NCBI RefSeq assembly: GCF_002843315.1 | Contig: NZ_MVDD01000022.1 | Span: 1-64,000 of the forward strand | Source of the DNA: Labilibaculum filiforme | GTDB taxonomy: Bacteria; Bacteroidota; Bacteroidia; Bacteroidales; Marinifilaceae | DNA: 64,000 nucleotides | Reading direction: 5' to 3' | Shown: piece after piece, positions 1 through 64,000 of the stretch | Layout: every line of letters begins with the position of its first letter | How positions within the stretch are numbered: position 1 is the first letter of the stretch | The notes under the pieces: model-generated | What the model saw: the letters and a program-made list of their open reading frames with translations, nothing else | Told to the model about the DNA's origin: nothing | The model's database searches: none | Translations under genes and position numbers: made by a program

Positions 1-770
1 GCACTCCAAAAGTAACCTTTGCGACTTCCTTTATCGCCGTCTAATACGGTATGATAGGTTTCATCGAAATGGATATAAGGATCTGCAAGAATAGCATCCT
101 TAAGGTGTGGAGTCAATCTATCGAGCAGATCCGCTGATTTTTCAATTAAGCCATGAACAGTTGCTTTGGGGATATCAATGCCCAGCTCGTTCAAGTATTT
201 CATAATGCGTTCTACGGGCATGCCGTACACATATCTTTGTTGAATTAAGTGTGCCAATATCGAGCTATCGAAGTTGGAGTTCTGAAATGGCGCCACTGGA
301 GCTTTTCCTTCAAAAATGTTATCACCCATCCGATATTTCTTGCAACGATAAATATGTTTGATCAGTCGGGGTGGTATATATGTATACCTTATCACGTCAC
401 GGTGAAACAAGTAAACAGCAACTTTTTCGTCAAAGTCGGCATCGCAAGGCAGTACATCTTCAACAAGCTCTTCTATATTATCGTAAACCTTTCGTTTAGC
501 ACCATTATTACCTCTTTCTTTTGGGGAGAGAGCTGGTTTTTTATCGACTGCAACAGGAGCTGTATATTTACGTTTTTCGGTCTTTTTAGGAAGGTTGATA
601 TTCGCAAATCGCTTCAACTTCTGGGCATCTTTGTCTTTCTCTAAAAGTACTACCTTTAAAGCAGTTAACTCTTTAGCTTGTTCTTCTATGGTTTTAGTCA
701 AAGATGCCAGTACAGCTGTTAATTCTGAAATCTGTTCCTGATAAAAAGCGCTTAACTCTCTGTTTGTCAT
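1..770 (-). CDS. tnpC: IS66-family transposase TnpC (3' end outside window)
   Basis: The minus strand is open from an ATG at 768-770 to the window edge, giving at least 256 residues without a stop. The N-terminus (MTNRELSAFYQEQISELTA) begins a coiled-coil-like helix typical of IS66 transposases. This is followed by a basic linker, a probably degenerate zinc-ribbon segment, and the conserved core beginning PVAPFQNSNFDSSILAHLIQ, then YGMPVERIMKYLNELGIDIP and DPYIHFDETYHTVLDGDKG. The HFDET aspartate is the first catalytic acidic residue of the IS66 DDE domain in family alignments. It lies 74 bp downstream of tnpB, as in other IS66 elements. The remaining catalytic region is outside the window, so intactness cannot be judged. 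Confidence 0.85.
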   Translation of the reverse strand, partial: MTNRELSAFYQEQISELTAVLASLTKTIEEQAKELTALKVVLLEKDKDAQKLKRFANINLPKKTEKRKYTAPVAVDKKPALSPKERGNNGAKRKVYDNIEELVEDVLPCDADFDEKVAVYLFHRDVIRYTYIPPRLIKHIYRCKKYRMGDNIFEGKAPVAPFQNSNFDSSILAHLIQQRYVYGMPVERIMKYLNELGIDIPKATVHGLIEKSADLLDRLTPHLKDAILADPYIHFDETYHTVLDGDKGSRKGYFWS

Positions 771-844
771 GATATAAAGATACAAAAATAGTAGGGTTTT
801 ACCATGCAAAACACATACTATTTTCACATCTTTCACACTCTATA

Positions 845-1207
845 TCAGGCAGTTATCATAGCTTTTAAGCGAAGTTCGTTCAAATTGCTTTTGTGTTTTA
901 TTGAGTTGACGATTTGATCAAGAATAGTACTTTCTACCTCAAAGAAAGGTGCATCGCCTACTTGTTGTGGCAGAGTATAGCAACCCAATTCAAGCTTCTT
1001 GTTGTAAAGAACAAATCCTTCTTTTTGCCATCGTAAAACCTTAATTGATTTACGCGTGCTACCAACAAAAACATAAGCATTGCCATTTAGTGCATCCTTT
1101 TTACCTAAAGTCTTTACCAGATGATAAAGCGAATGAATTCCCTTACGCATATCTACTGGTTCTCGAAAAAAATAAAAACGTGTCGTGGCCGTGAAATTGA
1201 AAATCAT
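845..1207 (-). CDS. tnpB: IS66-family accessory protein TnpB
   Basis: A 120-residue protein with the IS66 Orf2 (TnpB) pattern: an N-terminal strand, then PVDMRKGIHSLYHLV, NAYVFVGSTRKSIKVLRWQK and GFVLYNKKLELG. These match the family core (DMRKG, the lysine-leucine-W-x-GF stretch and the YKRLE-like segment). TnpB is required for transposition of IS66 elements, but its biochemical role is not settled. It lies directly upstream of tnpC on the same strand. Upstream there is only about 130 bp before a terminator-like hairpin, so the tnpA gene seen in three-gene IS66 elements is absent here, as in many Bacteroidota copies. Confidence 0.88.
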   Translation of the reverse strand: MIFNFTATTRFYFFREPVDMRKGIHSLYHLVKTLGKKDALNGNAYVFVGSTRKSIKVLRWQKEGFVLYNKKLELGCYTLPQQVGDAPFFEVESTILDQIVNSIKHKSNLNELRLKAMITA

Positions 1208-1334
1208 ATTACATCCTTTTTATGTGAATTTTAAGAATGTAAAAATCAAAAGTTTTTTCTCAAGAAACTATGCGCTATTGTGGAGACGGATACACAGCGC
1301 CAATTAACGGCAATAAATCTTTCTCAATAAGTTA

Positions 1335-1370
1335 TAAAAAAAACGGAAGCTCCACTATAGGAACTTCCGT
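1335..1370 (-). terminator. Rho-independent terminator of the acd-etf unit
   Basis: Read on the minus strand, ACGGAAG at 1370-1364 pairs with CTTCCGT at 1349-1343, extended by an inner TCC/GGA pairing, and is followed by eight consecutive T. It lies 23 bp past the acyl-CoA dehydrogenase stop codon and before the insertion sequence. Confidence 0.85.
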
Positions 1371-1392
1371 CAATTTTAATTTTATTTAGGTA

Positions 1393-3108
1393 TTATTTCT
1401 TAAAAATACCCAAGTCTTTCAAGTCCGAATTTTGAATGTAATCCAAGTGACCAGCACAAATAGATTTACCCATTTTCACATATACTTCGCATGACTCTTG
1501 ATATTTATCATCACGAGTAGTATCCAATAAAGTAAGATATCCCATAATAATGTAACCTGCCATTTCAACCAAACGACGAGCATGGAAATCTAAGAAATCG
1601 TTATGATCTGCACCTGTATTAATCTCAGTAACTTTTGCAACAGCTTTCTCATACTGCTCCGTCATTCCCTTAAGCATAGTTCTAAGATACTCCAATTGTG
1701 GATTTAAATCGGAAGCTTCGTAATCTCTAATTTGAGTTAGATACTGACCTGTAGTAACTCCACGAACCGCAGCCACAACTTGTAGTTGAGATGTTCCCTC
1801 ATAAATATTCGTAATACGAGCATCACGCACCAATCTTTCAATTGCGTAATCTTTCATATATCCAGACCCTGCGTGAATTTGTAATGAATCGTAAGCAATT
1901 TGATTACAATACTCCGATGCAAATAATTTCAACATTGGAGTTAACACGTCGGCAACTTTTTGGTATTTTTTCATCTCATTTCTCTCCTCCTTGTCTAAAG
2001 AACGATCTTGAGAAATATGATAGTAACATTTGTAAACATCAACCATACGGCATGTTTCATACAACATAGAACGAGAAGCATTCAACTTCGCTTCCATATT
2101 GGTTAACATTTCGTATACTGCAGGAAATTTAATAATTGCCTTGCCAAACTGGCGACGCTCTTTTGCATAAGCCAAACCTTCACGATATGCAGCTTCAGCA
2201 ATACCAACAGATTGAGCTCCAACACCTAAGCGTGCACCATTCATTAATGACATTACGTATTTAATCAATCCCATTTTACGATCTCCAACCAATTCTGCAG
2301 GAGCATGAGTAAATACCAATTCACAGGTTGGAGATCCGATAATACCCATTTTGTGTTCGATACGACGAACTTTAACAGCCATATGTTTTTTGTCGTAGAT
2401 AAACATAGACAATCCACGACCATCATTGGTTCCTTCTTCAGAACGAGCTAAAACTAACGCAACCTCGCCATCACCATTGGTAATAAAACGTTTCACTCCG
2501 TCTAAATACCACTGATCTTCTTTAGCATTATAAGTAGCTTTTAATTGAACAGCTTGCAAATCGGAACCTGCATCCGGCTCTGTTAAATCCATAGCTGCTG
2601 TAGCTCCTTTAGCAAAACGTGGCAGGTAATTCATTTTTTGCTCTTTTGAAGCAAATTCGTGAATCGTTTCTGCACAATCCTGAAGTCCCCAAATATTAGC
2701 GAAGCCAGCATCTGCACGAGATACCAACTCTGCTGCCATTACGTAAGGTACTAAAGGAAAATTTAAACCATCGTACTCACGAGGTAAACTCATTCCAATC
2801 AATCCAGCTTTTGTTAAAGCATCATGATTCTCTTGAGTTCCTCTTGCATAAATTACACGATCGTTTACTACTTTTGGTCCTTCCTGATCAACACTCTCTG
2901 CATTAGGATCAATAATATCTCCACAAATCTCACCTACAATTTCCAAGGTGCGATCGTAAGAATCCATTGCATCTTCAAAATCAAGAGGTGCGTAATCGTA
3001 TGTTTCTTTATCTTCGAAGTTGCGCTCTTTAAGGGCAACAATTTTTTTCATTAACGGATGATCCAAGTGGAACTTCAAATCATCATTATCATTATAGAAA
3101 TTAGCCAT
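1393..3108 (-). CDS. Acyl-CoA dehydrogenase (long form, 571 aa)
   Basis: FAD-dependent acyl-CoA dehydrogenase that would oxidise acyl-CoA to trans-2-enoyl-CoA and pass electrons to electron-transfer flavoprotein. Visible family signatures are MDLTEPDAGSDL (FAD/substrate region), the GVKRFITNGD segment, an RRQFGKAI motif, and ERLVRDARITNIYEGTSQLQ near residue 425, whose IYEGT glutamate is the usual catalytic base. At 571 residues it is about 190 longer than classical short/medium-chain enzymes; the extra C-terminal helical part (after about residue 450) is found in very-long-chain-type and many Bacteroidota enzymes. It is last in a minus-strand unit after etfB and etfA, which supplies its electron acceptor. 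The chain-length preference cannot be read from the sequence. Confidence 0.93.
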   Translation of the reverse strand: MANFYNDNDDLKFHLDHPLMKKIVALKERNFEDKETYDYAPLDFEDAMDSYDRTLEIVGEICGDIIDPNAESVDQEGPKVVNDRVIYARGTQENHDALTKAGLIGMSLPREYDGLNFPLVPYVMAAELVSRADAGFANIWGLQDCAETIHEFASKEQKMNYLPRFAKGATAAMDLTEPDAGSDLQAVQLKATYNAKEDQWYLDGVKRFITNGDGEVALVLARSEEGTNDGRGLSMFIYDKKHMAVKVRRIEHKMGIIGSPTCELVFTHAPAELVGDRKMGLIKYVMSLMNGARLGVGAQSVGIAEAAYREGLAYAKERRQFGKAIIKFPAVYEMLTNMEAKLNASRSMLYETCRMVDVYKCYYHISQDRSLDKEERNEMKKYQKVADVLTPMLKLFASEYCNQIAYDSLQIHAGSGYMKDYAIERLVRDARITNIYEGTSQLQVVAAVRGVTTGQYLTQIRDYEASDLNPQLEYLRTMLKGMTEQYEKAVAKVTEINTGADHNDFLDFHARRLVEMAGYIIMGYLTLLDTTRDDKYQESCEVYVKMGKSICAGHLDYIQNSDLKDLGIFKK

Positions 3109-3170
3109 TTCTTTGGATGTTTTATTGTTAAAATTTAAAGCGATTAGTAAACACCATTACCTTCATCAGG

Positions 3171-4190
3171 TTACTTAGTATTTTCCTTGTATTGCTTAAT
3201 CATTTTTGGAATCACATCAGCAATATCACCTGTAATAACATAGTCGGCGAAATTGTTTATTGGTGCATTCTTATCGGTATTAATTGCAATTACCATTGAT
3301 GATTCTTCCATACCAGCAGTATGTTGAATCTGTCCTGAAATACCACAAGCAATATAAAGTTTTGGACGAACGGTAACCCCTGTTTGCCCAATTTGGCGCT
3401 CATGGGCAGCATAACCAGCATCAACAGCAGCACGAGAAGCTCCCACTTCTGCACCAATAACATCCGCTAATTCATACAATTTATCGAAATTCTCTTTAGA
3501 ACCAACTCCGTATCCACCAGCAATAATAATACCTGCATTTTTGATGTTTACTTTTGAAGCCTCCATATGACGCTCGATCACTTTCACTACAAAATCTTCA
3601 GCACTTACATATTTTTCAACATCCAATTGCTTTACTTTCCCTTTGTACGCTTCCGATCTGATTTCCTTTTTCATTACGCCCTCACGAACGGTAGCCATTT
3701 GCGGACGACAATCAGGATTGATAATGGTAGCTACAATATTTCCACCAAAAGCTGGACGAATTTGATACAATAGATCCTTATATACTTTATTGTTTTTCTT
3801 GTCTTCATGATCACCAATAATCAAACTGGTACAATCAGCTGTTAAACCTGAATGAAGAGCTGAAGAAACACGAGGTCCTAAATCACGACCGATGCTAGTA
3901 GCACCCATCAAAGCTACTTGCGGTTTTTCATCCCCAAATAATTTCACAATAATTGCTGTGTGAGGCAATGTAGTGTATGGATACAAACGCTTATCACTAG
4001 CAATCCAAACAGTATCTACACCATAAGGCATAATTTGCTTCTCAACACCCTTAAGATCAGCTCCAATTACGATAGCTTCTAACTCACACTTTAAATCGTC
4101 AGCTAGTTTTCTACCTTTGGTTAAAAGTTCAAGGCTTACATCTGCAACCTGTCCCTCTTCTATTTCACAATATACAAATACGTTGTTCAC
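3171..4190 (-). CDS. etfA: Electron-transfer flavoprotein alpha subunit
   Basis: A 339-residue EtfA that carries the FAD of the ETF heterodimer. The C-terminal FAD-binding domain is clear: GASRAAVDAGYAAHERQIGQ, TGVTVRPKLYIACGISGQIQ, HTAGMEESSMVIAINTDKNA, then the closing TGDIADVIPK segment. The N-terminal half has the ETF alpha/beta fold with the GATSIGRDLGPRVS stretch and TADCTSL. It lies between etfB and the acyl-CoA dehydrogenase and is very probably co-transcribed with both. Whether this ETF feeds a quinone oxidoreductase or takes part in flavin-based bifurcation cannot be told from this locus alone. Confidence 0.95.
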   Translation of the reverse strand: MNNVFVYCEIEEGQVADVSLELLTKGRKLADDLKCELEAIVIGADLKGVEKQIMPYGVDTVWIASDKRLYPYTTLPHTAIIVKLFGDEKPQVALMGATSIGRDLGPRVSSALHSGLTADCTSLIIGDHEDKKNNKVYKDLLYQIRPAFGGNIVATIINPDCRPQMATVREGVMKKEIRSEAYKGKVKQLDVEKYVSAEDFVVKVIERHMEASKVNIKNAGIIIAGGYGVGSKENFDKLYELADVIGAEVGASRAAVDAGYAAHERQIGQTGVTVRPKLYIACGISGQIQHTAGMEESSMVIAINTDKNAPINNFADYVITGDIADVIPKMIKQYKENTK

Positions 4191-4221
4191 GGTTTCAATT
4201 TTTTAAATTCCACTTTTACAG

Positions 4222-4296
4222 CGAACAGTAAGCAGTACACAGTACAGTTCAAAATAACTGACAACTGATAACTTGCAACTGTAAACTGGTTAACTG
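4222..4296. repeat. Short CAGT/ACTG-rich repeat in the etfB-etfA gap
   Basis: The spacer between etfB and etfA holds many close copies of ACAGT/GCAGT on one side and AACTG on the other (for example agcagtacacagtacagtt, then aactgacaactgataactt). The halves are partly complementary and could fold into a long imperfect hairpin in the etfB-etfA message. Similar CAGTT-type simple repeats are scattered in Bacteroidota genomes; I see no coding potential. Confidence 0.5.
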
Positions 4297-5172
4297 CTAT
4301 CCGATAGTATGGTTAGCGATTAATTCTTTCATTAACTCGCCCATATCAGCATCAGTTGGTTCCAAAACCTTTGCCTCTTTAGCCTGAAAAACTACATTTT
4401 CAATAGCTTTCACCTTCGTAGGAGATCCAGTTAAACCAAGCTCTTCGGCCTTAGTTTCGATATCATTTACACTCCATTCGCCAATATTTAAATAAGGACG
4501 ATTATTATGAAGTAAAGTATAATCTTCGGAAGCATCCTGCATTTCGGAAACCGCTCTTGCATGCTTATATTTCATTACATATTTAGCATTACGAGGACGA
4601 CATTCTGGAGCCGAAGCATTCACCGTTACCACCATAGGCAAAGTTCCTTCAACAATCTCAATACCACGTTCTAAACGACGTTTTATCACAATCTTTCCCT
4701 TTTCGGCAGAAACAATATCCTCGGCATAAGTAATTTGAGGAAACCCTAGCTTTTCAGCCACCTGAGGTCCCACCTGAGCAGTATCTCCATCAATTGCCTG
4801 ACGTCCAGCAATAATAATATCAATTTTACCCATTTTTTTTAGGGTACAAGAAAGTGCGTAGGATGTAGCCAAAGTATCAGAGCCAGCAAAAGCACGATCC
4901 GATAAAAGAATACCATTATCTGCACCGCGGTATAAACCTTCACGAATAATTTCTGCAGCTCTACCAGGTCCCATAGTTAAAAGAGTAACTTCTGTTCCAG
5001 CGTACTTATCTTTTAAACGCAAAGCTTGCTCAAGCGCATTTAAATCTTCAGGATTGAAGATCGCTGGTAATACAGCTCTATTCACAGTTCCATCGGCTTT
5101 CATCGCATCTTTCCCAACATTTCTGGTATCGGGAACCTGCTTAGCAAGAACAACAATTTTTAATCCTTTCAT
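4297..5172 (-). CDS. etfB: Electron-transfer flavoprotein beta subunit
   Basis: A 291-residue EtfB. Family features are the N-terminal KIVVLAKQVPDTRNV start, NPEDLNALEQALRLKD, the LTMGPGRAAEIIREGLYRGA segment, and the signature IIAGRQAIDGDTAQVGPQVA around residue 120, followed by VEGTLPMVVTVN. It is slightly longer than many EtfB proteins (about 250-260 residues). It is the first gene of the minus-strand etfB-etfA-acyl-CoA dehydrogenase unit, with a good promoter about 160 bp upstream. Inferred role: with EtfA, carries electrons from acyl-CoA oxidation to the membrane quinone pool, or the reverse in butyrate-type metabolism. Confidence 0.95.
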   Translation of the reverse strand: MKGLKIVVLAKQVPDTRNVGKDAMKADGTVNRAVLPAIFNPEDLNALEQALRLKDKYAGTEVTLLTMGPGRAAEIIREGLYRGADNGILLSDRAFAGSDTLATSYALSCTLKKMGKIDIIIAGRQAIDGDTAQVGPQVAEKLGFPQITYAEDIVSAEKGKIVIKRRLERGIEIVEGTLPMVVTVNASAPECRPRNAKYVMKYKHARAVSEMQDASEDYTLLHNNRPYLNIGEWSVNDIETKAEELGLTGSPTKVKAIENVVFQAKEAKVLEPTDADMGELMKELIANHTIG

Positions 5173-5335
5173 TGTAATATCTATTTTATCTTCTGTAACT
5201 AATTCAGATTTATCGAAAAATAATTGAATGCAAATTGCTAGTAATTATTTTTCATTAAATCATCCAATCACTTATTAATATTTCCTTATTCAGGTTTACT
5301 CTAAAATTGCTGAAATATTCAAAATCAGAGATTAG

Positions 5336-5366
5336 CAAATATAAAGATTAGAGTACTTAAAACAAA
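5336..5366 (-). promoter_or_regulatory. Bacteroidota-type promoter for etfB-etfA-acd
   Basis: On the minus strand TTTG (5366-5363) is followed after 19 bp by TATATTTG (5343-5336), a full match to the Bacteroidota primary sigma consensus TTTG / 19-20 bp / TAnnTTTG. The implied 5' untranslated region is about 155 nt. The match is from reading only; no start-site data. Confidence 0.65.
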
Positions 5367-5579
5367 TCTAGATTGCGAGTTACACAACAGGTCAAATTAA
5401 AAATAAATTAGTATCCCAAAATGAAAAAGCAAGCTCAATAAAAAACACTATTACATACTGATACAGTGCGTTTTAAGTAATACAAACGAAGCCTTTTTTT
5501 ATTTTTCCCCAATCCTATTTTAAATAGAAAATTCCAATTTTCTCGCTTCCAATTTCTTTTCTAACAATAAACCCTTCCC

Positions 5580-5587
5580 TAATTTTG
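5580..5587 (+). promoter_or_regulatory. Possible -7 element for cstA; content of the 5173-5676 gap
   Basis: The 504-bp divergent gap between etfB and cstA holds no gene that I can support. Besides the etfB promoter it contains TAATTTTG at 5580-5587 on the plus strand, a match to the TAnnTTTG element about 90 bp before cstA, but only a weak TTTC-like -33 partner. The rest is A+T-rich sequence. Confidence 0.4.
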
Positions 5588-5676
5588 CAAAAATCAGCTT
5601 ACACTTATACCTCTTTACTAGCCATGAAATAGTATTAAAATTTTAAATTTGTTAATGATAAATAAGACTAAAACAC

Positions 5677-7119
5677 ATGATAACATTTTTAAGCGCAATT
5701 TTAGCATTAGTCCTCGGATACTTTTTCTATGGTAAATTTATGGAACAATTTTTTGGTGCAGATGATACCATTACAACTCCAGCATTACGACTCGAAGATG
5801 GTGTTGACTTTATTCCAATGCCAGCTTGGAAAATGTTTACTATCCAATTCCTTAACATTGCCGGTTTAGGTCCAATTTTCGGTGCTATTTTAGGAGCGAT
5901 GTATGGACCAATGTCATACATTTGGATTGTGTTTGGATGCATATTTATGGGAGCCAGCCACGACTATTTTTCAGGAATGCTTTCCCTACGAAACGAAGGT
6001 GCTAGCTTACCCGAAATCGTAGGCAAATACTTAGGTTCAGGCATTCAAAATTTCATAAGAGTTTTCACTATATTATTACTTTTATTTGTTGGTGTAGCCT
6101 TTGTTACTGGTCCTGCCGGATTACTTACTGATTTTACGGGAGGTGGTTTTAACTGGTGGCTGTATGGAATTTTCGCATATTACATTCTTGCCACTTTACT
6201 ACCAATTAATAAAATTATAGGTAAAATTTATCCTCTTTTTGGAATCGCATTATTACTTATGGCAGTAAGTATTGCTGGAATAATGATATTTAAAGCAACA
6301 ACAGGAACCTTAGTTTTAAACGAAATATCTCTTATCGACCTAAAAAACCTTCATGTAGATCCTACGCAAAACCTCCTTTACCCGATGTTGTTTATTGTAA
6401 TTTCTTGTGGCGCAATTTCAGGATTTCATTCAACACAATCACCAATGATGGCTCGTTGTATGAAAAAGGAAAGTTATGGTAGACCTGTTTTTTACGGCGC
6501 AATGATAGCAGAAGGAATCGTAGCAATAATCTGGGCTACTGCGGCAATGAACTTCTTTGGAAATGCTAATGAGTTAAATTCTACAGTAGCTTCAGGACAC
6601 AATCCTGCCTGGATTGTAAATGAAATATGCAATACTTGGCTTGGAAAAATTGGTGCAGTATTTGCCATTGTTGGTGTAATAGCTTGCCCCATTACTACCG
6701 GTGATACAGCATTCCGAAGCGCACGACTTATAATAGCAGATATCTTTAATTACAAACAAAAGTCAATTAAAAACCGACTATTGGTATCGATCCCATTATT
6801 CACCCTAGGTTTCATTCTTTCCCAACTTGAATTTGCTACTATTTGGAAATATTTGGGTTTATCCAATCAAATTCTTTCTATGGTAATGTTATGGACAGCC
6901 GCTATGTATTTGGCTAAGAATGGCAAAAATCATTTACTCTTAAGTGTTCCAGCTCTATTTATGACAGCAATATGCTTTACTTATCTCCTAGTTGCTCCCA
7001 ATAAAAATGGAGGTCTCGCAATAAATTATCAAGCTAGCGTCTTCTTTGGAATTCTAATTTCGGTCTCCTTATATATTTGGTTTTTGATCCATATCCATAG
7101 AAAACCTATAAAAGGTTAA
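5677..7119 (+). CDS. cstA: CstA-family (carbon starvation) membrane transporter
   Basis: A 480-residue polytopic inner-membrane protein of the CstA family, which in enterobacteria imports pyruvate and/or peptides during carbon limitation. Family hallmarks: NIAGLGPIFGAILGAMYGPM around residue 60, FMGASHDYFSGMLSLRNEGA, then LPEIVGKYLG, the GAISGFHSTQSPMMARC stretch, and CPITTGDTAFRSARL near residue 340. It is shorter than the E. coli protein (about 700 residues) but normal for the short CstA form in anaerobes. I count roughly 12-13 hydrophobic helices. It stands alone, divergent from etfB. The substrate is inferred from family only. Confidence 0.9.
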   Translation: MITFLSAILALVLGYFFYGKFMEQFFGADDTITTPALRLEDGVDFIPMPAWKMFTIQFLNIAGLGPIFGAILGAMYGPMSYIWIVFGCIFMGASHDYFSGMLSLRNEGASLPEIVGKYLGSGIQNFIRVFTILLLLFVGVAFVTGPAGLLTDFTGGGFNWWLYGIFAYYILATLLPINKIIGKIYPLFGIALLLMAVSIAGIMIFKATTGTLVLNEISLIDLKNLHVDPTQNLLYPMLFIVISCGAISGFHSTQSPMMARCMKKESYGRPVFYGAMIAEGIVAIIWATAAMNFFGNANELNSTVASGHNPAWIVNEICNTWLGKIGAVFAIVGVIACPITTGDTAFRSARLIIADIFNYKQKSIKNRLLVSIPLFTLGFILSQLEFATIWKYLGLSNQILSMVMLWTAAMYLAKNGKNHLLLSVPALFMTAICFTYLLVAPNKNGGLAINYQASVFFGILISVSLYIWFLIHIHRKPIKG

Positions 7120-7150
7120 CCCAAAGTTCTTCTAAAAATTATACCAAATG

Positions 7151-7186
7151 AAAAAACCGGAAAACAGTCAATGCTTTTTTCCGGTT
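7151..7186 (-). terminator. Terminator between convergent cstA and DUF3467 gene
   Basis: AACCGGAAAA at 7155-7164 pairs with TTTTCCGGTT at 7177-7186. Read on the minus strand the stem is followed by a T tract (TTTTTTC), so it best serves the DUF3467 gene; in the plus direction the tract is weaker (cctatttt) and termination of cstA is only possible. Confidence 0.75.
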
Positions 7187-7207
7187 CCTATTTTAACTGT
7201 TAATATC

Positions 7208-7531
7208 TTATGCTTCTCCAGTAGGCCCAAAGCTCATGGGCATTACTGTACCTTGTGGACCATGATTTTCTTCTACTTTCACAGATCCATGTAAAGCTTC
7301 AAATTTGCGTATGTTATCTTGTAAAGCAAGCATTAATCTCTTAGCATGTTCTGGTGTAAGAATAATTCTTGATTTCACATCAGCTTTAGGAATTCCAGGC
7401 ATAATTCTCACAAAATCAACAACAAATTCTGAACTTGAATGAGTAATTACAGCAAGATTTGAATATATCCCTTGAGCTACATCCTCTTTCAGCTGAATAT
7501 CTATTTGATTGGATTGTTTTTTATCGTTCAT
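7208..7531 (-). CDS. DUF3467 family protein
   Basis: A 107-residue soluble protein with the DUF3467 pattern: IDIQLKEDVAQGIYSNLAVI, a strand-rich HSSSEFVVDFVRIMPG, KADVKSRIILTPEHAKRL and a final helix LMLALQDNIRKFEALHG. The function is not known. It lies 134 bp downstream of rpoC on the same strand, with a terminator between them, a neighbourhood recurrent in Bacteroidota. The tail beyond residue 90 is glycine- and proline-rich. No signal peptide or membrane segment. Confidence 0.85.
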   Translation of the reverse strand: MNDKKQSNQIDIQLKEDVAQGIYSNLAVITHSSSEFVVDFVRIMPGIPKADVKSRIILTPEHAKRLMLALQDNIRKFEALHGSVKVEENHGPQGTVMPMSFGPTGEA

Positions 7532-7610
7532 GATTGTATTTTAATAATTAGATGAATTGTCTTCCTGCTAAATTATGAAAATATTTGCGAATACGATTCA
7601 ATAGAAAAAT

Positions 7611-7645
7611 AAAAAAGGGTGTTTTCCTACTGAAAACACCCCTTT
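7611..7645 (-). terminator. Rho-independent terminator after rpoC
   Basis: On the minus strand GGTGTTTTC (7640-7632) and GAAAACACC (7626-7618) form a perfect 9-bp stem with a short loop, followed by TTTTTTATTTTT. It ends the long ribosomal protein/RNA polymerase transcript 21 bp past the rpoC stop. Confidence 0.9.
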
Positions 7646-7665
7646 TATATTAGTTAGAGTAACTT

Positions 7666-10600
7666 TTAATATTCTTTTGAAGAATCTAATAGTTTTTCAT
7701 ATTCTGCTTTCGGACCTACTACAACATCTCTGTACTCTCTTAATCCTGTACCTGCAGGAATAAGGTGACCACAAATAACATTTTCCTTTAAACCGTCAAG
7801 ATTATCAATTTTACCGCTAATTGCAGCTTCATTAAGAACCTTAGTTGTTTCCTGGAAGGAAGCCGCTGAAATAAAACTCTTAGTCTGAAGAGCAGCACGA
7901 GTAATACCTTGAAGAATTTGAGTAGAAGTAGCAGGAATTGCTTCACGAGCTTCAACTAGTTTCAAATCTCTTCTACGCAATACTGAATTCACATCTCTCA
8001 GTTTTCTAGAAGTAACAATCATTCCAGATTTCAATTCCTCAGAATCACCAGCATCAACAACCACTTTCTTACCAAAAATTTCATCATTTTCTTCCATGAT
8101 AGCCATTTTATCGATAATTTGTTTCTCTAGGAATCTTGTATCCCCTTGGTCATCAATAATTACCTTACGCATCATCTGACGAACGATAATTTCAAAGTGC
8201 TTGTCATTAATTTTCACACCCTGCATACGATATACATCCTGAACTTCGTTCACAATATATTCCTGTACTTTAGTTGGTCCTTTAATGGCAAGGATATCTG
8301 CAGGAGTCGTAGCACCATCTGATAATGGAGTTCCAGCTCTTACATAATCATTCTCTTGAACAAGAATCTGTCTAGATAGAGGTACTAAATACTTTCTAAC
8401 ATCATCTCCTTTTGTTGTAACGATAACTTCACGATTACCACGCTTAATTTTTCCGAAACTAATCTCTCCATCCACCTCCGAAACTACAGCAGGATTTGAA
8501 GGATTACGTGCTTCGAACAACTCTGTTACTCGTGGAAGTCCCCCCGTAATATCACCAGTTTTTCCAACAGCTCTCGGTATTTTCACTAATGACTGTCCTG
8601 CCAAAACCATTTCCCCTTCGGAAACAGAAACGTGAGCTCCTACTGGTAAATTGTACGATTTTAAAACGTCACCATTAGAACTTAAAATTCTAACGCCAGG
8701 ATTTTTTGTTTTATCTTTAGATTCAGTTACTACCTTTTCAGCAAAACCTGTTGCTTCATCCGACTCCTGAGTAAAAGTTATCCCTTCAATCAAATTATCA
8801 AATGACACTTTTCCTGAAAATTCAGTAATAATCATGGCATTATAAGGATCCCATTCACAAAGAAGATCGTCAATCTTAACATCCTGACCGTCTTTAATGT
8901 ATAATTTAGATCCGTATGGAATAGCATGTGTTGTTAATGTAATATTGGTATTTCTATCAACAATACGTAATTCAGCCAAACGACCAATAACAACATGATA
9001 CTTCTTCTTATCTTCACCTTTGTGCTCAACGGTACGTAATTCATCAAATACAGCATAACCATTGTATTTAGACACAACAGAATTCTCTGCAGAAGTATTA
9101 CCCGCTGTACCCCCTACGTGGAAAGTACGAAGTGTAAGCTGTGTTCCTGGCTCCCCAATAGACTGAGCAGCAATAACACCAACAGCTTCCCCTTTTTGAA
9201 CAGCAATACCAGTTGCTAAGTTACGTCCATAACATTTTGCACAAACTCCTCGTTTCGACTCACAGGTTAAAACAGAACGAATTTCTACCTTTTCAATTGG
9301 TGAATCCTCAATTAATTGAGCAATTTCTTCAGTAATTTCCTCTCCTGCCTCTACAATTAATTTTCCAGTAATAGGATGGAAAATATCATGTACAGTAGTT
9401 CTACCAAGCAATCTTTCGAATAAAGAAGCAACTACTTCTTCTTGATTTTTAATTGCACCAGTAGTTAGTCCACGTAGAGTACCACAATCTTGTTCGGTAA
9501 TAATAACATCTTGAGCTACATCCACTAAACGACGAGTTAAGTATCCAGCATCAGCCGTTTTAAGAGCCGTATCCGCCAAACCTTTACGAGCACCGTGAGT
9601 TGAAATAAAGTACTCAAGAACCGATAAACCTTCCTTAAAATTCGAAAGAATTGGGTTCTCGATAATTTGACCACCTGTAGCACCAGATTTTTGAGGCTTA
9701 GCCATCAATCCCCTCATACCACCAAGCTGACGAATCTGTTCTCTAGATCCACGAGCTCCTGAGTCAAGCATCATATAAACAGAGTTGAATCCCTGATTAT
9801 CTTCCGCTAACTGAGTCATCAAAGTTTGAGTAAGGTTCGCATTCACATGCGTCCAAATATCAATAATCTGATTGTAACGCTCATTATTAGTAATGAAACC
9901 CATGTTGTAGTTACTCAACACTTCTTCAACTTGAGCATAACCATCAGCTACTAAAGCTTCTTTTTCTGCAGGAACCTGAACATCAGAAAGGTTAAACGAA
10001 AGTCCTCCCTCAAACGCTTTAAGGTAACCAAGATCTTTAATATCATCCAAGAAGTTAGCACAAGCATGTACGCCACATTTCTTGAAAATAAATCCGATAA
10101 TATCTCTTAAAGCTTTTTTAGTAATCAATTGATTAATAAAACCAGCCCCTTCAGGAGTTGCTTCGTTCAAAATGATACGACCAATAGTAGTTTCCACAGT
10201 TGTGTCCACTAACTCACCATTCTCATTCAGATCTTTTACTTTTACTTTAATCTGACTATGCAAATCAACAGCTTTTTCGTTAAAAGCAATCATTGCTTCT
10301 TCTGCTGAATAAAAGCTTAAACCTTCACCTTTTCCACCTGTTCGTGCCTTAGTAATATAATACAATCCAAGTACCATATCCTGAGAAGGAACAGTTACCG
10401 GTGCACCATTAGCAGGGTTCAAAATATTGTGAGAACACAACATTAACATTTGGGCTTCCAAAATAGCTTCATTACCTAAAGGCAAGTGAACCGCCATCTG
10501 GTCACCATCAAAATCCGCATTAAAACCAGTACAAGCTAAAGGATGCAAACGAATTGCTTTTCCTTCGATCAACTTAGGCTGAAAGGACTGAATACCCAAA

Positions 10601-11928
10601 CGGTGAAGAGTTGGAGCACGGTTAAGAAGAACAGGATGTCCTTTAAGTACATTCTCAAGAATGTCCCAAACAACAGGATCTTTACGATCTACGATCTTCT
10701 TCGCCGATTTTACTGTTTTTACGATACCGCGTTCGATCAATTTTCGAATAACAAATGGCTTATAAAGCTCAGCTGCCATATCTTTAGGCAAACCACATTC
10801 GTGCATTTTTAAATCGGGTCCAACAACAATTACCGAACGTGCCGAGTAATCAACACGCTTACCTAACAAGTTTTGACGAAAACGACCTTGCTTACCTTTC
10901 AATGAATCTGAAAGAGATTTCAATGGTCGATTGTTTTCAGTCTTAACTGCATTAGACTTTCTCGAGTTATCAAATAATGAATCAACAGCTTCCTGAAGCA
11001 TACGCTTCTCATTTCGAAGAATTACTTCTGGTGCTTTGATTTCTATAAGTCTTTTTAAACGATTGTTACGGATAATAACTCTTCTGTACAAATCATTCAA
11101 ATCGGAAGTTGCAAAACGACCACCATCCAAAGGTACTAAAGGACGCAATTCTGGTGGAATTACAGGTACTACTTTAACAATCATCCATTCCGGACGATTG
11201 ATTCCTTGTGATTCACGGAAAGATTCTGTAACCTGAAGTCTCTTTAAAGCTTCGTTTTTACGTTGCTGTGAAGTTTCAGTGTTTGCTTTATGACGCAAAT
11301 CATATGAAAGAGCATCAAGATCCAAACGAGCAAGCAAGCTAAACAAAGCATCAGCTCCCATTTGGGCAATAAACTTATTCGGATCGTCGTCATCAAGATG
11401 CTGCTGATCTGCTGGAAGTTCATCTAAAATATCAAGATACTCTTCTTCTGTAAGGAAATCAAGGTACTTAATCCCGTCTGCCGCTTTAATTCCAGCATTA
11501 ATTACTACATATCTTTCGTAGTAAATAATAGAATCAAGCTTTTTGGTAGGTAAACCTAAAAGGTAACCTATTTTATTTGGCAACGATTTAAAATACCAAA
11601 TGTGGGCAACAGGTACAACAAGCTGAATGTGTCCCATTCGCTCACGTCTCACCTTTTTCTCGGTTACCTCAACACCACATCGGTCACAAACAATTCCTCT
11701 ATAACGAATTCGTTTGTATTTACCACAATGGCACTCATAATCTTTTACAGGACCGAAAATTCTTTCACAAAATAATCCGTCGCGCTCTGGTTTATAAGTA
11801 CGATAGTTGATGGTTTCAGGCTTTAAAACTTCGCCACTGGATCTTTCTAAGATCTCTTCCGGCGAAGCGAGACTGATAGAGATTTTTGTAAAACTACTCT
11901 TTACTTTGTTATCTCTTCTGAATGCCAT
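7666..11928 (-). CDS. rpoC: DNA-directed RNA polymerase beta' subunit
   Basis: The 1420-residue catalytic beta' subunit of RNA polymerase. The N-terminal zinc site is visible as [20 protein letters not shown] around residues 65-85; the active-site Mg-binding motif [12 protein letters not shown] lies near residue 475; the second zinc cluster ([17 protein letters not shown]) is near residue 895, followed by [20 protein letters not shown]. The length fits Bacteroidota RpoC. It follows rpoB after an 81-bp spacer containing a strong hairpin and ends at a strong terminator. No interruptions are seen. Confidence 0.99.
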
Positions 11929-11969
11929 ATGTTGAAAATTAGGAAATTAACAATTTTGTTTCAAGCAAG

Positions 11970-11996
11970 GCGAATGTTGGGAATGCCAACATTCGC
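11970..11996 (-). other. Perfect 11-bp hairpin in the rpoB-rpoC spacer
   Basis: GCGAATGTTGG (11970-11980) and CCAACATTCGC (11986-11996) are exact inverted repeats with a 5-nt loop, inside the 81-bp gap between rpoB and rpoC. No T tract follows on the minus strand, so it is not an intrinsic terminator; an RNA processing or stability element is the more likely role (inference). Confidence 0.7.
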
Positions 11997-12009
11997 TTTA
12001 TAATAAGGC

Positions 12010-15000
12010 TTATACTAATTTAACGCTCAACCCTAAACCTCTTAGTTCATGTAATAATACATTAAGAGATTCTGGTATTCCAGGACTAGGCATTGGATCA
12101 CCTTTAACAATAGCTTCATAAGCTTTCGCTCTTCCCACTACATCATCCGACTTAACGGTAAGGATTTCCTGTAAGATATGAGCCGCACCAAAGGCCTCAA
12201 GAGCCCAAACCTCCATCTCTCCAAAACGCTGACCACCAAACTGTGCTTTACCTCCAAGAGGTTGCTGAGTAATCAGTGAATAAGGTCCGATAGAACGTGC
12301 ATGCATCTTATCATCCACCATGTGCCCCAGTTTCAGCATATAAATAATACCTACTGTTGCCGGTTGGTCGAATCTAAGACCGGTACCACCATCATGTAAA
12401 TAAGCTTTACCAAAGGCTGGAACTCCAGCTCTATCTGTATATTCAGTAATCTCATCAAGAGACGCACCGTCAAAGATAGGGGTAGCAAATTTCAATCCTA
12501 GTTCTTTTCCTGCCCAACCAAGTACTGTTTCAAATACCTGACCAAGGTTCATACGTGATGGCACCCCAAGTGGATTCAAACAAATATCCACTGTAGTTCC
12601 GTCTTCAAGGAAAGGCATATCTTCTTCACGTACTACACGTGATACAATACCTTTATTTCCATGTCGACCTGCCATTTTATCACCAATTTGGAGCTTACGT
12701 TTCTTAGCTACATAAACTTTAGCCATTTGAATAATACCTGCAGGCATTTCATCTCCAATGGTAACATTATATTTCTTACGCTTGTTAGCACCTTCAAGCT
12801 CTTTGTGCTTAATGATGTAATTGTGCAGTAATTTCTTAATCGTATCGTTCTTGTCTTTATCAGTTGTCCACTTACTTGGATTAATTTCCATGTAGTTTAT
12901 ATCCGATAAAAGTTTCTGTGTAAACTTAACTCCTTTAGTGATTACGTCAACGTTTAAGTAATCCTTAACCCCTTGAGAAGTTTTTCCATTTACTAAGATG
13001 AACAATTTATCAACCAATCGATTCTTTAATTCCTGAAACTGATGAGCAAGTTCTTCATCTAATTTAGCAATAATTGGCTTATCCGATTGTTTTGATTTAC
13101 GATCTCTCATAGAACGAGAGAATAACTTCTTGTTGATAATTACACCACGCAATGATGGAGAAGCTTTTAAAGAAGCATCTTTTACATCACCAGCTTTATC
13201 GCCAAAAATAGCTCGTAGTAATTTTTCTTCCGGTGAAGGATCAGATTCTCCTTTTGGTGTAATTTTACCAATAAGAATATCGCCTGGTTCTACAGTAGCA
13301 CCAATACGAATTAATCCATTCTCGTCAAGGTTTCGAGTCGCCTCTTCACTAACATTTGGAATATCGGAAGTTAATTCCTCCATACCACGTTTTGTGTCGC
13401 GAACTTCTAATGTATATTCATCAACGTGAACCGATGTAAACACATCATCCTTAACAATACGTTCAGAAATTACAATCGCATCCTCATAGTTATAACCCTT
13501 CCAAGGCATAAATGCCACTTTAAGGTTACGTCCCAAAGCAAGCTCACCTAATTGAGTAGCATATCCTTGAGTAAGAATTTGACCAGCAACAACTTTATCT
13601 CCCTTAGACACAATTGGTTTAAGATCCATAGTTGTTCCCTGATTCGTTTTTCCATATTTAGGAAGTAAATAGGTTTTACTATTTCCTTCAAAACTAACGA
13701 AAACATCTTCCTCAGAACGTTCGTAATCAATTACAATCTTTGTTGCATCAACAAATTCAATCACTCCAGTTCCTTCAGCACAAATCTGAGTTCTAGAATC
13801 TCTTACAAGATTAGACTCTAAACCTGTTCCTACAATAGGAGATTCAGGATTAATAACCGGTACTGCTTGACGCATCATATTAGATCCCATCAACGCACGG
13901 TTAGCATCATCATGCTCCAAGAAAGGAATTAACGAAGCCGCTATAGATGCAATTTGATTAGGAGCAACGTCCATCAAATTCAACTTATGAACTTCTTCAA
14001 AAGGGAAGTCACCATCTTTACGAGATTTTGCTTTTGGATTTACAAAAGATCCATCGTCGTTAATAGGAGCATTTGCTTGAGCAATTACTAACCCTTCTTC
14101 CTCTTCAGCAGATAAATATTTGATACCTTCTAAAGATAAATCTACCTTACCATCCACGACCTTACGGTATGGAGTTTCGATAAATCCAAGATTATTAATC
14201 TTTGCGTAAACGCAAAGAGAAGAAATCAAACCAATATTTGGTCCCTCTGGAGTTTCAATAGGACATAAACGTCCATAATGAGTATAGTGAACATCTCGAA
14301 CCTCAAAACCTGCTCTCTCACGAGAAAGACCACCTGGCCCAAGTGCTGACATTCTTCTTTTGTGTGTTATCTCCGCCAATGGATTCGTTTGATCCATGAA
14401 TTGAGATAAGGCATTAGTTCCAAAAAAGGAATTAATTACAGAAGATAATGTTTTTGAATTAATCAAATCGATTGGAGTAAATACCTCGTTATCACGAACA
14501 TTCATTCTTTCACGAATAGTACGAGCCATACGAGCTAAACCAACACCAAATTGAGTGTGAAGTTGTTCTCCAACAGTACGAACACGACGATTACTAAGGT
14601 GATCAATATCATCAACATCAGTTCGTGCATTCAATAATTTAATTAAATACTTAATAATTTCGATAATATCCTCTTTGGTTAATACCTTAGTATCATTAGC
14701 TGTATTTAACCCCAACTTTTTGTTGATACGGTATCTTCCTACGTCACCCAAATCGTAACGTTTGTCCGAGAAAAATAATTTATCGATTACGTCTCGAGCG
14801 GTAGCCTCATCTGGTGGCTCCGAATTTCTTAACTGACGATAAATGTGAAGAACTGCTTCTTTTTCCGAGTTACATGGATCTTTCTGCAAAGTATTATAGA
14901 TTATTGCATAATCAGCAAGATTCTGCTCTTCTTTGTGCAATAAAATAGTCTTTGCTCCTGACTCAAGAATTTCTTCTATATGTTCCGATTCAAGTATTGT

Positions 15001-15822
15001 CTCGCGATCAATAATTACCTCGTTACGTTCAATCGATACAACTTCTCCTGTATCTTCATCCACAAAGTCTTCAATCCACGACTTAAGAACACGAGCGGCA
15101 AGTTTACGACCTACAATTTTTTTGAGTCCGGTCTTAGAAACCTTAATTTCATCGGCCAGATCAAATATTTCTAAAATTTCTTTATCACTTTCATAACCAA
15201 TTGCACGTAACAAAGTGGTTACAGGAAGTTTTTTCTTACGATCAATGTAAGCAAACATGACATTATTAATGTCCGTTGCAAACTCAATCCAAGAACCTTT
15301 AAATGGAATAATTCTGGCAGAATATAACTTGGTTCCGTTAGCGTGTACACTTTGTCCAAAGAACACACCTGGTGAACGATGAAGTTGAGAAACAACAACA
15401 CGTTCTGCTCCGTTTACCACGAAAGTACCTTTTTCGGTCATATAAGGAACCGTTCCAAGATATACATCCTGAATTACAGTATCAAAATCCTCATGTTCCG
15501 GATCGGTACAGTATAGTTTTAGCTTAGCTTTAAGTGGAACACTGTAAGTTAAGCCTCTTTCGATACATTCTTCGATTGCGTAGCGGGGTGGATCAACAAA
15601 ATAGTCGAGAAACTCCAATACGAAATTATTTCTGGTATCAGTAATTGGAAAATTCTCACTAAATACCTTAAATAATCCTTCGTTCTTTCTTTTCTCCGGG
15701 GTAGTTTCCAGCTGAAAAAAGTCTTGAAAAGATTTTAATTGAACTTCTAAAAAATCAGGATATTGAAGCTGATTTTTATTGGAAGTAAAACTAATTCTTT
15801 GACTAATTGTATTTGAAGACAT
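12010..15822 (-). CDS. rpoB: DNA-directed RNA polymerase beta subunit
   Basis: The 1270-residue beta subunit of RNA polymerase. Recognisable parts: the rifampicin-region segment [20 protein letters not shown], then [20 protein letters not shown] and [20 protein letters not shown] (around residues 465-530), the [15 protein letters not shown] motif near residue 1055, and the C-terminal [20 protein letters not shown]. The SQFMDQTN and THKRRLSAL-like core shows no obvious rifampicin-resistance substitution. It is preceded by rplL with an attenuator-like hairpin between them and followed by rpoC. Confidence 0.99.
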
Positions 15823-15860
15823 TTACTTAAAATTAATTGAACCTAAACGATAATAAACAA

Positions 15861-15895
15861 CAAAAAGGCTTAGAGTCCCGGTTAGGAACTCTAAA
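15861..15895 (-). terminator. Attenuator-like hairpin between rplL and rpoB
   Basis: On the minus strand TTAGAGT (15894-15888) pairs with ACTCTAA (15876-15870), with an inner CC/GG pairing, and the stem is followed by GCCTTTTTG. It sits in the 106-bp rplL-rpoB spacer. A partial terminator at this junction is established in E. coli, where it lowers rpoBC expression relative to ribosomal proteins; the same role here is inference. Confidence 0.6.
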
Positions 15896-15928
15896 CCAAA
15901 ATAACCCTATATATAGGTTTTAGCGCTT

Positions 15929-16303
15929 CTATTTAAGTTCAACTTCAGCTCCAGCTTCTTCTAATTGTGCTTTTAATGCTTCAGCTTCGTCCTTAGAAAC
16001 TTTTTCTTTCAATGGAGCTGGTGCAGCATCAACTGCAGCCTTAGCTTCTTTCAATCCAAGACCAGTTAATTCCTTAACCAATTTCACAACAGCTAGTTTA
16101 GAACCACCTGCTGATTTAAGAATTACATCGAATTCTGTTTGTTCAGCAGCAGCATCAGCACCGCCTGCAGCAGGACCTGCAACAACAGCAGCAGCAGCAG
16201 CTGGCTCAATACCGTACTCATCTTTCAAAATAGTAGCTAACTCACTTACTTCCTTAACAGTCAAATTAACTAATTCTTCTGCAAACTTTTTTAAATCTGC
16301 CAT
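15929..16303 (-). CDS. rplL: Ribosomal protein bL12 (L7/L12)
   Basis: A 124-residue stalk protein that recruits translation GTPases to the 50S subunit. The N-terminal dimerisation helices ([20 protein letters not shown]) are followed by the alanine-rich hinge (residues about 35-55) and the C-terminal domain with the conserved [20 protein letters not shown] and [10 protein letters not shown] segments. It is the last ribosomal gene before rpoB and follows rplJ by 37 bp, as in most bacteria. Confidence 0.98.
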
Positions 16304-16340
16304 TTTCCTTCAGTTTTTAAAATTTAATTTACTAAATATA

Positions 16341-16859
16341 TTACTCTTTTTCTGAAAGTGTTTTCACAACACCAGCTAGGATATTCTTTCCTGATTCCAA
16401 GGAAGAAATAACATTCTTGATTGGAGATTGTAGCAATGCAACAATATCACCAATAAGTTCTTCTTTAGATTTAATTGAACAAAGAGCATTCAACTCATTG
16501 TCTCCAATATAAAGCGATTGCTCAACATATGCCGCTTTCAGGATAGGTTTATCATGTCCCTTACGGAACTCTTTGATAAGCTTTGCAGGTAAATTTCCAG
16601 TTTCTGATAACATAAGAGATGTAGATCCCTTAAGTGCTACGTTTAAACCTTCAAAATCACCTTCTGCTTTTTCCAAAGCAATTCGAAGAAGTGTATTCTT
16701 CACAACAACCAATTTCACATCTTTTTCAAAACAAATTCTACGAAGAGAAGATGTTTTTTCTGCATCCATATCTGAGATGTCAGTAAGATAAAAATGGTTT
16801 GAAGCGTTGATTTCCTCCGTCAAGCTATCAATAATCTGAATTTTTTGTTCCCTTTTCAT
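16341..16859 (-). CDS. rplJ: Ribosomal protein uL10
   Basis: A 172-residue uL10, the base of the ribosomal stalk that binds 23S rRNA and carries the bL12 dimers. It has the family pattern: an N-terminal KREQKIQIIDSLTEEINASN helix, a VKNTLLRIALEKAE segment, GSTSLMLSETGNLPAKLIKE and the C-terminal helix that binds bL12. It lies between rplA and rplL. In other bacteria the uL10-bL12 complex represses its own mRNA leader; I do not see a convincing leader structure in the 30-bp rplA-rplJ gap. Confidence 0.97.
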   Translation of the reverse strand: MKREQKIQIIDSLTEEINASNHFYLTDISDMDAEKTSSLRRICFEKDVKLVVVKNTLLRIALEKAEGDFEGLNVALKGSTSLMLSETGNLPAKLIKEFRKGHDKPILKAAYVEQSLYIGDNELNALCSIKSKEELIGDIVALLQSPIKNVISSLESGKNILAGVVKTLSEKE

Positions 16860-16889
16860 GATTACTAAGGTCTTGATTAAAAATTAAAA

Positions 16890-17585
16890 TTAGTCAAGAA
16901 TCGACTTGACATCCACCTGAATACCAAGGCTCATTGTACTTGACAGGTATACACTCTTGATATAAGTTCCTTTTGCTGCAGAAGGCTTCAATTTATTGAT
17001 TGTGCTAACAAACTCTCTAGCATTCTCATGAATTTTATCTACATCGAAAGATACTTTACCAATGGATGAGTGAATTATACCATATTTATCGACCTTAAAA
17101 TCAATCTTTCCAGCTTTCACCTCGGTAACTGCCTTAGCAATATCCATTGTTACAGTACCAGATTTAGGATTTGGCATTAAACCACGTGGTCCTAAAACTC
17201 GTCCTAAAGCACCAACTTTTGCCATAACAGTAGGCATCGTGATGATTACATCAATGTCAGTCCATCCCCCTTTGATCTTGGCAACATAATCGTCAAGGCC
17301 AACAAAGTCGGCACCTGCAGCTTTAGCTTCTTCTTCCTTATCAGGAGTACAAAGAACTAAAACACGAACATTTTTACCAGTACCATGAGGAAGAGTAACA
17401 ACACCACGAACCATTTGGTTAGCTTTTCTTGGGTCAACTCCTAAGCGAACATCCATATCCAATGAGGCGTCAAATTTGGTGAAAGTAATCTCCTTAACCA
17501 ACTTTGCTGCTTCGTCCATAGAATATAGCTTACCAGTCTCCACTTTCTCTGAAGCTAACTTACTATTTTTTGTTAGTTTACCCAT
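16890..17585 (-). CDS. rplA: Ribosomal protein uL1
   Basis: A 231-residue uL1, a component of the mobile L1 stalk involved in E-site tRNA release. Family signatures are [55 protein letters not shown] and the C-terminal [20 protein letters not shown]. It is 21 bp downstream of rplK, the standard rplK-rplA pair, whose translation is autoregulated by uL1 in E. coli. The start [15 protein letters not shown] matches the family. Confidence 0.98.
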
Positions 17586-17605
17586 TTTACTTGCAGTATT
17601 TATAA

Positions 17606-18049
17606 TTATTGATTAAGAGGATTATCACCACTAATAGTGACACCCATACTTCTCGCTGTTCCAGCAACCATACTCATGGCGCTTTCTACTTTAAAAGCAT
17701 TCAAATCTTTCATCTTTCCTTCTGCGATCTCGCGAACTTGATCCCAAGAAATAGAACCAACTTTAATACGGTTTGATTCAGCAGAACCAGATTTCAATTT
17801 AGCAGCTTCTAGAATTTGAACAGCAACGGGAGGAGTTTTTGTAATAAATTCGAAAGAACTATCAGAATAAACTGTAATCACAACTGGAATTACTTTCCCA
17901 GCTTGATCTTGAGTTCTTGCATTGAATTGTTTACAAAAATCCATAATATTAACCCCTTTAGACCCTAATGCCGGTCCTACTGGGGGTGAAGGATTTGCAG
18001 CACCACCTTTGATCTGCAATTTTATTAATCCTGCAACTTCTTTAGCCAT
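17606..18049 (-). CDS. rplK: Ribosomal protein uL11
   Basis: A 147-residue uL11, part of the GTPase-associated centre. The typical features are [60 protein letters not shown] and the end [12 protein letters not shown]. It binds the 23S rRNA thiostrepton loop and is needed for the stringent response in E. coli. It lies 23 bp after nusG. Confidence 0.98.
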
Positions 18050-18072
18050 AGCTTTCTTTTCTAAGGATTTAA

Positions 18073-18621
18073 TTATTCTTTTTCTACTTGCATGAAGCTT
18101 AATTCGAGAGGAGTTTTTCTTCCGAAGATTTTAACCATAACTTTTAGTTTCTTCTTCTCAGCATTCACCTCTTCAATCACGCCAGTAAAACCATTAAACG
18201 GTCCATCCGTTACCTTAATCATTTCTCCAACAAAATAAGGAATACTAATTTCCTCATGTTTACCGGATAATTCATCAACCTTTCCAAGAATGCGATTCAC
18301 TTCTGACATTCGCATTGGTGTAGGGTCTCCGCCTTTAGTATCTCCCAGGAAGCCAATCACATTCGTGATACCACGAAGGATGTGGGGGATCTCTCCAACG
18401 AGTGATGCTTCAATAAGAATATAGCCAGGTAAGAATATTCTTTCCTTGCTAATTTTCTTACCGTTGCGCACTTGAAATACTCTTTCGGTAGGAATTAGAA
18501 CCTGTGATACATACTCCTGCAGTCCAAGATTAGAAATTTCACTATCAATATATTCTTTGACTTTCTTTTCTTTTCCTCCGACAGTCCTAAGAACATACCA
18601 TTTTCTATCAATTTCAACCAT
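18073..18621 (-). CDS. nusG: Transcription termination/antitermination factor NusG
   Basis: A 182-residue NusG with the N-terminal NGN domain ([20 protein letters not shown], then [14 protein letters not shown]) and a C-terminal KOW domain ([20 protein letters not shown] followed by [20 protein letters not shown]). It binds the polymerase clamp and couples transcription to Rho or the ribosome. The position between secE and rplK is the ancestral bacterial order. Confidence 0.97.
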
Positions 18622-18636
18622 GTTTTCTTTCAGGAA

Positions 18637-18828
18637 TTAGTAAAACATACTGTATATAATCTCCATCAATTTCGTAAACCCAAAGTCCATAGCAAAAATC
18701 GCTGTTGCAATAATAGCGGAAGCAACCATCACAACGATCGCACTACTTTGAAGTTCAGACCATGATGGCCAAGATACTTTCTGAACTAGTTCTTTATAAA
18801 CTTCTTCAAAATAAATTTTCAGTTTCAT
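18637..18828 (-). CDS. secE: Preprotein translocase subunit SecE
   Basis: A 63-residue single-span SecE that clamps SecY in the inner membrane. I chose the ATG at 18826-18828 (MKLKIYFEEVYKELVQKVSW) because the longer in-frame version would start inside the tRNA-Trp gene. The conserved amphipathic helix and the VSWPSWSELQSSA motif (lysine-valine-x-WP) precede one membrane helix (IVVMVASAIIATAIFAMDFG). It is 15 bp before nusG, the universal secE-nusG pair. Confidence 0.95.
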   Translation of the reverse strand: MKLKIYFEEVYKELVQKVSWPSWSELQSSAIVVMVASAIIATAIFAMDFGFTKLMEIIYSMFY

Positions 18829-18846
18829 AAGGCTTATTTGTCTTTG

Positions 18847-18919
18847 CACGGGTGGAGAGACTCGAACTCCCGACACCTGGTTTTGGAGACCAGTGCTCTA
18901 CCAACTGAGCTACACCCGT
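18847..18919 (-). tRNA. tRNA-Trp (CCA anticodon)
   Basis: The minus strand reads ACGGGTG (acceptor), GCTCAGTTGGTAGAGC (D arm), CTGGTCTCCAAAACCAG (anticodon arm, CCA), GGGAGTTCGAGTCTCTC (T arm) and CACCCGT. All four arms pair; CCA is not encoded. It lies between tuf and secE, the same relative position as in many bacteria. Confidence 0.97.
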
Positions 18920-18967
18920 CTATACTAAGATTGACCTGGAGAACCAGATCAATCTCTATATAATTAA

Positions 18968-20155
18968 TTACTCAATAATTTCAGTAATTTGACCAGCACC
19001 TACTGTTCTACCACCTTCACGCATAGCAAAACGTAAACCTAGATCACAAGCAACTGGAGTGATTAACTCAACATTAATTGTTACGTTATCACCTGGCATT
19101 ACCATCTCAACTCCTTCTGGAAGAGTGATTTCACCAGTTACATCAAGAGTTCTGATATAGAACTGAGGACGATATTTGTTATGGAAAGGAGTGTGACGAC
19201 CACCTTCTTCTTTCTTCAATACATAAATCTCAGCTTTGATTTTTGTATGAGGCTTGATTGTTTTAGGGTGACAGATAACCATACCACGTTTGATAGCAGA
19301 TTTCTCAATACCTCTCAACAACAATCCAACATTATCACCAGCTTGACCTTCGTCCAAAATCTTACGGAACATCTCAACACCAGTACAAACAGTTTTCATA
19401 CCTTCAGCACCTAAACCAATGATCTGAAGCTCTTCACCTGTTTTAACAATACCTGATTCGATACGACCTGTTGCAACAGTACCACGACCAGTGATAGAAA
19501 ATACATCCTCGATTGGCATCAAGAAAGGCTTATCAATATCACGAGGAGGAAGTGGAATCCATGAATCCACAGCATCCATAAGCTCAAGAATTTTTTCTTC
19601 CCATTCTGGCTCACCATTCAATCCACCAAGAGCAGATCCAGCGATAATAGGGGTGTTTTCTCCGTCAAATTCGTAAAAATCTAGAAGTTCACGAACTTCC
19701 ATTTCTACTAATTCAAGCATCTCTTCATCGTCAACCATGTCAACTTTGTTCAAGAAAACTACCATTTTAGGTACATTTACCTGACGAGCCAACAAGATAT
19801 GTTCACGAGTTTGAGGCATAGGACCATCAGTTGCAGCACAAACCAAAATCGCACCATCCATCTGAGCAGCACCAGTTACCATGTTCTTTACGTAATCCGC
19901 GTGACCAGGACAGTCAACGTGAGCGTAATGACGATTTGCAGTTGAATATTCAACGTGTGCAGTATTAATAGTAATACCTCTTTCTTTTTCTTCAGGTGCA
20001 TTATCGATAGAATCGAAAGATTTTATTTCGCAAAATCCTTTTTTTGCCAACACAGTTGTGATCGCAGCAGTCAAGGTAGTCTTACCATGATCTACGTGAC
20101 CGATGGTTCCGATATTTACGTGTGGTTTTGACCTGTCAAAATGTTCTTTAGCCAT
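18968..20155 (-). CDS. tuf: Elongation factor Tu
   Basis: A 395-residue translation GTPase that delivers aminoacyl-tRNA to the ribosome. The G1 motif GHVDHGKT lies at residues 19-26; the switch region [12 protein letters not shown], the G3 motif [12 protein letters not shown], the G4 motif NKVD and the G5 SAL segment are intact. Domains 2 and 3 follow ([20 protein letters not shown] and the C-terminal [15 protein letters not shown]). It is preceded by four tRNA genes and followed by tRNA-Trp and secE on the same strand. This is the only tuf visible here. Confidence 0.99.
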
Positions 20156-20212
20156 AACTCAAAAAGTTAATTAAAATTAGACAACAATTAAAAACAATAC
20201 AATATATTTCTG

Positions 20213-20284
20213 AGCCATTGATGAGAATTGAACTCATGACCTCTTCCTTACCAAGGAAGCGCTCTACCCCTGAGCTACAACGGC
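20213..20284 (-). tRNA. tRNA-Thr (GGT anticodon)
   Basis: The minus strand gives acceptor GCCGTTG/CAATGGC, D arm GCTCAGGGGTAGAGC, anticodon arm CTTCCTTGGTAAGGAAG with GGT, and T arm with GAGTTCAATTCTC. It is the tRNA closest to tuf, as thrT is in E. coli. Confidence 0.96.
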
Positions 20285-20299
20285 AATCACAAAAACGTG

Positions 20300-20372
20300 A
20301 GCGGGAAACGAGACTCAAACTCGCGACCCTCAGCTTGGAAGGCTGATGCTCTATCAACTGAGCTATTCCCGC
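20300..20372 (-). tRNA. tRNA-Gly (TCC anticodon)
   Basis: The minus strand gives acceptor GCGGGAA/TTCCCGC, D arm GCTCAGTTGATAGAGC, anticodon stem TCAGC/GCTGA with loop CTTCCAA (TCC), and a T arm around AGTTTGAGTCT. It is the second of the four tRNAs upstream of tuf. Confidence 0.96.
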
Positions 20373-20407
20373 AAAAAGAAACACTACTGTCTCTTTTGTT
20401 TATTTTG

Positions 20408-20489
20408 TGGGGAGAGCAGGATTCGAACCTACGAAGACGAAGTCAGCAGAGTTACAGTCTGCCCCAGTTGGCCACTTTGGTATCTCCCC
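20408..20489 (-). tRNA. tRNA-Tyr (GTA anticodon)
   Basis: An 82-nt class II tRNA with a long variable arm. Acceptor GGGGAGA/TCTCCCC, anticodon arm GCAGACTGTAACTCTGC (GTA), variable arm TGACTTCGTCTTC and T arm AGGTTCGAATCCT are visible on the minus strand. The long variable arm agrees with bacterial tRNA-Tyr. Confidence 0.97.
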
Positions 20490-20510
20490 CAAAAAAAATA
20501 TAAATTACCG

Positions 20511-20584
20511 AGCCGATAGAGGGATTCGAACCCACGACCTGCTGATTACAAATCAGCTGCTCTGACCAACTGAGCTATATCGGC
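20511..20584 (-). tRNA. tRNA-Thr (TGT anticodon)
   Basis: The minus strand gives acceptor GCCGATA/TATCGGC, D arm GCTCAGTTGGTCAGAGC, anticodon arm CTGATTTGTAATCAG (TGT) and T arm GTGGGTTCGAATCCC. It is the first gene of the tRNA-tuf transcript, about 50 nt from the predicted promoter. Confidence 0.97.
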
Positions 20585-20635
20585 AACTTACAAACCATCT
20601 ATTTAACAGGCATACTTTTCCCTGAAAATGGTTTG

Positions 20636-20667
20636 CAAATGTAAATATATTTTAAATTTATCACAAG
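20636..20667 (-). promoter_or_regulatory. Promoter of the tRNA-tuf-secE block
   Basis: On the minus strand CTTG (20667-20664) is followed after 20 bp by TACATTTG (20643-20636), matching the Bacteroidota -33 element at three of four positions and the TAnnTTTG element fully. It lies just upstream of the first tRNA-Thr. Confidence 0.6.
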
Positions 20668-20688
20668 CTAATCGAACATTTTTTACGA

Positions 20689-20985
20689 TTATTTTGTGCG
20701 AAGTTTTTCTTTATGCTTTACAAGCTGACGACGAAGTGCTTCAATCACCATATCTGTAGACTCTTCGAAGCTTTGACTTTGCTTTTTGGCAAATAAATCG
20801 GCACCTTTTAAATCTAAAATGATTTCCACTAATTTGTTTCCTGCAGAGGTTGATTTTTCTAAACGCAGAAAAACCTCCACTCCAATAACATCATCTTCAA
20901 GTTTCAGCAATTTATTCACTTTACTCTGAATAAAAGTTTCAAGCTTACTGTCAGCAACAAAACCAATTGATTGAATATTCACCAT
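20689..20985 (-). CDS. hpf: Ribosome hibernation-promoting factor, short form (HPF/RaiA)
   Basis: A 98-residue HPF/YfiA-fold protein that binds the decoding centre of idle 30S subunits in stationary phase. The pattern begins MVNIQSIGFVADSKLETFIQ with a helix KVNKLLKLEDDVIGVEVFLR, then EIILDLKGADLFAKKQSQSF and a final basic helix (DMVIEALRRQLVKHKEKLRT). It lacks the C-terminal dimerisation domain of long HPF, so it is a short form. It lies 19 bp downstream of xer, in a translation-linked group. Confidence 0.92.
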   Translation of the reverse strand: MVNIQSIGFVADSKLETFIQSKVNKLLKLEDDVIGVEVFLRLEKSTSAGNKLVEIILDLKGADLFAKKQSQSFEESTDMVIEALRRQLVKHKEKLRTK

Positions 20986-21004
20986 ACACTTACCTCCACA
21001 TTTT

Positions 21005-21883
21005 TTATGCTCTTGGATGAGCTTGTTTATATACTTTATTTAAACGCTCGAATGTTGTATGAGTGTAAATTTGCGTTGCAGAAAGATTGGAATGTCCAAG
21101 TAGTTCTTTAACCGCATTCAATTCAGCTCCGTTATTTAACAAATGTGTAGCGAACGTATGTCGCAACACATGAGGACTTCGCTTGGCAAGTGTTGTAATC
21201 TTCGACAAATGCTTTGTCACAATTCGATACAACAACTTTTCGTATACAGGCACCCCCTTTTTAGTTACAAAAAGAAAATCACCCCCATCATCAAAAGTCA
21301 TTTTTTTCACTTCAAGATATTCATCAAGAAGTTTTTCCAGACTTTTGCTTACCGGAATGATCCTTTCCTTATTTCGTTTACCTAAGACCTTCACTAAAGA
21401 GGTTTTTTGATCAAAACTAGTCATTTTAAGATTCATCAATTCCGACAATCGCATGCCAGTTTGATAAAACATTTCAACAACTAATCTATCTCTAACCCCT
21501 TCAAATCCTTCACCAAAATCAACTTCCCGCAACAACTGCATTGCATGTTCAGCAACAAATCCGGGAATTTTTTTCCCTTGTCGTGGACCAACCACCCTAT
21601 CCATAGGATTGGTTTCAATAACAGTCTCCCGCAAAAGGAATTTGAAAAAGGATTTCAAAGAAGACAACTTTCTATTTACAGTTCGTGAAGAATTACCTTC
21701 ATTCATTAAAAAAACGATCCATTTCCGCACATCCTTAAAACTCACATCTTGTATTTCTCCAAACTCATTTTTTGATGCAAAATCAAAGAATTGAGTTAGA
21801 TCGCAATCGTAAGATAGAATTGTATGTACCGAATATCGTTTTTCGAATTGTAAATAAGACAGAAAAGATTCCTTATAACTCAT
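21005..21883 (-). CDS. Tyrosine recombinase XerC/XerD family
   Basis: A site-specific tyrosine recombinase, probably a chromosome-dimer resolution enzyme acting at dif. The start at 21883 (MSYKESFLSYLQFEKRYSVH) fits the family better than the ATG seven codons upstream, giving 292 residues. The N-terminal SAM-like domain (about 1-90) is followed by the catalytic domain with QTGMRLSEL (Arg), LGKRNKERIIP (Lys), PHVLRHTFATHLLNNG (His-x-x-Arg), LGHSNLSATQIYTHTT (His and nucleophile Tyr). All catalytic residues are present. XerC versus XerD cannot be decided here. The position between rpsU and hpf is recurrent in Bacteroidota. Confidence 0.92.
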   Translation of the reverse strand: MSYKESFLSYLQFEKRYSVHTILSYDCDLTQFFDFASKNEFGEIQDVSFKDVRKWIVFLMNEGNSSRTVNRKLSSLKSFFKFLLRETVIETNPMDRVVGPRQGKKIPGFVAEHAMQLLREVDFGEGFEGVRDRLVVEMFYQTGMRLSELMNLKMTSFDQKTSLVKVLGKRNKERIIPVSKSLEKLLDEYLEVKKMTFDDGGDFLFVTKKGVPVYEKLLYRIVTKHLSKITTLAKRSPHVLRHTFATHLLNNGAELNAVKELLGHSNLSATQIYTHTTFERLNKVYKQAHPRA

Positions 21884-21954
21884 ACATCCAGGATATTTAT
21901 CCAACAGGATAATCCAAGATACAAAAAATTAAGATATCAAGGAATTAAAAGAAA

Positions 21955-22146
21955 TTAATCTTCGTTCTGTTGCATGTTCTGAACATAGATAGCGTGTAGC
22001 TTTTCTACTCTTTTCTTCACAGATGGTTTTGTATAAACCTGTCTTCCTCTTAGCTCTTTGATTACTCCAGTCTTTTCGAATTTTCTTTTGAATTTTTTCA
22101 AGGCTCTTTCAATATTTTCGCCTTCTTTCATAGGAATAATAATCAT
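21955..22146 (-). CDS. rpsU: Ribosomal protein bS21
   Basis: A 63-residue bS21, a 30S protein near the anti-Shine-Dalgarno end of 16S rRNA. The start at 22146 (MIIIPMKEGENIERALKKFK) is chosen because it is preceded by a Shine-Dalgarno sequence and matches the family; an ATG 20 codons upstream is in frame but unlikely. The basic helices RKFEKTGVIKELRGRQVYTK and KKRVEKLHAIYVQNMQQ follow. It heads the minus-strand rpsU-xer-hpf group and has a near-perfect promoter. Confidence 0.95.
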   Translation of the reverse strand: MIIIPMKEGENIERALKKFKRKFEKTGVIKELRGRQVYTKPSVKKRVEKLHAIYVQNMQQNED

Positions 22147-22152
22147 AATTTT

Positions 22153-22159
22153 CTCCTTT
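22153..22159 (-). promoter_or_regulatory. Shine-Dalgarno sequence of rpsU
   Basis: AAAGGAG on the minus strand, six bases before the ATG. Most starts in this window lack such a sequence, as expected for Bacteroidota. In Flavobacterium johnsoniae bS21 helps hide the anti-SD, and rpsU mRNA uses a strong SD for autoregulation; the same is inferred here. Confidence 0.75.
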
Positions 22160-22185
22160 AAATATTTGTTTTTCTTATTGAGCCG

Positions 22186-22217
22186 CAAATTTATTAATTC
22201 ATTCACTATAATTCAAA
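22186..22217 (-). promoter_or_regulatory. Promoter of rpsU
   Basis: TTTG (22217-22214), 20-bp spacer, TAAATTTG (22193-22186) on the minus strand: a complete match to the Bacteroidota promoter consensus, giving a leader of about 35 nt. Confidence 0.75.
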
Positions 22218-22327
22218 TATATTTGAAGAAAAGTATACAATATTACTTCAAATAAAGAAATTACAGATCAAAGCGGAAGCACAAAGATAGTAAATAACCA
22301 ATGCATCCTTCACTTACAGCAAAATTT

Positions 22328-23431
22328 CTATTTTAATTCCAAATAAGGAACTAATTTTAAAAATAGTGAATCAGCCACTAATTTATGACTTCGTAACTGT
22401 TTGAGAGAAGTAAAATTGCCATTTCTATCCCGATAACGGACAATATCTTTTGCCATTCGGGCATTGATATAAGGATGTTTTTTCAAGCGTGATTCTTCGA
22501 TCGAATTAATCTCTATTTTTCTAACAGAAAGTGAATCGACACGAATTAGAGTGGCTATTCGAGTATATTTGTCTCTTGAAAGGCCATAAACCTCCTGTAA
22601 TTGAGCTTTAACAACAAATCCCCCTAACATATCGCGATACTTCACAATTCGAGTCGAAAGCACGCTTCCAATTCCTGGCAACTGCTTTAATTGATTTGTA
22701 TCCGCACTATTTAGCCAAAGAAGTTCATTTTGCCTTGGAATTTCATGATCGACTTTAGCTACGATATTCACGTAAGGAATAAGTTCGGCAATTTTTACGC
22801 TATCAAAACCATAAATTTTCTTTAAATCAACAGCATGCTTAAAACTTCCACCAGCATTAAGATACTTTTTAATACGAACACTTATACTGCTATTAACTCC
22901 TAAACGCTCCCAATCTTTCAAACTTATTAAATTAGGATCGAAAGGAAAAAGCGAATAACTTTTCGTTTTGCTCACCCTATTTTCATTATTACCCTTATCA
23001 TCGGCAACAATATGAATATACAGGTTCCAACGCTCTAAATCCGAAGTCTCAATACCATAAATTTTAAGTAGATCGGTTTTCTTTTTAAATAAGCCACCTT
23101 TATTCCTAAACTTAATAAGGTTACTTATTTGAAAACTTGTGAAGCCAAGACCTATTAGCTCCTCTTTACCCACAGTATTAGGATCAAAATAACTTAAGGT
23201 TGTGAAAGCTATTTTCGCTTCTTTATTATTCTTTCGATTTTCGATAACAGAGATGACACTATCGATTTGAAACTGTCTTTTTTGATCCAGACTATCTTCA
23301 ACGCCTTCCCTTGTCGTAAAAGCAACAGGCAAAAAATACAATACTAACAAAATAAAGACCAATACTAATAAGCCATTTTTCTCAGAAGATGAATAAGAAA
23401 AATATTCTCTTAAAGTGTGTTTAAAATTCAT
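22328..23431 (-). CDS. Membrane-anchored helix-hairpin-helix (ComEA-like) protein
   Basis: A 367-residue protein with one N-terminal membrane helix (GLLVLVFILLVLYFLPVAF, about residues 19-38) and at least four helix-hairpin-helix units of the ComEA/T2SS-K type. They are seen as FDPNTVGKEELIGLGFTSFQ, FDPNLISLKDWERLGVNSSI, LNSADTNQLKQLPGIGSVLS (followed by TRIVKYRDMLGGF) and INSIEESRLKKHPYINARMA. Such units bind DNA non-specifically, and ComEA proteins take part in DNA uptake; Bacteroidota carry many membrane-anchored versions of unknown role. It lies between the NSS transporter gene and rpsU, with no functional link visible. Confidence 0.85.
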   Translation of the reverse strand: MNFKHTLREYFSYSSSEKNGLLVLVFILLVLYFLPVAFTTREGVEDSLDQKRQFQIDSVISVIENRKNNKEAKIAFTTLSYFDPNTVGKEELIGLGFTSFQISNLIKFRNKGGLFKKKTDLLKIYGIETSDLERWNLYIHIVADDKGNNENRVSKTKSYSLFPFDPNLISLKDWERLGVNSSISVRIKKYLNAGGSFKHAVDLKKIYGFDSVKIAELIPYVNIVAKVDHEIPRQNELLWLNSADTNQLKQLPGIGSVLSTRIVKYRDMLGGFVVKAQLQEVYGLSRDKYTRIATLIRVDSLSVRKIEINSIEESRLKKHPYINARMAKDIVRYRDRNGNFTSLKQLRSHKLVADSLFLKLVPYLELK

Positions 23432-23495
23432 TTATATTGAAATATGCAAATGATCAACTACGTTAACGTTTAACAATTTCAATAAATTATGACAA

Positions 23496-24863
23496 TTATC
23501 CAAAATTAAATACACCTAATCCATGTAAGAAAACAATTGCGATGGCACCAGGAGCTATAAACTTCACTAAAAAAATAAATACGCTAAGTAACCAACTAAC
23601 CACACTTGCCCCCTTAGCCAGCTCCTCCTCCATTTTCTTTCGCCCTAAAAACCACCCTACAAACAGGGAGATAAATAAGCCACCTAAAGGAAGCAGTATA
23701 TTGGCAGATATCCAATCCAGCAAATCGAAGAAGTTCAATCCAAACAAAGTGTACTCCTTTAACACTCCCATAGACAAGGAGCAAAATATTCCAATGATAG
23801 AGATCATTACTGTTGCCAAAATAGTAGAAAAATTTCGTTTCAAATTAAGCTCTTCCCGAAAATAAGCTACTACTACCTCCAATATAGATATTGAAGAGGT
23901 TAAAGCTGCAACCGTTAAGAGTAAAAAGAATAATATAGAAAAGAAAAAGCCACCGGGCATTTGTTGAAAAACGTTTGGTAATGTTATAAAAACCAATCCA
24001 GGACCACTACTTGGTTCAATTCCGAATGCAAATACTGCTGGGAAAATAGCTATTCCTGCCAATAAAGCAATTACTGTATCGGCAATTGTAACCTGAAGCG
24101 CTGTTACTGAAATATTATTTTTTTCATCGATATATGAACCGTAAGTCACCAATGTTCCCATTCCCAAACTAAGAGAAAAAAATGCGTGTCCTAATGCACT
24201 CAATATCCCATCAGCAGTTAGCTTCGAGAAATCTGGATTAAATAGAAACTTCAAGCCTTCCGAAGCCCCATCAAGAGTAACCGATCGAAGGCAAAGAACT
24301 ATAATAATTACGACGAGTAAGGGCATTAAAAACTTCGCGTATTTCTCGATACCATCTTTAACACCTATAATAACAATTGCCATGGTCATCAGCATAAACA
24401 AAAGCTGATAAAGAACAGGACTTACAGGACTCTCAATAAAATTAACGAACATGGCTTCCATTTCATTCGGACTCCTCGTTGCAAAATTATCTGTCACTGC
24501 TTTCACTACATAGTCGATACTCCAACCTGCAACCACCCCATAAAAAGCCAAAATCATAACTGCGGCTGCAACACCAAGCATACCAACAAATTTCCAAGGA
24601 GAGCCTGGAGCGAGATTTTTGAATGCTCCAAAAACGTTACTCCTCGACTTTCGTCCAATAGACAACTCGGAAAGCATTACAGGCAATCCAATAAGTGCAA
24701 TAAATCCAAGGTACACAAATAAAAATGCCGCTCCCCCATATACACCTGTGATATAGGGAAACTTCCAAATGTTACCCAAACCAACAGCAGAACCTGCTGC
24801 TGCCGCAATTACACCAAATTTACTTGAAAACACATCGCGGGCAGAGAGCTTATTTTTATTCAT
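23496..24863 (-). CDS. Sodium-dependent transporter, NSS (SNF) family
   Basis: A 455-residue inner-membrane protein with a LeuT-type fold and about 11-12 helices. The N-terminal signature GSAVGLGNIWKFPYITGVYG (residues about 20-40) forms the Na+ and substrate site, and the segment SLSLGMGTLVTYGSYIDEKN near residue 230 is typical of bacterial NSS proteins. It probably imports amino acids with sodium. The substrate cannot be assigned. It is transcribed alone or with the HhH gene 64 bp downstream. Confidence 0.92.
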   Translation of the reverse strand: MNKNKLSARDVFSSKFGVIAAAAGSAVGLGNIWKFPYITGVYGGAAFLFVYLGFIALIGLPVMLSELSIGRKSRSNVFGAFKNLAPGSPWKFVGMLGVAAAVMILAFYGVVAGWSIDYVVKAVTDNFATRSPNEMEAMFVNFIESPVSPVLYQLLFMLMTMAIVIIGVKDGIEKYAKFLMPLLVVIIIVLCLRSVTLDGASEGLKFLFNPDFSKLTADGILSALGHAFFSLSLGMGTLVTYGSYIDEKNNISVTALQVTIADTVIALLAGIAIFPAVFAFGIEPSSGPGLVFITLPNVFQQMPGGFFFSILFFLLLTVAALTSSISILEVVVAYFREELNLKRNFSTILATVMISIIGIFCSLSMGVLKEYTLFGLNFFDLLDWISANILLPLGGLFISLFVGWFLGRKKMEEELAKGASVVSWLLSVFIFLVKFIAPGAIAIVFLHGLGVFNFG

Positions 24864-24961
24864 TGATTTATTTTAATTGCTGGATTAATTCGAGGAGTTC
24901 CAAATTTGCTAAAATTAACTTCAAATTCAAAACCTCTATATTGATTAAGAAATCATTAAAT

Positions 24962-24987
24962 AAAAAAACCCGGAAAAATCCGGGTTT
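24962..24987 (-). terminator. Terminator of fba
   Basis: AAACCCGGA (24966-24974) pairs with TCCGGGTTT (24979-24987) around a 4-nt loop; on the minus strand it continues into TTTTTTTA. It lies 30 bp past the aldolase stop. Confidence 0.9.
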
Positions 24988-25016
24988 CATCTATTATATT
25001 TTGAAGGCAGGAAATA

Positions 25017-26093
25017 TTAGTTACGTCCAACTCCATTTAAATCGTTAAAAGCCTTTACCAAGCGATCTTTCATAGAAACCTCAGCTGCGCGTAACCATAC
25101 ACGTGGATCGTAAAATTTCTTATTTGGTTTATCCTCCCCGTCAGGGTTTCCAATTTGACCTTGAAGGTAGTCATGATTTTTAGCTTCGAAAGTACGAATA
25201 CCATCCCAACATGCCCACTGAGTATCTGTATCGATATTCATTTTAACTACTCCATAAGAGATTGCTTCACGAATTTCTTCAACGCTTGAACCCGATCCAC
25301 CATGAAAAACAAAATCAACTGTATTTTTTGCAACCCCATATTTCTCGGAAATAAAAGATTGTGAATTCAATAATATTTTTGGAGTTAAAACAACGTTACC
25401 TGGCTTATATACACCATGTACGTTACCAAAAGAGGCCGCAATTGTAAAGCGAGAAGAAACTTTCAATAAAGATTCGTAAGCTAATGCAACATCTGCAGGT
25501 TGTGTATATAGTAATGAGTTGTCCATATCTGAATTATCAACACCATCTTCTTCACCACCAGTGCAACCTAATTCAATTTCAATAGTCATTCCCATTTTAT
25601 TCATACGCTCTAAATATTTAGCACAAGTACTAATATTTTCCTCTAAAGGCTCTTCGGATAAATCCAACATGTGAGAGCTAAATAATGGCTTTCCTGTTTG
25701 CGCGAAAAACTCTTCCCCTGCATCCAATAAACCGTCAATCCAAGGTAGTAATTTTTTAGCTGCGTGATCGGTATGTAAGATCACCGGAATACCGTAATGT
25801 TCAGCAACTGCGTGTACATATTTAGCACCAGCAACTCCACCAATAACAGCAGCACCTTGTCCTTCTGCAGCAATTCCTTTTCCAGCGAAAAATGAAGCCC
25901 CACCATTAGAGAACTGAATAATAATTGGTGAATTAACTTCACGTGCTGCTTCAAGAGCTGCATTGATTGAGTTAGTACCAACAACATTTACAGCAGGAAT
26001 AGCAAATCCTTCTTGTTTAGCAACTTGAAATAATTTTTGAACGTCGTCACCAGTTACCACACCTGGCTTAACTACATCTAATACTCGTTTCAT
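25017..26093 (-). CDS. fba: Class II fructose-bisphosphate aldolase
   Basis: A 358-residue zinc-dependent aldolase of the E. coli FbaA type that interconverts fructose 1,6-bisphosphate with glyceraldehyde 3-phosphate and dihydroxyacetone phosphate. Key pieces are AIPAVNVVGTNSINAALEAA, the zinc-binding HTDHAAKKLLPW, the ELGCTGGEEDGVDNSDMDNS loop, FGNVHGVYKPGNV and DFVFHGGSGSSVEEIREAIS. The C-terminal KKFYDPRVWLRAAEVSM is class IIA-specific. It is monocistronic with its own terminator and acts with GapA in glycolysis. Confidence 0.97.
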   Translation of the reverse strand: MKRVLDVVKPGVVTGDDVQKLFQVAKQEGFAIPAVNVVGTNSINAALEAAREVNSPIIIQFSNGGASFFAGKGIAAEGQGAAVIGGVAGAKYVHAVAEHYGIPVILHTDHAAKKLLPWIDGLLDAGEEFFAQTGKPLFSSHMLDLSEEPLEENISTCAKYLERMNKMGMTIEIELGCTGGEEDGVDNSDMDNSLLYTQPADVALAYESLLKVSSRFTIAASFGNVHGVYKPGNVVLTPKILLNSQSFISEKYGVAKNTVDFVFHGGSGSSVEEIREAISYGVVKMNIDTDTQWACWDGIRTFEAKNHDYLQGQIGNPDGEDKPNKKFYDPRVWLRAAEVSMKDRLVKAFNDLNGVGRN

Positions 26094-26221
26094 AATAATA
26101 TATTTTTATCGGATAGTTCTAAAAAAAATCGGCTGGAAAGTCAATTTGACCACGAAGTTAAAAAGAAATTCTAGATTTTGCACTGTTTTGGATATAAGAA
26201 AATTACGCAAACGAATGCGAT

Positions 26222-28615
26222 TTAGAAAGGATATCCAATTCCAATATTAAAGGTTAATTGACTTAATTTAAACGGACGATGAGCAATAATCCATCTATCA
26301 CTAGAGCTTAGAGCAGGATCGCGTAATTTAAGACCTAGATCGATACGGAAAAGAATAAAGTTTAGATCGACACGAGTACCAAAACCTGTTCCTAAAGCAA
26401 TTTCTTTATAAAATCTATCAAATTCAAAATCAGCTCCAACACGATCATCCTTCTTCGAAATTGCCCAGATATTACCTGCATCTACAAATAATGCTCCCTC
26501 TAAGGCCCAAAATAGTTTAAACCGATATTCTAAATTAGCTTCAAATTTTAAATCTGCCGAATTATTTGGATAAATCGCCGCATCATCAGAATAATAAGAA
26601 CCTGGACCTAAGGATCTTACTTGCCAAGCTCGAATCCCATTCGCTCCTCCTGAAAAATAACTTTTTTCGAACGGCAAAACTTCTAAGTTTCCGTAAGGTA
26701 AGCCTGCCCCTAAGAAAACCCGATAAACCATCGTATTTGCTTTATTGATATGATGATTAAAACGATATTCTATATCGCTTTTTAAATATTGAGCAAATCG
26801 AATTCCAATAAAATCATAATACTTACCTTCTACACTACCAGAATCGTCATAATCTATCTTTTCAGAGCTTCCAATCAACTGACTGATAGCTTTAAGGCTA
26901 TTTCCAGCCGATTCAATATTAAATCGCAGATAGTTATAGTTCCCTGGTCTATTAATATTCTGATCATTATAGGTCAACGAATATCTACTAGTAGATATTA
27001 CGTGATCGGTAAATGAATTTTTAATGTATAAATTATCTATTGACTCCAAAAAATCATCACTCAAATTTTTAACATCAACAAAATTTAACTCTACTAAGTT
27101 TAGAGTATGCTGTAAAAATTTCGATGATTTCCACACATAACCAAAACTGGCATCAGCAATGGTACGAGTATAATCTGGACGTTCTTGATAATTATAGGAC
27201 AGCGAAAAAACTGTTTTAGGATTGAAAGATTTTCGAAATTTCTCGGCATTAAGCAAAGGCAATAAAAATTTAGGAATACTTAATTTCGATTCAATTCCAT
27301 ATTCCGACGAACTAAAATCGGTTTGTTGACTCGACTTTAAGGTCTCCTTTGCTGTAGAAAATTGCAGATCGAAAATTTCTGCACCACCAAATAAATTTTT
27401 GTGTTGATAATTTAAGTTTCCGGCAAAACCTATATTTCCTGATGAATTAGTACCCTCTAATTCAACAGAATAAGACTGTTGCTCATGAGGTGTTAGCTGG
27501 ATAATACAATTTAGACTTCCAAACTCATCCTCATCGAAACCAGCAAGTTCTTCAAATTTCACATTTAGAAACTTAAACTGTCCTAAAGATTGCAATCTAC
27601 TATAAGTTTGCTCTACTGATTTTAAATTATAAAGTTCTCCTTGCCGTATTAATATAGATGATAAAATTACGTCGGGCTTCACTTTAATTTTTTCTCTATA
27701 AATAAATTCAACTCCTTCATATTGAATAGTATCCAGAGCCTTAAAATACTTTTTATCATTCAACATGATTAACTTAGGATCGTACTCTGTAAATATTGAA
27801 ACTTGATTAATTCGATATTTTTTAATGATATTGCTTTCATCGGGGGTTTTAAGTCCTACAAAAACATCCATTTTATGATCTTTGTTAGTACTATCCATTA
27901 CAAAATGAACATACTCCCTTGAAAAATTAAAATAACCTTGGTTCTTTAATAATTTCGAAATTCGAACCCTCTCCTTAGTTAAGACATCAGCATCCACTTT
28001 TTCGCCTAACTGAACATCCGAATTGATTTTATCCGCTATAACATAATGACGAACCAAACTTGAATCGGACATTTCCCCCTTTTCTTGAAAAGGAGAAAGA
28101 AAGTTGTACGGAAGCTCATTAATTTCGCGATACACATTTTGATAACGATAAGGTTCTTTGGAGTTTACAAAGTAATATACCTTTGCTTTTTTTCTTTTAA
28201 AACTTACCGAATCGCGAACTTCCGCATTAAAGTAACCTTTCTTCTGCAGGTAAATCTCTAATTGCTGTAAAGAGCGTTTGGTTTGAAAATCCTCATAAAT
28301 AACAGGCTCCTCACCAATTCTTCTAAGCCATTTATTAAAGCCTTTTTCTTTATCCTTTCCAGATAAATCATATAAACCCAAGTGAAACTTCCAGAAACCC
28401 AATATTTTTAAATTTGAAGTCTGTTTCACATTACGTTTCAATTCATTTGTTGCAATAGATTTATCGTCTGAATCAACAATAACCTTACTTAATAGATATT
28501 CTCCTTCTCCAACATATTTTGTAGTAGAACAAGCTCCCAGAATGAAAACCATGCTTACTAAAAAAAATAAAATAGGGAAATTATAACTACTTTTGTATTT
28601 CTCGTGAGATTTCAA
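26222..28615 (-). CDS. tamL: TamL-like lipidated BamA/TamA-family outer-membrane protein
   Basis: A 797-residue Omp85-type protein. I place the start at a TTG (28613-28615, MKSHEKYKSS) because it yields a signal peptide ending in ILGAC, a lipoprotein box; the longer in-frame start at 28735 would overlap the divergent methylase gene and lacks a signal peptide. After the lipidated Cys come POTRA-like units (for example RSLQQLEIYLQKKGYFNAEV, RVRISKLLKNQGYFNFS and the KSVEQTYSRLQSLGQFKFLN segment) and a C-terminal 16-strand-type barrel with GGANGIRAWQVRSLGPGSYY and ALFVDAGNIW. The lipidated TamA variant is known as TamL in Bacteroidota and is thought to work with TamB in envelope assembly; no tamB is adjacent here. 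The start choice is the uncertain point. Confidence 0.82.
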   Translation of the reverse strand: MKSHEKYKSSYNFPILFFLVSMVFILGACSTTKYVGEGEYLLSKVIVDSDDKSIATNELKRNVKQTSNLKILGFWKFHLGLYDLSGKDKEKGFNKWLRRIGEEPVIYEDFQTKRSLQQLEIYLQKKGYFNAEVRDSVSFKRKKAKVYYFVNSKEPYRYQNVYREINELPYNFLSPFQEKGEMSDSSLVRHYVIADKINSDVQLGEKVDADVLTKERVRISKLLKNQGYFNFSREYVHFVMDSTNKDHKMDVFVGLKTPDESNIIKKYRINQVSIFTEYDPKLIMLNDKKYFKALDTIQYEGVEFIYREKIKVKPDVILSSILIRQGELYNLKSVEQTYSRLQSLGQFKFLNVKFEELAGFDEDEFGSLNCIIQLTPHEQQSYSVELEGTNSSGNIGFAGNLNYQHKNLFGGAEIFDLQFSTAKETLKSSQQTDFSSSEYGIESKLSIPKFLLPLLNAEKFRKSFNPKTVFSLSYNYQERPDYTRTIADASFGYVWKSSKFLQHTLNLVELNFVDVKNLSDDFLESIDNLYIKNSFTDHVISTSRYSLTYNDQNINRPGNYNYLRFNIESAGNSLKAISQLIGSSEKIDYDDSGSVEGKYYDFIGIRFAQYLKSDIEYRFNHHINKANTMVYRVFLGAGLPYGNLEVLPFEKSYFSGGANGIRAWQVRSLGPGSYYSDDAAIYPNNSADLKFEANLEYRFKLFWALEGALFVDAGNIWAISKKDDRVGADFEFDRFYKEIALGTGFGTRVDLNFILFRIDLGLKLRDPALSSSDRWIIAHRPFKLSQLTFNIGIGYPF

Positions 28616-28724
28616 GTATAATAAAAGTATTATTCGGTTTAAAATTACGACAAAGATACTTAACTTCAATGATATATTCTTGGCTTTAACGGCCTTAAAA
28701 TGATAATTTTTCAAAATAAAAACC

Positions 28725-29495
28725 GTGCTATCCAAAAATCAAATCAAACTGATAACCAGCCTTCAACAGAAAAAATACAGGGATCAGCATCAGCTTTTCG
28801 TAGCAGAAGGGAATAAATTAGTATCAGATCTTATTGAGGCAAATGTCGAAGTAGAATTTCTTATTTACACCAAAGAATGGAAAGCGTCTAATTCTATTTC
28901 CAGGAAAACAAAAATCAATAATCGTATTGAAACAGATGCTCTCCAAATAAAAAAAATCAGCACTTTAAAAACGCCATCTTCGGTTATTGCTGTGTTTAAA
29001 ATTCCTTCTCGAATTATTGATAAAGCAGACATTCAGAATTCTTTATCTTTGGTACTTGATGATGTTCAAGACCCTGGAAACTTAGGAACCATAATAAGAG
29101 TAGCCGACTGGTTTGGGATAAAACACATATTTTGTTCTCCAAATACTGTTGACTTATACAACCCTAAAGTTATTCAAGCTACCATGGGAGCAATATCAAG
29201 CGTATCTGTTATTTACACAAAGCTTGAAGAATTAATTTTACAATACAAAAATCCATCCTTTCCCATTTATGGTACTTTTTTAGAAGGAGAAATTATTTAC
29301 AACTGTAAGCTTCAAAAAAAGGGATTTATAATTATGGGAAATGAAGGAAAAGGCGTTTCCGAAAAAATTCAGAATTTAGTGACCAATAAACTATACATTC
29401 CCGATTTTCCGAATGGGAAAGCTGTATCTGAATCCCTTAATGTATCTGTTGCAACTTCAATTATTTGTTCCGAATTCAGAAGACAAGAATTTTAA
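28725..29495 (+). CDS. SpoU/TrmH-family RNA 2'-O-methyltransferase
   Basis: A 256-residue SPOUT enzyme. The N-terminal substrate-binding domain (KKYRDQHQLFVAEGNKLVSD) is followed by the knotted methyltransferase domain with motif 1 LDDVQDPGNLGTIIRVADWF, motif 2 IMGNEGKGVSEKI and motif 3 LYIPDFPNGKAVSESLNVSV. The N, E and S residues used for SAM and RNA ribose methylation are present. The target could be 23S rRNA or tRNA; this cannot be decided. It is divergent from tamL, and its stop codon directly abuts that of the convergent COG2509 gene. Confidence 0.92.
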   Translation: MLSKNQIKLITSLQQKKYRDQHQLFVAEGNKLVSDLIEANVEVEFLIYTKEWKASNSISRKTKINNRIETDALQIKKISTLKTPSSVIAVFKIPSRIIDKADIQNSLSLVLDDVQDPGNLGTIIRVADWFGIKHIFCSPNTVDLYNPKVIQATMGAISSVSVIYTKLEELILQYKNPSFPIYGTFLEGEIIYNCKLQKKGFIIMGNEGKGVSEKIQNLVTNKLYIPDFPNGKAVSESLNVSVATSIICSEFRRQEF

Positions 29496-31064
29496 TTATT
29501 TATTTGGATTTTGATACCTGTCGAATGCATCGGCACACTGTTCACCATCCATTGCTGCAGACACAATTCCACCAGCATAACCAGCACCTTCGCCACAAGG
29601 AAACAAGCCTTCGATTCGAATGTGTTGAAAATTTTCTCGCTCTCTTGGAATTCTAACCGGTGAGGATGTTCGTGATTCTACCCCTAAAATAATTGCTTCA
29701 TTCGTAAGAAATCCTTTGGATTTTTGTCCAAAAGCCTTGAATCCTTCCTGTAAACGAAATCGGATATGTTCTGGCAACCATTCGTGCATAGAAGAAGAAA
29801 CAACTCCTGGTTGATAAGATGTTTTAGGCAAAGAACTACTTTTGCGTCCATTTACGAAATCGCCCATTCTTTGAGCCGGTGCTGTTAAGTTCTCTCCACC
29901 TTCTATAAATGCTTTTTCTTCTAATTCTTCCTGAAAGTAAAGACCTGCCAAAACCCCATATTGTTGATAGTCCTTTAAATCCTGAGTGCGAATTTCAACC
30001 GCCATTCCTGAATTTGCAAAAGCTGTATTTCTGTTCGAGGATGACATTCCGTTCACAACTTGCTGTCTGTCGCCTGTTGCTGCAGGAACAATTACGCCAC
30101 CCGGGCACATACAAAATGAATATACACCACGATCCTCCACCTGATGAACAAAACTGTAACTTGCTGCTGGTAAATAAGCCCCTCTTCCAGCAGGATTATG
30201 ATATTGAATTTGATCAATTAATTCTTGCGAATGTTCAATTCGAACACCCATTGCAAATGATTTAGCCTCCAATTCAATTCCTTGCTGCTGAAGCTTACGA
30301 TATACATCTCTAGCCGAATGTCCTGTTGCTAGTATCACTCCATCGCCAACAATTTTATTCCCACTTTCAGTAGTAACACCACAAATTCTGTCGCCTTCCA
30401 AAATATAATCCACCACCTTTGTCGAGAAATGAACCTCTCCTCCAGCTTTTAGAATATTTTCGCGAATTCGTACAATTACTTTTGGCAAAATATCGGTACC
30501 AATGTGCGGATGTGCATCAAACAAGATATCGTCCTGCGCACCATGAAAATGTAAAACCCTAAGAATTTTCTTTAAGTCGCCCCTCTTTTTCGAACGAGTA
30601 TACAATTTTCCATCGGAAAAAGTACCTGCTCCTCCCTCGCCAAAACTGTAATTGGAATCCGAATTTACCGTTCGTGTTCGGTGCAATTCGCCTAAATCTT
30701 TTTTTCTACCCTCAACACTTTTGCCTCTTTCTAAAACAATTGGCTGATATCCAAGCTCAATTAAACGGAGCGCGGCAAACAAACCTGCTGGTCCGGCTCC
30801 CACCACAACCACTTTCTTTTTCCCCTCTACATTAGAATAGTTAAAGGTAAACTCTTCGGATTCTGGAAAATTCTCCTCACAAGCAACACGAAATCTTAGA
30901 TTTACCAAGATATTTCGGCGACGAGCATCAATCGATTTTCTCAAAATTTTAATTCCCCAAATCTGAGAGGTAGAAAGTTTTAACTTCTTGGCTAAAATTG
31001 GTTTGTAATATTTTTCATCCGAAGCATCCTTCGGACTCAGTACAATATCTAATTCGGTAATCAT
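29496..31064 (-). CDS. FAD-dependent dehydrogenase of the COG2509 type
   Basis: A 522-residue flavoprotein with an N-terminal ~90-residue domain, then the Rossmann motif VVVGAGPAGLFAALRLIELG with LERGKSVEGRKKDL, the family-specific NYSFGEGGAGTFSDGKLYTR, a second dinucleotide motif (GDGVILATGHSARDVYRKLQ) and a C-terminal FAD contact GLFPCGEGAGYAGGIVSAAM with DGEQCADA. This matches the uncharacterised FAD-dependent dehydrogenase family COG2509; substrate unknown. It is third in the minus-strand group ubiE-porT-this gene (29-bp gap to porT). Confidence 0.85.
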   Translation of the reverse strand: MITELDIVLSPKDASDEKYYKPILAKKLKLSTSQIWGIKILRKSIDARRRNILVNLRFRVACEENFPESEEFTFNYSNVEGKKKVVVVGAGPAGLFAALRLIELGYQPIVLERGKSVEGRKKDLGELHRTRTVNSDSNYSFGEGGAGTFSDGKLYTRSKKRGDLKKILRVLHFHGAQDDILFDAHPHIGTDILPKVIVRIRENILKAGGEVHFSTKVVDYILEGDRICGVTTESGNKIVGDGVILATGHSARDVYRKLQQQGIELEAKSFAMGVRIEHSQELIDQIQYHNPAGRGAYLPAASYSFVHQVEDRGVYSFCMCPGGVIVPAATGDRQQVVNGMSSSNRNTAFANSGMAVEIRTQDLKDYQQYGVLAGLYFQEELEEKAFIEGGENLTAPAQRMGDFVNGRKSSSLPKTSYQPGVVSSSMHEWLPEHIRFRLQEGFKAFGQKSKGFLTNEAIILGVESRTSSPVRIPRERENFQHIRIEGLFPCGEGAGYAGGIVSAAMDGEQCADAFDRYQNPNK

Positions 31065-31093
31065 TCTAAGAAAATATTAGGAGATGAAAATCT

Positions 31094-31798
31094 CTATTCG
31101 AAATGAAAAGAAAGAGTGACTATTTTTGAATTCACTTCCCTAAAAGCATCGGTATAAGCCTCGTAACCAGGATTATCAATATCATATTCATGATTTATAA
31201 TATCCTTTAAACCTACAGCAAATTTCAACTCGGTTGCAAGCTTAAAATAAGGCAAATAAAAATCAACTCCTGCTCCTAATTCCAAATACAAATCGGTTGT
31301 TTTTAATCGCACCAGCATATCATTTTCAGGATCGAGTGCATCCTGCGATTGCACATCAATTTTAAAACTAGCACCACCAATTAAGTACGGACGATAATTA
31401 TTTAATCGACGGGCACGGTATTTTAGCAGCAATGGAAGATTTACCAAAACGGATTCAACATTAACCTCTTCCACTTCGAGATTAGAATATCGGATGGTTC
31501 TTTGACCAAACTCCAATCCTGGGAGAAATCGTAAAGACCAATCTTCATGTAATCGCAAATCGGATACAATTCCCACTGAAAATCCTGGCGAGAACACAAC
31601 CTGTTCTGCTCTGGCATTCCCAACACCAGAATTATAGATCGCAAAATCCATGCTATTCACGCCGAGAGTAAACCCAAAATGCAACCATTTCTGGTCAATT
31701 TTTTGATAGTTTAAAATACTCTCTGCCTTATACCCTCTTTGTGAAAAACAAGAAGTGAAACTAAGCAATAACAATAGTATAAATAGTATTCTTTTCAA
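31094..31798 (-). CDS. porT: Type IX secretion protein PorT/SprT-like
   Basis: A 234-residue outer-membrane beta-barrel with a signal peptide (MKRILFILLLLLSFTSCFSQ). The mature start RGYKAESILNYQKIDQKWLH followed by FGFTLGVNSMDFAI fits the PorT family, as do alternating strands such as WSLRFLPGLEFGQRTIRYS and YLELGAGVDFYLPYFKLATE. PorT is needed for type IX protein secretion in Porphyromonas and for gliding (SprT) in Flavobacterium. The neighbour ubiE 42 bp upstream is a recurrent porT partner in Bacteroidota. The Cys before SQRG could suggest lipidation, but the cleavage pattern looks like signal peptidase I. Confidence 0.75.
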   Translation of the reverse strand: MKRILFILLLLLSFTSCFSQRGYKAESILNYQKIDQKWLHFGFTLGVNSMDFAIYNSGVGNARAEQVVFSPGFSVGIVSDLRLHEDWSLRFLPGLEFGQRTIRYSNLEVEEVNVESVLVNLPLLLKYRARRLNNYRPYLIGGASFKIDVQSQDALDPENDMLVRLKTTDLYLELGAGVDFYLPYFKLATELKFAVGLKDIINHEYDIDNPGYEAYTDAFREVNSKIVTLSFHFE

Positions 31799-31840
31799 AT
31801 TTCTGAAATTCTTTTAAGTATAAACCTACAAAATACCGTT

Positions 31841-32569
31841 TTATTGTATTGGCTTGGTTCCAATATAAATGGAGGCTATCCCAAAACTCAACTTTATTTG
31901 TTCTGTATCTGTAAAACCACAAGACTTATATATCTTTAGAAAATTCTCTCCATCCGGGAAAGCTCCAACAGATTCAGGCAAATACGTATATGCTGAACTA
32001 TCTTTAGAAACCATTTTACCCCACAAAGGAAGAATATTAAAAAAGTAAAAATTATAAAATTGTTTTACTGGAAAATTCTTAGGTTTTGAAAATTCAAGAA
32101 TCACCACTTTACCTCCTGGGCGCACAACGCGATTCATTTCGCGCAAGCCTTTTTCTAAATTCTCAAAATTACGAACCCCAAAAGCGACGGTAATCGCATC
32201 GAATGAATTATCAGCAAACTGAATATTTTCCGAATCTCCCTCAAATAATTCTATTTTATTTTGAAGATTTTTCTTTGCAATTTTTTCGCGTCCAACCGCG
32301 AGCATTTCTGTAGAAATATCAATTCCAGTAACCTTAACTGGATTTAATTTCAAACAAGCCAAAGCAAAATCGCCAGTTCCTGTTGCAATATCGAGAAGCT
32401 GTTTGGGCTGAATAGATTTCAACAATTTAACGGCTTTCCTTCTCCAAAGCTTATCAATTCCCATGGAAAGAAAATGATTCAAAAAATCATATTTCCTTGC
32501 AATATTATTAAACATCAGGGCAACCTGATCTTTTTTACTCTTATCTAAATCTTTATAGGGATTTACCAC
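31841..32569 (-). CDS. ubiE: Demethylmenaquinone methyltransferase (MenG/UbiE)
   Basis: A 242-residue SAM-dependent methyltransferase that makes menaquinone from demethylmenaquinone. Family signatures are VALMFNNIARKYDFLNHFLS, MGIDKLWRRKAV, the SAM motif LDIATGTGDFALACLKLNP, FDAITVAFGVRNFENLEKGL (UbiE signature) and RVVRPGGKVVILEFSKPKN. Menaquinone is the usual respiratory quinone in this phylum. It is the first gene of the ubiE-porT-COG2509 run; a TAnnTTTG match (TATATTTG, 32636-32629 on the minus strand) lies about 60 bp upstream but lacks a good -33 partner. Confidence 0.95.
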   Translation of the reverse strand: MVNPYKDLDKSKKDQVALMFNNIARKYDFLNHFLSMGIDKLWRRKAVKLLKSIQPKQLLDIATGTGDFALACLKLNPVKVTGIDISTEMLAVGREKIAKKNLQNKIELFEGDSENIQFADNSFDAITVAFGVRNFENLEKGLREMNRVVRPGGKVVILEFSKPKNFPVKQFYNFYFFNILPLWGKMVSKDSSAYTYLPESVGAFPDGENFLKIYKSCGFTDTEQIKLSFGIASIYIGTKPIQ

Positions 32570-32642
32570 GAATACAAAATATAATGATTAAAATGCATAG
32601 CCAAATGGCCAATTCAATTACGAAAGCACAAATATAGTGAAT

Positions 32643-32675
32643 GAAAAACAAAGAACCATTACCTGATTCTTTGTT
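32643..32675 (-). terminator. Terminator after the PurL-like gene
   Basis: On the minus strand AACAAAGAA (32675-32667) and TTCTTTGTT (32655-32647) form a perfect 9-bp stem with an 11-nt loop, followed by TTTTC. It separates the PurL-like gene from ubiE. Confidence 0.8.
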
Positions 32676-32707
32676 AAAAAGTAAAACCCCCGTATTGTAA
32701 TACAAAC

Positions 32708-34864
32708 TTACTTAATTGCTTTTTGCTGATATCCTTTCTTATACTCGACAACGGAACCATACGAAATATCATCTATTCTTAGTTCTCCTTTAGTTACGTG
32801 GCCTAAAGTAGAAAATGAAACTCCACTTTCCATCATCATATCAACAAAATCGTCCTCATCTTCCATAGAAACCGACACCACAACTCTTCCCTGAGCTTCC
32901 CCAAACAAAAATGCATCTTTACGAATTTCCGCAGGCGAAGTAACATCAAAACCTAAACCTAGAGGCATTGATGATTCAATTAAATTAAAGAAAAGCCCTC
33001 CTCTTTCCACAGAATGTGCAGAACTAATTAGTTTCGCCTCGATCAAATCTGTAAGTACTTTATTTATAGCTTTTTCCTCATCAAGATTAAAATAAGGTAC
33101 TCCTGCATTACACTTTTTATGAATCGAACACAAGTATTCCGAACCCGAAATATCATTTCGAGACTCCCCAATCAGAAAAATCATATCCCCTTTGTTTCTA
33201 TACATATACGACATATGATTCGTTTCTGGTTTTATTACCCCCAACATCCCAATAATAGGAGTTGGATGAATTGCAACTCGCTTACCTAACACCGAACTTT
33301 CATTAAAAAAACTTACATTTCCAGCAACTACAGGAGTATCGAAAAACTCACTAGCATTAGAAATTCCCTTAATGGTTTCAACAAATTGAGAAAAAACATG
33401 TTCATCAAACGGACTGCCAAAATTTAAACAATCGTTAAGAGCCAATGGCTTTCCTCCAGAACAAACAATTCTACGAACTGCTCGGGCAATATTAATCTGC
33501 GCCCCTAAATTTGGATTATTGAAGGCATAAACTGAATTGCCTGACAGGGTAAAACAAAGCGCCTTACCATTTGAATTCATGGTAGCTATTTGAGCATCGG
33601 AAGGTGACTTATTCGTATCCTCTTCAAAACTAAGTTGCAGAAACTCCTTTACTATTAAATTTGGATTATTTACCATTTCATTAATTACCTTCCAGTAATT
33701 ATCTGGCTCGGGAATAAGCTCTAAAAAATCAATTTCTTTTTCAGTTTGAATTGGGTGATGTTTTCTGTTTGCAGGTGGTGCACCATATCCCATCACTAAA
33801 TCATTCGCATTTAATTCCGCGATAATACTTGATGCTTCTGAAAAGCGAATGGTTTTACCATTGGTAATTTCTCCGATTTTGTTGCAAAGAATGTTAGCTT
33901 TTTCAAAAGTATTAAAAACCATCTCTTGCTTATCTTTATCAATAACAAACACGATTCTCTCCTGTGTTCTTGATAAAAGAACCTGCTCTAAACCAAGTCC
34001 TGCCTGACTAAGAGGAATTTGATTTAAATCAATATCGACACCAGTTGCTGCATGCACACTAATGGAGGCAACAGCATTAACAATGCCGGCCATATCTAAA
34101 TTCTCGATACGGACAATTGCATTTTCATCATTCAATTGAAGAATACAATCAATTAGTGAACTGGCAATACTTGGATTTCCTTTCGGAATTGTAAAATCAT
34201 CATCCTGACCATAAACTCCTTCGGCACTAGTTGCATTTCCTGCAATAAGTACAAGTTGACCGGGCAACACTTTTCTATTTAAAAGTAATTTATTCTTTGG
34301 AACCACTCCTGCAACCATCACATTAACAATAGGATTGGTGTCGTAGCAAGTATTAAAACAAACATCTCCGCCTATATTTTCCATATAGAGTACCGAAGAA
34401 TAATCATGAATTCCTTTTATCACCTCATCCATCAACCATTTGGTTCTATCTAAAGAAGCTTCGCCAAAACGTAAAGAATTTAAAATAAGTGCTGGTTTTG
34501 CTCCAACAGATACTAAATCGCGACACACATCGCCCACACAAGTAGCAGCTCCATGATACGGATCAATTCCACAAGGATGATTATGTGTCCCCATTTTAAA
34601 AACACAATATTCGTCATCTCCAATATCAACAACACCGGCATTTGACTGACGAGCACCAGAAATAATATTCATCCCTTTATTTGGCAATGAACTGATCCAA
34701 TTAAAAGAACTTTTATAAGATACATTTTCAGACCACATTACAGAATATATCTGCAATTCCAACAAATTTGGTAATCGACCCAAATTTTTAGAAATTCTTT
34801 CAAATCCTTCTTGGCTAATTCCCAAATCTTCTGCTAATTGTATTGAAACTTCCTGTTTTATCAT
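32708..34864 (-). CDS. PurL-like protein (FGAM synthase family) with altered active-site motif
   Basis: A 718-residue member of the PurL/PurM-like ATP-binding superfamily, the size of small PurL (which works with PurQ and PurS to make FGAM from FGAR). The scaffold is clear: MGTHNHPCGIDPYHGAATCV, RDLVSVGAKPALILNSLRFG, the C-terminal ALNDCLNFGSPF, TPVVAGNVSFFNES and PTPIIGMLGVI, SAHSVERGGLFFNL. However, the motif normally written WSEHCSYK reads WSENVSYK (Asn47, Val48), removing the catalytic His. Other usual motifs are also changed: the GG-x-TGRDGI-like loop reads AGNATSAEGVYGQ, and the QYD motif is missing. It is flanked by ubiE and an SDR gene, not by other pur genes. It may be a divergent or repurposed paralogue; family assignment is sure, activity is not. 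Confidence 0.8.
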   Translation of the reverse strand: MIKQEVSIQLAEDLGISQEGFERISKNLGRLPNLLELQIYSVMWSENVSYKSSFNWISSLPNKGMNIISGARQSNAGVVDIGDDEYCVFKMGTHNHPCGIDPYHGAATCVGDVCRDLVSVGAKPALILNSLRFGEASLDRTKWLMDEVIKGIHDYSSVLYMENIGGDVCFNTCYDTNPIVNVMVAGVVPKNKLLLNRKVLPGQLVLIAGNATSAEGVYGQDDDFTIPKGNPSIASSLIDCILQLNDENAIVRIENLDMAGIVNAVASISVHAATGVDIDLNQIPLSQAGLGLEQVLLSRTQERIVFVIDKDKQEMVFNTFEKANILCNKIGEITNGKTIRFSEASSIIAELNANDLVMGYGAPPANRKHHPIQTEKEIDFLELIPEPDNYWKVINEMVNNPNLIVKEFLQLSFEEDTNKSPSDAQIATMNSNGKALCFTLSGNSVYAFNNPNLGAQINIARAVRRIVCSGGKPLALNDCLNFGSPFDEHVFSQFVETIKGISNASEFFDTPVVAGNVSFFNESSVLGKRVAIHPTPIIGMLGVIKPETNHMSYMYRNKGDMIFLIGESRNDISGSEYLCSIHKKCNAGVPYFNLDEEKAINKVLTDLIEAKLISSAHSVERGGLFFNLIESSMPLGLGFDVTSPAEIRKDAFLFGEAQGRVVVSVSMEDEDDFVDMMMESGVSFSTLGHVTKGELRIDDISYGSVVEYKKGYQQKAIK

Positions 34865-35005
34865 GATGAAAGAATTAAGGTGATAATATTTAAATTTAAA
34901 AAAAATAAGATAGTAACACGAATAATCCCGGTAGTTTTTAACTTTACTTTCGATATGAAATTATAAGATATTCTAAAGTAAAATCAATATAAACTTTCAA
35001 GTACA

Positions 35006-35764
35006 ATGAACAAAATTGCATTTATAACAGGAGCAACCGCAGGCATTGGTGAAGCCTGTGCTAAAAAGTTAGCCAAATTAGGATTCAATTTAATTATTTC
35101 GGGACGACGAAAAGAAAACCTGGAAAAAGTGAAACAAGAGTTAATTGCAAACTATAAAATAAAAGTTTTGGCAATTGAATTGGATGTAAGAAATCAAGAT
35201 CAAGTTGCAACTAAAATAAATTCTCTTCCCGAGGAATGGACTAAAATTGACCTTCTATTGAATAATGCAGGTTTAGCTGTAGGAGTATCTGCTGTTCAGG
35301 AAGGAATAATTGACGATTGGGAAAGAATGATTGATACAAATTTAAAAGGTCTTTTATATGTAACAAGAGCAATTACTCCTTTAATGATTGCAAATAAAAA
35401 AGGCCAAATCATTAACATCACATCAATAGCTGGAAAAGAAGTTTATCCTGGCGGAAATGTGTATTGCGCAACAAAACATGCTGTTGATGCAATCACTAAA
35501 GGAATGAGAATTGATTTACTACCGCACAATATTAAAGTTTCTTCGATTGCTCCAGGAATGGTTGAAACAGAATTTTCAGTTGTTCGATTCAAAGGGGATT
35601 CGAAAAAAGCAGATCAAGTATATCAGGGATTCACCCCTCTTTATGCAGAAGATATTGCAGAAACAGTTGAATTTATTGTAACAAGACCTGCTCATGTAAA
35701 CATTAATGACATTTTAATAATGCCAACCAATCAAGCTTCGGCAAGAGATGTTAATAGAGCTTAA
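35006..35764 (+). CDS. SDR-family oxidoreductase (YdfG-like)
   Basis: A 252-residue classical short-chain dehydrogenase. The cofactor motif TGATAGIGEACAKKLAKLGF with the following ISGRRKENL suggests NADP preference. The catalytic set includes NNAGLAVG, ITSIAGKEVYPGGNVYCATK (Ser, Tyr-x-x-x-Lys) and the IAPGMVETEFSVVRFKGD segment typical of the YdfG/serine-dehydrogenase subgroup, which oxidises 3-hydroxy acids such as allo-threonine. The substrate is inferred from subgroup only. It is convergent with the next gene, 14 bp apart. Confidence 0.9.
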   Translation: MNKIAFITGATAGIGEACAKKLAKLGFNLIISGRRKENLEKVKQELIANYKIKVLAIELDVRNQDQVATKINSLPEEWTKIDLLLNNAGLAVGVSAVQEGIIDDWERMIDTNLKGLLYVTRAITPLMIANKKGQIINITSIAGKEVYPGGNVYCATKHAVDAITKGMRIDLLPHNIKVSSIAPGMVETEFSVVRFKGDSKKADQVYQGFTPLYAEDIAETVEFIVTRPAHVNINDILIMPTNQASARDVNRA

Positions 35765-35778
35765 GGATAATCGATTTA

Positions 35779-36429
35779 TTAGTTAGTTGCAGCGATTTCC
35801 TCTGACTCCACAATCCATCTGCCCAAACTATGTTTTTTAGAATTTTGATGCATTGTTTTAGCCAATTGATCTCCAGTAACTGCAATAATTCGTTTTAATT
35901 TACCAATAAAAAGAAAATACATATTTCGGCTAATCCAGGCTGCAAATGCTTCGAAAAGCCGAAATTCTTTTCTATCTCCATAAATTACCGAAGGGCGATA
36001 GACAACAACAGTTTCAAAATTCAGCGAATTAATAAAGCATTCCAACTCTCCTTTTACCTTCTGATAAAAGAAAATAGATTGAGGACTTGCCCAAATTGCA
36101 CTTATGAGATGAAATTCTTTTATGCAATGAATTTCGCAAAGTTTTGCAAAATTAGTGATGTATTCGAAATCTACTTTCCGAAAATTACTTTTAGTTTGAG
36201 CTTTTCGAATAGTAGTTCCCATACAACAAAAAGCAATATCGCAACATGAAGGGATATTATCTGAGGAAAGAGCCTCAAAATTGACAATAATTTGGAACAA
36301 CTTATCATTTGTTAGATCAAGTTTACGGCGAACCAAGGCATAAACCTCACCATACTCCTCATCTTGTAATAAAATTTCAATTAATTTTCTCCCTGTAAAA
36401 CCAGATCCTCCAATAACAAGCGCCTTCAT
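35779..36429 (-). CDS. NAD(P)-binding atypical SDR (TIP30/HTATIP2-like)
   Basis: A 216-residue Rossmann protein starting KALVIGGSGFTGRKLIEILL, a GxxGxxG dinucleotide motif, with AFCCMGTTIRKAQTKSNFRK and HLISAIWASPQSIFFYQKVK (an SA/Y-x-x-x-K arrangement), then TVVVYRPSVIYGDRKEFRLF. These fit the HTATIP2/NAD(P)H-binding group of atypical SDRs. The biological role is unknown. The gene stands alone on the minus strand. Confidence 0.8.
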   Translation of the reverse strand: MKALVIGGSGFTGRKLIEILLQDEEYGEVYALVRRKLDLTNDKLFQIIVNFEALSSDNIPSCCDIAFCCMGTTIRKAQTKSNFRKVDFEYITNFAKLCEIHCIKEFHLISAIWASPQSIFFYQKVKGELECFINSLNFETVVVYRPSVIYGDRKEFRLFEAFAAWISRNMYFLFIGKLKRIIAVTGDQLAKTMHQNSKKHSLGRWIVESEEIAATN

Positions 36430-36538
36430 GAGTTTATAAATTTAAGTTTTTACCAAATAAAACTTCCCACATAAGCAGATCATTATTAACATACAAGAAA
36501 TTAAAAATAGGCTTATTTCCTGATATAATTTTTTGCGA

Positions 36539-37246
36539 TTATAATTTCAATAATCCATGCTGTTTTAACTCCCACACAGGAATTTTAATTTCAGTAGTTC
36601 CGCAAACATAATCTCCTAATGAATTGTCTGAAAAGGAAAATACAAAATTATCTTTCTGAAAGGAAAAGAATTGAAAATCGGATGTAACAGAAGGTAAGTC
36701 GCTGAAACACTGATTGGGATTCACAAAATACTTCTGCAATAAATTATTTAAAGATTGCAATTCACTCCTCTTTTTTAAATATAGCAAATCGTTCAATTTC
36801 AATTGTTTTGCCCCTTGCGCGCTATAGTTAAAACACTTATAATAGGTTTGTCCATGTGCTCCACCCCGATAAGTATAAACTGTAAATCTGGCACTTACAT
36901 AATTTTCAGCAAAAACATCCAAATTATAATCCACCTTTAATTCTTTATTTTGAACCTCGCGATTTAACTTGAATTTAATATTTTCATCGCATCTCATTTC
37001 TCCTAAAAGTGAATTTACAAAATTCTTAATATCCCTATTTAAAGAATCGCAAACATCGCGAGAGGCACGACTATTGTAACTTAATTCAGGATATTTCACC
37101 TGAAAAAGCCTATCCTTTTTTCGTTGCGATATTTCCATTTCATTCACAATGAGTCTAAAATCATGCCTACAGGAATAAATCTCAAACACACTGAAAAGCA
37201 TCAACAATCCAACTAATAAATTCTTCTTTGTCTTCAAATCACACAC
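36539..37246 (-). CDS. DUF4163/DUF3298-type secreted protein
   Basis: A 235-residue protein with an N-terminal hydrophobic segment (LLVGLLMLFSVFEIYSC), perhaps ending at a lipobox-like Cys. The mature part holds a DUF4163-like first half (VKYPELSYNSRASRDVCDSL) and a DUF3298-like second half with the telltale YTYRGGAHGQTYYKCFNYSA and LKLNDLLYLKKRSELQSLNN. Proteins of this architecture resemble the extracytoplasmic part of RsiV, which binds lysozyme in Bacillus, but no sigma factor is adjacent, so that role is not supported here. Confidence 0.75.
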   Translation of the reverse strand: MCDLKTKKNLLVGLLMLFSVFEIYSCRHDFRLIVNEMEISQRKKDRLFQVKYPELSYNSRASRDVCDSLNRDIKNFVNSLLGEMRCDENIKFKLNREVQNKELKVDYNLDVFAENYVSARFTVYTYRGGAHGQTYYKCFNYSAQGAKQLKLNDLLYLKKRSELQSLNNLLQKYFVNPNQCFSDLPSVTSDFQFFSFQKDNFVFSFSDNSLGDYVCGTTEIKIPVWELKQHGLLKL

Positions 37247-37416
37247 TTAAATTATCTAAATTAAGGTACGCCTTTTATCCTAAAAACAAAAATACTAAAC
37301 CGTCACTTTTCTAGTGATCTAAAACCATTTACCTGCAAAAAGAACCAGTTAAAAAAAAATCAACTGACTCGGTAAACTATCCAATTTAAGGCCAGTTTAT
37401 TTTTGGAACTTAAATC

Positions 37417-40368
37417 CTATTGTTTGCACGAAATCAATGCTTTAATTTTTTCTAGTAATAGTTCCTTTTTTATTGGTTTTGAAATATAATCGTTACACCC
37501 CTCTTCAATTGCTTTATTTTCATCCCCATCCATGGCATAAGCAGTTTGTGCAATAATTGGCAAATCAGGCTTAAAGCTCTTAATTTGTTTTGTAGCAATT
37601 AAACCATCCATTACTGGCATTCGTATGTCCATTAAAACCAAATAAATATTCTGATTTTTCCTACACATCTCAACCGCCTCTTCGCCATTTTCAGCCCTAA
37701 CAACCTCATAGCCACTTCTTTTCAATATTGCTTCGATTAATTTAAAATTTGAAATTTCATCTTCGGCAACCAATATTAATGGTGTATTTTCTGTTTTCAT
37801 ACCATTTGTTGTATCTAATTCTTTCTTACTATTTACTGTGGAGAGGATACAATCTAGTTTTAAAGTGAAAATTGAACCAACATTAAGCTCCGATTCTACT
37901 TCAATGGAACCGCCCAACATATCCATTATTTTTTTTGAAATAGCTAGGCCTAATCCAGTACCTCCAAAAGTTCTGGTTATGGATTCATCTGCTTGACGAA
38001 ACCGATCAAAAATCACATTTTTCTTATCCTCATTAATCCCAACTCCACTATCCTTAACATACAAAGTCAAAATTTCACCATCCACTTTATATCCAAATTC
38101 AACAAAACCTTCATTAGTAAATTTCAAGGCATTTTTCATTAAATTAGTCACAACCTGTAACAACCGATGGAAATCGGTTTTTACCAATATATTGGAATAT
38201 CTGTTGTCGTTTTTAAACTGCAAACCTAGACGGTGCTTATTTTCCTGAATCTGTTTTTCCTTAGACATTTTCTTAATACTTTCCAGAAAATCGGCCATAA
38301 AAAACTCCTCTTCATCTACTTGAACACTTTCGCTTTCAATCAAGGTAAAACTCAAAATATCTTCAATAATTCCTAGTAGTTGATTTCCGCTCATGTTTAT
38401 TAAGCGTACAAACTCCATAATTTCGGTTATCGACAATGACTCATCGCACAAATTAGAAAATCCAATAACCGCATTAAGTGGGGTTCTTAATTCGTGCGAC
38501 ATGTTTGCCAAAAAAGCCGATTTCAATCGATCCGATTCCTCTGCTCTTCTTTTAGACAAAAGCAATTCTCTTTGAAATTTCTTAGTTTCTGTGATATCTT
38601 CTTTTACTGCAACGATATGGGTAATTTTCCCTTCCCCATCTTTTATCGGTGAAAATATAGATCGCTCCCAAAAAAGCTCCTTGTTTTTCTTCTTATTCAG
38701 AATTTCTCCACCCCATTCTTTCCCTGCAAGCACGCTATCCCACATATCCTTATAAGTTTCCAAAGGAGTTGAATCTGATTTCAGAAATCGAGGATTTAAC
38801 CCCCGAACCTCATTAAAACTATAGCCAGTTACTTGGCAAAATTTTGGATTTACGTATTCAATATTTCCTTGCGTATCTGTAATGATAATTGATGCTGGAC
38901 TTTGCTCTGTAGAACGTTGCAGAATTCTTAATTTAATATCATTTGCTTTTTTAACTGTTCCGGCTGCCAATTGAATAGAAAGTTCTTCCAGCAACCTAAT
39001 ACTTTCAGCATTCATTTCTGTAGCTTCTGAAAAACTAGTAACACCAAAAACACCAACTATTTTCTCTTCTGCAATTAGAGGAATTCCCAACCAGCTTTTG
39101 GGAATTCTTTCTAAAGAAAGTTTATTGGAACGAACAAAATCGTTTACCTGTTCCTCATTCAAGTAAAGCGTTCTTTTTTCTCTAATTACAACACTGCTTA
39201 ACGATTCGGAATAGTCAATCGCCTTAAAATCTTTATCTTTTTCGATAAATGCACGTAAATAACGCTTATCGGGTGCAATTAATTCTAAAAACAACTGTCC
39301 TACACCAATAACCTGTTCTAATTCCTCTCCTATTTTATTAATCAACTCAACCGAATTCATCGACGAATTCAAAAGATCCGAAATGTGACGTATAATTAAT
39401 TCCCTTTTTTGATTCCAGACCAGCTGTGTCAAATTTCTATAAATTGCATAAACAGCAAGTTGATTATTATCTAGTACAATTGACTTTCCTAGCAACTGGA
39501 CATGAATTTGCTTCCCAAATTTAGTATGACGTATGGTGGTAAGGTCCGTTTGGTTACCAATGGAAACATTTTTTGTTGCTTGTAAACCTTCCTCCTTAAA
39601 TCTTTCTGGAACTATTAAATCATTTATTTTTTTTGATATAATTTCTTCTTCCGAATATTCAAACAACCTAAGAAATTCTTTATTTGCTTGAATTACAATA
39701 TCATCATTATCTAATATCACAATTGCATCAAAAGAGTGATCGAACAAATTCTCAAAGAAAGTTTTTTGAATTCGAAGTTCATTTGCTGCCTCTTGATTCT
39801 TTCTTATCTCACTATTTAAATCATAGTTCATTTCGAATTGAGATGCAATTACTCTTACAAAACGAATCGATCTGTTAATATTCTCTTCGATTTCTTCTCT
39901 TGAAAGTACTTTTACAAGTTTAGAGGCTTCTTTTTCTTCCTCAATCAGTAAATTTCCTTGTGCAATTTCCCAAGCTTGTAAATCCGAATTTTGAATAAAT
40001 TGTCCGTAAACAAAATATCCAAAAACAGCACCTTTCACCTTTACAGGTATAAATACAGCTCTAGTATAATTCGCATAAACAAGTTCAACACATTCATCCT
40101 CTCTTTCGGTTTTAACTTTCGAAACCTCCGCAAAAAGATCATTAGTCCCTCCAGTAAATTCACTATCCAACAATGTCATTGCTTTAGAATCGTTACTATA
40201 AACGTATCGATTTTTATAATCTACGAACAAACACGAACATTTACTTAAAAATGAAAAATCATTTAAAAGAGTATTTAAATTTTTGGGAATAGGAAGCGTA
40301 TCAAAACATTCTAACGTATTTTTTGATACTGACTTTTTAGGGGAATAAAGAGAATTAACCTTAACCAT
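37417..40368 (-). CDS. Hybrid sensor histidine kinase/response regulator (PocR-like, PAS, GAF, PAS, HisKA, HATPase, REC)
   Basis: A 983-residue cytoplasmic hybrid kinase without membrane helices. Reading order: an N-terminal PocR-like ligand domain (about 30-180, with RAVFIPVKVKGAVFGYFVYG), PAS (about 205-320, FDHSFDAIVILDNDDIVIQA), GAF (about 325-470), PAS/PAC (about 480-600, SPASIIITDTQGNIEYVNPK), HisKA with the phosphorylated His in SHELRTPLN near residue 626, HATPase (NLMKNALKF near 746, DSGVGI, GGTGLGLAISKKI near 802) and a receiver domain (LVAEDEISNF, MDIRMPVMDG near 914). All catalytic motifs are intact. The signal is unknown; the output must go through a partner elsewhere because no HPt or DNA-binding domain is present. 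Confidence 0.9.
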   Translation of the reverse strand: MVKVNSLYSPKKSVSKNTLECFDTLPIPKNLNTLLNDFSFLSKCSCLFVDYKNRYVYSNDSKAMTLLDSEFTGGTNDLFAEVSKVKTEREDECVELVYANYTRAVFIPVKVKGAVFGYFVYGQFIQNSDLQAWEIAQGNLLIEEEKEASKLVKVLSREEIEENINRSIRFVRVIASQFEMNYDLNSEIRKNQEAANELRIQKTFFENLFDHSFDAIVILDNDDIVIQANKEFLRLFEYSEEEIISKKINDLIVPERFKEEGLQATKNVSIGNQTDLTTIRHTKFGKQIHVQLLGKSIVLDNNQLAVYAIYRNLTQLVWNQKRELIIRHISDLLNSSMNSVELINKIGEELEQVIGVGQLFLELIAPDKRYLRAFIEKDKDFKAIDYSESLSSVVIREKRTLYLNEEQVNDFVRSNKLSLERIPKSWLGIPLIAEEKIVGVFGVTSFSEATEMNAESIRLLEELSIQLAAGTVKKANDIKLRILQRSTEQSPASIIITDTQGNIEYVNPKFCQVTGYSFNEVRGLNPRFLKSDSTPLETYKDMWDSVLAGKEWGGEILNKKKNKELFWERSIFSPIKDGEGKITHIVAVKEDITETKKFQRELLLSKRRAEESDRLKSAFLANMSHELRTPLNAVIGFSNLCDESLSITEIMEFVRLINMSGNQLLGIIEDILSFTLIESESVQVDEEEFFMADFLESIKKMSKEKQIQENKHRLGLQFKNDNRYSNILVKTDFHRLLQVVTNLMKNALKFTNEGFVEFGYKVDGEILTLYVKDSGVGINEDKKNVIFDRFRQADESITRTFGGTGLGLAISKKIMDMLGGSIEVESELNVGSIFTLKLDCILSTVNSKKELDTTNGMKTENTPLILVAEDEISNFKLIEAILKRSGYEVVRAENGEEAVEMCRKNQNIYLVLMDIRMPVMDGLIATKQIKSFKPDLPIIAQTAYAMDGDENKAIEEGCNDYISKPIKKELLLEKIKALISCKQ

Positions 40369-40610
40369 AGAGGGAATTTACATTAGTAAAAATAGGAGAA
40401 TACAATGCTTATACTCTTTTTTTGAGCTTTGAGTTGTAAAAAAGCAGCCTTTTTTTCATATTTTATCTAAGCTTCAACACATTCCTATTCAATACTATAA
40501 ACAATAACTCATGCTTACATTAATTCTTTAACAAGCACATCCCTTACAACAAAAAACACTATTCTACTCAAATACAATAGGTTGTTGAAAGCCCTGTTTA
40601 ACTTGGAAAA

Positions 40611-40642
40611 ATTGCAGTATCTCGTTTTTTTTAATACATTTG
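40611..40642 (+). promoter_or_regulatory. Promoter of the 40662 membrane-protein gene
   Basis: ATTG (40611-40614), 20 bp, TACATTTG (40635-40642), which is three of four -33 positions and the full TAnnTTTG element. It leaves a very short leader before the ATG at 40662. The remainder of the 293-bp divergent gap (40369-40661) shows only A+T-rich sequence. Confidence 0.55.
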
Positions 40643-40661
40643 AAATACATAATTTCATTTC

Positions 40662-41222
40662 ATGAAAAAGCTAATTGGATTCAATATAAAAAGAAATAAA
40701 AAGCTATTAGTTTCCGATATCATAAAATTCTATGAAGTAAGAGGCTATACTCTAATGGAGGCTAATGCACAAGGCATGACTTTTCATCGAGGAAGTAATA
40801 CTGGTTATCTGCTATCTTTAAATCCAATAAAATGGAAAACAAGAGTTGAAATTGAGATTATTAAAAAGGAAAGATTGGATTATAATGTATATGCCTGTTA
40901 CCACTTTAGCTCATTTTTATTTTTCATATCCCAAGAAGAAAATGATTTTTTCAACGAAGAAATAGCTGCTTTTTCAAAAGCAATTGAACAATTTGAAGTA
41001 GATGTGGAACAACTGGAAAATCTTGCAAAAGAAACCTCAAAGTCGAACTTTAATTACATCCTTAAATCATTCCCTATTGGAATAATTCTAGCTCTTCTTA
41101 TTATTTTTACCGCAAACCTTTTGATGGAAGGACAACTACCAAATATCATAGCATCTTGTATTACAGGATTTTCCATTTTAATTTGTTACTATTTATTGGT
41201 TAAAACAAACAGTAAAACATAA
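40662..41222 (+). CDS. Hypothetical membrane protein with two C-terminal helices
   Basis: A 186-residue protein I do not recognise. The N-terminal ~125 residues are soluble and basic at the start (MKKLIGFNIKRNKKLLVSDI) with a mixed alpha/beta look (WKTRVEIEIIKKERLDYNVY). Two hydrophobic helices follow near residues 132-150 (FPIGIILALLIIFTANLLME) and 155-180 (NIIASCITGFSILICYYLLV). A promoter match lies directly upstream and the gene ends 11 bp from the convergent barrel gene. No function is proposed. Confidence 0.7.
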   Translation: MKKLIGFNIKRNKKLLVSDIIKFYEVRGYTLMEANAQGMTFHRGSNTGYLLSLNPIKWKTRVEIEIIKKERLDYNVYACYHFSSFLFFISQEENDFFNEEIAAFSKAIEQFEVDVEQLENLAKETSKSNFNYILKSFPIGIILALLIIFTANLLMEGQLPNIIASCITGFSILICYYLLVKTNSKT

Positions 41223-41233
41223 ACCTATCTGCA

Positions 41234-42976
41234 TTAAAATCGGCTAACAAATCCAAAGTGAATTTTAGCTTCCTGAATATCGAATTTAGTACCCTGTTGT
41301 TTTCCTACTGCATAATTTAAAGTAAAAATTCCCGATTTTGTGGCAAAATTCAATCCAAAACCAATACCTAAAGGATAATCTTCATTTTTTTTCTGCAGGT
41401 AATTATTAAGGTAATATCCTCCATCGGCAAATAAATAAAAACTGGTATTTGCTTGAGGAATAAATCGTAATTCGGTAGTTATCTGCGAATATCTCGAAGC
41501 TCGAAAAGAATCCTCATTAAATCCCCGAAAAGAATTCAAACCGCCTAACTTAAACAGATCGTTTTGAAACAAATTCTTTGAATCTTTTACTCCCCCGCTA
41601 TTTCTTAATCGGAAACTTACTTTCTCTTGAATTGGAATGTTGTATTCTGCAACCCATTCTGCATCTATTAAATTATTAGACAAATCCATTCCCTCATACA
41701 ATTCACTCGGAATACTTGAATTCTTTTTCGTTTTATGTGTTCCTGCTGCGATAGAAAAATGAAGCTTCCATCCTTTTTTAGGATTAAAGGAATAGTCTAA
41801 ATTTTCGAAATGATAAGCAAATCCATATAAATAGGATTCTACATCGGCATAATCGGGAAGTACCGAAGCGCTTACCAAATGAGTAGTTGTTAATAATGAT
41901 GATGAATTTCGTTTAAAAAACAGCTTGCTATAATTTCCTCCGGATTGAGTAAACCGAATACCTAAATCTATTGCCGTACTTAAATATGCAGAATCTTTCT
42001 TTTCAATATCAAAAGCAAAATCAACACCCACACTCGAAGAAAACAAATAAGGGTAAACAAATTCTAAGGATAAATTCTGACTGCTTTCAGCAAATTTCTG
42101 CCAATTAAAGTGAATACTTTCGCCAACCGAAAATATATTTTCCAAAGTCAACTTTACCTCTCCCGTTAACTCTAGTTTGTTATTGTCCTTGTTTGTCTGA
42201 AAACCAATAATGCCATCAAACTGATTGGCAGCTACCTTTTCCAAATAAGTATACAATCGTGCCCTTTCATTATCGAATTCGATTTCTGAAGCCTTAATTT
42301 CTTTTACAAAACCAAGATTACCGATTTTTTTTGAAACAGACCGACTAATATTTTCCTGATACATTTTATTTGGAAAAATGCCCAGATAGCGTTGCAAAAA
42401 CTTAATTTGCAATTTAGAAGTTCCTTTTAGCACAATGCTGTCCCATCGTATTAAATTATGAGGAATAATCTCCCATTCCCCATTTATCTTTTTGTCTGTA
42501 ATACTAATTTCTGAAATTTTTAATTGAGCAAATGGATATCCATTATTTCCCAATTCATTTAAAATTTTAGTCTGTAAAATATCCAGATTCGAAAAACGAA
42601 GCATTTTTCTTTTTATATTCACCGATCGTAAGCCTAATGTGGTAAGGTTTAAATTACTATCTATCCGAAAATTAATTTTTTCCCATTCGTATTTTTCTCC
42701 TCGATGAATTATTGCAAAAATAGTATCCTTAGTAAAGGAAATTGAATCGGCACTGGCCTCCAAATACCCTTTTTGTTTTAAGTTTGAAATTTTATTCTCC
42801 AGTCGTTTCAAAACCATTTCCTCTGCAAAAAACTTCTCTGTTCCTTCCTGCATTACCTCTCGAAACGCCCCATTATTGGCACATTCAACAATTTTAAGAA
42901 CAAAATATTTCTCTTGAGAAAACCCAAAAGAAAATAAATAGAAGCTGATAAATAAGCTTAGAAATAGTTTTTTCAT
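41234..42976 (-). CDS. BamA/TamA-type outer-membrane protein with POTRA region
   Basis: A 580-residue outer-membrane protein with a cleavable signal peptide (MKKLFLSLFISFYLFSFGFS). POTRA-like segments follow (LENKISNLKQKGYLEASADS, then WDSIVLKGTSKLQIKFLQRY with NISRSVSKKIGNLGFVKEIK), and a C-terminal barrel with FKLGGLNSFRGFNEDSFRAS and YLFADGGYYLNNYL, the conserved Omp85-family elements. It is smaller than BamA (about 800 or more) and not lipidated. It probably inserts or secretes proteins at the outer membrane; the partner is unknown. It is distinct from the TamL-like protein at 26.2-28.6 kb. Confidence 0.8.
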   Translation of the reverse strand: MKKLFLSLFISFYLFSFGFSQEKYFVLKIVECANNGAFREVMQEGTEKFFAEEMVLKRLENKISNLKQKGYLEASADSISFTKDTIFAIIHRGEKYEWEKINFRIDSNLNLTTLGLRSVNIKRKMLRFSNLDILQTKILNELGNNGYPFAQLKISEISITDKKINGEWEIIPHNLIRWDSIVLKGTSKLQIKFLQRYLGIFPNKMYQENISRSVSKKIGNLGFVKEIKASEIEFDNERARLYTYLEKVAANQFDGIIGFQTNKDNNKLELTGEVKLTLENIFSVGESIHFNWQKFAESSQNLSLEFVYPYLFSSSVGVDFAFDIEKKDSAYLSTAIDLGIRFTQSGGNYSKLFFKRNSSSLLTTTHLVSASVLPDYADVESYLYGFAYHFENLDYSFNPKKGWKLHFSIAAGTHKTKKNSSIPSELYEGMDLSNNLIDAEWVAEYNIPIQEKVSFRLRNSGGVKDSKNLFQNDLFKLGGLNSFRGFNEDSFRASRYSQITTELRFIPQANTSFYLFADGGYYLNNYLQKKNEDYPLGIGFGLNFATKSGIFTLNYAVGKQQGTKFDIQEAKIHFGFVSRF

Positions 42977-43141
42977 TAATTAATTTCGATATTTCCCAAA
43001 CAAAAACAATGCAGAGCAGGTATAAAAGACAGTATAAATTTAACAAAACGCAAATAATTGTATTTTGTAGATTTACAACATTTTTTTATATCTTTTCCGA
43101 AATTTAGAACCAAATATACTTGACTTTTAATTTTAGCACCT

Positions 43142-43270
43142 ATGAAGAAAACACTTTACGCATTAGCAATATTATTCCTACTTGGAATAATTTCAACATC
43201 ATGCGCAGTTGATAAAAGATGTCCTGCTTATACAAAAGCAAATACGAGTTGTACAAGCAAAACCGTTTAA
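43142..43270 (+). CDS. Small lipoprotein, 42 aa
   Basis: A 42-codon gene: MKKTLYALAILFLLGIISTS then CAVDKRCPAYTKANTSCTSK and TV. The signal peptide ends in a convincing lipobox (ISTSC), so the mature product would be only about 22 residues with three cysteines, one of them lipidated. It is followed at once by an intrinsic terminator, which supports a real transcription unit. It lies upstream of gap on the same strand. Function unknown. Confidence 0.7.
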   Translation: MKKTLYALAILFLLGIISTSCAVDKRCPAYTKANTSCTSKTV

Positions 43271-43277
43271 ATCAATT

Positions 43278-43308
43278 AAAAAATCTCATTCCTTGAGATT
43301 TTTTTTTG
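43278..43308 (+). terminator. Terminator after the small lipoprotein
   Basis: AAATCTCA (43281-43288) pairs with TGAGATTT (43294-43301) and continues into a run of T (to 43307). It separates the lipoprotein gene from gap. Confidence 0.85.
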
Positions 43309-43441
43309 CTTTACAATTAAAGAATGCAATCGTTTTAAGATACATTAAACTACTGATTCCCCAATCATTACCCCCAGAATCAACAAAAAATAAATAATTT
43401 ATTTTTTTCACTTTTTCTACATAAAATATTTTTAAAATACA

Positions 43442-43449
43442 TACTTTTG
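43442..43449 (+). promoter_or_regulatory. -7 promoter element of gap
   Basis: TACTTTTG matches TAnnTTTG, 43 bp before the gap ATG. The -33 partner is poor (only a T-rich stretch near 43412-43417). Confidence 0.5.
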
Positions 43450-43479
43450 CCCTTGAGAAACAAAGGGTTTATAAATTAA

Positions 43480-44499
<1,020 letters not shown>

Positions 44500-44520
44500 T
44501 CCTTCTATAGATATAGAATT

Positions 44521-44550
44521 TAAAGCTCTCCTTTTTGGGGAGCTTTTTTT
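44521..44550 (+). terminator. Terminator of gap
   Basis: AAAGCTCTCC (44522-44531) pairs with GGGGAGCTTT (44537-44546) with one wobble pair, followed by TTTT. Two more inverted repeats follow: AAACATATG (44570-44578) with CATATGTTT, and AATAGAGAATTAATTCTCTA followed by a T run near 44645. Confidence 0.8.
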
Positions 44551-44623
44551 ATGCCATAATATGATATAAAACATATGATTTTTCTTAATCGTGTAATCAG
44601 AAAAACCATATGTTTGCCCTGTC

Positions 44624-44652
44624 AATAGAGAATTAATTCTCTATTTTTTTTA
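44624..44652 (+). terminator. Second terminator-like palindrome between gap and acnB
   Basis: ATAGAGAATTAATTCTCTAT is a perfect palindrome ending at about 44644 and followed by a T tract. Such a short loop-free palindrome is a weaker terminator; it may back up the gap terminator. A longer hairpin (AAACATATG / CATATGTTT) lies just upstream. Confidence 0.5.
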
Positions 44653-44691
44653 TCACTATCACACTTACACAACAACACCAACTAAAAAAAG

Positions 44692-47244
44692 ATGTTAGAA
44701 CAATATCTAAAACACGAACAAGCAAGGAATGAAAAAGGAATTCCTGCTTTGCCTTTAAATTCGGAACAAACTGCTGAATTGTGCAAATTACTAGAAAATC
44801 CTACTGCTGGAAATGAAGCTCTTTTATTGCATCTTTTCACCCAGCGAATTGCTCCTGGAGTTGATGATTCAACAAAAGTAAAAGCAGAATTTCTCGGACA
44901 ACTTTTAAAAGGCGAATTGAGTTCCCCAATCATCACAAAATCGGAAGCAATTCAAATTTTGGGAAGTATGATGGGAGGATACAATGTAACCGTATTGGTG
45001 GAAGCATTAAAAGATGAAACCTTAGCCGAAGCCGCTGCAGAAGCACTAAAAGGTATCATTTTAGTATACGATTCTTTCCAAACAATTGCCGACCTAGCGA
45101 AAAATAATACAGCAGCCAAAAGTGTACTCGAATCTTGGGCTAATGCAGAATGGTTCACCAAACGTGCCAAATTGCCCGAAGAAATTAAATTGAAAGTTTA
45201 TAAAGTAGAAGGAGAAATCAACACCGATGATTTCTCTCCTGCTTCCCAAGCGTTTACACGCCCCGATATTCCATTGCACGCTTTAGCGATGGGAGCAGGA
45301 CGTTTCGAAGACGGAATTGAAACCATTGCCGGCTGGAGAAAAGAAGGTCACAAAGTTGCTTTTGTTGGAGATGTGGTGGGAACAGGTTCCTCTCGTAAAT
45401 CAGCGGCAAACTCATTACTTTGGCATATTGGGGAAGATATTCCTGCTGTACCAAACAAACGTACAGCTGGTGTCGTAATTGGTGGTGCTATTGCTCCTAT
45501 TTTTTATAATACCACTCAAGATTCCGGCGGACTACCTATTATTACCGATGTTTCGGCTCTTACAACTGGTGACGAAATCATCATCAATAACAAAAAAGGG
45601 GAAATTACTCGCAATGGAGAAGTTGTTTGTACCTACTCTTTAGCTCCAGATACCTTGTCGGACGAATACCGTGCCGGCGGACGTATTCCTTTAATTATTG
45701 GAAAAGCATTAACTGAGAAATCGCGCACCTTGTTAGGAATGCCTGCCACTGATATTTTCGCTGTTGCAAATAACCCAAAACCAAAAGCAAATCAGGGATA
45801 TACAATGGCTCAAAAAATAGTAGGAAAAGCATGTGGTGTTAAAGGCATATTGCCGGGTGCTTCTTGCGCCCCAAAAATGACTACCGTTGGTTCTCAGGAT
45901 ACAACTGGTCCTATGACCAGAGATGAAATAAAAGAATTAGCATGTTTGAGTTTTGAAGCGCCAATGTTTATGCAATCTTTCTGCCATACAGCAGCTTATC
46001 CTAAAGCAACTGATGTAATCATGCACAAAAGCTTACCTAAGTTCATCTCGGAACGCAAAGGAGTGCCTTTGAAGCAAGGTGATGGTGTTATTCACTCGTG
46101 GCTGAACCGTTTACTAATTCCTGATACTGTTGGAACAGGTGGCGACTCACACACACGTTTTCCATTGGGTATTTCTTTCCCAGCAGGTTCTGGTTTAGTT
46201 GCATTTGCAGGAGCATTAGGATTCATGCCATTAGATATGCCCGAATCTGTTTTAATCAAATTTAAAGGGAAATTAAACCCAGGTATCACTTTACGAGATG
46301 TGGTAAATGCAATTCCTTACTTTGCAATTCAAAATGGACAATTAACAGTTCCTAAGAAAAATAAAATCAATATTTTCAATGGTAAGATTATCGAGATGGA
46401 AGGTCTTGAAGACATTACGGTTGAACAAGCTTTCGAATTAACTGATGCTACAGCAGAACGTTCTGCAGCTGCCGGTTGTATTAAGTTATCGGAAGAACGT
46501 GTTATCGAGTATGTGAAATCGAACGTTGCCTTGATGAAATCGATGATTAAAATGGGTTACGATGACGCTCAAACTATTCAGAACCGTATTGATGCTTGTA
46601 ATGAGTGGTTAGCAAATCCGATATTGATCTCGAGAGATGAGAATGCTGAATATGCAGCAACTATCGAAATTGATCTTTCAGAAATTCACGAACCTATTCT
46701 TTGCTGTCCAAACGATCCAGACGATGTAAAATTACTTTCTGATGTTCAGAATACTAAAATTCAGGATGTATTTATTGGTTCTTGCATGACAAATATTGGT
46801 CATTTTCGTGCTTGTGAAAAAGTTTGGAAAGGACATAGCCCCAGCGATAAGGTGAGAACATACATTGCCCCTCCAACCCGTATGGATCAGGCAGTATTAA
46901 AAGAAGAAGCAACTTTTGCCACTTTTTCGCAATTAGGTGTTCGCATTGAAACTCCTGGATGCTCATTGTGTATGGGAAACCAACTTCGTGTACCAGATAA
47001 CGCTAATGTTTATTCGACATCAACCCGTAATTTCAACAATCGTATGGGAACAGGTGCACAAGTTTATTTAGGTTCCGCCGAACTTGGGGCTGTTGTTTCG
47101 GTTTTAGGTAAGTTACCTACTCCTGCTGAGTACCTGGAAATTTACAAGGAAAAAATAGAAGCAAATCAAAAAGAAGTTTACAAATACATGCAATTCGACG
47201 AAATGGATATGGAGGATGCTCTATACCAAAGACGAGATTTGTAA
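44692..47244 (+). CDS. acnB: Aconitate hydratase B (bifunctional 2-methylisocitrate dehydratase)
   Basis: An 850-residue AcnB-type aconitase of the TCA cycle (citrate to isocitrate). The N-terminal HEAT-like domain (LEQYLKHEQARNEKGIPALP onward, about 1-155) and the mobile domain near 170-350 distinguish it from AcnA. The catalytic core has GVKGILPGASCAPKMTTVGS, DSHTRFPLGISFPAGSG, and the [4Fe-4S] cysteines in IGSCMTNIGHFRA (near 697) and PGCSLCMGNQ (near 756 and 759). All three cluster cysteines are present. It stands between the gap hairpins and its own terminator. Confidence 0.97.
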   Translation: MLEQYLKHEQARNEKGIPALPLNSEQTAELCKLLENPTAGNEALLLHLFTQRIAPGVDDSTKVKAEFLGQLLKGELSSPIITKSEAIQILGSMMGGYNVTVLVEALKDETLAEAAAEALKGIILVYDSFQTIADLAKNNTAAKSVLESWANAEWFTKRAKLPEEIKLKVYKVEGEINTDDFSPASQAFTRPDIPLHALAMGAGRFEDGIETIAGWRKEGHKVAFVGDVVGTGSSRKSAANSLLWHIGEDIPAVPNKRTAGVVIGGAIAPIFYNTTQDSGGLPIITDVSALTTGDEIIINNKKGEITRNGEVVCTYSLAPDTLSDEYRAGGRIPLIIGKALTEKSRTLLGMPATDIFAVANNPKPKANQGYTMAQKIVGKACGVKGILPGASCAPKMTTVGSQDTTGPMTRDEIKELACLSFEAPMFMQSFCHTAAYPKATDVIMHKSLPKFISERKGVPLKQGDGVIHSWLNRLLIPDTVGTGGDSHTRFPLGISFPAGSGLVAFAGALGFMPLDMPESVLIKFKGKLNPGITLRDVVNAIPYFAIQNGQLTVPKKNKINIFNGKIIEMEGLEDITVEQAFELTDATAERSAAAGCIKLSEERVIEYVKSNVALMKSMIKMGYDDAQTIQNRIDACNEWLANPILISRDENAEYAATIEIDLSEIHEPILCCPNDPDDVKLLSDVQNTKIQDVFIGSCMTNIGHFRACEKVWKGHSPSDKVRTYIAPPTRMDQAVLKEEATFATFSQLGVRIETPGCSLCMGNQLRVPDNANVYSTSTRNFNNRMGTGAQVYLGSAELGAVVSVLGKLPTPAEYLEIYKEKIEANQKEVYKYMQFDEMDMEDALYQRRDL

Positions 47245-47263
47245 TTGTATCCCATTAATTATT

Positions 47264-47294
47264 AAGCCGGTGTTATATACATCGGCTTTTTTTG
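47264..47294 (+). terminator. Terminator of acnB
   Basis: AGCCGGTGT (47265-47273) pairs with ACATCGGCT (47279-47287), allowing one G-T pair, followed by a run of T. It starts 20 bp after the acnB stop codon. Confidence 0.85.
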
Positions 47295-47350
47295 TCATTT
47301 TTTTTTATAAATTACATCAACTTGAAAAAAAATAAACGGTATTCCATAAA

Positions 47351-47656
47351 ATGTGGCAGAAGCTCCTCGACTGGCTCGAAAATCATTTAACAACTTGTAC
47401 TTTCCAAAAACATTTTGGAATTGCTTGTCCGGGCTGTGGTTTTCAATCCTCTCTGCTTGCTCTTCTCAAGGGGCACATTTGGGAATCCATACTCTTATAC
47501 CCTGCGCTTCTTCCAATACTAAGCATGCTTTTACTTTTTACGCTTCATTTAAAGTTTAAATTTTCGTGGGGAGCAACGACTTTAAAATATCTCTTTTTTT
47601 TAAGCGCGCTTTTAATAGTCGTTTCTTACGCGATCAAAATAAGTTTTCAACATTAA
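47351..47656 (+). CDS. DUF2752 membrane protein
   Basis: A 101-residue membrane protein with the DUF2752 hallmark CPGCGFQSSLLALLKGHIWE (residues about 26-45). Hydrophobic helices run from about 48 to 67 (SILLYPALLPILSMLLLFTL) and from about 80 to 98 (LKYLFFLSALLIVVSYAI). The family has no established function; the CPGCG motif suggests metal or redox chemistry but that is inference. It is flanked by acnB and the acyl-CoA reductase gene. Confidence 0.85.
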   Translation: MWQKLLDWLENHLTTCTFQKHFGIACPGCGFQSSLLALLKGHIWESILLYPALLPILSMLLLFTLHLKFKFSWGATTLKYLFFLSALLIVVSYAIKISFQH

Positions 47657-47713
47657 AAAACGAACTAAAAAATTTAAATCAAACAACAAACAGTATACTT
47701 TGCTAACAATTTT

Positions 47714-47721
47714 TATCTTTG
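47714..47721 (+). promoter_or_regulatory. -7 promoter element of the acyl-CoA reductase gene
   Basis: TATCTTTG fits TAnnTTTG 77 bp before the ATG at 47798. A TTTG at 47699-47702 is too close (11 bp) to be its -33 partner, so the assignment is tentative. Confidence 0.45.
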
Positions 47722-47797
47722 CGAAATAGTTAAGAAATTAAATTCTCCAAATTCAACTTTTCACTAAAGTTAATTGGAGATTTTTTTGAATTATACC

Positions 47798-48871
47798 ATG
47801 AACAAAAGTGAAAGAATAAAAGCATTCGTTGAGTTAGGATCTTTTCTATCTCAATTTACATCAGAAGATGCGAATCGCAAGCAGCATAACCTAAACTCGA
47901 CCTACTATGATGACTTTGGAGCTTTACTCGACAGAGTCTCCAACGAAAATTTGTGGTTTACCCCCTTGCATGTGCACGAGTCGATAAAAGGAATTTGCGC
48001 CTTTTTACAGGAAAATGAACTACATAAATGGGTAGCACGCTACGCTGTTTCCGATCAGAATACGCAAGTTAAAGTTGCAGTAATCATGGCAGGAAACATT
48101 CCAATGGTTGGCTTTCACGATATGTTGTCGGTAGTAATTTCCGGACATTCTTTCATCGGGAAATTATCCTCAAAAGATAATCAACTACTAAATTTTATCT
48201 CTAAACTACTCATTGAAATTAATTCTGAATTCAAAGAATTAATCCACTTTCAATCGGATAGATTAAGTGGAGAAAATAAATTCGATGCCATAATAGCTAC
48301 CGGAAGTAATAATTCGGCGCGCTATTTCGAAGCCTATTTCAAAAAGTACGAACATATTATTCGTCGCAATAGAAATTCTGTTGCAGTACTAACAGGCAAC
48401 GAAACCAATGAAGAATTAGAAGCCCTTGGAAGAGATGTGTTTTTATATTTTGGTCTTGGATGTAGAAATGTTTCTAAAATTTATATTCCTGTTGGATATA
48501 ATTTGGTACATCTTCTCGACAACTGGAAAAATTATTCTTTTGTAACCGATCACAACAAATACGCAAACAACTACGATTATCAACGCTCCTTACTATTAAT
48601 GAATAGAATAGAACATTTAGATACTGGCTTTATTCTTTTAAACGAAAACGTGGCCATTTCCTCGCCAATAGGAGTTGTAAATTATGAATATTATTCCGAA
48701 ATTAAAGACTTAGAAGTCCACCTAAACACAAATACCGAACTAATTCAATGCATTGTAGGCAACACCATACCAAACGCAATTCCATTTGGAAAAGCACAGG
48801 AACCAGAACTGTGGGATTATGCCGACAATGTAGATACAATGGAATTTTTGACCCAATTAAAATCAAAGTAA
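47798..48871 (+). CDS. Acyl-CoA reductase (LuxC-like)
   Basis: A 357-residue LuxC-family acyl-CoA reductase of the aldehyde dehydrogenase superfamily. The start at the ATG 47798 (MNKSERIKAFVELGSFLSQF) is preferred over an upstream TTG. Characteristic pieces are VKVAVIMAGNIPMVGFHDML, SVVISGHSFIGKLSSKDNQL, FDAIIATGSNNSARYFEAYF and LGRDVFLYFGLGCRNVSKIY (catalytic Cys region). Outside luminous bacteria this family is thought to reduce acyl-CoA or acyl-ACP to aldehydes; the substrate is unknown. The next gene starts 3 bp after its stop, so the two are probably co-translated. Confidence 0.88.
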   Translation: MNKSERIKAFVELGSFLSQFTSEDANRKQHNLNSTYYDDFGALLDRVSNENLWFTPLHVHESIKGICAFLQENELHKWVARYAVSDQNTQVKVAVIMAGNIPMVGFHDMLSVVISGHSFIGKLSSKDNQLLNFISKLLIEINSEFKELIHFQSDRLSGENKFDAIIATGSNNSARYFEAYFKKYEHIIRRNRNSVAVLTGNETNEELEALGRDVFLYFGLGCRNVSKIYIPVGYNLVHLLDNWKNYSFVTDHNKYANNYDYQRSLLLMNRIEHLDTGFILLNENVAISSPIGVVNYEYYSEIKDLEVHLNTNTELIQCIVGNTIPNAIPFGKAQEPELWDYADNVDTMEFLTQLKSK

Positions 48872-48874
48872 AGC

Positions 48875-49444
48875 ATGCTATATAAATTTAAAATCACCTC
48901 CGCCGAGGTAGACAATTTTGTTCTTGAAATAGAAATTGACCACGAACAAACTTATTTAGAATTTCACAATACAATTCAAAAAGCAATTGGATACGACAAC
49001 TCACAAATGGCTTCATTCTATCAGATTGGAGCAGATAAAGAAAGAGGATTAGAGATTGCCCTTTTCGAAATGAATACCGAAGATGACGACAATTTTAATG
49101 TTGTTGCTATGGATGTTGCTATGATACGTGAATTTGTTTCCTCTGAAAATCCGGAATTAATATACGTTTTTGATTTCTTTTCGGATCGTTTTTTCCACGT
49201 TCAATTAATTAAAAAAGGAATTTCAAAATCGAAAACTAAATATCCAAAATGTACTTTATCGAAAGGAGAAGCTCCCATTCAAATAAAAATGGATGCCGAA
49301 GATTTTGATGGCTTGGGACTTGGCGAATTTGAATCAAAATCGGATAAAACAAAAACAGCAGACGATTATTTGGCCGATTTCGATGACGAATTTAACGAAG
49401 GACCTGAATTTGAAAGTCTGGATGACTACGACGATATTCTGTAA
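48875..49444 (+). CDS. Plasmid pRiA4b ORF-3-like family protein
   Basis: A 189-residue acidic protein beginning YKFKITSAEVDNFVLEIEID with TYLEFHNTIQKAIGYDNSQM, the pattern of the pRiA4b ORF-3-like domain, though here the usual HLHEF-type motif is weak (QMASFYQIG). The C-terminal 50 residues are rich in Asp and Glu (DDYLADFDDEFNEGPEFESL). No catalytic function is known for the family. It follows the acyl-CoA reductase by 3 bp and is probably in the same operon. Confidence 0.75.
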   Translation: MLYKFKITSAEVDNFVLEIEIDHEQTYLEFHNTIQKAIGYDNSQMASFYQIGADKERGLEIALFEMNTEDDDNFNVVAMDVAMIREFVSSENPELIYVFDFFSDRFFHVQLIKKGISKSKTKYPKCTLSKGEAPIQIKMDAEDFDGLGLGEFESKSDKTKTADDYLADFDDEFNEGPEFESLDDYDDIL

Positions 49445-49450
49445 TCAATG

Positions 49451-49500
49451 AATAATGAGTAATATTTTTGCTATCAAACAGAAAGATATTACTCATTATT
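49451..49500 (+). repeat. Perfect 15-bp inverted repeat before miaA
   Basis: AATAATGAGTAATAT (49451-49465) and ATATTACTCATTATT (49486-49500) are exact reverse complements separated by 20 bp. No T tract follows, so it is not a typical intrinsic terminator. It may insulate miaA from the operon upstream or be a small mobile palindrome. Confidence 0.7.
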
Positions 49501-49541
49501 AATTAGAATAAATTCGACATACTAATTCTCATAAACCTACT

Positions 49542-50441
49542 ATGCCTAAAACTCTTATCGTAATTCTTGGACCTACTGGAGTTGGCAAAACCGATTTAAG
49601 CATTAAAATCGCGCAACATTTCAATACAGTAATCTCTTCTTCGGATAGCCGTCAGGTTTATCGGGAAATGAGTATTGGAACTGCAGTACCTGAAAAAGAA
49701 CAATTAGAAGCAGTACAACATCATTTTATTCATACACACTCCATTCACGACTATTTTAGTTCCTGGGAGTGCGAACAGCAAACAATCGACTTGCTATCTA
49801 CTCTTTACAAAGAAAAAGATGAAGTTCTTTTGGTAGGTGGCAGCATGATGTATATCGATGCAATTTGCAATGGTATAGATGAAATACCAACTATTGATCC
49901 TGATTTAAGAAACGAAATTGTTGAGCGGGCCAAAAATGAAGGAGCTGAATCATTACGCATGCAGTTAAAACAACTCGATCCTGTATTTTACAATCAAGTT
50001 GATTTAAAAAATACAAAAAGAGTGATTCACGCGGTTGAAATTTGTTTGATGACAGGAAAACCGTATTCCGAATTAAGAACAAATACTCGAAAAAAACGAG
50101 ATTTCAACATCATTAAAGTCGGATTGAATAGAGACAGAGCTGAATTGTATGCAAGAATCAACTTACGTGTTGATTTAATGATGAAAGAAGGTTTATTGAA
50201 GGAAGCACAAGCATTATTTGAATTCCGTCATTACAACTCGTTAAACACGGTTGGATACAAAGAATTGTTTGAACATTTAGAGGGAAATATTTCTCTTGAC
50301 GAAGCCGTGGAATTAATCAAACGTAATTCCCGCAGGTATGCCAAACGTCAACTTTCCTGGTTCAACAGAGACAAAGAGATTGAATGGTTTCATCCCGATC
50401 AGGAAGAAGAGATACTGCAATATTTAAAAAAACAAACTTAG
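49542..50441 (+). CDS. miaA: tRNA dimethylallyltransferase MiaA
   Basis: A 299-residue enzyme adding a dimethylallyl group to A37 of tRNAs reading UNN codons. The P-loop GPTGVGKT is at residues 10-17, followed by ISSSDSRQVYREMSIGTAVP (the substrate loop), HHFIHTHSIHDYFSSWEC, LVGGSMMYIDAICNGIDEIP, NTKRVIHAVEICLMTGKPYS and the C-terminal NTVGYKELFEHLEGN with RRYAKRQLSWFNRD. All are family motifs. Bacteroidota often carry two MiaA copies; only one is visible here. Confidence 0.96.
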   Translation: MPKTLIVILGPTGVGKTDLSIKIAQHFNTVISSSDSRQVYREMSIGTAVPEKEQLEAVQHHFIHTHSIHDYFSSWECEQQTIDLLSTLYKEKDEVLLVGGSMMYIDAICNGIDEIPTIDPDLRNEIVERAKNEGAESLRMQLKQLDPVFYNQVDLKNTKRVIHAVEICLMTGKPYSELRTNTRKKRDFNIIKVGLNRDRAELYARINLRVDLMMKEGLLKEAQALFEFRHYNSLNTVGYKELFEHLEGNISLDEAVELIKRNSRRYAKRQLSWFNRDKEIEWFHPDQEEEILQYLKKQT

Positions 50442-50515
50442 TAATACCGATTATTATTTAAATGGTATCAGAGTCAATGGCAAACAAGGCACACAAGTGG
50501 AGAAGCCATATTCGT

Positions 50516-51202
50516 TCACCCTACATGAGTATTCAATACATACCCAACTCCTCTTACGGTATCAATTTGTAAAACCTTCTGATCTTTAAATAAATCTCTT
50601 AGCTTAGATAGCGTATTGTTTAGGCTGGCATTGTTTTCCGGCACTAAAGAATGGTTCCATAGCTTTTCTGCCAACTGCTCTTTAGTTACTATTTTATTGG
50701 GATGCTCCATTAGCACTGCCAAAGCATTTTTTTCAAAAGGGCTCAGCTTTTTTATCAATTCATTCTCGTAAAACAATTCACCTGACAGTAAGTTGAGTTG
50801 ACAACCTGCTAATTTTATTATTTGTGATGGATTTGATTTTGAGACAAAACGTTGGATATAAGAAACGAGAACAGGTATCGATAAAGGTTTTGGAATATAA
50901 GCACTGCCCCCAATACTAATTCCCTTTGTTATAAATTCAGCTTCAGTATGAGAGGAGACAAACAGCAGTGGAATTTGCGGGTGTCTTGTCACAATATCTC
51001 GCGCTTTTTCAATGCCATTAGTCGCTCCTATTTCCACATCTAAAATAATAATATCCGGCATCAGAGTCTGTACAATCGAATCTATTCCCAGCAATGTATT
51101 TTGGAAATGCACTTTATAATTGTACTCAGTCTCTAGTATGGTTGTAACAAAACTTCCTAAATTGATATCATCATCAACAAATAGCACTTTTAATTGTTCC
51201 AT
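50516..51202 (-). CDS. OmpR-type response regulator
   Basis: A 228-residue regulator. The start at 51202 (MEQLKVLFVDDDINLGSFVT) is used because the longer frame lacks family similarity and overlaps the kinase gene. The receiver domain has the acidic pair in VDDD, the phosphorylated Asp55 in IIILDVEIGA, and the lysine in YIPKPLS; the C-terminal winged helix begins CQLNLLSGELFYENELIKKL and includes KLRDLFKDQKVLQIDTVRGV with GYVLN. It starts 20 bp after its kinase partner gene. The pair diverges from the peptide cluster, which it may control through the TGATTAGAAA boxes (inference). Confidence 0.93.
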   Translation of the reverse strand: MEQLKVLFVDDDINLGSFVTTILETEYNYKVHFQNTLLGIDSIVQTLMPDIIILDVEIGATNGIEKARDIVTRHPQIPLLFVSSHTEAEFITKGISIGGSAYIPKPLSIPVLVSYIQRFVSKSNPSQIIKLAGCQLNLLSGELFYENELIKKLSPFEKNALAVLMEHPNKIVTKEQLAEKLWNHSLVPENNASLNNTLSKLRDLFKDQKVLQIDTVRGVGYVLNTHVG

Positions 51203-51221
51203 TTTCACTTCTTTACATAAC

Positions 51222-52604
51222 TTAAATAATAACTTTTCCAGGAAGAACAATACTAAATGTACTGCCTTCCCCAAGCTTACTTTCTAATCTGACACGCCCT
51301 TTGTGAGCTTTTACTATTTGTTGGGTAAAAGCCAAACCAATGCCATGCCCCTTACTGTTGTTATCTGCACGGTAAAATTCCTTAAAAATCTTCCTTTGCT
51401 CTTTTTTAGGAATCCCTTTCCCCGAATCTGTAACACAAATGTGTAAGTATTTTTTTTCCCGAATCGCTTTAATTTCCAGTTTTACACATGCATCCGAATA
51501 TTTAAACGCGTTATCCAACAAATTGCGTAAGGCTGCTTCGAAATAAAGTGGATCCACATAAATATCTAAATTTTCAGGAATCGACAGCTTGCATTCAGCT
51601 TGTTTATCTTGATAGACAAGCTCCGATTCCGAGAGTAAATCCCTGCATTTTTTCGCCAGGTTGAATAGCGTAACCTCCAATACAATTTTCTTTTTCTTCG
51701 AACGAAATAAGGTCAGTAAAATCTCCATTTTGTGAGTCAGTTTAGAGACATTGCTACTTGCATTCCTGAGCTGTTGCTGCATGGCGGGCAATTGTTCTTT
51801 GCTGGCCAGATAATCCAATAATGTATAGACATAAGATAAAGGACTTTTTAAATCGTGTACCATACCACTCACGGCTCGTTCGCGCCACTGCAGCTGTGCC
51901 ATTTGTTGCTGCAATTTCCACAGCAACCACAGCAGAAAAATGGCGACTAGAACAACAGCGAGTGCCGATATGCCAATGGAATATACCATTCCTCTTAAAA
52001 AAGGAAAGGTTTTCAACTGAAAATCAGCAATAAAAACATAGCTCCCTTTTGTGCCTAAGGGAATACGAACATGTAATGTTGAGGGGGAGTTTCCCCATTT
52101 CTTATCCATTTCTTTTCCCATATGCAAACTATCCATGGCCAGATCATTTTTCAGAAGCTGCATACGGTAAGCTTGTATTTTTTCGAATTCGGGAAAATTG
52201 TTTTGCAACAATGAGTCAACAACATACAGATGAAATTTTCCTTTCCCTAAACTAATATCTGTAAATGAAGCTTCTATCAATTTTCCCAGTGCGAAATCAG
52301 GAATGTAATTTTTTGTGTTAATTTCAGATCTACCCAATTCTGCAGAAGTATCTTTACCTATTTCTTCATTTGCTGTTTCGTCCATTAAAATAATAGCCAC
52401 ATCCGGTTTTGTAAGATTAGGAGTGCTATACCCTTGTAAAGCATGAAAATTGATCATGCCTTGCAAGGAGCTTTCCAGCTTCGATGTAAACGTCTGTTTT
52501 TCCTGCTCCAACTGCTGCCATAACCACAATCCCTGCGAACCAATAAGTATTGCAAGTACCAGTACGGACATTACACCGAGTCTTTTGAAAAATTTGTTTT
52601 TCAT
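51222..52604 (-). CDS. Sensor histidine kinase
   Basis: A 460-residue membrane kinase. A first helix (about 9-30, MSVLVLAILIGSQGLWLW) and a second (about 206-230, MVYSIGISALAVVLVAIFLL) enclose a ~175-residue periplasmic sensor of unknown ligand. The phosphorylated His250 is in GMVHDLKSPLSYVY, and the ATPase domain has NLLDNAFKYSDA, DSGKGIPKKEQRKIF and KGHGIGLAFTQQIV. It is first in a two-gene unit with the response regulator. Its promoter must lie in the shared 366-bp gap with the peptide cluster, which contains the repeated boxes. Confidence 0.93.
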   Translation of the reverse strand: MKNKFFKRLGVMSVLVLAILIGSQGLWLWQQLEQEKQTFTSKLESSLQGMINFHALQGYSTPNLTKPDVAIILMDETANEEIGKDTSAELGRSEINTKNYIPDFALGKLIEASFTDISLGKGKFHLYVVDSLLQNNFPEFEKIQAYRMQLLKNDLAMDSLHMGKEMDKKWGNSPSTLHVRIPLGTKGSYVFIADFQLKTFPFLRGMVYSIGISALAVVLVAIFLLWLLWKLQQQMAQLQWRERAVSGMVHDLKSPLSYVYTLLDYLASKEQLPAMQQQLRNASSNVSKLTHKMEILLTLFRSKKKKIVLEVTLFNLAKKCRDLLSESELVYQDKQAECKLSIPENLDIYVDPLYFEAALRNLLDNAFKYSDACVKLEIKAIREKKYLHICVTDSGKGIPKKEQRKIFKEFYRADNNSKGHGIGLAFTQQIVKAHKGRVRLESKLGEGSTFSIVLPGKVII

Positions 52605-52970
52605 AACATAAAGATATCTTTCTTTTTAAAAAAGAGTAAAGTTTTCTTTATTAGAACAATTCTAAATTGTGCTTTCTTGTCAAAAAAACAGGCTCATTTC
52701 AAATCAAAACACACCACCTTTTCTAATCAAATCGCAACCAAAGTGTCATTGAATGATTAGAAAGATAGTTAGTTCTGCCAGGTCCTACTAAATATTGAGC
52801 TTGCTTTTCCCCACACCCAATTTACGCTCTGTCTGTTTTCATTTGATGATCATTATCTCACTTTTTTTGATTAGAAAACCACCTATTGTTTGATTAGTTT
52901 TCTAATTACAAGCAGTTAGAAAGTTAATCGTTTTTTTGGATTTTATGTTCCAATTTTAAAAGAGTTTTAA
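52605..52970. promoter_or_regulatory. Divergent control region with repeated TGATTAGAAA boxes
   Basis: This 366-bp gap between the two-component genes and the peptide cluster holds no gene. It contains TGATTAGAAA at 52754-52763 and 52868-52877, its reverse complement TTTCTAATCA at 52720-52729, and a palindromic relative ATTAG-TTTT-CTAAT at 52893-52906 starting with TGATTAG at 52891; GTTAGAAAG at 52915 is a weaker copy. The last two clear boxes are 23 bp apart, about two helical turns, near the cluster start. The repetition fits operator sites for the adjacent OmpR-type regulator. No convincing TAnnTTTG promoter is seen. Confidence 0.55.
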
Positions 52971-53132
52971 ATGAATACTTCACTAAAAAAAGTAAAAATC
53001 ATGAAAACGAAAAAAGACAGCAAAGCAATGGAGGTATTAAACCGAAACAAATTAGGCCAAGTAAAAGGCGGAGAAGATAGAGATTACTACACAGTTATTA
53101 TTGATGGAAAAGAGGTGAGAATATATGTGTAA
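52971..53132 (+). CDS. Short GG-leader peptide without cysteine, 53 aa
   Basis: A 53-codon gene, MNTSLKKVKI MKTKKDSKAM then EVLNRNKLGQ VKGG followed by EDRDYYTVIIDGKEVRIYV. The double-glycine leader (L-x-x-x-x-L-G-x-x-x-GG pattern) resembles substrates of C39-peptidase exporters, and such an exporter is encoded at 58.9 kb. The internal ATG at 53001 (MKTKKDSKAM) is an equally possible start. The predicted 19-residue core has three tyrosines and no cysteine, unlike the two precursors at 53.6-54.0 kb. It could be an independent peptide or signal. The frame and leader are seen; processing is inferred. Confidence 0.7.
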   Translation: MNTSLKKVKIMKTKKDSKAMEVLNRNKLGQVKGGEDRDYYTVIIDGKEVRIYV

Positions 53133-53367
53133 CAGAAAAGAATGTATCAAAACAGAAGAATTAAACCAATATAATATGACAATCTACTTTTTAGGGAAAA
53201 ATAATTTAGGAAAGTAGCCGCCCCGGATTACGCATGAATATAAATCCATCCTCTACCGGAGGTGGCTATAGTAGCCATAGCTACCTGTAAGCAAGGACAA
53301 AGCTACTAGAAAGAGGTGAATTTTGCAATTGTGAAAGGAATGGACAAACTAAAATAAGTATAAATAA
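53133..53367 (+). other. Stretch between the first peptide gene and the decayed precursor
   Basis: No convincing gene. A 30-codon frame (53125-53217, MCNRKECIKTEELNQYNMTI) overlaps the stop of the first peptide gene in ATGTGTAA fashion, and an 18-codon frame (53234-53290, MNINPSSTGGGYSSHSYL) follows in another phase. GGCTA and TAGCC inverted repeats near 53264-53276 and further GTAGC/GCTAC copies can form small hairpins. These could be remnants of another precursor or a structured leader. Confidence 0.3.
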
Positions 53368-53529
53368 AAAAAGACAATTGATATAATAGTTGAGCCAATT
53401 GACATAATGAGCGATGAACTAAAATATATAAAAGATGGTTATTCCAACACAGTCAATTATGAGCAACCCAAAAAAGTGAAATACAAATCTGGAAATACTG
53501 ATTCTAAGGAAGATTTACTTTTGGTTTGA
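53368..53529 (+). pseudogene. Decayed GG-leader precursor copy
   Basis: The frame reads KKTIDIIVEPIDIMSDEL, KYIKDG, then YSNTVNYEQPKKVKYKSG and NTDSKEDLLLV. It aligns along its length with the two intact precursors downstream (compare IDILQEELKQIKGG and YSEPIS..GKVKCKK). Three features point to decay: the double glycine reads DG, both core cysteine positions read tyrosine (TAT and TAC), and there is no ATG at the family start (the codon before AAAAAG is TAA). A shorter product from the ATG at 53407 (40 residues) could still be made but would have a truncated leader and no C39 site. Confidence 0.65.
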
Positions 53530-53575
53530 TAACTTCATGAAGTTAAAATCAATTTTCTTTTAAAAATAATTTTGT

Positions 53576-53752
53576 ATGAAAACTAAAAAAATAGAAATTA
53601 TTGTTGCTGCATCCGATATTCTTAAAGAAGAACTTATACAAATTAAAGGTGGTAATTATTCGGAGCCTATTAGCTGTAGTAGTCCAGGGAAAGTTAAATG
53701 TAAAAAACCAGGCACAGATAACAGTCTAACGCAAAACTTATCCGTTTGGTAA
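53576..53752 (+). CDS. GG-leader precursor peptide 1, 58 aa, two core cysteines
   Basis: A 58-codon gene. The 26-residue leader MKTKKIEIIVAASDILKEEL IQIKGG ends in a double-glycine site for the C39 exporter. The 32-residue core is NYSEPISCSSPGKVKCKKPG followed by TDNSLTQNLSVW, with Cys34 and Cys42 (C-x7-C) and a C-terminal Trp. 23 of 32 core positions are identical to the second precursor. The two cysteines next to a radical SAM/SPASM gene suggest thioether (or disulphide) crosslinks, which is inference. It may represent a new precursor family; I do not recognise the core. Confidence 0.85.
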   Translation: MKTKKIEIIVAASDILKEELIQIKGGNYSEPISCSSPGKVKCKKPGTDNSLTQNLSVW

Positions 53753-53798
53753 TAAATGCTAAAAGATCAATAAATTAAACTACAATTAATTTAACAAT

Positions 53799-53975
53799 AT
53801 GAACAATTCATTAATCAATATTCTTGTAGAACCAATAGATATTTTACAAGAAGAATTAAAACAAATCAAAGGCGGTAATTACTCTGAGCCTATTAGTTGC
53901 AACCCTACTGGGAAAGCCAAATGCAAAAAACCTGGTGAAGATAATAGTCAAACAAAATACATTTCTGTTTGGTAG
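53799..53975 (+). CDS. GG-leader precursor peptide 2, 58 aa, two core cysteines
   Basis: Leader MNNSLINILVEPIDILQEEL KQIKGG, core NYSEPISCNPTGKAKCKKPG then EDNSQTKYISVW. Length, GG site, both cysteines, KCKKPG and SVW end are conserved with precursor 1, while the leader N-terminus and residues between the cysteines vary. Conservation of the positions flanking the cysteines argues that they are enzyme targets. It lies 64 bp before the radical SAM gene, so the maturase is probably expressed from the same transcript. Confidence 0.87.
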   Translation: MNNSLINILVEPIDILQEELKQIKGGNYSEPISCNPTGKAKCKKPGEDNSQTKYISVW

Positions 53976-54039
53976 AATAAATAGCATGGGTTTCTGTTTT
54001 AATAAGAAACCCATCTTAATAAAACTTAAATAACAAAAT

Positions 54040-55344
54040 ATGATATTTTCCAAATACAATTATTTATTCGACTCTAAAAAATATGGATATTTCATTTATA
54101 ATTCGAGAACTAATTCATTTTTAAAATTAGATAAAAGTTTATATAAAACACTTTTAGAACATCAAAAGTCTAACGCAAATAACATTGTCTTAGAGCCTGA
54201 AACTCTTGATATTTTAAATAAATCAAAAGTGTTTGTTTCTCAAAATGAGGATAATAATTTTTATACTCAAAGAAAATTCATAAAGTACCAGAAATGTTTT
54301 TCAGTGACAGATATGGGAATAGTTATAGCACCAACTATGGCTTGTAATTTTATGTGTCCATATTGTTATGAAGCAGATTTGCCTGCCACAGTGATGTCAG
54401 AAGAAGTTCAATCTGAAGTCATAAAATTTATAGAATCAAATAATGGTTCAAATAATTTAACTCTTTGCTGGCATGGAGGAGAACCACTTCTTGCGTTTGA
54501 TGCGATGAAGAATATTCTAGATAATATTGAAAATTCTGATAAAATAAATCTCCGATCGCATCAATTAGTAACTAATGGCTATTTACTTGATCAGGATAAA
54601 GTTGAATATTTAAAGAAACACAATTTAAATTCTGTTCAAATTACAATTGATGGATTGCCAGAAAGACACAATCAAAGTAGGAAACATAAATCTGGAGTTC
54701 CTACATATGATAAAATAATTAATAATATTGAGAACCTTGTTAAAATTGCACCTGAGTGTCATGTAAATATTAGAGTAAACATACATGAAGATAACAAAGA
54801 AGATTTTCCTATTTTATATAATACACTATCAGATAAATGGAAACATAATAATGTGAATGTAAATATGGTATTTACTGAAGATTTTGGTAATTGCAAGGTA
54901 AAATGTCTATCTAAGAAAGAATATGTTGATTTTTATAAGAATTTAAAAAATAGTCATGATATTAAGGAGGTATCCTTTTATCCCAAGCCTAAGGACATAG
55001 GATGTACTGTGGATTACACCAATAGTTGCATTGTAGGTCCAACTGGAGATTTATACAAATGTTGGGTAGATCTAGGTAAAGAAGATCGAATTATCGGTAA
55101 TATATTTTCAAACGAGAGAAATTACGCTATTCTATCTGAATATATTATTGGCACTGATATTTTTAATGATCCTAAATGTAAAGACTGCTTATTATTTCCA
55201 ATATGTGATGGAGGTTGTAGCCTTTTTAGATACGAGCACAAGTTAAATGGTACAGAGTATAATGTTTGTCCAATAAATTTTGAGGATCTGCCTAAATTAT
55301 TAGAACTGCATTACGAACAAGGATTAAACAAACTTGAAGAATGA
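54040..55344 (+). CDS. Radical SAM/SPASM peptide maturase
   Basis: A 434-residue enzyme. The N-terminal ~90 residues (YLFDSKKYGYFIYNSRTNSF onward) resemble the precursor-binding region of peptide maturases. The radical SAM cluster motif CNFMCPYC has Cys102, 106 and 109, followed by LCWHGGEPLLAFDAM and the QITIDGLPERHNQSR segment. The C-terminal SPASM region has many Cys: GCTVDYTNSCIVGPTGDLYK, then CWVDLG, KCKDCLLFPICDGGCSLF and YNVCPI, enough for one or two auxiliary [4Fe-4S] clusters. It is expected to form carbon-centred crosslinks on the adjacent precursors. It overlaps the next gene by 4 bp (ATGA). Confidence 0.93.
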   Translation: MIFSKYNYLFDSKKYGYFIYNSRTNSFLKLDKSLYKTLLEHQKSNANNIVLEPETLDILNKSKVFVSQNEDNNFYTQRKFIKYQKCFSVTDMGIVIAPTMACNFMCPYCYEADLPATVMSEEVQSEVIKFIESNNGSNNLTLCWHGGEPLLAFDAMKNILDNIENSDKINLRSHQLVTNGYLLDQDKVEYLKKHNLNSVQITIDGLPERHNQSRKHKSGVPTYDKIINNIENLVKIAPECHVNIRVNIHEDNKEDFPILYNTLSDKWKHNNVNVNMVFTEDFGNCKVKCLSKKEYVDFYKNLKNSHDIKEVSFYPKPKDIGCTVDYTNSCIVGPTGDLYKCWVDLGKEDRIIGNIFSNERNYAILSEYIIGTDIFNDPKCKDCLLFPICDGGCSLFRYEHKLNGTEYNVCPINFEDLPKLLELHYEQGLNKLEE

Positions 55345-57692
55345 AAAAAACACGCTGGATAATTATTCTTTTTATTTTGTTATCTCAATTCAAATTTATT
55401 TACTCGCAAACTACTCATATTAGAGGTAAAGTAAGTGATACCAACAAGAAACCTCTAGAGTATTTTACAGCAACAATATTAACACCCTCCGATTCAAGTA
55501 TCATAATCGGAGGTGCTTTTATTGATGGTATTTTTGAATTTCCAAAAATAGAACAGAACAAATGCTATTTACAAATTTCATGTGTAGGTTACCAAACTGT
55601 AACTCGACAAATTGATTTATCAGAGAACAATTCGATAGATATTGGAACGGTTCAAATGAAAAATTTAGAATTAGATGAAGTTACTGTTTTTGCAAAGCGA
55701 CCAACTTTTAGACAAGTTGAAGGAAGATTGCTTATTGATGTAAAAGGAACTGCATTGAGTGAAGCTGGCGATATCTTTGATGCTCTAAAAAGATCACCTG
55801 GATTAATTGTTGATAACAACAACAACATTATCGTATTCGGAAAAGGGACTCCTATTGTTTTTATCAACGAAAAAGAAGTTCAAAATCAAGCTGAAATAGA
55901 AAGTCTACAATCTGATGATATTGTAAGCATAGAAATCGATCGCAATCCTTCAGCCGAATACAGTGCTTCGCGAAATGCGGTTGTGAGAATCAAAACAAAG
56001 AGAATCACAAATGATAAAATAAGCCTTCAGATTTACAACCGGAATTATTTTGCCAGAAAATTCAGCGCCCAAAGCGGATTGCAACTCGCCAGTAAAATCA
56101 ACAAAACTACTGCTTCAATTAATTATGAATACCGAGATTTCAAATCAAAAAACTACGAAGATGCATATGAAATAAACACTCAAAGTGAATATACAATATC
56201 TAACAATAACTCAACCACTCGACTTCCAAAAACAAAAACACACAATTTGTTTTTTTCTCTCAATCAAGAAATCAACGCAAAAAACAACATCGGTTTCCAA
56301 TATTCATATATTTCTACCAATCAAAAACAGGACTCCGATTCGAAACAAACCATCAACAAAACAAATGATGGAGTTACCAATCGAAATATTTTAAAAGACA
56401 GGGATGTAGATAAAAACCTGCACATTTATAATCTGAATTACCAATATGATATTGACAGTACATCTTCTTTGTCCGTTATAGGTGATTACACAAGGTCTGC
56501 AAATCATTCAACCGAAGATATCGGTGAGGCGAACATAACAAATAATTCAAATTTGAAAAGCTTGATCGATAATCAAAATGATTACAAGATCTATAGTGGA
56601 AAGATAGACTTTAAGACTTGTCTCCTCCAATCAATAAATCTGCAAACAGGAGTAAAAGCATCAAAAGTTACTAACAATGGAAAAGTTACTTCAGTGAATC
56701 AAATCACCACAACAGAAAACTACCAAATTAATGATAAAATTGATGACCGTATAAGTGCTGCTTATTTCAACTTAGAACCAAAACTAAATAATTTCAAATT
56801 GGAAGCAGGATTTCGTTATGAGTATACCGACACCAAAATATCTTCAAACGAAAAAACTGTTCTCGATTCAACTTACGGGCACTGGTTTCCTTCTGTCTTA
56901 ATCAACAAAGAATTTTCCGACTATGTAAATGTAACATTGAGTTACGCTAAAAAAATTGACCGACCAAGTTTTAATGAATTAAGTACCGACATTACCTATT
57001 TTGACGCACTATCGTATAGTACCGGAAACCCAAAAATAAAACCTACAATCAGTCACAATCTTGACCTTAGTTTTGGTTTGTTCAAAAATCTCTCGGTTAA
57101 TTTTGCATACAAATACGAAAAAAATGCTCGAATTCAAAGTGCAGTTAGCGATGATGTAAATCCAGATATCGTAAAATATACTCCTGTTAATATCAAGCAA
57201 GCCGAATACATGTATCTGAACATCAATTACAATTATTCCGGAAAAAAACTGAATTCAACCTTTAGTTTAGGAGGAGAGAAACCATTTATCGAAATCCCAT
57301 ATTTGGAAGGAGTTCGAAAAATACGACAATCCTCATGGTATTTTCAAACCAATAACGATTATTCAATTACATCCAGAACAAGTATTTTTGCAAATTACTT
57401 ATATAGTAGCAGCAGTAAAGATTTAATGACGCATTTTGAGAGTTCATCCAAGTTGTCTGTTGGTGTAAACACTTCTTTTTTCAGTAAAAAGTTAAACGTT
57501 GCAATAATGGCCAATGATATTTTCAACACTTCTGATAATTCATGGGAAGATAAATATGGGAATATCGTTGCAGGCTTAAATCCTGATAATGATAACACAT
57601 GGGTGAGATTTTCCATTAAATACAACCTCTATGATTTTAAAGGTGGCATCAGGAAAAAATCAGCGAGTGAAAGTGAATTAAATAGATTGTAA
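55341..57692 (+). CDS. Outer-membrane beta-barrel protein (TonB-dependent-receptor-like) of the peptide cluster
   Basis: A 783-residue outer-membrane protein. A signal peptide (KTRWIIILFILLSQFKFIYS) precedes a CarboxypepD-reg-like domain (THIRGKVSDTNKKPLEYFTA, about 25-105), a plug-like domain (SEAGDIFDALKRSPGLIVDN, about 130-220) and a large C-terminal barrel of the outer-membrane beta-barrel family (PFAM OMP_b-brl type, for example FNLEPKLNNFKLEAGFRYEY). Its start overlaps the maturase stop in ATGA, so translation is coupled. In this setting it could be the outer-membrane step of export or an uptake/immunity receptor; no TolC-like gene is present in the cluster. Confidence 0.85.
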   Translation: MKKTRWIIILFILLSQFKFIYSQTTHIRGKVSDTNKKPLEYFTATILTPSDSSIIIGGAFIDGIFEFPKIEQNKCYLQISCVGYQTVTRQIDLSENNSIDIGTVQMKNLELDEVTVFAKRPTFRQVEGRLLIDVKGTALSEAGDIFDALKRSPGLIVDNNNNIIVFGKGTPIVFINEKEVQNQAEIESLQSDDIVSIEIDRNPSAEYSASRNAVVRIKTKRITNDKISLQIYNRNYFARKFSAQSGLQLASKINKTTASINYEYRDFKSKNYEDAYEINTQSEYTISNNNSTTRLPKTKTHNLFFSLNQEINAKNNIGFQYSYISTNQKQDSDSKQTINKTNDGVTNRNILKDRDVDKNLHIYNLNYQYDIDSTSSLSVIGDYTRSANHSTEDIGEANITNNSNLKSLIDNQNDYKIYSGKIDFKTCLLQSINLQTGVKASKVTNNGKVTSVNQITTTENYQINDKIDDRISAAYFNLEPKLNNFKLEAGFRYEYTDTKISSNEKTVLDSTYGHWFPSVLINKEFSDYVNVTLSYAKKIDRPSFNELSTDITYFDALSYSTGNPKIKPTISHNLDLSFGLFKNLSVNFAYKYEKNARIQSAVSDDVNPDIVKYTPVNIKQAEYMYLNINYNYSGKKLNSTFSLGGEKPFIEIPYLEGVRKIRQSSWYFQTNNDYSITSRTSIFANYLYSSSSKDLMTHFESSSKLSVGVNTSFFSKKLNVAIMANDIFNTSDNSWEDKYGNIVAGLNPDNDNTWVRFSIKYNLYDFKGGIRKKSASESELNRL

Positions 57693-57717
57693 ATATCAAC
57701 TTAAAAAAAGAAACACC

Positions 57718-58209
57718 ATGAGTACATTAAAAAATCTAATCAGCACTCACTTAAGTGCAGAACAAGTAGAGGCTGTTAATACGGCTCTCTCGACTTTAGA
57801 AACAGCCTTGGCAGCTAAGGTGAGTAATCTTAGTGGAGATGAGCGTCGCAAGTATGGTAGTATAAGCGAACAAAACAAACTGTTTGTAAACAAGGTGAAC
57901 GACTATGCCATGAATCAAACTGCATTGCGAAGTCCTGATGTAGATTGGGCTGAGTTTGCCAAAGACTTTAATAGTCGTACTGTTTTGGAAGGAACCATTT
58001 CACGTTTGCAAAATCTGCTCACAGGCATAAACAATGCGAAAACTCTGCACGACTACGACAACTACCAGGCTGCTTTAGATGATTATGCCTACACCAATTA
58101 CAAAACAGGAACATCTGCTCCGGGCTACGAGGCCAAACGCAATGAACTGAAACAATTCTTTAGCCGTATCAAAAAAGTTGATGAAAAGGAAACAGCGGAT
58201 AAGAAGTGA
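57718..58209 (+). CDS. Hypothetical helical protein in the peptide cluster
   Basis: A 163-residue soluble protein I do not recognise. It starts MSTLKNLISTHLSAEQVEAV and appears almost wholly alpha-helical (NTALSTLETALAAKVSNLSG; LEGTISRLQNLLTGINNAKT; YEAKRNELKQFFSRIKKVDE). No signal peptide, membrane segment or metal motif is seen. It lies 26 bp after the barrel gene and is probably in the same transcript. A weak terminator-like inverted repeat (CCTGAC ... GTCAGG followed by a T-rich run, about 58239-58290) follows. Function unknown. Confidence 0.7.
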   Translation: MSTLKNLISTHLSAEQVEAVNTALSTLETALAAKVSNLSGDERRKYGSISEQNKLFVNKVNDYAMNQTALRSPDVDWAEFAKDFNSRTVLEGTISRLQNLLTGINNAKTLHDYDNYQAALDDYAYTNYKTGTSAPGYEAKRNELKQFFSRIKKVDEKETADKK

Positions 58210-58217
58210 TACTTAGT

Positions 58218-58238
58218 TTAAGTAGACACTGCTTAAAT
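58218..58238 (+). repeat. Short repeat, copy 1 of a pair flanking the exporter module
   Basis: TTAAGTAGACACTGC followed by TTAAAT, nine bases after the helical-protein stop codon. A near-identical copy (TTAAGTGCACCTGCTTAAAT) is at 62273-62292, after the fusion-protein stop. The two enclose the exporter, the GxxExxY gene and the fusion-protein gene. Confidence 0.5.
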
Positions 58239-58319
58239 CCTGACTGGTTTAATTTATATATCGCAAATTTAACTTGTCAGGTTATTTTTTATAGATGTCT
58301 GATCGTTTGTTTTTATACT

Positions 58320-58690
58320 AAATAGGCTTTGCAATAGAAAGACTTCGGTTCTGTATCGAAATACTTTGCTTCACAACCAAAGTATTGAGGTTCGTGAAGC
58401 TAAACCGTGGGCTTAGGAAGCGAAAGGAAGAGGTTCTGTACCGAACCGGAGAGGTTCAAGAACCTGAAATTTTAGGTTTGCAACCCCTAACTTAGATTCC
58501 TAAATCCCAACGGAAATATGGGGAACCGAAGGAGAAACATAAGAAACCTAAAAAGAATGGTAGGCATACGTAAAAAATTAGGTTCGCAAACCTAAAAGTT
58601 GGAGTCGTAAACCAGAACGGAACAATCTGGAACGATAAATTAAGGGTAAATGACCGAAACAGAATGGTAGAGAACCCCAAACCCTAAGAA
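58320..58690 (+). other. Unexplained purine-rich tract with serial hairpins
   Basis: Within the 652-bp gap 58210-58861 this stretch has no supportable gene but a run of small inverted repeats: ATACTTTG/CAAAGTAT (58361-58368 and 58378-58385), GGTTC/GAACC (58432-58447), AGGTTCAAGAACCT (58452-58465) and TTAGGTT/AACCTAA (58578-58595), with the theme AGGTT...AACCT recurring. The plus strand is strongly purine-biased. It might be a structured RNA, an expanded small repeat or a decayed gene. Confidence 0.4.
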
Positions 58691-58697
58691 AATTATT

Positions 58698-58771
58698 ATG
58701 AAGCGTGAACACAGATCTAACAGATAAAAGATTCGTGAAAATTCGTGCCATCTGTGTTATTCGTGTTTCAT
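58698..58771. repeat. Dispersed palindromic repeat, copy A
   Basis: Left arm ATGAAGCGTGAACACAGAT (58698-58716) and right arm ATCTGTGTTATTCGTG then TTTCAT (58750-58771) are imperfect inverted repeats around ATTCGTG units. It belongs to the ACACGGAT/ATTCGTGTT repeat type also seen at 58.78, 61.1 and 61.6 kb. Confidence 0.7.
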
Positions 58772-58776
58772 AAAAA

Positions 58777-58840
58777 GGACACGGATGTAACGAATAAAAT
58801 AATCTTTGGAAATCCGTTTCATTCGTCCAATTCGTGTTCC
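58777..58840. repeat. Dispersed palindromic repeat, copy B
   Basis: GGACACGGATGTAACGAAT (58777-58795) against ATTCGTCCAATTCGTGTTCC (58821-58840). The arms pair imperfectly around a 25-bp centre. It ends 21 bp before the exporter start codon, so it would lie in or near its mRNA leader. Confidence 0.7.
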
Positions 58841-58861
58841 GTTCTAAAAAATGAGTAATCA

Positions 58862-61078
58862 ATGAAATATGCTTTCTACAAACAATTCGATGCCATGGAC
58901 TGCGGGCCAACCTGTGTACGGATGATTGCCAAATACTACGGCAGGCACTATTCACTGGAGCAACTTCGAAAAAAAAGTTTCGTTACCCGCGAAGGTGTTT
59001 CGATGCTAGGCATTAGCGATTGTGCCGAAAGTATAGGTTTTCATACTTTGGCAGGTCGTTTTACGTTCGATAAATTGGCAGAGCAAGCTCCCCTGCCCTG
59101 TATTGTTCATTGGCGACAAGATCATTTTGTGGTGGTATATGCTATAAGGAAGAAAAAATCATTATTTAAAAAAACAGAAATTCAAATTATAGTTGCCGAT
59201 CCAGGTAAAGACATCATAAAATATAGTAAAGATGAGTTTCTGGAAAACTGGATTAGTACCAAAACAAGGGGCGAAGACAAAGGAGTTGCCCTACTGTTAG
59301 AACCAACGCCCAGGTTTTATGAACAGGAGGGAGAGAAAAACCCCACAGGAAGTTTTGCTCTTCTTTTCTCCTATTTTGGACGGTACAAAAAGTATTTCAC
59401 CCAATTGCTTCTGGGTTTACTTTTGGGCAGTATATTGCAACTCATCTTTCCTTTTTTAACTCAGGCAATTGTAGATGTTGGTATATCCGACCAAAACCTG
59501 AGTTTCATCTATCTAATACTACTTGCACAACTAATTCTGTTCGTTAGCCGCATGTCTGTCGATTTTATACGCAGGTGGATTCTTTTGCACATCAGTACAC
59601 GCATAAACGTTTCTCTTATTTCCGATTTCCTAATAAAATTGATGAAACTCCCCATGAGTTTTTTCGACACCAAATTAGTAGGTGATATTTTACAACGAAT
59701 AGAAGATCATAGGCGTATTGAACGTTTTCTAACAGCACAATCTTTAGGTGTGATTTTTTCGTTATTCAACTTTATTGTTTTTGGAATTGTACTCTTGGTT
59801 TATAGTACAAAGATATTTTTAATATTTCTGGCAGGTAGTATTTTATATGTTTTATGGATTTTCATCTTTCTAAAGAAAAGACGTACTCTCGATTATCAGT
59901 TTTTTGAACAGCAAGCTTTAAATCAGAGCAAAACTTACCAGTTAATTAATGGAATGCAGGAGATCAAACTTCAAAACTGTGAAAAGCGGAAACGCTGGGA
60001 ATGGGAAGATGTGCAAGCAGATTTGTTTCATGTAAATATAGCATCTTTATCGCTTCAACAGTCACAGGAAGGCGGAACTGTATTTATCAACGAATTGAAA
60101 AACATTCTAATTACCATTGTTGCAGCCTCAGCAGTTATCAATGGCTCCCTTACACTGGGAATGATGCTTGCCATACAATATATCATTGGGCAGTTGAATA
60201 GTCCTTTGGAACAAATGGTCGGTTTTATTCACAACATGCAGGATGTGAAGATCAGTCTCGACCGTTTGTCCGAAATTCATCAAAAAGAGAATGAGGATGA
60301 AAAAAATGAAACAAAATTTCAGAATTTCTCTCATGGAAACCGAAGCATCGAAATCGAAAATCTGTGCTTTCAATACGAAGGTCCTCACTCGCCCAAAGTA
60401 CTCAACAATATCAATCTAACCATTCCGCAAGGCAAAGTAACAGCCATAGTGGGAGCCAGCGGGAGTGGAAAAACCACATTGGTAAAATTATTACTGGGAT
60501 ACTATCACCCAACAAATGGGCAGATAAAGGTAGATCAGCATCAGCTTTCTGAATATGATTTGCGGTGGTGGCGAAACCAGTATGGTGCTGTAATGCAGGA
60601 CGGATTTATCTTTTCGGAATCAATTGCCAAAAACATTGCAGTTTCAGACGAAGAAATTGATAAAGATAAATTGTTGCATGCTGCAAAAGTTGCCAACAGC
60701 CATAATTTCATTAGCGAACTACCCTTAGCATACAACACTGTTGTAGGACAAGAGGGACAAGGTGTGAGTCAGGGGCAAAGACAACGCATACTAATAGCGA
60801 GAGCTGTGTATAAAAATCCTGATTTTCTCTTTCTGGATGAAGCTACAAATGCACTGGATGCCAACAATGAAAAAGAAATCAGCAGAAATTTGGATCGTTT
60901 TGTGGCAGGAAAAACTGTTGTTATTGTTGCGCATCGCTTAAGTACTGTGAAAAATGCAGATCAAATAATTGTTCTAGATAAAGGGGAAATCGTAGAGAGA
61001 GGAACTCATGCAGAATTAACAAAAAATCGTAATCATTATTATGAGTTGGTTAAAAACCAACTGGAGTTGGGAAATTAA
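58862..61078 (+). CDS. C39-peptidase-containing ABC exporter (PCAT)
   Basis: A 738-residue exporter that cuts GG leaders and moves the core across the inner membrane. The N-terminal C39 domain has the catalytic Cys14 in MDCGPTCVRMIAKYYG and His88 in HWRQDHFVVVYA, with Asp in VADPGKDI. The membrane domain spans about 170-440. The nucleotide-binding domain has Walker A GASGSGKTTLVKLL, the signature VSQGQRQRILIARA, Walker B FLFLDEATNALD and the H-loop AHRLSTV. It is the logical processor of the GG precursors at 53 kb. Copy B of the repeat lies directly upstream, so it may have its own expression. Confidence 0.95.
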   Translation: MKYAFYKQFDAMDCGPTCVRMIAKYYGRHYSLEQLRKKSFVTREGVSMLGISDCAESIGFHTLAGRFTFDKLAEQAPLPCIVHWRQDHFVVVYAIRKKKSLFKKTEIQIIVADPGKDIIKYSKDEFLENWISTKTRGEDKGVALLLEPTPRFYEQEGEKNPTGSFALLFSYFGRYKKYFTQLLLGLLLGSILQLIFPFLTQAIVDVGISDQNLSFIYLILLAQLILFVSRMSVDFIRRWILLHISTRINVSLISDFLIKLMKLPMSFFDTKLVGDILQRIEDHRRIERFLTAQSLGVIFSLFNFIVFGIVLLVYSTKIFLIFLAGSILYVLWIFIFLKKRRTLDYQFFEQQALNQSKTYQLINGMQEIKLQNCEKRKRWEWEDVQADLFHVNIASLSLQQSQEGGTVFINELKNILITIVAASAVINGSLTLGMMLAIQYIIGQLNSPLEQMVGFIHNMQDVKISLDRLSEIHQKENEDEKNETKFQNFSHGNRSIEIENLCFQYEGPHSPKVLNNINLTIPQGKVTAIVGASGSGKTTLVKLLLGYYHPTNGQIKVDQHQLSEYDLRWWRNQYGAVMQDGFIFSESIAKNIAVSDEEIDKDKLLHAAKVANSHNFISELPLAYNTVVGQEGQGVSQGQRQRILIARAVYKNPDFLFLDEATNALDANNEKEISRNLDRFVAGKTVVIVAHRLSTVKNADQIIVLDKGEIVERGTHAELTKNRNHYYELVKNQLELGN

Positions 61079-61082
61079 GTGT

Positions 61083-61166
61083 AGAACACCGATTCAACGA
61101 ATATGACGGATAGACACTGATAAAAAGATTCGTGTTAATTCGTATTGTCTGTGTAATTTGTGTTCT
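61083..61166. repeat. Dispersed palindromic repeat, copy C
   Basis: AGAACAC (61083-61089) and GTGTTCT (61160-61166) are exact terminal inverted repeats, with inner ATTCGTGTTAATTCGT units opposite ACGAAT and GACGGATAGAC. It lies between the exporter stop and the GxxExxY gene. Confidence 0.7.
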
Positions 61167-61234
61167 AATAAAAAGATTTGTAGAAACCTGTTTAATCAAT
61201 ATTGTTAGTGCTCCATCATTTTTATCTTTAATCT

Positions 61235-61648
61235 ATGCTCGAAAAAGAAATAACAAACAAAATCATCAAAGCCTACTATAAAGTGTACAACACATTAGGT
61301 TATGGATTTCTTGAAAAGGTTTATGAAAACGCAATGTGTTTAGAATTACACAAACAGGCTTTGTTTTGTAAGCAACAAGAACGAATTAAAGTGTTTTACG
61401 ATGGCAAACAAGTTGGAGAATACTTTGCAGATATTATTGTAGAAAACAGAGTTATTATAGAATTAAAAGCAGCTGAAAATTTATGTTATGAACATGAATG
61501 CCAATTAATCAATTATCTAAAAGCAACCAATATTGAAGTAGGCTTACTACTCAACTTTGGAAAAGAACCACAATTCAGAAGAAAAATATTTACCAACGAT
61601 CGCAAACAGAACTCGGATGACGCGGATAAAACAAATGAACACGGATAG
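61235..61648 (+). CDS. GxxExxY protein (PD-(D/E)XK nuclease-like)
   Basis: A 137-residue member of the GxxExxY family, named for G24-x-x-E27-x-x-Y30 in TLGYGFLEKVYENAM. The later YFADIIVENRVIIELKAAE has Asp66 and Glu76-x-Lys78, the PD-(D/E)XK nuclease pattern, and the usual QLINYLKAT and GLLLNFG segments follow. The final 12 residues (NSDDADKTNEHG) are encoded by the left arm of palindromic repeat copy D, so the stop codon lies inside the repeat. The family has no established role; it is common in Bacteroidota next to such repeats. It does not look like part of the peptide pathway. Confidence 0.88.
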   Translation: MLEKEITNKIIKAYYKVYNTLGYGFLEKVYENAMCLELHKQALFCKQQERIKVFYDGKQVGEYFADIIVENRVIIELKAAENLCYEHECQLINYLKATNIEVGLLLNFGKEPQFRRKIFTNDRKQNSDDADKTNEHG

Positions 61649-61693
61649 AAAATAATTCGTTAAAATTCGTTTAATCTGAATGATTCGTGATCC
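61615..61693. repeat. Dispersed palindromic repeat, copy D, overlapping the GxxExxY gene end
   Basis: The left part GGATGACGCGGATAAAACAA and ACACGGATAG, the right part AATTCGTTAAAATTCGTTTA and GATTCGTGATCC form an imperfect palindrome (GGAT at 61615 with ATCC at 61693). It contains the GxxExxY stop codon (61646-61648) and ends 18 bp before the fusion-protein ATG. Confidence 0.65.
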
Positions 61694-61710
61694 AATTAAA
61701 AGTGAAAGAT

Positions 61711-62250
61711 ATGGCAGAGCAAAAAGATAATATAGAACTCAGAAGTGAAAAAGTAAGAAACATAATAGGGCAAGTCCCTTCACGGATAATTCGGAGTGGA
61801 ATAACCACATTATTTGTAGTTGTAATGATTCTTTTGACTGGCAGTTACTTTTTTCGTTACCCGGATACTCTAAAAGGGACTACTCACTTACACTCCGACT
61901 CAATCTCTCTCTATTTCGCAACCATCAACCTGCCTTATCATTTTATTGGAAAGATAAAATCAGGACAGAAAGTAAACATTGAGATGGAAGGATATCCTGC
62001 AAATAATTTTGGTTTGCTAAAAGGAGAAGTCTCTCAGGTATTCCCTACCCCATTAGAAACTAATGAAGCGAGCTATTTTATAGTAAAAGTAACATTAACC
62101 AATGGAATGACGAGTACTCAAAACAAGATCATTACTTTTTATCCAAACCTGAAAGGAAAGGCAAAAATAACAATTGGAGAACATCGATTGCTTGAAAAGT
62201 TACTCTCTCCGATTGTCAGTATTTTTAAATCAAAAGAGCAATCACAATAA
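61711..62250 (+). CDS. Short HlyD-like membrane fusion protein lacking the hairpin
   Basis: A 179-residue protein from ATG 61711 (MAEQKDNIELRSEKVRNIIG); a GTG eight codons upstream is inside repeat D and less likely. The N-terminus, QVPSRIIRSGITTLFVVVMI LLTGSYFFRYPDTL, is the usual cytoplasmic tail and single membrane helix of Bacteroidota HlyD-type exporters' partners. The C-terminal IKSGQKVNIEMEGYPANNFG and GLLKGEVSQVFPTPLE to ITIGEHRLLEKLLSPI match their beta-barrel domain. The roughly 200-residue lipoyl and coiled-coil middle is absent. It probably partners the C39 exporter but cannot reach a TolC-type channel in the usual way. Confidence 0.75.
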   Translation: MAEQKDNIELRSEKVRNIIGQVPSRIIRSGITTLFVVVMILLTGSYFFRYPDTLKGTTHLHSDSISLYFATINLPYHFIGKIKSGQKVNIEMEGYPANNFGLLKGEVSQVFPTPLETNEASYFIVKVTLTNGMTSTQNKIITFYPNLKGKAKITIGEHRLLEKLLSPIVSIFKSKEQSQ

Positions 62251-62314
62251 AAACATTTTATTGTGATACCCCTTAAGTGCACCTGCTTAAATGGTAATTA
62301 TTTAAGCAGGCACT
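62241..62314 (+). repeat. Two strong hairpins after the fusion-protein gene
   Basis: ATCACAATAAAA (62241-62252) pairs exactly with TTTTATTGTGAT (62256-62267), covering the stop codon. Next, AGTGC and CTGCTTAAAT (62276-62292) pair with ATTTAAGCAG and GCACT (62300-62314). Neither has a clear T tract. The second includes copy 2 (62273-62292) of the short repeat first seen at 58218. Confidence 0.65.
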
Positions 62315-62340
62315 ATTCCTAATTAACCAAGCAACCTTCC

Positions 62341-63669
62341 ATGAAAAACTTTATTCTTCTTTCGTTTGTATTTATAATTACCTACCATGCATGTAGTCAG
62401 AAATACACTCCATACAACTTTTCAAATGTCGATATCAAAAATGACCTTCAATTTTTAAAAGAAAAATGTACAAGTATTCATCCTAAATTCTTAGACGAAA
62501 ACTTCTCAAAATCGTGGAGTAATACATGTGACAGTATCATTAAAACTTTAAAAGACAGCACATCCATGAATGATAGTTTCATTATAATGTCAAAACTTTT
62601 ATCGGAAATTGAGGATACTCATACTGGATTTAATTTCCCCTTTGAAGAGAGACAAAAATACATGTCGAATGGAGGCCTTTGTATGCCATTTACAATTCTG
62701 GTTAAAAACAATAAATTATTTTTCAATCAGTATTTTAGTAAAAACCCAAACATACAGCTAAGCGATGTTGAGATAGTATCGATAAACGCAATTGATTCTC
62801 GAAAAACACTCTCCGATTTACGAAGTATAGTGGGTGTTAACAATCGAGAATGTGGAGATTACGCAGTAGAAAAATTCTTTAATATGGGCTTTTGGATGCT
62901 TTATGGAGAATCAGAAAAATACCTGATACAAACAGTTTCTTCCGACTCAATTCTTACTGCAAAAGCGCTTACCAACGATCAATATTTCGCGCTTAAAAAC
63001 CAGTATCCTAATCCACAACAAAATCAATACAAATTGGAGTTTTCCAAGAATAATCAAGTGGCAAATTTATCCATAAAATCCTTTTTTGGGGATGATAATT
63101 TCTATACTTTCCTTTCCAACTCTTTTGACTCTATAAAACAAAAAGAATGTTGTACACTAATTCTAGATGTAAAGAATAATCCAGGAGGAAGAAGTTGTGC
63201 CGTTGATAGCCTGCTAAATTATCTAACCAATAAACCATACGGTCAATATGCATCTATTGGTATTCGTGTAAGTGATGAAATAAAGACCTTATACAAGACA
63301 AAATATCCACAATTGTATAATATTATAAATCATTTAAATAATAATACAATTTACAACTTAAAAGACAGCACTTTAATACATATTCCTACTCCTAAAAAAT
63401 CGTTATTTAATGGAGATTTATTCGTTATAATAAACGAAAGAACAAATAGTGCAGCAGCTACTTTTGCAGGTGTTGTTAAAGAAAACAAACTAGGAGTAAT
63501 CGTTGGTAATAAACCGACAGGCGAACACCTAAAATACTATGGCGATTTTATCTCTTTTAAGCTTCCAAATACGAAACTTGAATTTTTTATATCCCCTAAG
63601 GAGTTTATCCAATTTGGTGGAACAAACTTTAATGCCGGAGTGGAGCCTGATACCTCTACCTTGCCTTAA
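62341..63669 (+). CDS. S41-family peptidase, possibly lipidated
   Basis: A 442-residue exported serine protease of the S41 (C-terminal processing/tricorn-like) family. The signal region MKNFILLSFVFIITYHAC may end in a lipobox-like Cys18, though Y at -3 is unusual. A helical N-terminal domain (FLKEKCTSIHPKFLDENFSK; SKLLSEIEDTHTGFNFPFEE) precedes the catalytic core: TLILDVKNNPGGRSCAVDSL, VIINERTNSAAATFAGVVKE (catalytic Ser) and VIVGNKPTGEHLKYYGDF. No PDZ domain is obvious. As the last gene of the cluster it may trim or degrade the exported peptide, or serve self-protection; this is inference. Confidence 0.85.
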   Translation: MKNFILLSFVFIITYHACSQKYTPYNFSNVDIKNDLQFLKEKCTSIHPKFLDENFSKSWSNTCDSIIKTLKDSTSMNDSFIIMSKLLSEIEDTHTGFNFPFEERQKYMSNGGLCMPFTILVKNNKLFFNQYFSKNPNIQLSDVEIVSINAIDSRKTLSDLRSIVGVNNRECGDYAVEKFFNMGFWMLYGESEKYLIQTVSSDSILTAKALTNDQYFALKNQYPNPQQNQYKLEFSKNNQVANLSIKSFFGDDNFYTFLSNSFDSIKQKECCTLILDVKNNPGGRSCAVDSLLNYLTNKPYGQYASIGIRVSDEIKTLYKTKYPQLYNIINHLNNNTIYNLKDSTLIHIPTPKKSLFNGDLFVIINERTNSAAATFAGVVKENKLGVIVGNKPTGEHLKYYGDFISFKLPNTKLEFFISPKEFIQFGGTNFNAGVEPDTSTLP

Positions 63670-63713
63670 ATTGAATACAAATATAAGTTAGTTCGTAGAA
63701 AGCGTTCTTCTCC

Positions 63714-64000
63714 CTACTCATAAAACCCCTTACCAAACACACCAAATTCATCTTTCCCCAGTACTTTGTGTTTCCAAACGGCATCCATAAATCCGATGCC
63801 ATAATCGAAGAGCTACACAAAACTTGCTGCAAGCGCTTTTATTGCAATGGCAAACAATTTGCTCTTTGAAAGTGCATCAGCAAACACAAGAATAGCGTAT
63901 AAAAAAACTGGAAAAGAAAAAATCCGGTGAACAGCTATCCCTAAAACGAATGCTCCAATTGTTGCCAAAACCACACTAACTGCGAAATAATAATCACTGC
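63714..64000 (-). pseudogene. 3' end of a membrane protein gene with an in-frame amber codon (possibly glycosyltransferase)
   Basis: On the minus strand the frame from the right edge reads SDYYFAVSVVLATIGAFVLG, AVHRIFSFPVFLYAILVFAD, LSKSKLFAIAIKALAASFV, then TAG (63815-63813), and continues in the same frame LFDYGIGFMDAVWKHKVLGK, DEFGVFGKGFYE to a second stop at 63714. The two hydrophobic helices and the GFMDAVWK...GKDEF...FEKGFY-like tail resemble the C-terminus of Bacteroidota family 2 glycosyltransferases. The tail after the TAG keeps coding character, so a CAG-to-TAG nonsense change or a sequencing error is likely. Confidence 0.5.

Follow-up and report, generated by a model that had tools for sequence, protein, structure and literature searches.

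GG-peptide pheromones are well known in Gram-positive bacteria. In the streptococcal ComCDE and Blp systems a GG-leader peptide is encoded beside a kinase and a regulator, the peptide is exported by a C39 transporter, and repeated boxes mark the control of genes for secreted peptides; the regulators of these systems are of another type than OmpR/PhoB. The locus described here lies in a 64,000-nucleotide stretch of Labilibaculum filiforme DNA (the window), and it resembles ComCDE and Blp in having a GG peptide near a kinase/regulator pair, a C39 exporter, repeated boxes and secreted-peptide genes. It differs from them in its HATPase_c/HisKA-like kinase, its OmpR/PhoB regulator, its Gram-negative host and its exchangeable RiPP cargo.

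RiPP clusters of similar composition have been described in Bacteroidales. According to the accessible part of that work, BGC1-9 contain rSAM enzymes, GG precursors, C39 exporters and outer-membrane proteins, all of which our locus shares, and BGC5 includes a kinase and a regulator (PMC10352776). In contrast to our locus, no kinase-paired GG peptide, boxes, cargo exchange or leader RNA were found for BGC1-9 in the same part of the paper (PMC10352776). A search of the accessible open literature, with subscription journals outside its scope, did not find a GG-peptide pheromone in Bacteroidota. Judged from sequence, we think it probable, though well short of certain, that the locus is a peptide-signalled RiPP cassette, i.e. 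a peptide-pheromone system that controls exchangeable RiPP cassettes. Its features are, in the order of their position in the window:

50516..51202, - strand: response regulator of the OmpR/PhoB type (receiver, PF00072 E 1.3e-16; Trans_reg_C, PF00486 E 3.6e-14)
51222..52604, - strand: histidine kinase of 460 aa, divergent from the peptide gene (PF02518 E 1e-24)
52700..52729, - strand: box pair on the kinase side of the intergenic region, 1 mismatch to TGATTAGAAA-N13-TGATTAG
52868..52897, + strand: box pair on the peptide side, 0 mismatches
52971..53132, + strand: putative pheromone precursor with GG leader, core EDRDYYTVIIDGKEVRIYV, conserved start at 53001
53131..53374, + strand: conserved hairpin element, putative 5' leader RNA of the precursors (74-97% conserved before precursors)
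53371..53529, + strand: decayed third precursor copy (E 3e-4, 46% identity), both Cys changed to Tyr
53576..53752, + strand: RiPP precursor 1, 58 aa
53799..53975, + strand: RiPP precursor 2, 58 aa (TIGR04149 15.9 bits, under the curated cut-off of 25)
54040..55344, + strand: radical SAM/SPASM maturase (PF04055 E 1.7e-17; CX3CX2C)
55341..57692, + strand: outer-membrane barrel with CarbopepD_reg domain (OMP_b-brl_3 E 5e-63)
57718..58209, + strand: 163-aa protein, probably helical, no Pfam family over cut-off
58862..61078, + strand: C39 peptidase-containing ABC exporter (PF03412, PF00664, PF00005)
61235-61648: PDDEXK_3 ORF, between exporter and adaptor
61711..62250, + strand: short HlyD-type adaptor (TIGR01843 52 bits)
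62341..63669, + strand: S41 peptidase (PF03572 E 9e-18)

The range of the original prediction, 52971-63669, opens with the GG peptide at 52971-53132, which was left undescribed, and does not extend to the two-component genes at 50516-52604. The association between this peptide and the kinase is the central observation. Of 56 family genomes 11 contain the peptide (E <=1e-7), and exactly these 11 contain the kinase (E <=1e-150); in 10 of them the distance between the starts of the two divergent genes is 355-508 bp. It must be noted that cases of linkage in related genomes are not independent. Peptide-pheromone/two-component quorum sensing is recognized by a gene for a small GG peptide in linkage with those of a kinase and a regulator, and the locus has this arrangement. 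What lies downstream of the module varies, and includes two rSAM classes, a thiazole/oxazole set and barrels. The peptide contains no Cys, and its core is conserved (mean identity 67%, compared with 59% for the leader, in nine sequences), in which it is unlike the RiPP cores. It cannot be regarded as a third RiPP precursor, because it also occurs in genomes without the maturase. There are irregular cases as well: the peptide of G070 is a full frame without a start, in G283 the kinase-adjacent copy has a stop and an intact copy is found about 7 kb away, G057 has three tandem copies, and the match to the core motif is poor in G277 and G169.

Searching 393 genomes of the order with the peptide profile (E 0.01) matched 13 genomes besides our own; matches confined to the leader (G252, G433, G204, G246, G240) or lying in long frames (G128, G202, G439) were dropped. 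In all five genomes where the match reached the core in a short frame the peptide was located at a kinase/regulator pair, three of which had been missed by the kinase query. Among 395 genomes of the class there were three weak matches besides our own genome, and the stretches fetched for these contained GG peptides of the ordinary kind and lacked a kinase motif. Among the Pfam-scanned peptides ComC (PF03047) was listed for G040 alone, with 13.9 bits against a gathering cut-off of 20.4, and the RprY model (NF051850) gave 82.2 bits against a curated cut-off of 370. The HisKA score of the kinase was 19.1 bits, under the cut-off of 26.9, its N-terminal part had a best E of 0.16 against solved structures, and a search of viral contigs found no relatives of the kinase.

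The region between the peptide and the kinase genes carries repeated TGATTAGAAA boxes, of which 40 were observed in 13 regions compared with 2.9 expected; G070 and G283 had no boxes as defined. In the 5.2-Mb genome the box pair, with at most 1 mismatch, occurs in three places only: in the kinase promoter, in the peptide promoter and in a duplicated promoter just past the window (contig position about 64129-64328), which precedes a second cassette whose peptide copy is decayed. Directly upstream of the precursors at 53576 a box pair is absent, and the RiPP genes could thus be controlled only by transcription that continues from the peptide promoter.

The RiPP pathway itself had been predicted, and its main elements stood up well. 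The two open 58-codon precursor genes are where they had been placed, each encoding a GG leader and a 32-residue core with Cys-x7-Cys and an SVW end. To call the cores near-identical was too strong, since 23 of the 32 positions (72%) agree; between the paired cores replacements are few and synonymous changes many (pN 0.15 vs pS 0.72, n=2 sequences). Besides these two intact copies there is a decayed one at 53371-53529, which has DG instead of GG and lacks an ATG for the full frame. A precursor query against the genome matched these three copies and no others. TIGR04149, the model of rSAM-modified precursors, did not match precursor 1. The part of the pathway reading that failed is the proposed tie between NYSEPISC-type cores and the maturase: the cores differ completely from genome to genome, which rules out NYSEPISC as a family mark. 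The link between the conserved GG peptide and the kinase/regulator pair had been missed.

The maturase has the features of a radical SAM/SPASM RiPP enzyme, namely the CX3CX2C motif (C102, C106 and C109), Cys residues for auxiliary clusters and a precursor nearby; the three motif Cys and seven more are invariant in the 16 sequences compared. Of 23 related maturases, 21 have in their neighbourhood an ORF that encodes a GG leader and two or more Cys; the precursors were chosen by eye from the matches to a permissive pattern, up to 2.2 kb upstream or 1.5 kb downstream. The two lacking one were L126, where the maturase is at the contig end, and L135, where it contains stops; L031 (27% identity) was left out of the count. 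None of the 25 best NCBIfam models listed reached its cut-off, the Clo7bot maturase model TIGR04334 scoring 190.1 bits against a curated cut-off of 600 and the PapB model 132 against 340, and on these scores we rejected membership of the enzyme in a named maturase family. The best solved relative is 5wgg (E 1.8e-19), which we take to be CteB. The locus shares with the CteB/ranthipeptide maturases (Clo7bot, PapB) the radical SAM and SPASM domains and Cys-bearing precursors, and is set apart from them by scores far under the cut-offs, the GG leader, C39 export and hypervariable cores. Ranthipeptides are defined by a thioether that joins Cys to a non-alpha carbon, and the product here is a candidate for that class through the homology of its maturase to 5wgg and the PapB model. 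A search with the maturase in a collection of genome contigs gave two distant relatives.

The predicted order of maturase, barrel, helical protein, C39 exporter, HlyD-type adaptor and S41 peptidase was confirmed, all genes being open as placed, with the addition of the PDDEXK_3 ORF that had been left out between exporter and adaptor. The ATG of the barrel gene overlaps the stop of the maturase gene. The adaptor ORF (61687-62250) opens with GTG and has an ATG at 61711; its PF13437 score of 20.2 is slightly under the cut-off of 22.2. Copies of the 163-aa protein at least 75% identical are present in 7 of the 11 peptide/kinase genomes, and S41 peptidase matches were found also close to the maturases of L025, L028, L030, L131 and L133. 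C39 genes are present in all 11 peptide genomes, but they occur in 34 of the 56 family genomes overall, and the fetched stretches of G029, G034, G033, G004, G026, G038 and the G037 peptide contig contained no C39 gene.

It is possible, although we consider it unlikely, that the conserved peptide is an effector, e.g. an unmodified microcin, and that the two-component pair controls it on some other cue, the peptide itself not being the signal. Effectors, like signals, can carry GG leaders and leave through C39 exporters, the three tandem copies in G057 would suit an effector, and we detected no co-evolution of peptide and sensor: co-variation of the peptide core with the sensor beyond that of the kinase domain was not significant (partial r 0.10, p 0.30, 10 genomes). 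What speaks against an effector is that the peptide keeps one kinase as partner in 11 of 11 genomes while the cargo changes, that its core is conserved, and that peptide copies decay while the promoter boxes remain. We give very little credence to the view that this is simply an ordinary SPASM RiPP pathway with the peptide and the two-component genes as chance neighbours. The pathway does exist without the module, as in the family genomes G006 and G015, and the kinase query matched none of 12 further order genomes with maturase relatives (at most 4 candidates scored per genome), but chance would hardly produce the perfect co-occurrence of peptide and kinase across 56 genomes or the confinement of the box pairs to the locus.

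A more serious doubt concerns the element at 53131-53374, which sits directly before precursors of both rSAM classes and which we read as a leader RNA; that it is instead the remnant of a gene or a hot spot of recombination is the less likely explanation, yet a plausible one. A short ATG frame crosses part of the element in G034, recent exchange is visible in the exporter, 97% identical between our genome and G028 when the kinases of the two are 82% identical, the covariation term from RNAalifold is almost nil (-0.09), and of the 12 other maturase loci in the order, 11 gave no copy in the search with the model. Rfam had no match to the element at E 1, nor at gathering score in five sources; a match to the Rfam family 'Bacteroidales small SRP' in L066, from a genome of the same genus, points to Bacteroidales as the order. 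Against this, 6 of 17 pairs are doubly changed compared with 1.6 after shuffling (of 500 shuffles, 1 gave as many) and 0-2 with the structure slid, counts that depend on a structure derived from the same alignment; a copy that had no part in the model is found immediately upstream of the G037 precursor (E 1.7e-5); and the element ends within 25 nt of the precursor start at 9 of 10 RiPP places.

Returning to the peptide-signalled cassette, for its signalling and chemistry we infer the following course. A C39 exporter would cut off the GG leaders and secrete the modified peptides together with the 19-residue pheromone, which the kinase would sense in the periplasm; the regulator would bind the TGATTAGAAA boxes and raise expression of the pheromone, the cargo and its own genes. 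Here two paralogous Cys-x7-Cys peptides would be the cargo, probably thioether-crosslinked before export by the CteB-like SPASM enzyme, and the hairpin element probably affects how the precursor mRNA is translated or how stable it is. We put forward more tentatively, as something close to an even chance, the wider proposal that Gram-negative Bacteroidales have an undescribed family of peptide-pheromone quorum sensing, which has a peptide core similar to YxxVIIDGxxVRIYV and its own kinase, regulator and box regulon and controls a chromosomal site that exchanges unrelated RiPP pathways, and that a new structured leader RNA precedes rSAM-type precursors.

If true, this would provide a defined peptide, sensor and DNA box for testing by what means Gram-negative cells perceive an exported peptide, it would suggest when such RiPP clusters turn on, and one synthetic 19-mer could wake them. 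The conserved module could also serve as bait for more secreted-peptide pathways. A small peptide signal with its sensor and switch may time peptide production in these bacteria, a form of chemical communication that would be unfamiliar in the group.

The locus is most likely a peptide-signalled RiPP cassette, lying in a 5.2 Mb genome (G000) in which the window forms positions 1-64000 of contig C22. Its features are:

50516-51202, minus strand: OmpR/PhoB-type regulator
51222-52604, minus strand: kinase
52971-53132: small GG-leader peptide, putative pheromone precursor
53133-53375: hairpin element
53371-53529: decayed precursor copy
53576-53752 and 53799-53975: RiPP precursors with GG leaders
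54040-55344: radical SAM/SPASM maturase
55341-57692: barrel
57718-58209: 163-aa protein, probably helical
58862-61078: C39 exporter
61235-61648: PDDEXK_3 nuclease-family ORF
61711-62250: HlyD-type adaptor
62341-63669: S41 peptidase

Frame and domain checks bore out the original prediction for the named genes of the cassette: the frames are open, the positions right and the domains as stated. Both precursors have 58 codons, their 32-residue cores match at 23 positions, and in this two-sequence comparison replacements are few and synonymous changes many; in the decayed third copy Tyr replaces Cys at both sites. The CX3CX2C motif and seven more cysteines of the maturase are all invariant among 16 aligned sequences, and a structure search gave as best solved relative 5wgg (E 1.8e-19), which we take to be CteB. 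The best NCBIfam models were far under their cut-offs (Clo7bot, 190 of 600 bits). Judged from homology, the maturase would make thioether crosslinks. With a limit of E 1e-50 relatives occur in 8/56 family genomes, and with a limit of E 1e-60 in 14/393 order genomes, including G000 and G015. Near 21 of the 23 maturases examined lies an ORF with a GG leader and two or more Cys; the expectation that NYSEPISC-type cores would be the constant partner had to be abandoned, as the core sequences are wholly unlike from genome to genome. One maturase-linked ORF (L131, ~8928-9007, minus strand) is full of repeated Cys-Gly-Gly units, in the manner of Cys-every-fifth peptides. Each of the 12 order loci that were newly retrieved has a C39 gene; the fetched DNA of the family loci G029 and G034 contained none, and both genomes have C39 matches elsewhere.

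The small peptide lacks Cys, has a conserved start at 53001 and the core EDRDYYTVIIDGKEVRIYV. It was found in 11/56 family genomes (E 1e-7 or better), and the kinase (E 1e-150 or better) in the identical 11 and none besides, the next match being partial (G016, E 3e-51). Gene content and this linkage are direct observations, as are the boxes and the conserved base pairing of the hairpin element described below. In 10 of these 11 genomes a distance of 355-508 bp separates the start of the peptide from that of the divergently oriented kinase. The eleventh, G026, has a stop inside the peptide and its regulator matched in two frames, thus peptide and regulator are decaying jointly. When 393 order genomes were searched with the profile, 13 apart from G000 matched at E 0.01; five of these matches extend into the core within a short frame, and each of the five adjoins a kinase/regulator pair (Pfam was run on three of the kinases). 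G070 and G283 were the only other order matches of the kinase query, with up to four candidates scored per genome; the modules of G057, G277 and G169 were detected through the peptide alone. The core motif fits well in G057 and poorly in G277 and G169, in G283 the copy next to the kinase is broken and the intact copy is ~7 kb off, and the full frame in G070 has no visible start. G057 carries three tandem peptide copies beside its kinase/regulator pair (L116, 8260-8797). The profile found no convincing member in 395 class genomes, and the scanned small peptides reached no NCBIfam or Pfam cut-off. In three other order genomes GG peptides occur close to both a C39 exporter and a protein bearing a histidine-kinase-like motif, HVSHGIRTP or NVSHELRTP (L119, 6740-11266; L120, 1044-6134; L121, 1851-6929), perhaps another peptide/kinase arrangement.

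The cargo beside peptide and kinase varies. G000, G003, G029, G034 and G040 have the maturase type of the window, G028 and G004 a different radical SAM/SPASM enzyme with a different precursor, and G033 and G026 barrels with other proteins. In G038 SagB- and SagD-type thiazole/oxazole proteins (140 bits vs a cut-off of 78, and 269 vs 219) occur with a SagC-like partner, whose model stayed under its cut-off. In G037 a barrel-like protein and others share the contig of the peptide, and the maturase is on a separate contig. The left neighbour of the locus is the same in 5/5 same-genus module genomes and the right one in four; in G000 the contig ends before the right neighbour. Between G028 and G000 the exporters are 97% and the kinases 82% identical but the maturases quite unlike, thus the locus is a mosaic. 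The 163-aa protein, possibly a partner or immunity protein, lies 16 bp after the small peptide in G038. It has distant paralogues in family genomes (including G000:C7:18193-18651), five of which (G000 C7, G040 C52, G039 C40, G036 C11, G005 C3) are within ~5 kb of a C39 match.

Boxes of the form TTCT[AC]AT[CT] sit between kinase and peptide, 40 vs 2.9 expected from dinucleotide shuffles in 13 regions, which are related and are not 13 independent tests. Most boxes in G037, G038 and G026 do, however, carry one common base change, and the kinase-peptide regions of G070 and G283 have zero boxes of the defined form. The pair TGATTAGAAA-N13-TGATTAG has six matches in the own genome at up to two mismatches, vs three for the reversed control, and at up to one mismatch only three sites: 52700, 52868 and contig position 64297. 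The last, 297 bp past the window, is inside a duplicate of the promoter region that also holds a decayed copy of the peptide, a layout with DUF4377 and astacin-type protease genes that G029 and G034 retain. Retention of box promoters while the peptide copy decays agrees with promoters driving cargo. On L029 (4130-6380, contig ~64129-66379) the duplicated promoter is followed by the DUF4377 protein and the astacin-type (M12A) protease. No box pair lies directly upstream of 53576, thus the RiPP genes would depend on read-through from the peptide promoter.

The hairpin element is likely a leader RNA, as judged by sequence comparison. It is 74-97% identical ahead of precursors from both radical SAM classes, and G003 carries it twice. 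In a nine-sequence alignment 93.5% of cells pair, and double changes occur in 6/17 pairs vs 1.6 in shuffles (1/500 as high; 0-2 when slid), the structure having been derived from these nine sequences themselves. RNAalifold gave a covariation term of just -0.09. With a fitted alignment of 13 the support stays on four measures and fails for the pair-type count (67 of 500). The model matched four places outside its training set: second copies in G000 and G029, a site immediately upstream of the G037 precursor (E 1.7e-5) and, weakly, one ahead of a precursor in a different family (G234, E 0.013). A further match (L068, 6845, E 0.028), located within a long frame, is probably spurious. At 9/10 RiPP places no more than 25 nt lie between the end of the hairpin and a precursor start; the G000 element stops at the decayed copy, 202 nt ahead of the first intact precursor. 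A second model found no more copies, and no Rfam family matched.

The ComCDE and Blp systems resemble the locus in mode but use other protein families. Our literature searches found no paper on such a peptide/kinase/box/leader system. The closest, PMC10352776, describes Bacteroidales RiPP clusters, one with a kinase/regulator pair; in the parts covered, neither a peptide paired with the kinase nor boxes nor a leader RNA is described.

It must be noted that sensor and peptide core show no significant co-variation (partial r 0.10, p 0.30), which counts against the signalling mechanism. Maturases also occur without the module, in G006, G015 and 12 more order genomes; because of this, the covariation term close to zero and the uneven fit of the distant genomes, we hold the full reading with slightly less confidence. 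The signalling steps and the chemistry are our inference, and the roles of the barrel, the helical protein and the S41 peptidase are putative. In the most likely mechanism a C39 exporter would secrete the peptides and strip their leaders, the kinase would sense the small peptide, and the regulator would bind the boxes. Both divergent promoters would receive positive feedback, transcription would read through into the cargo, and the hairpin element would tune precursor output.
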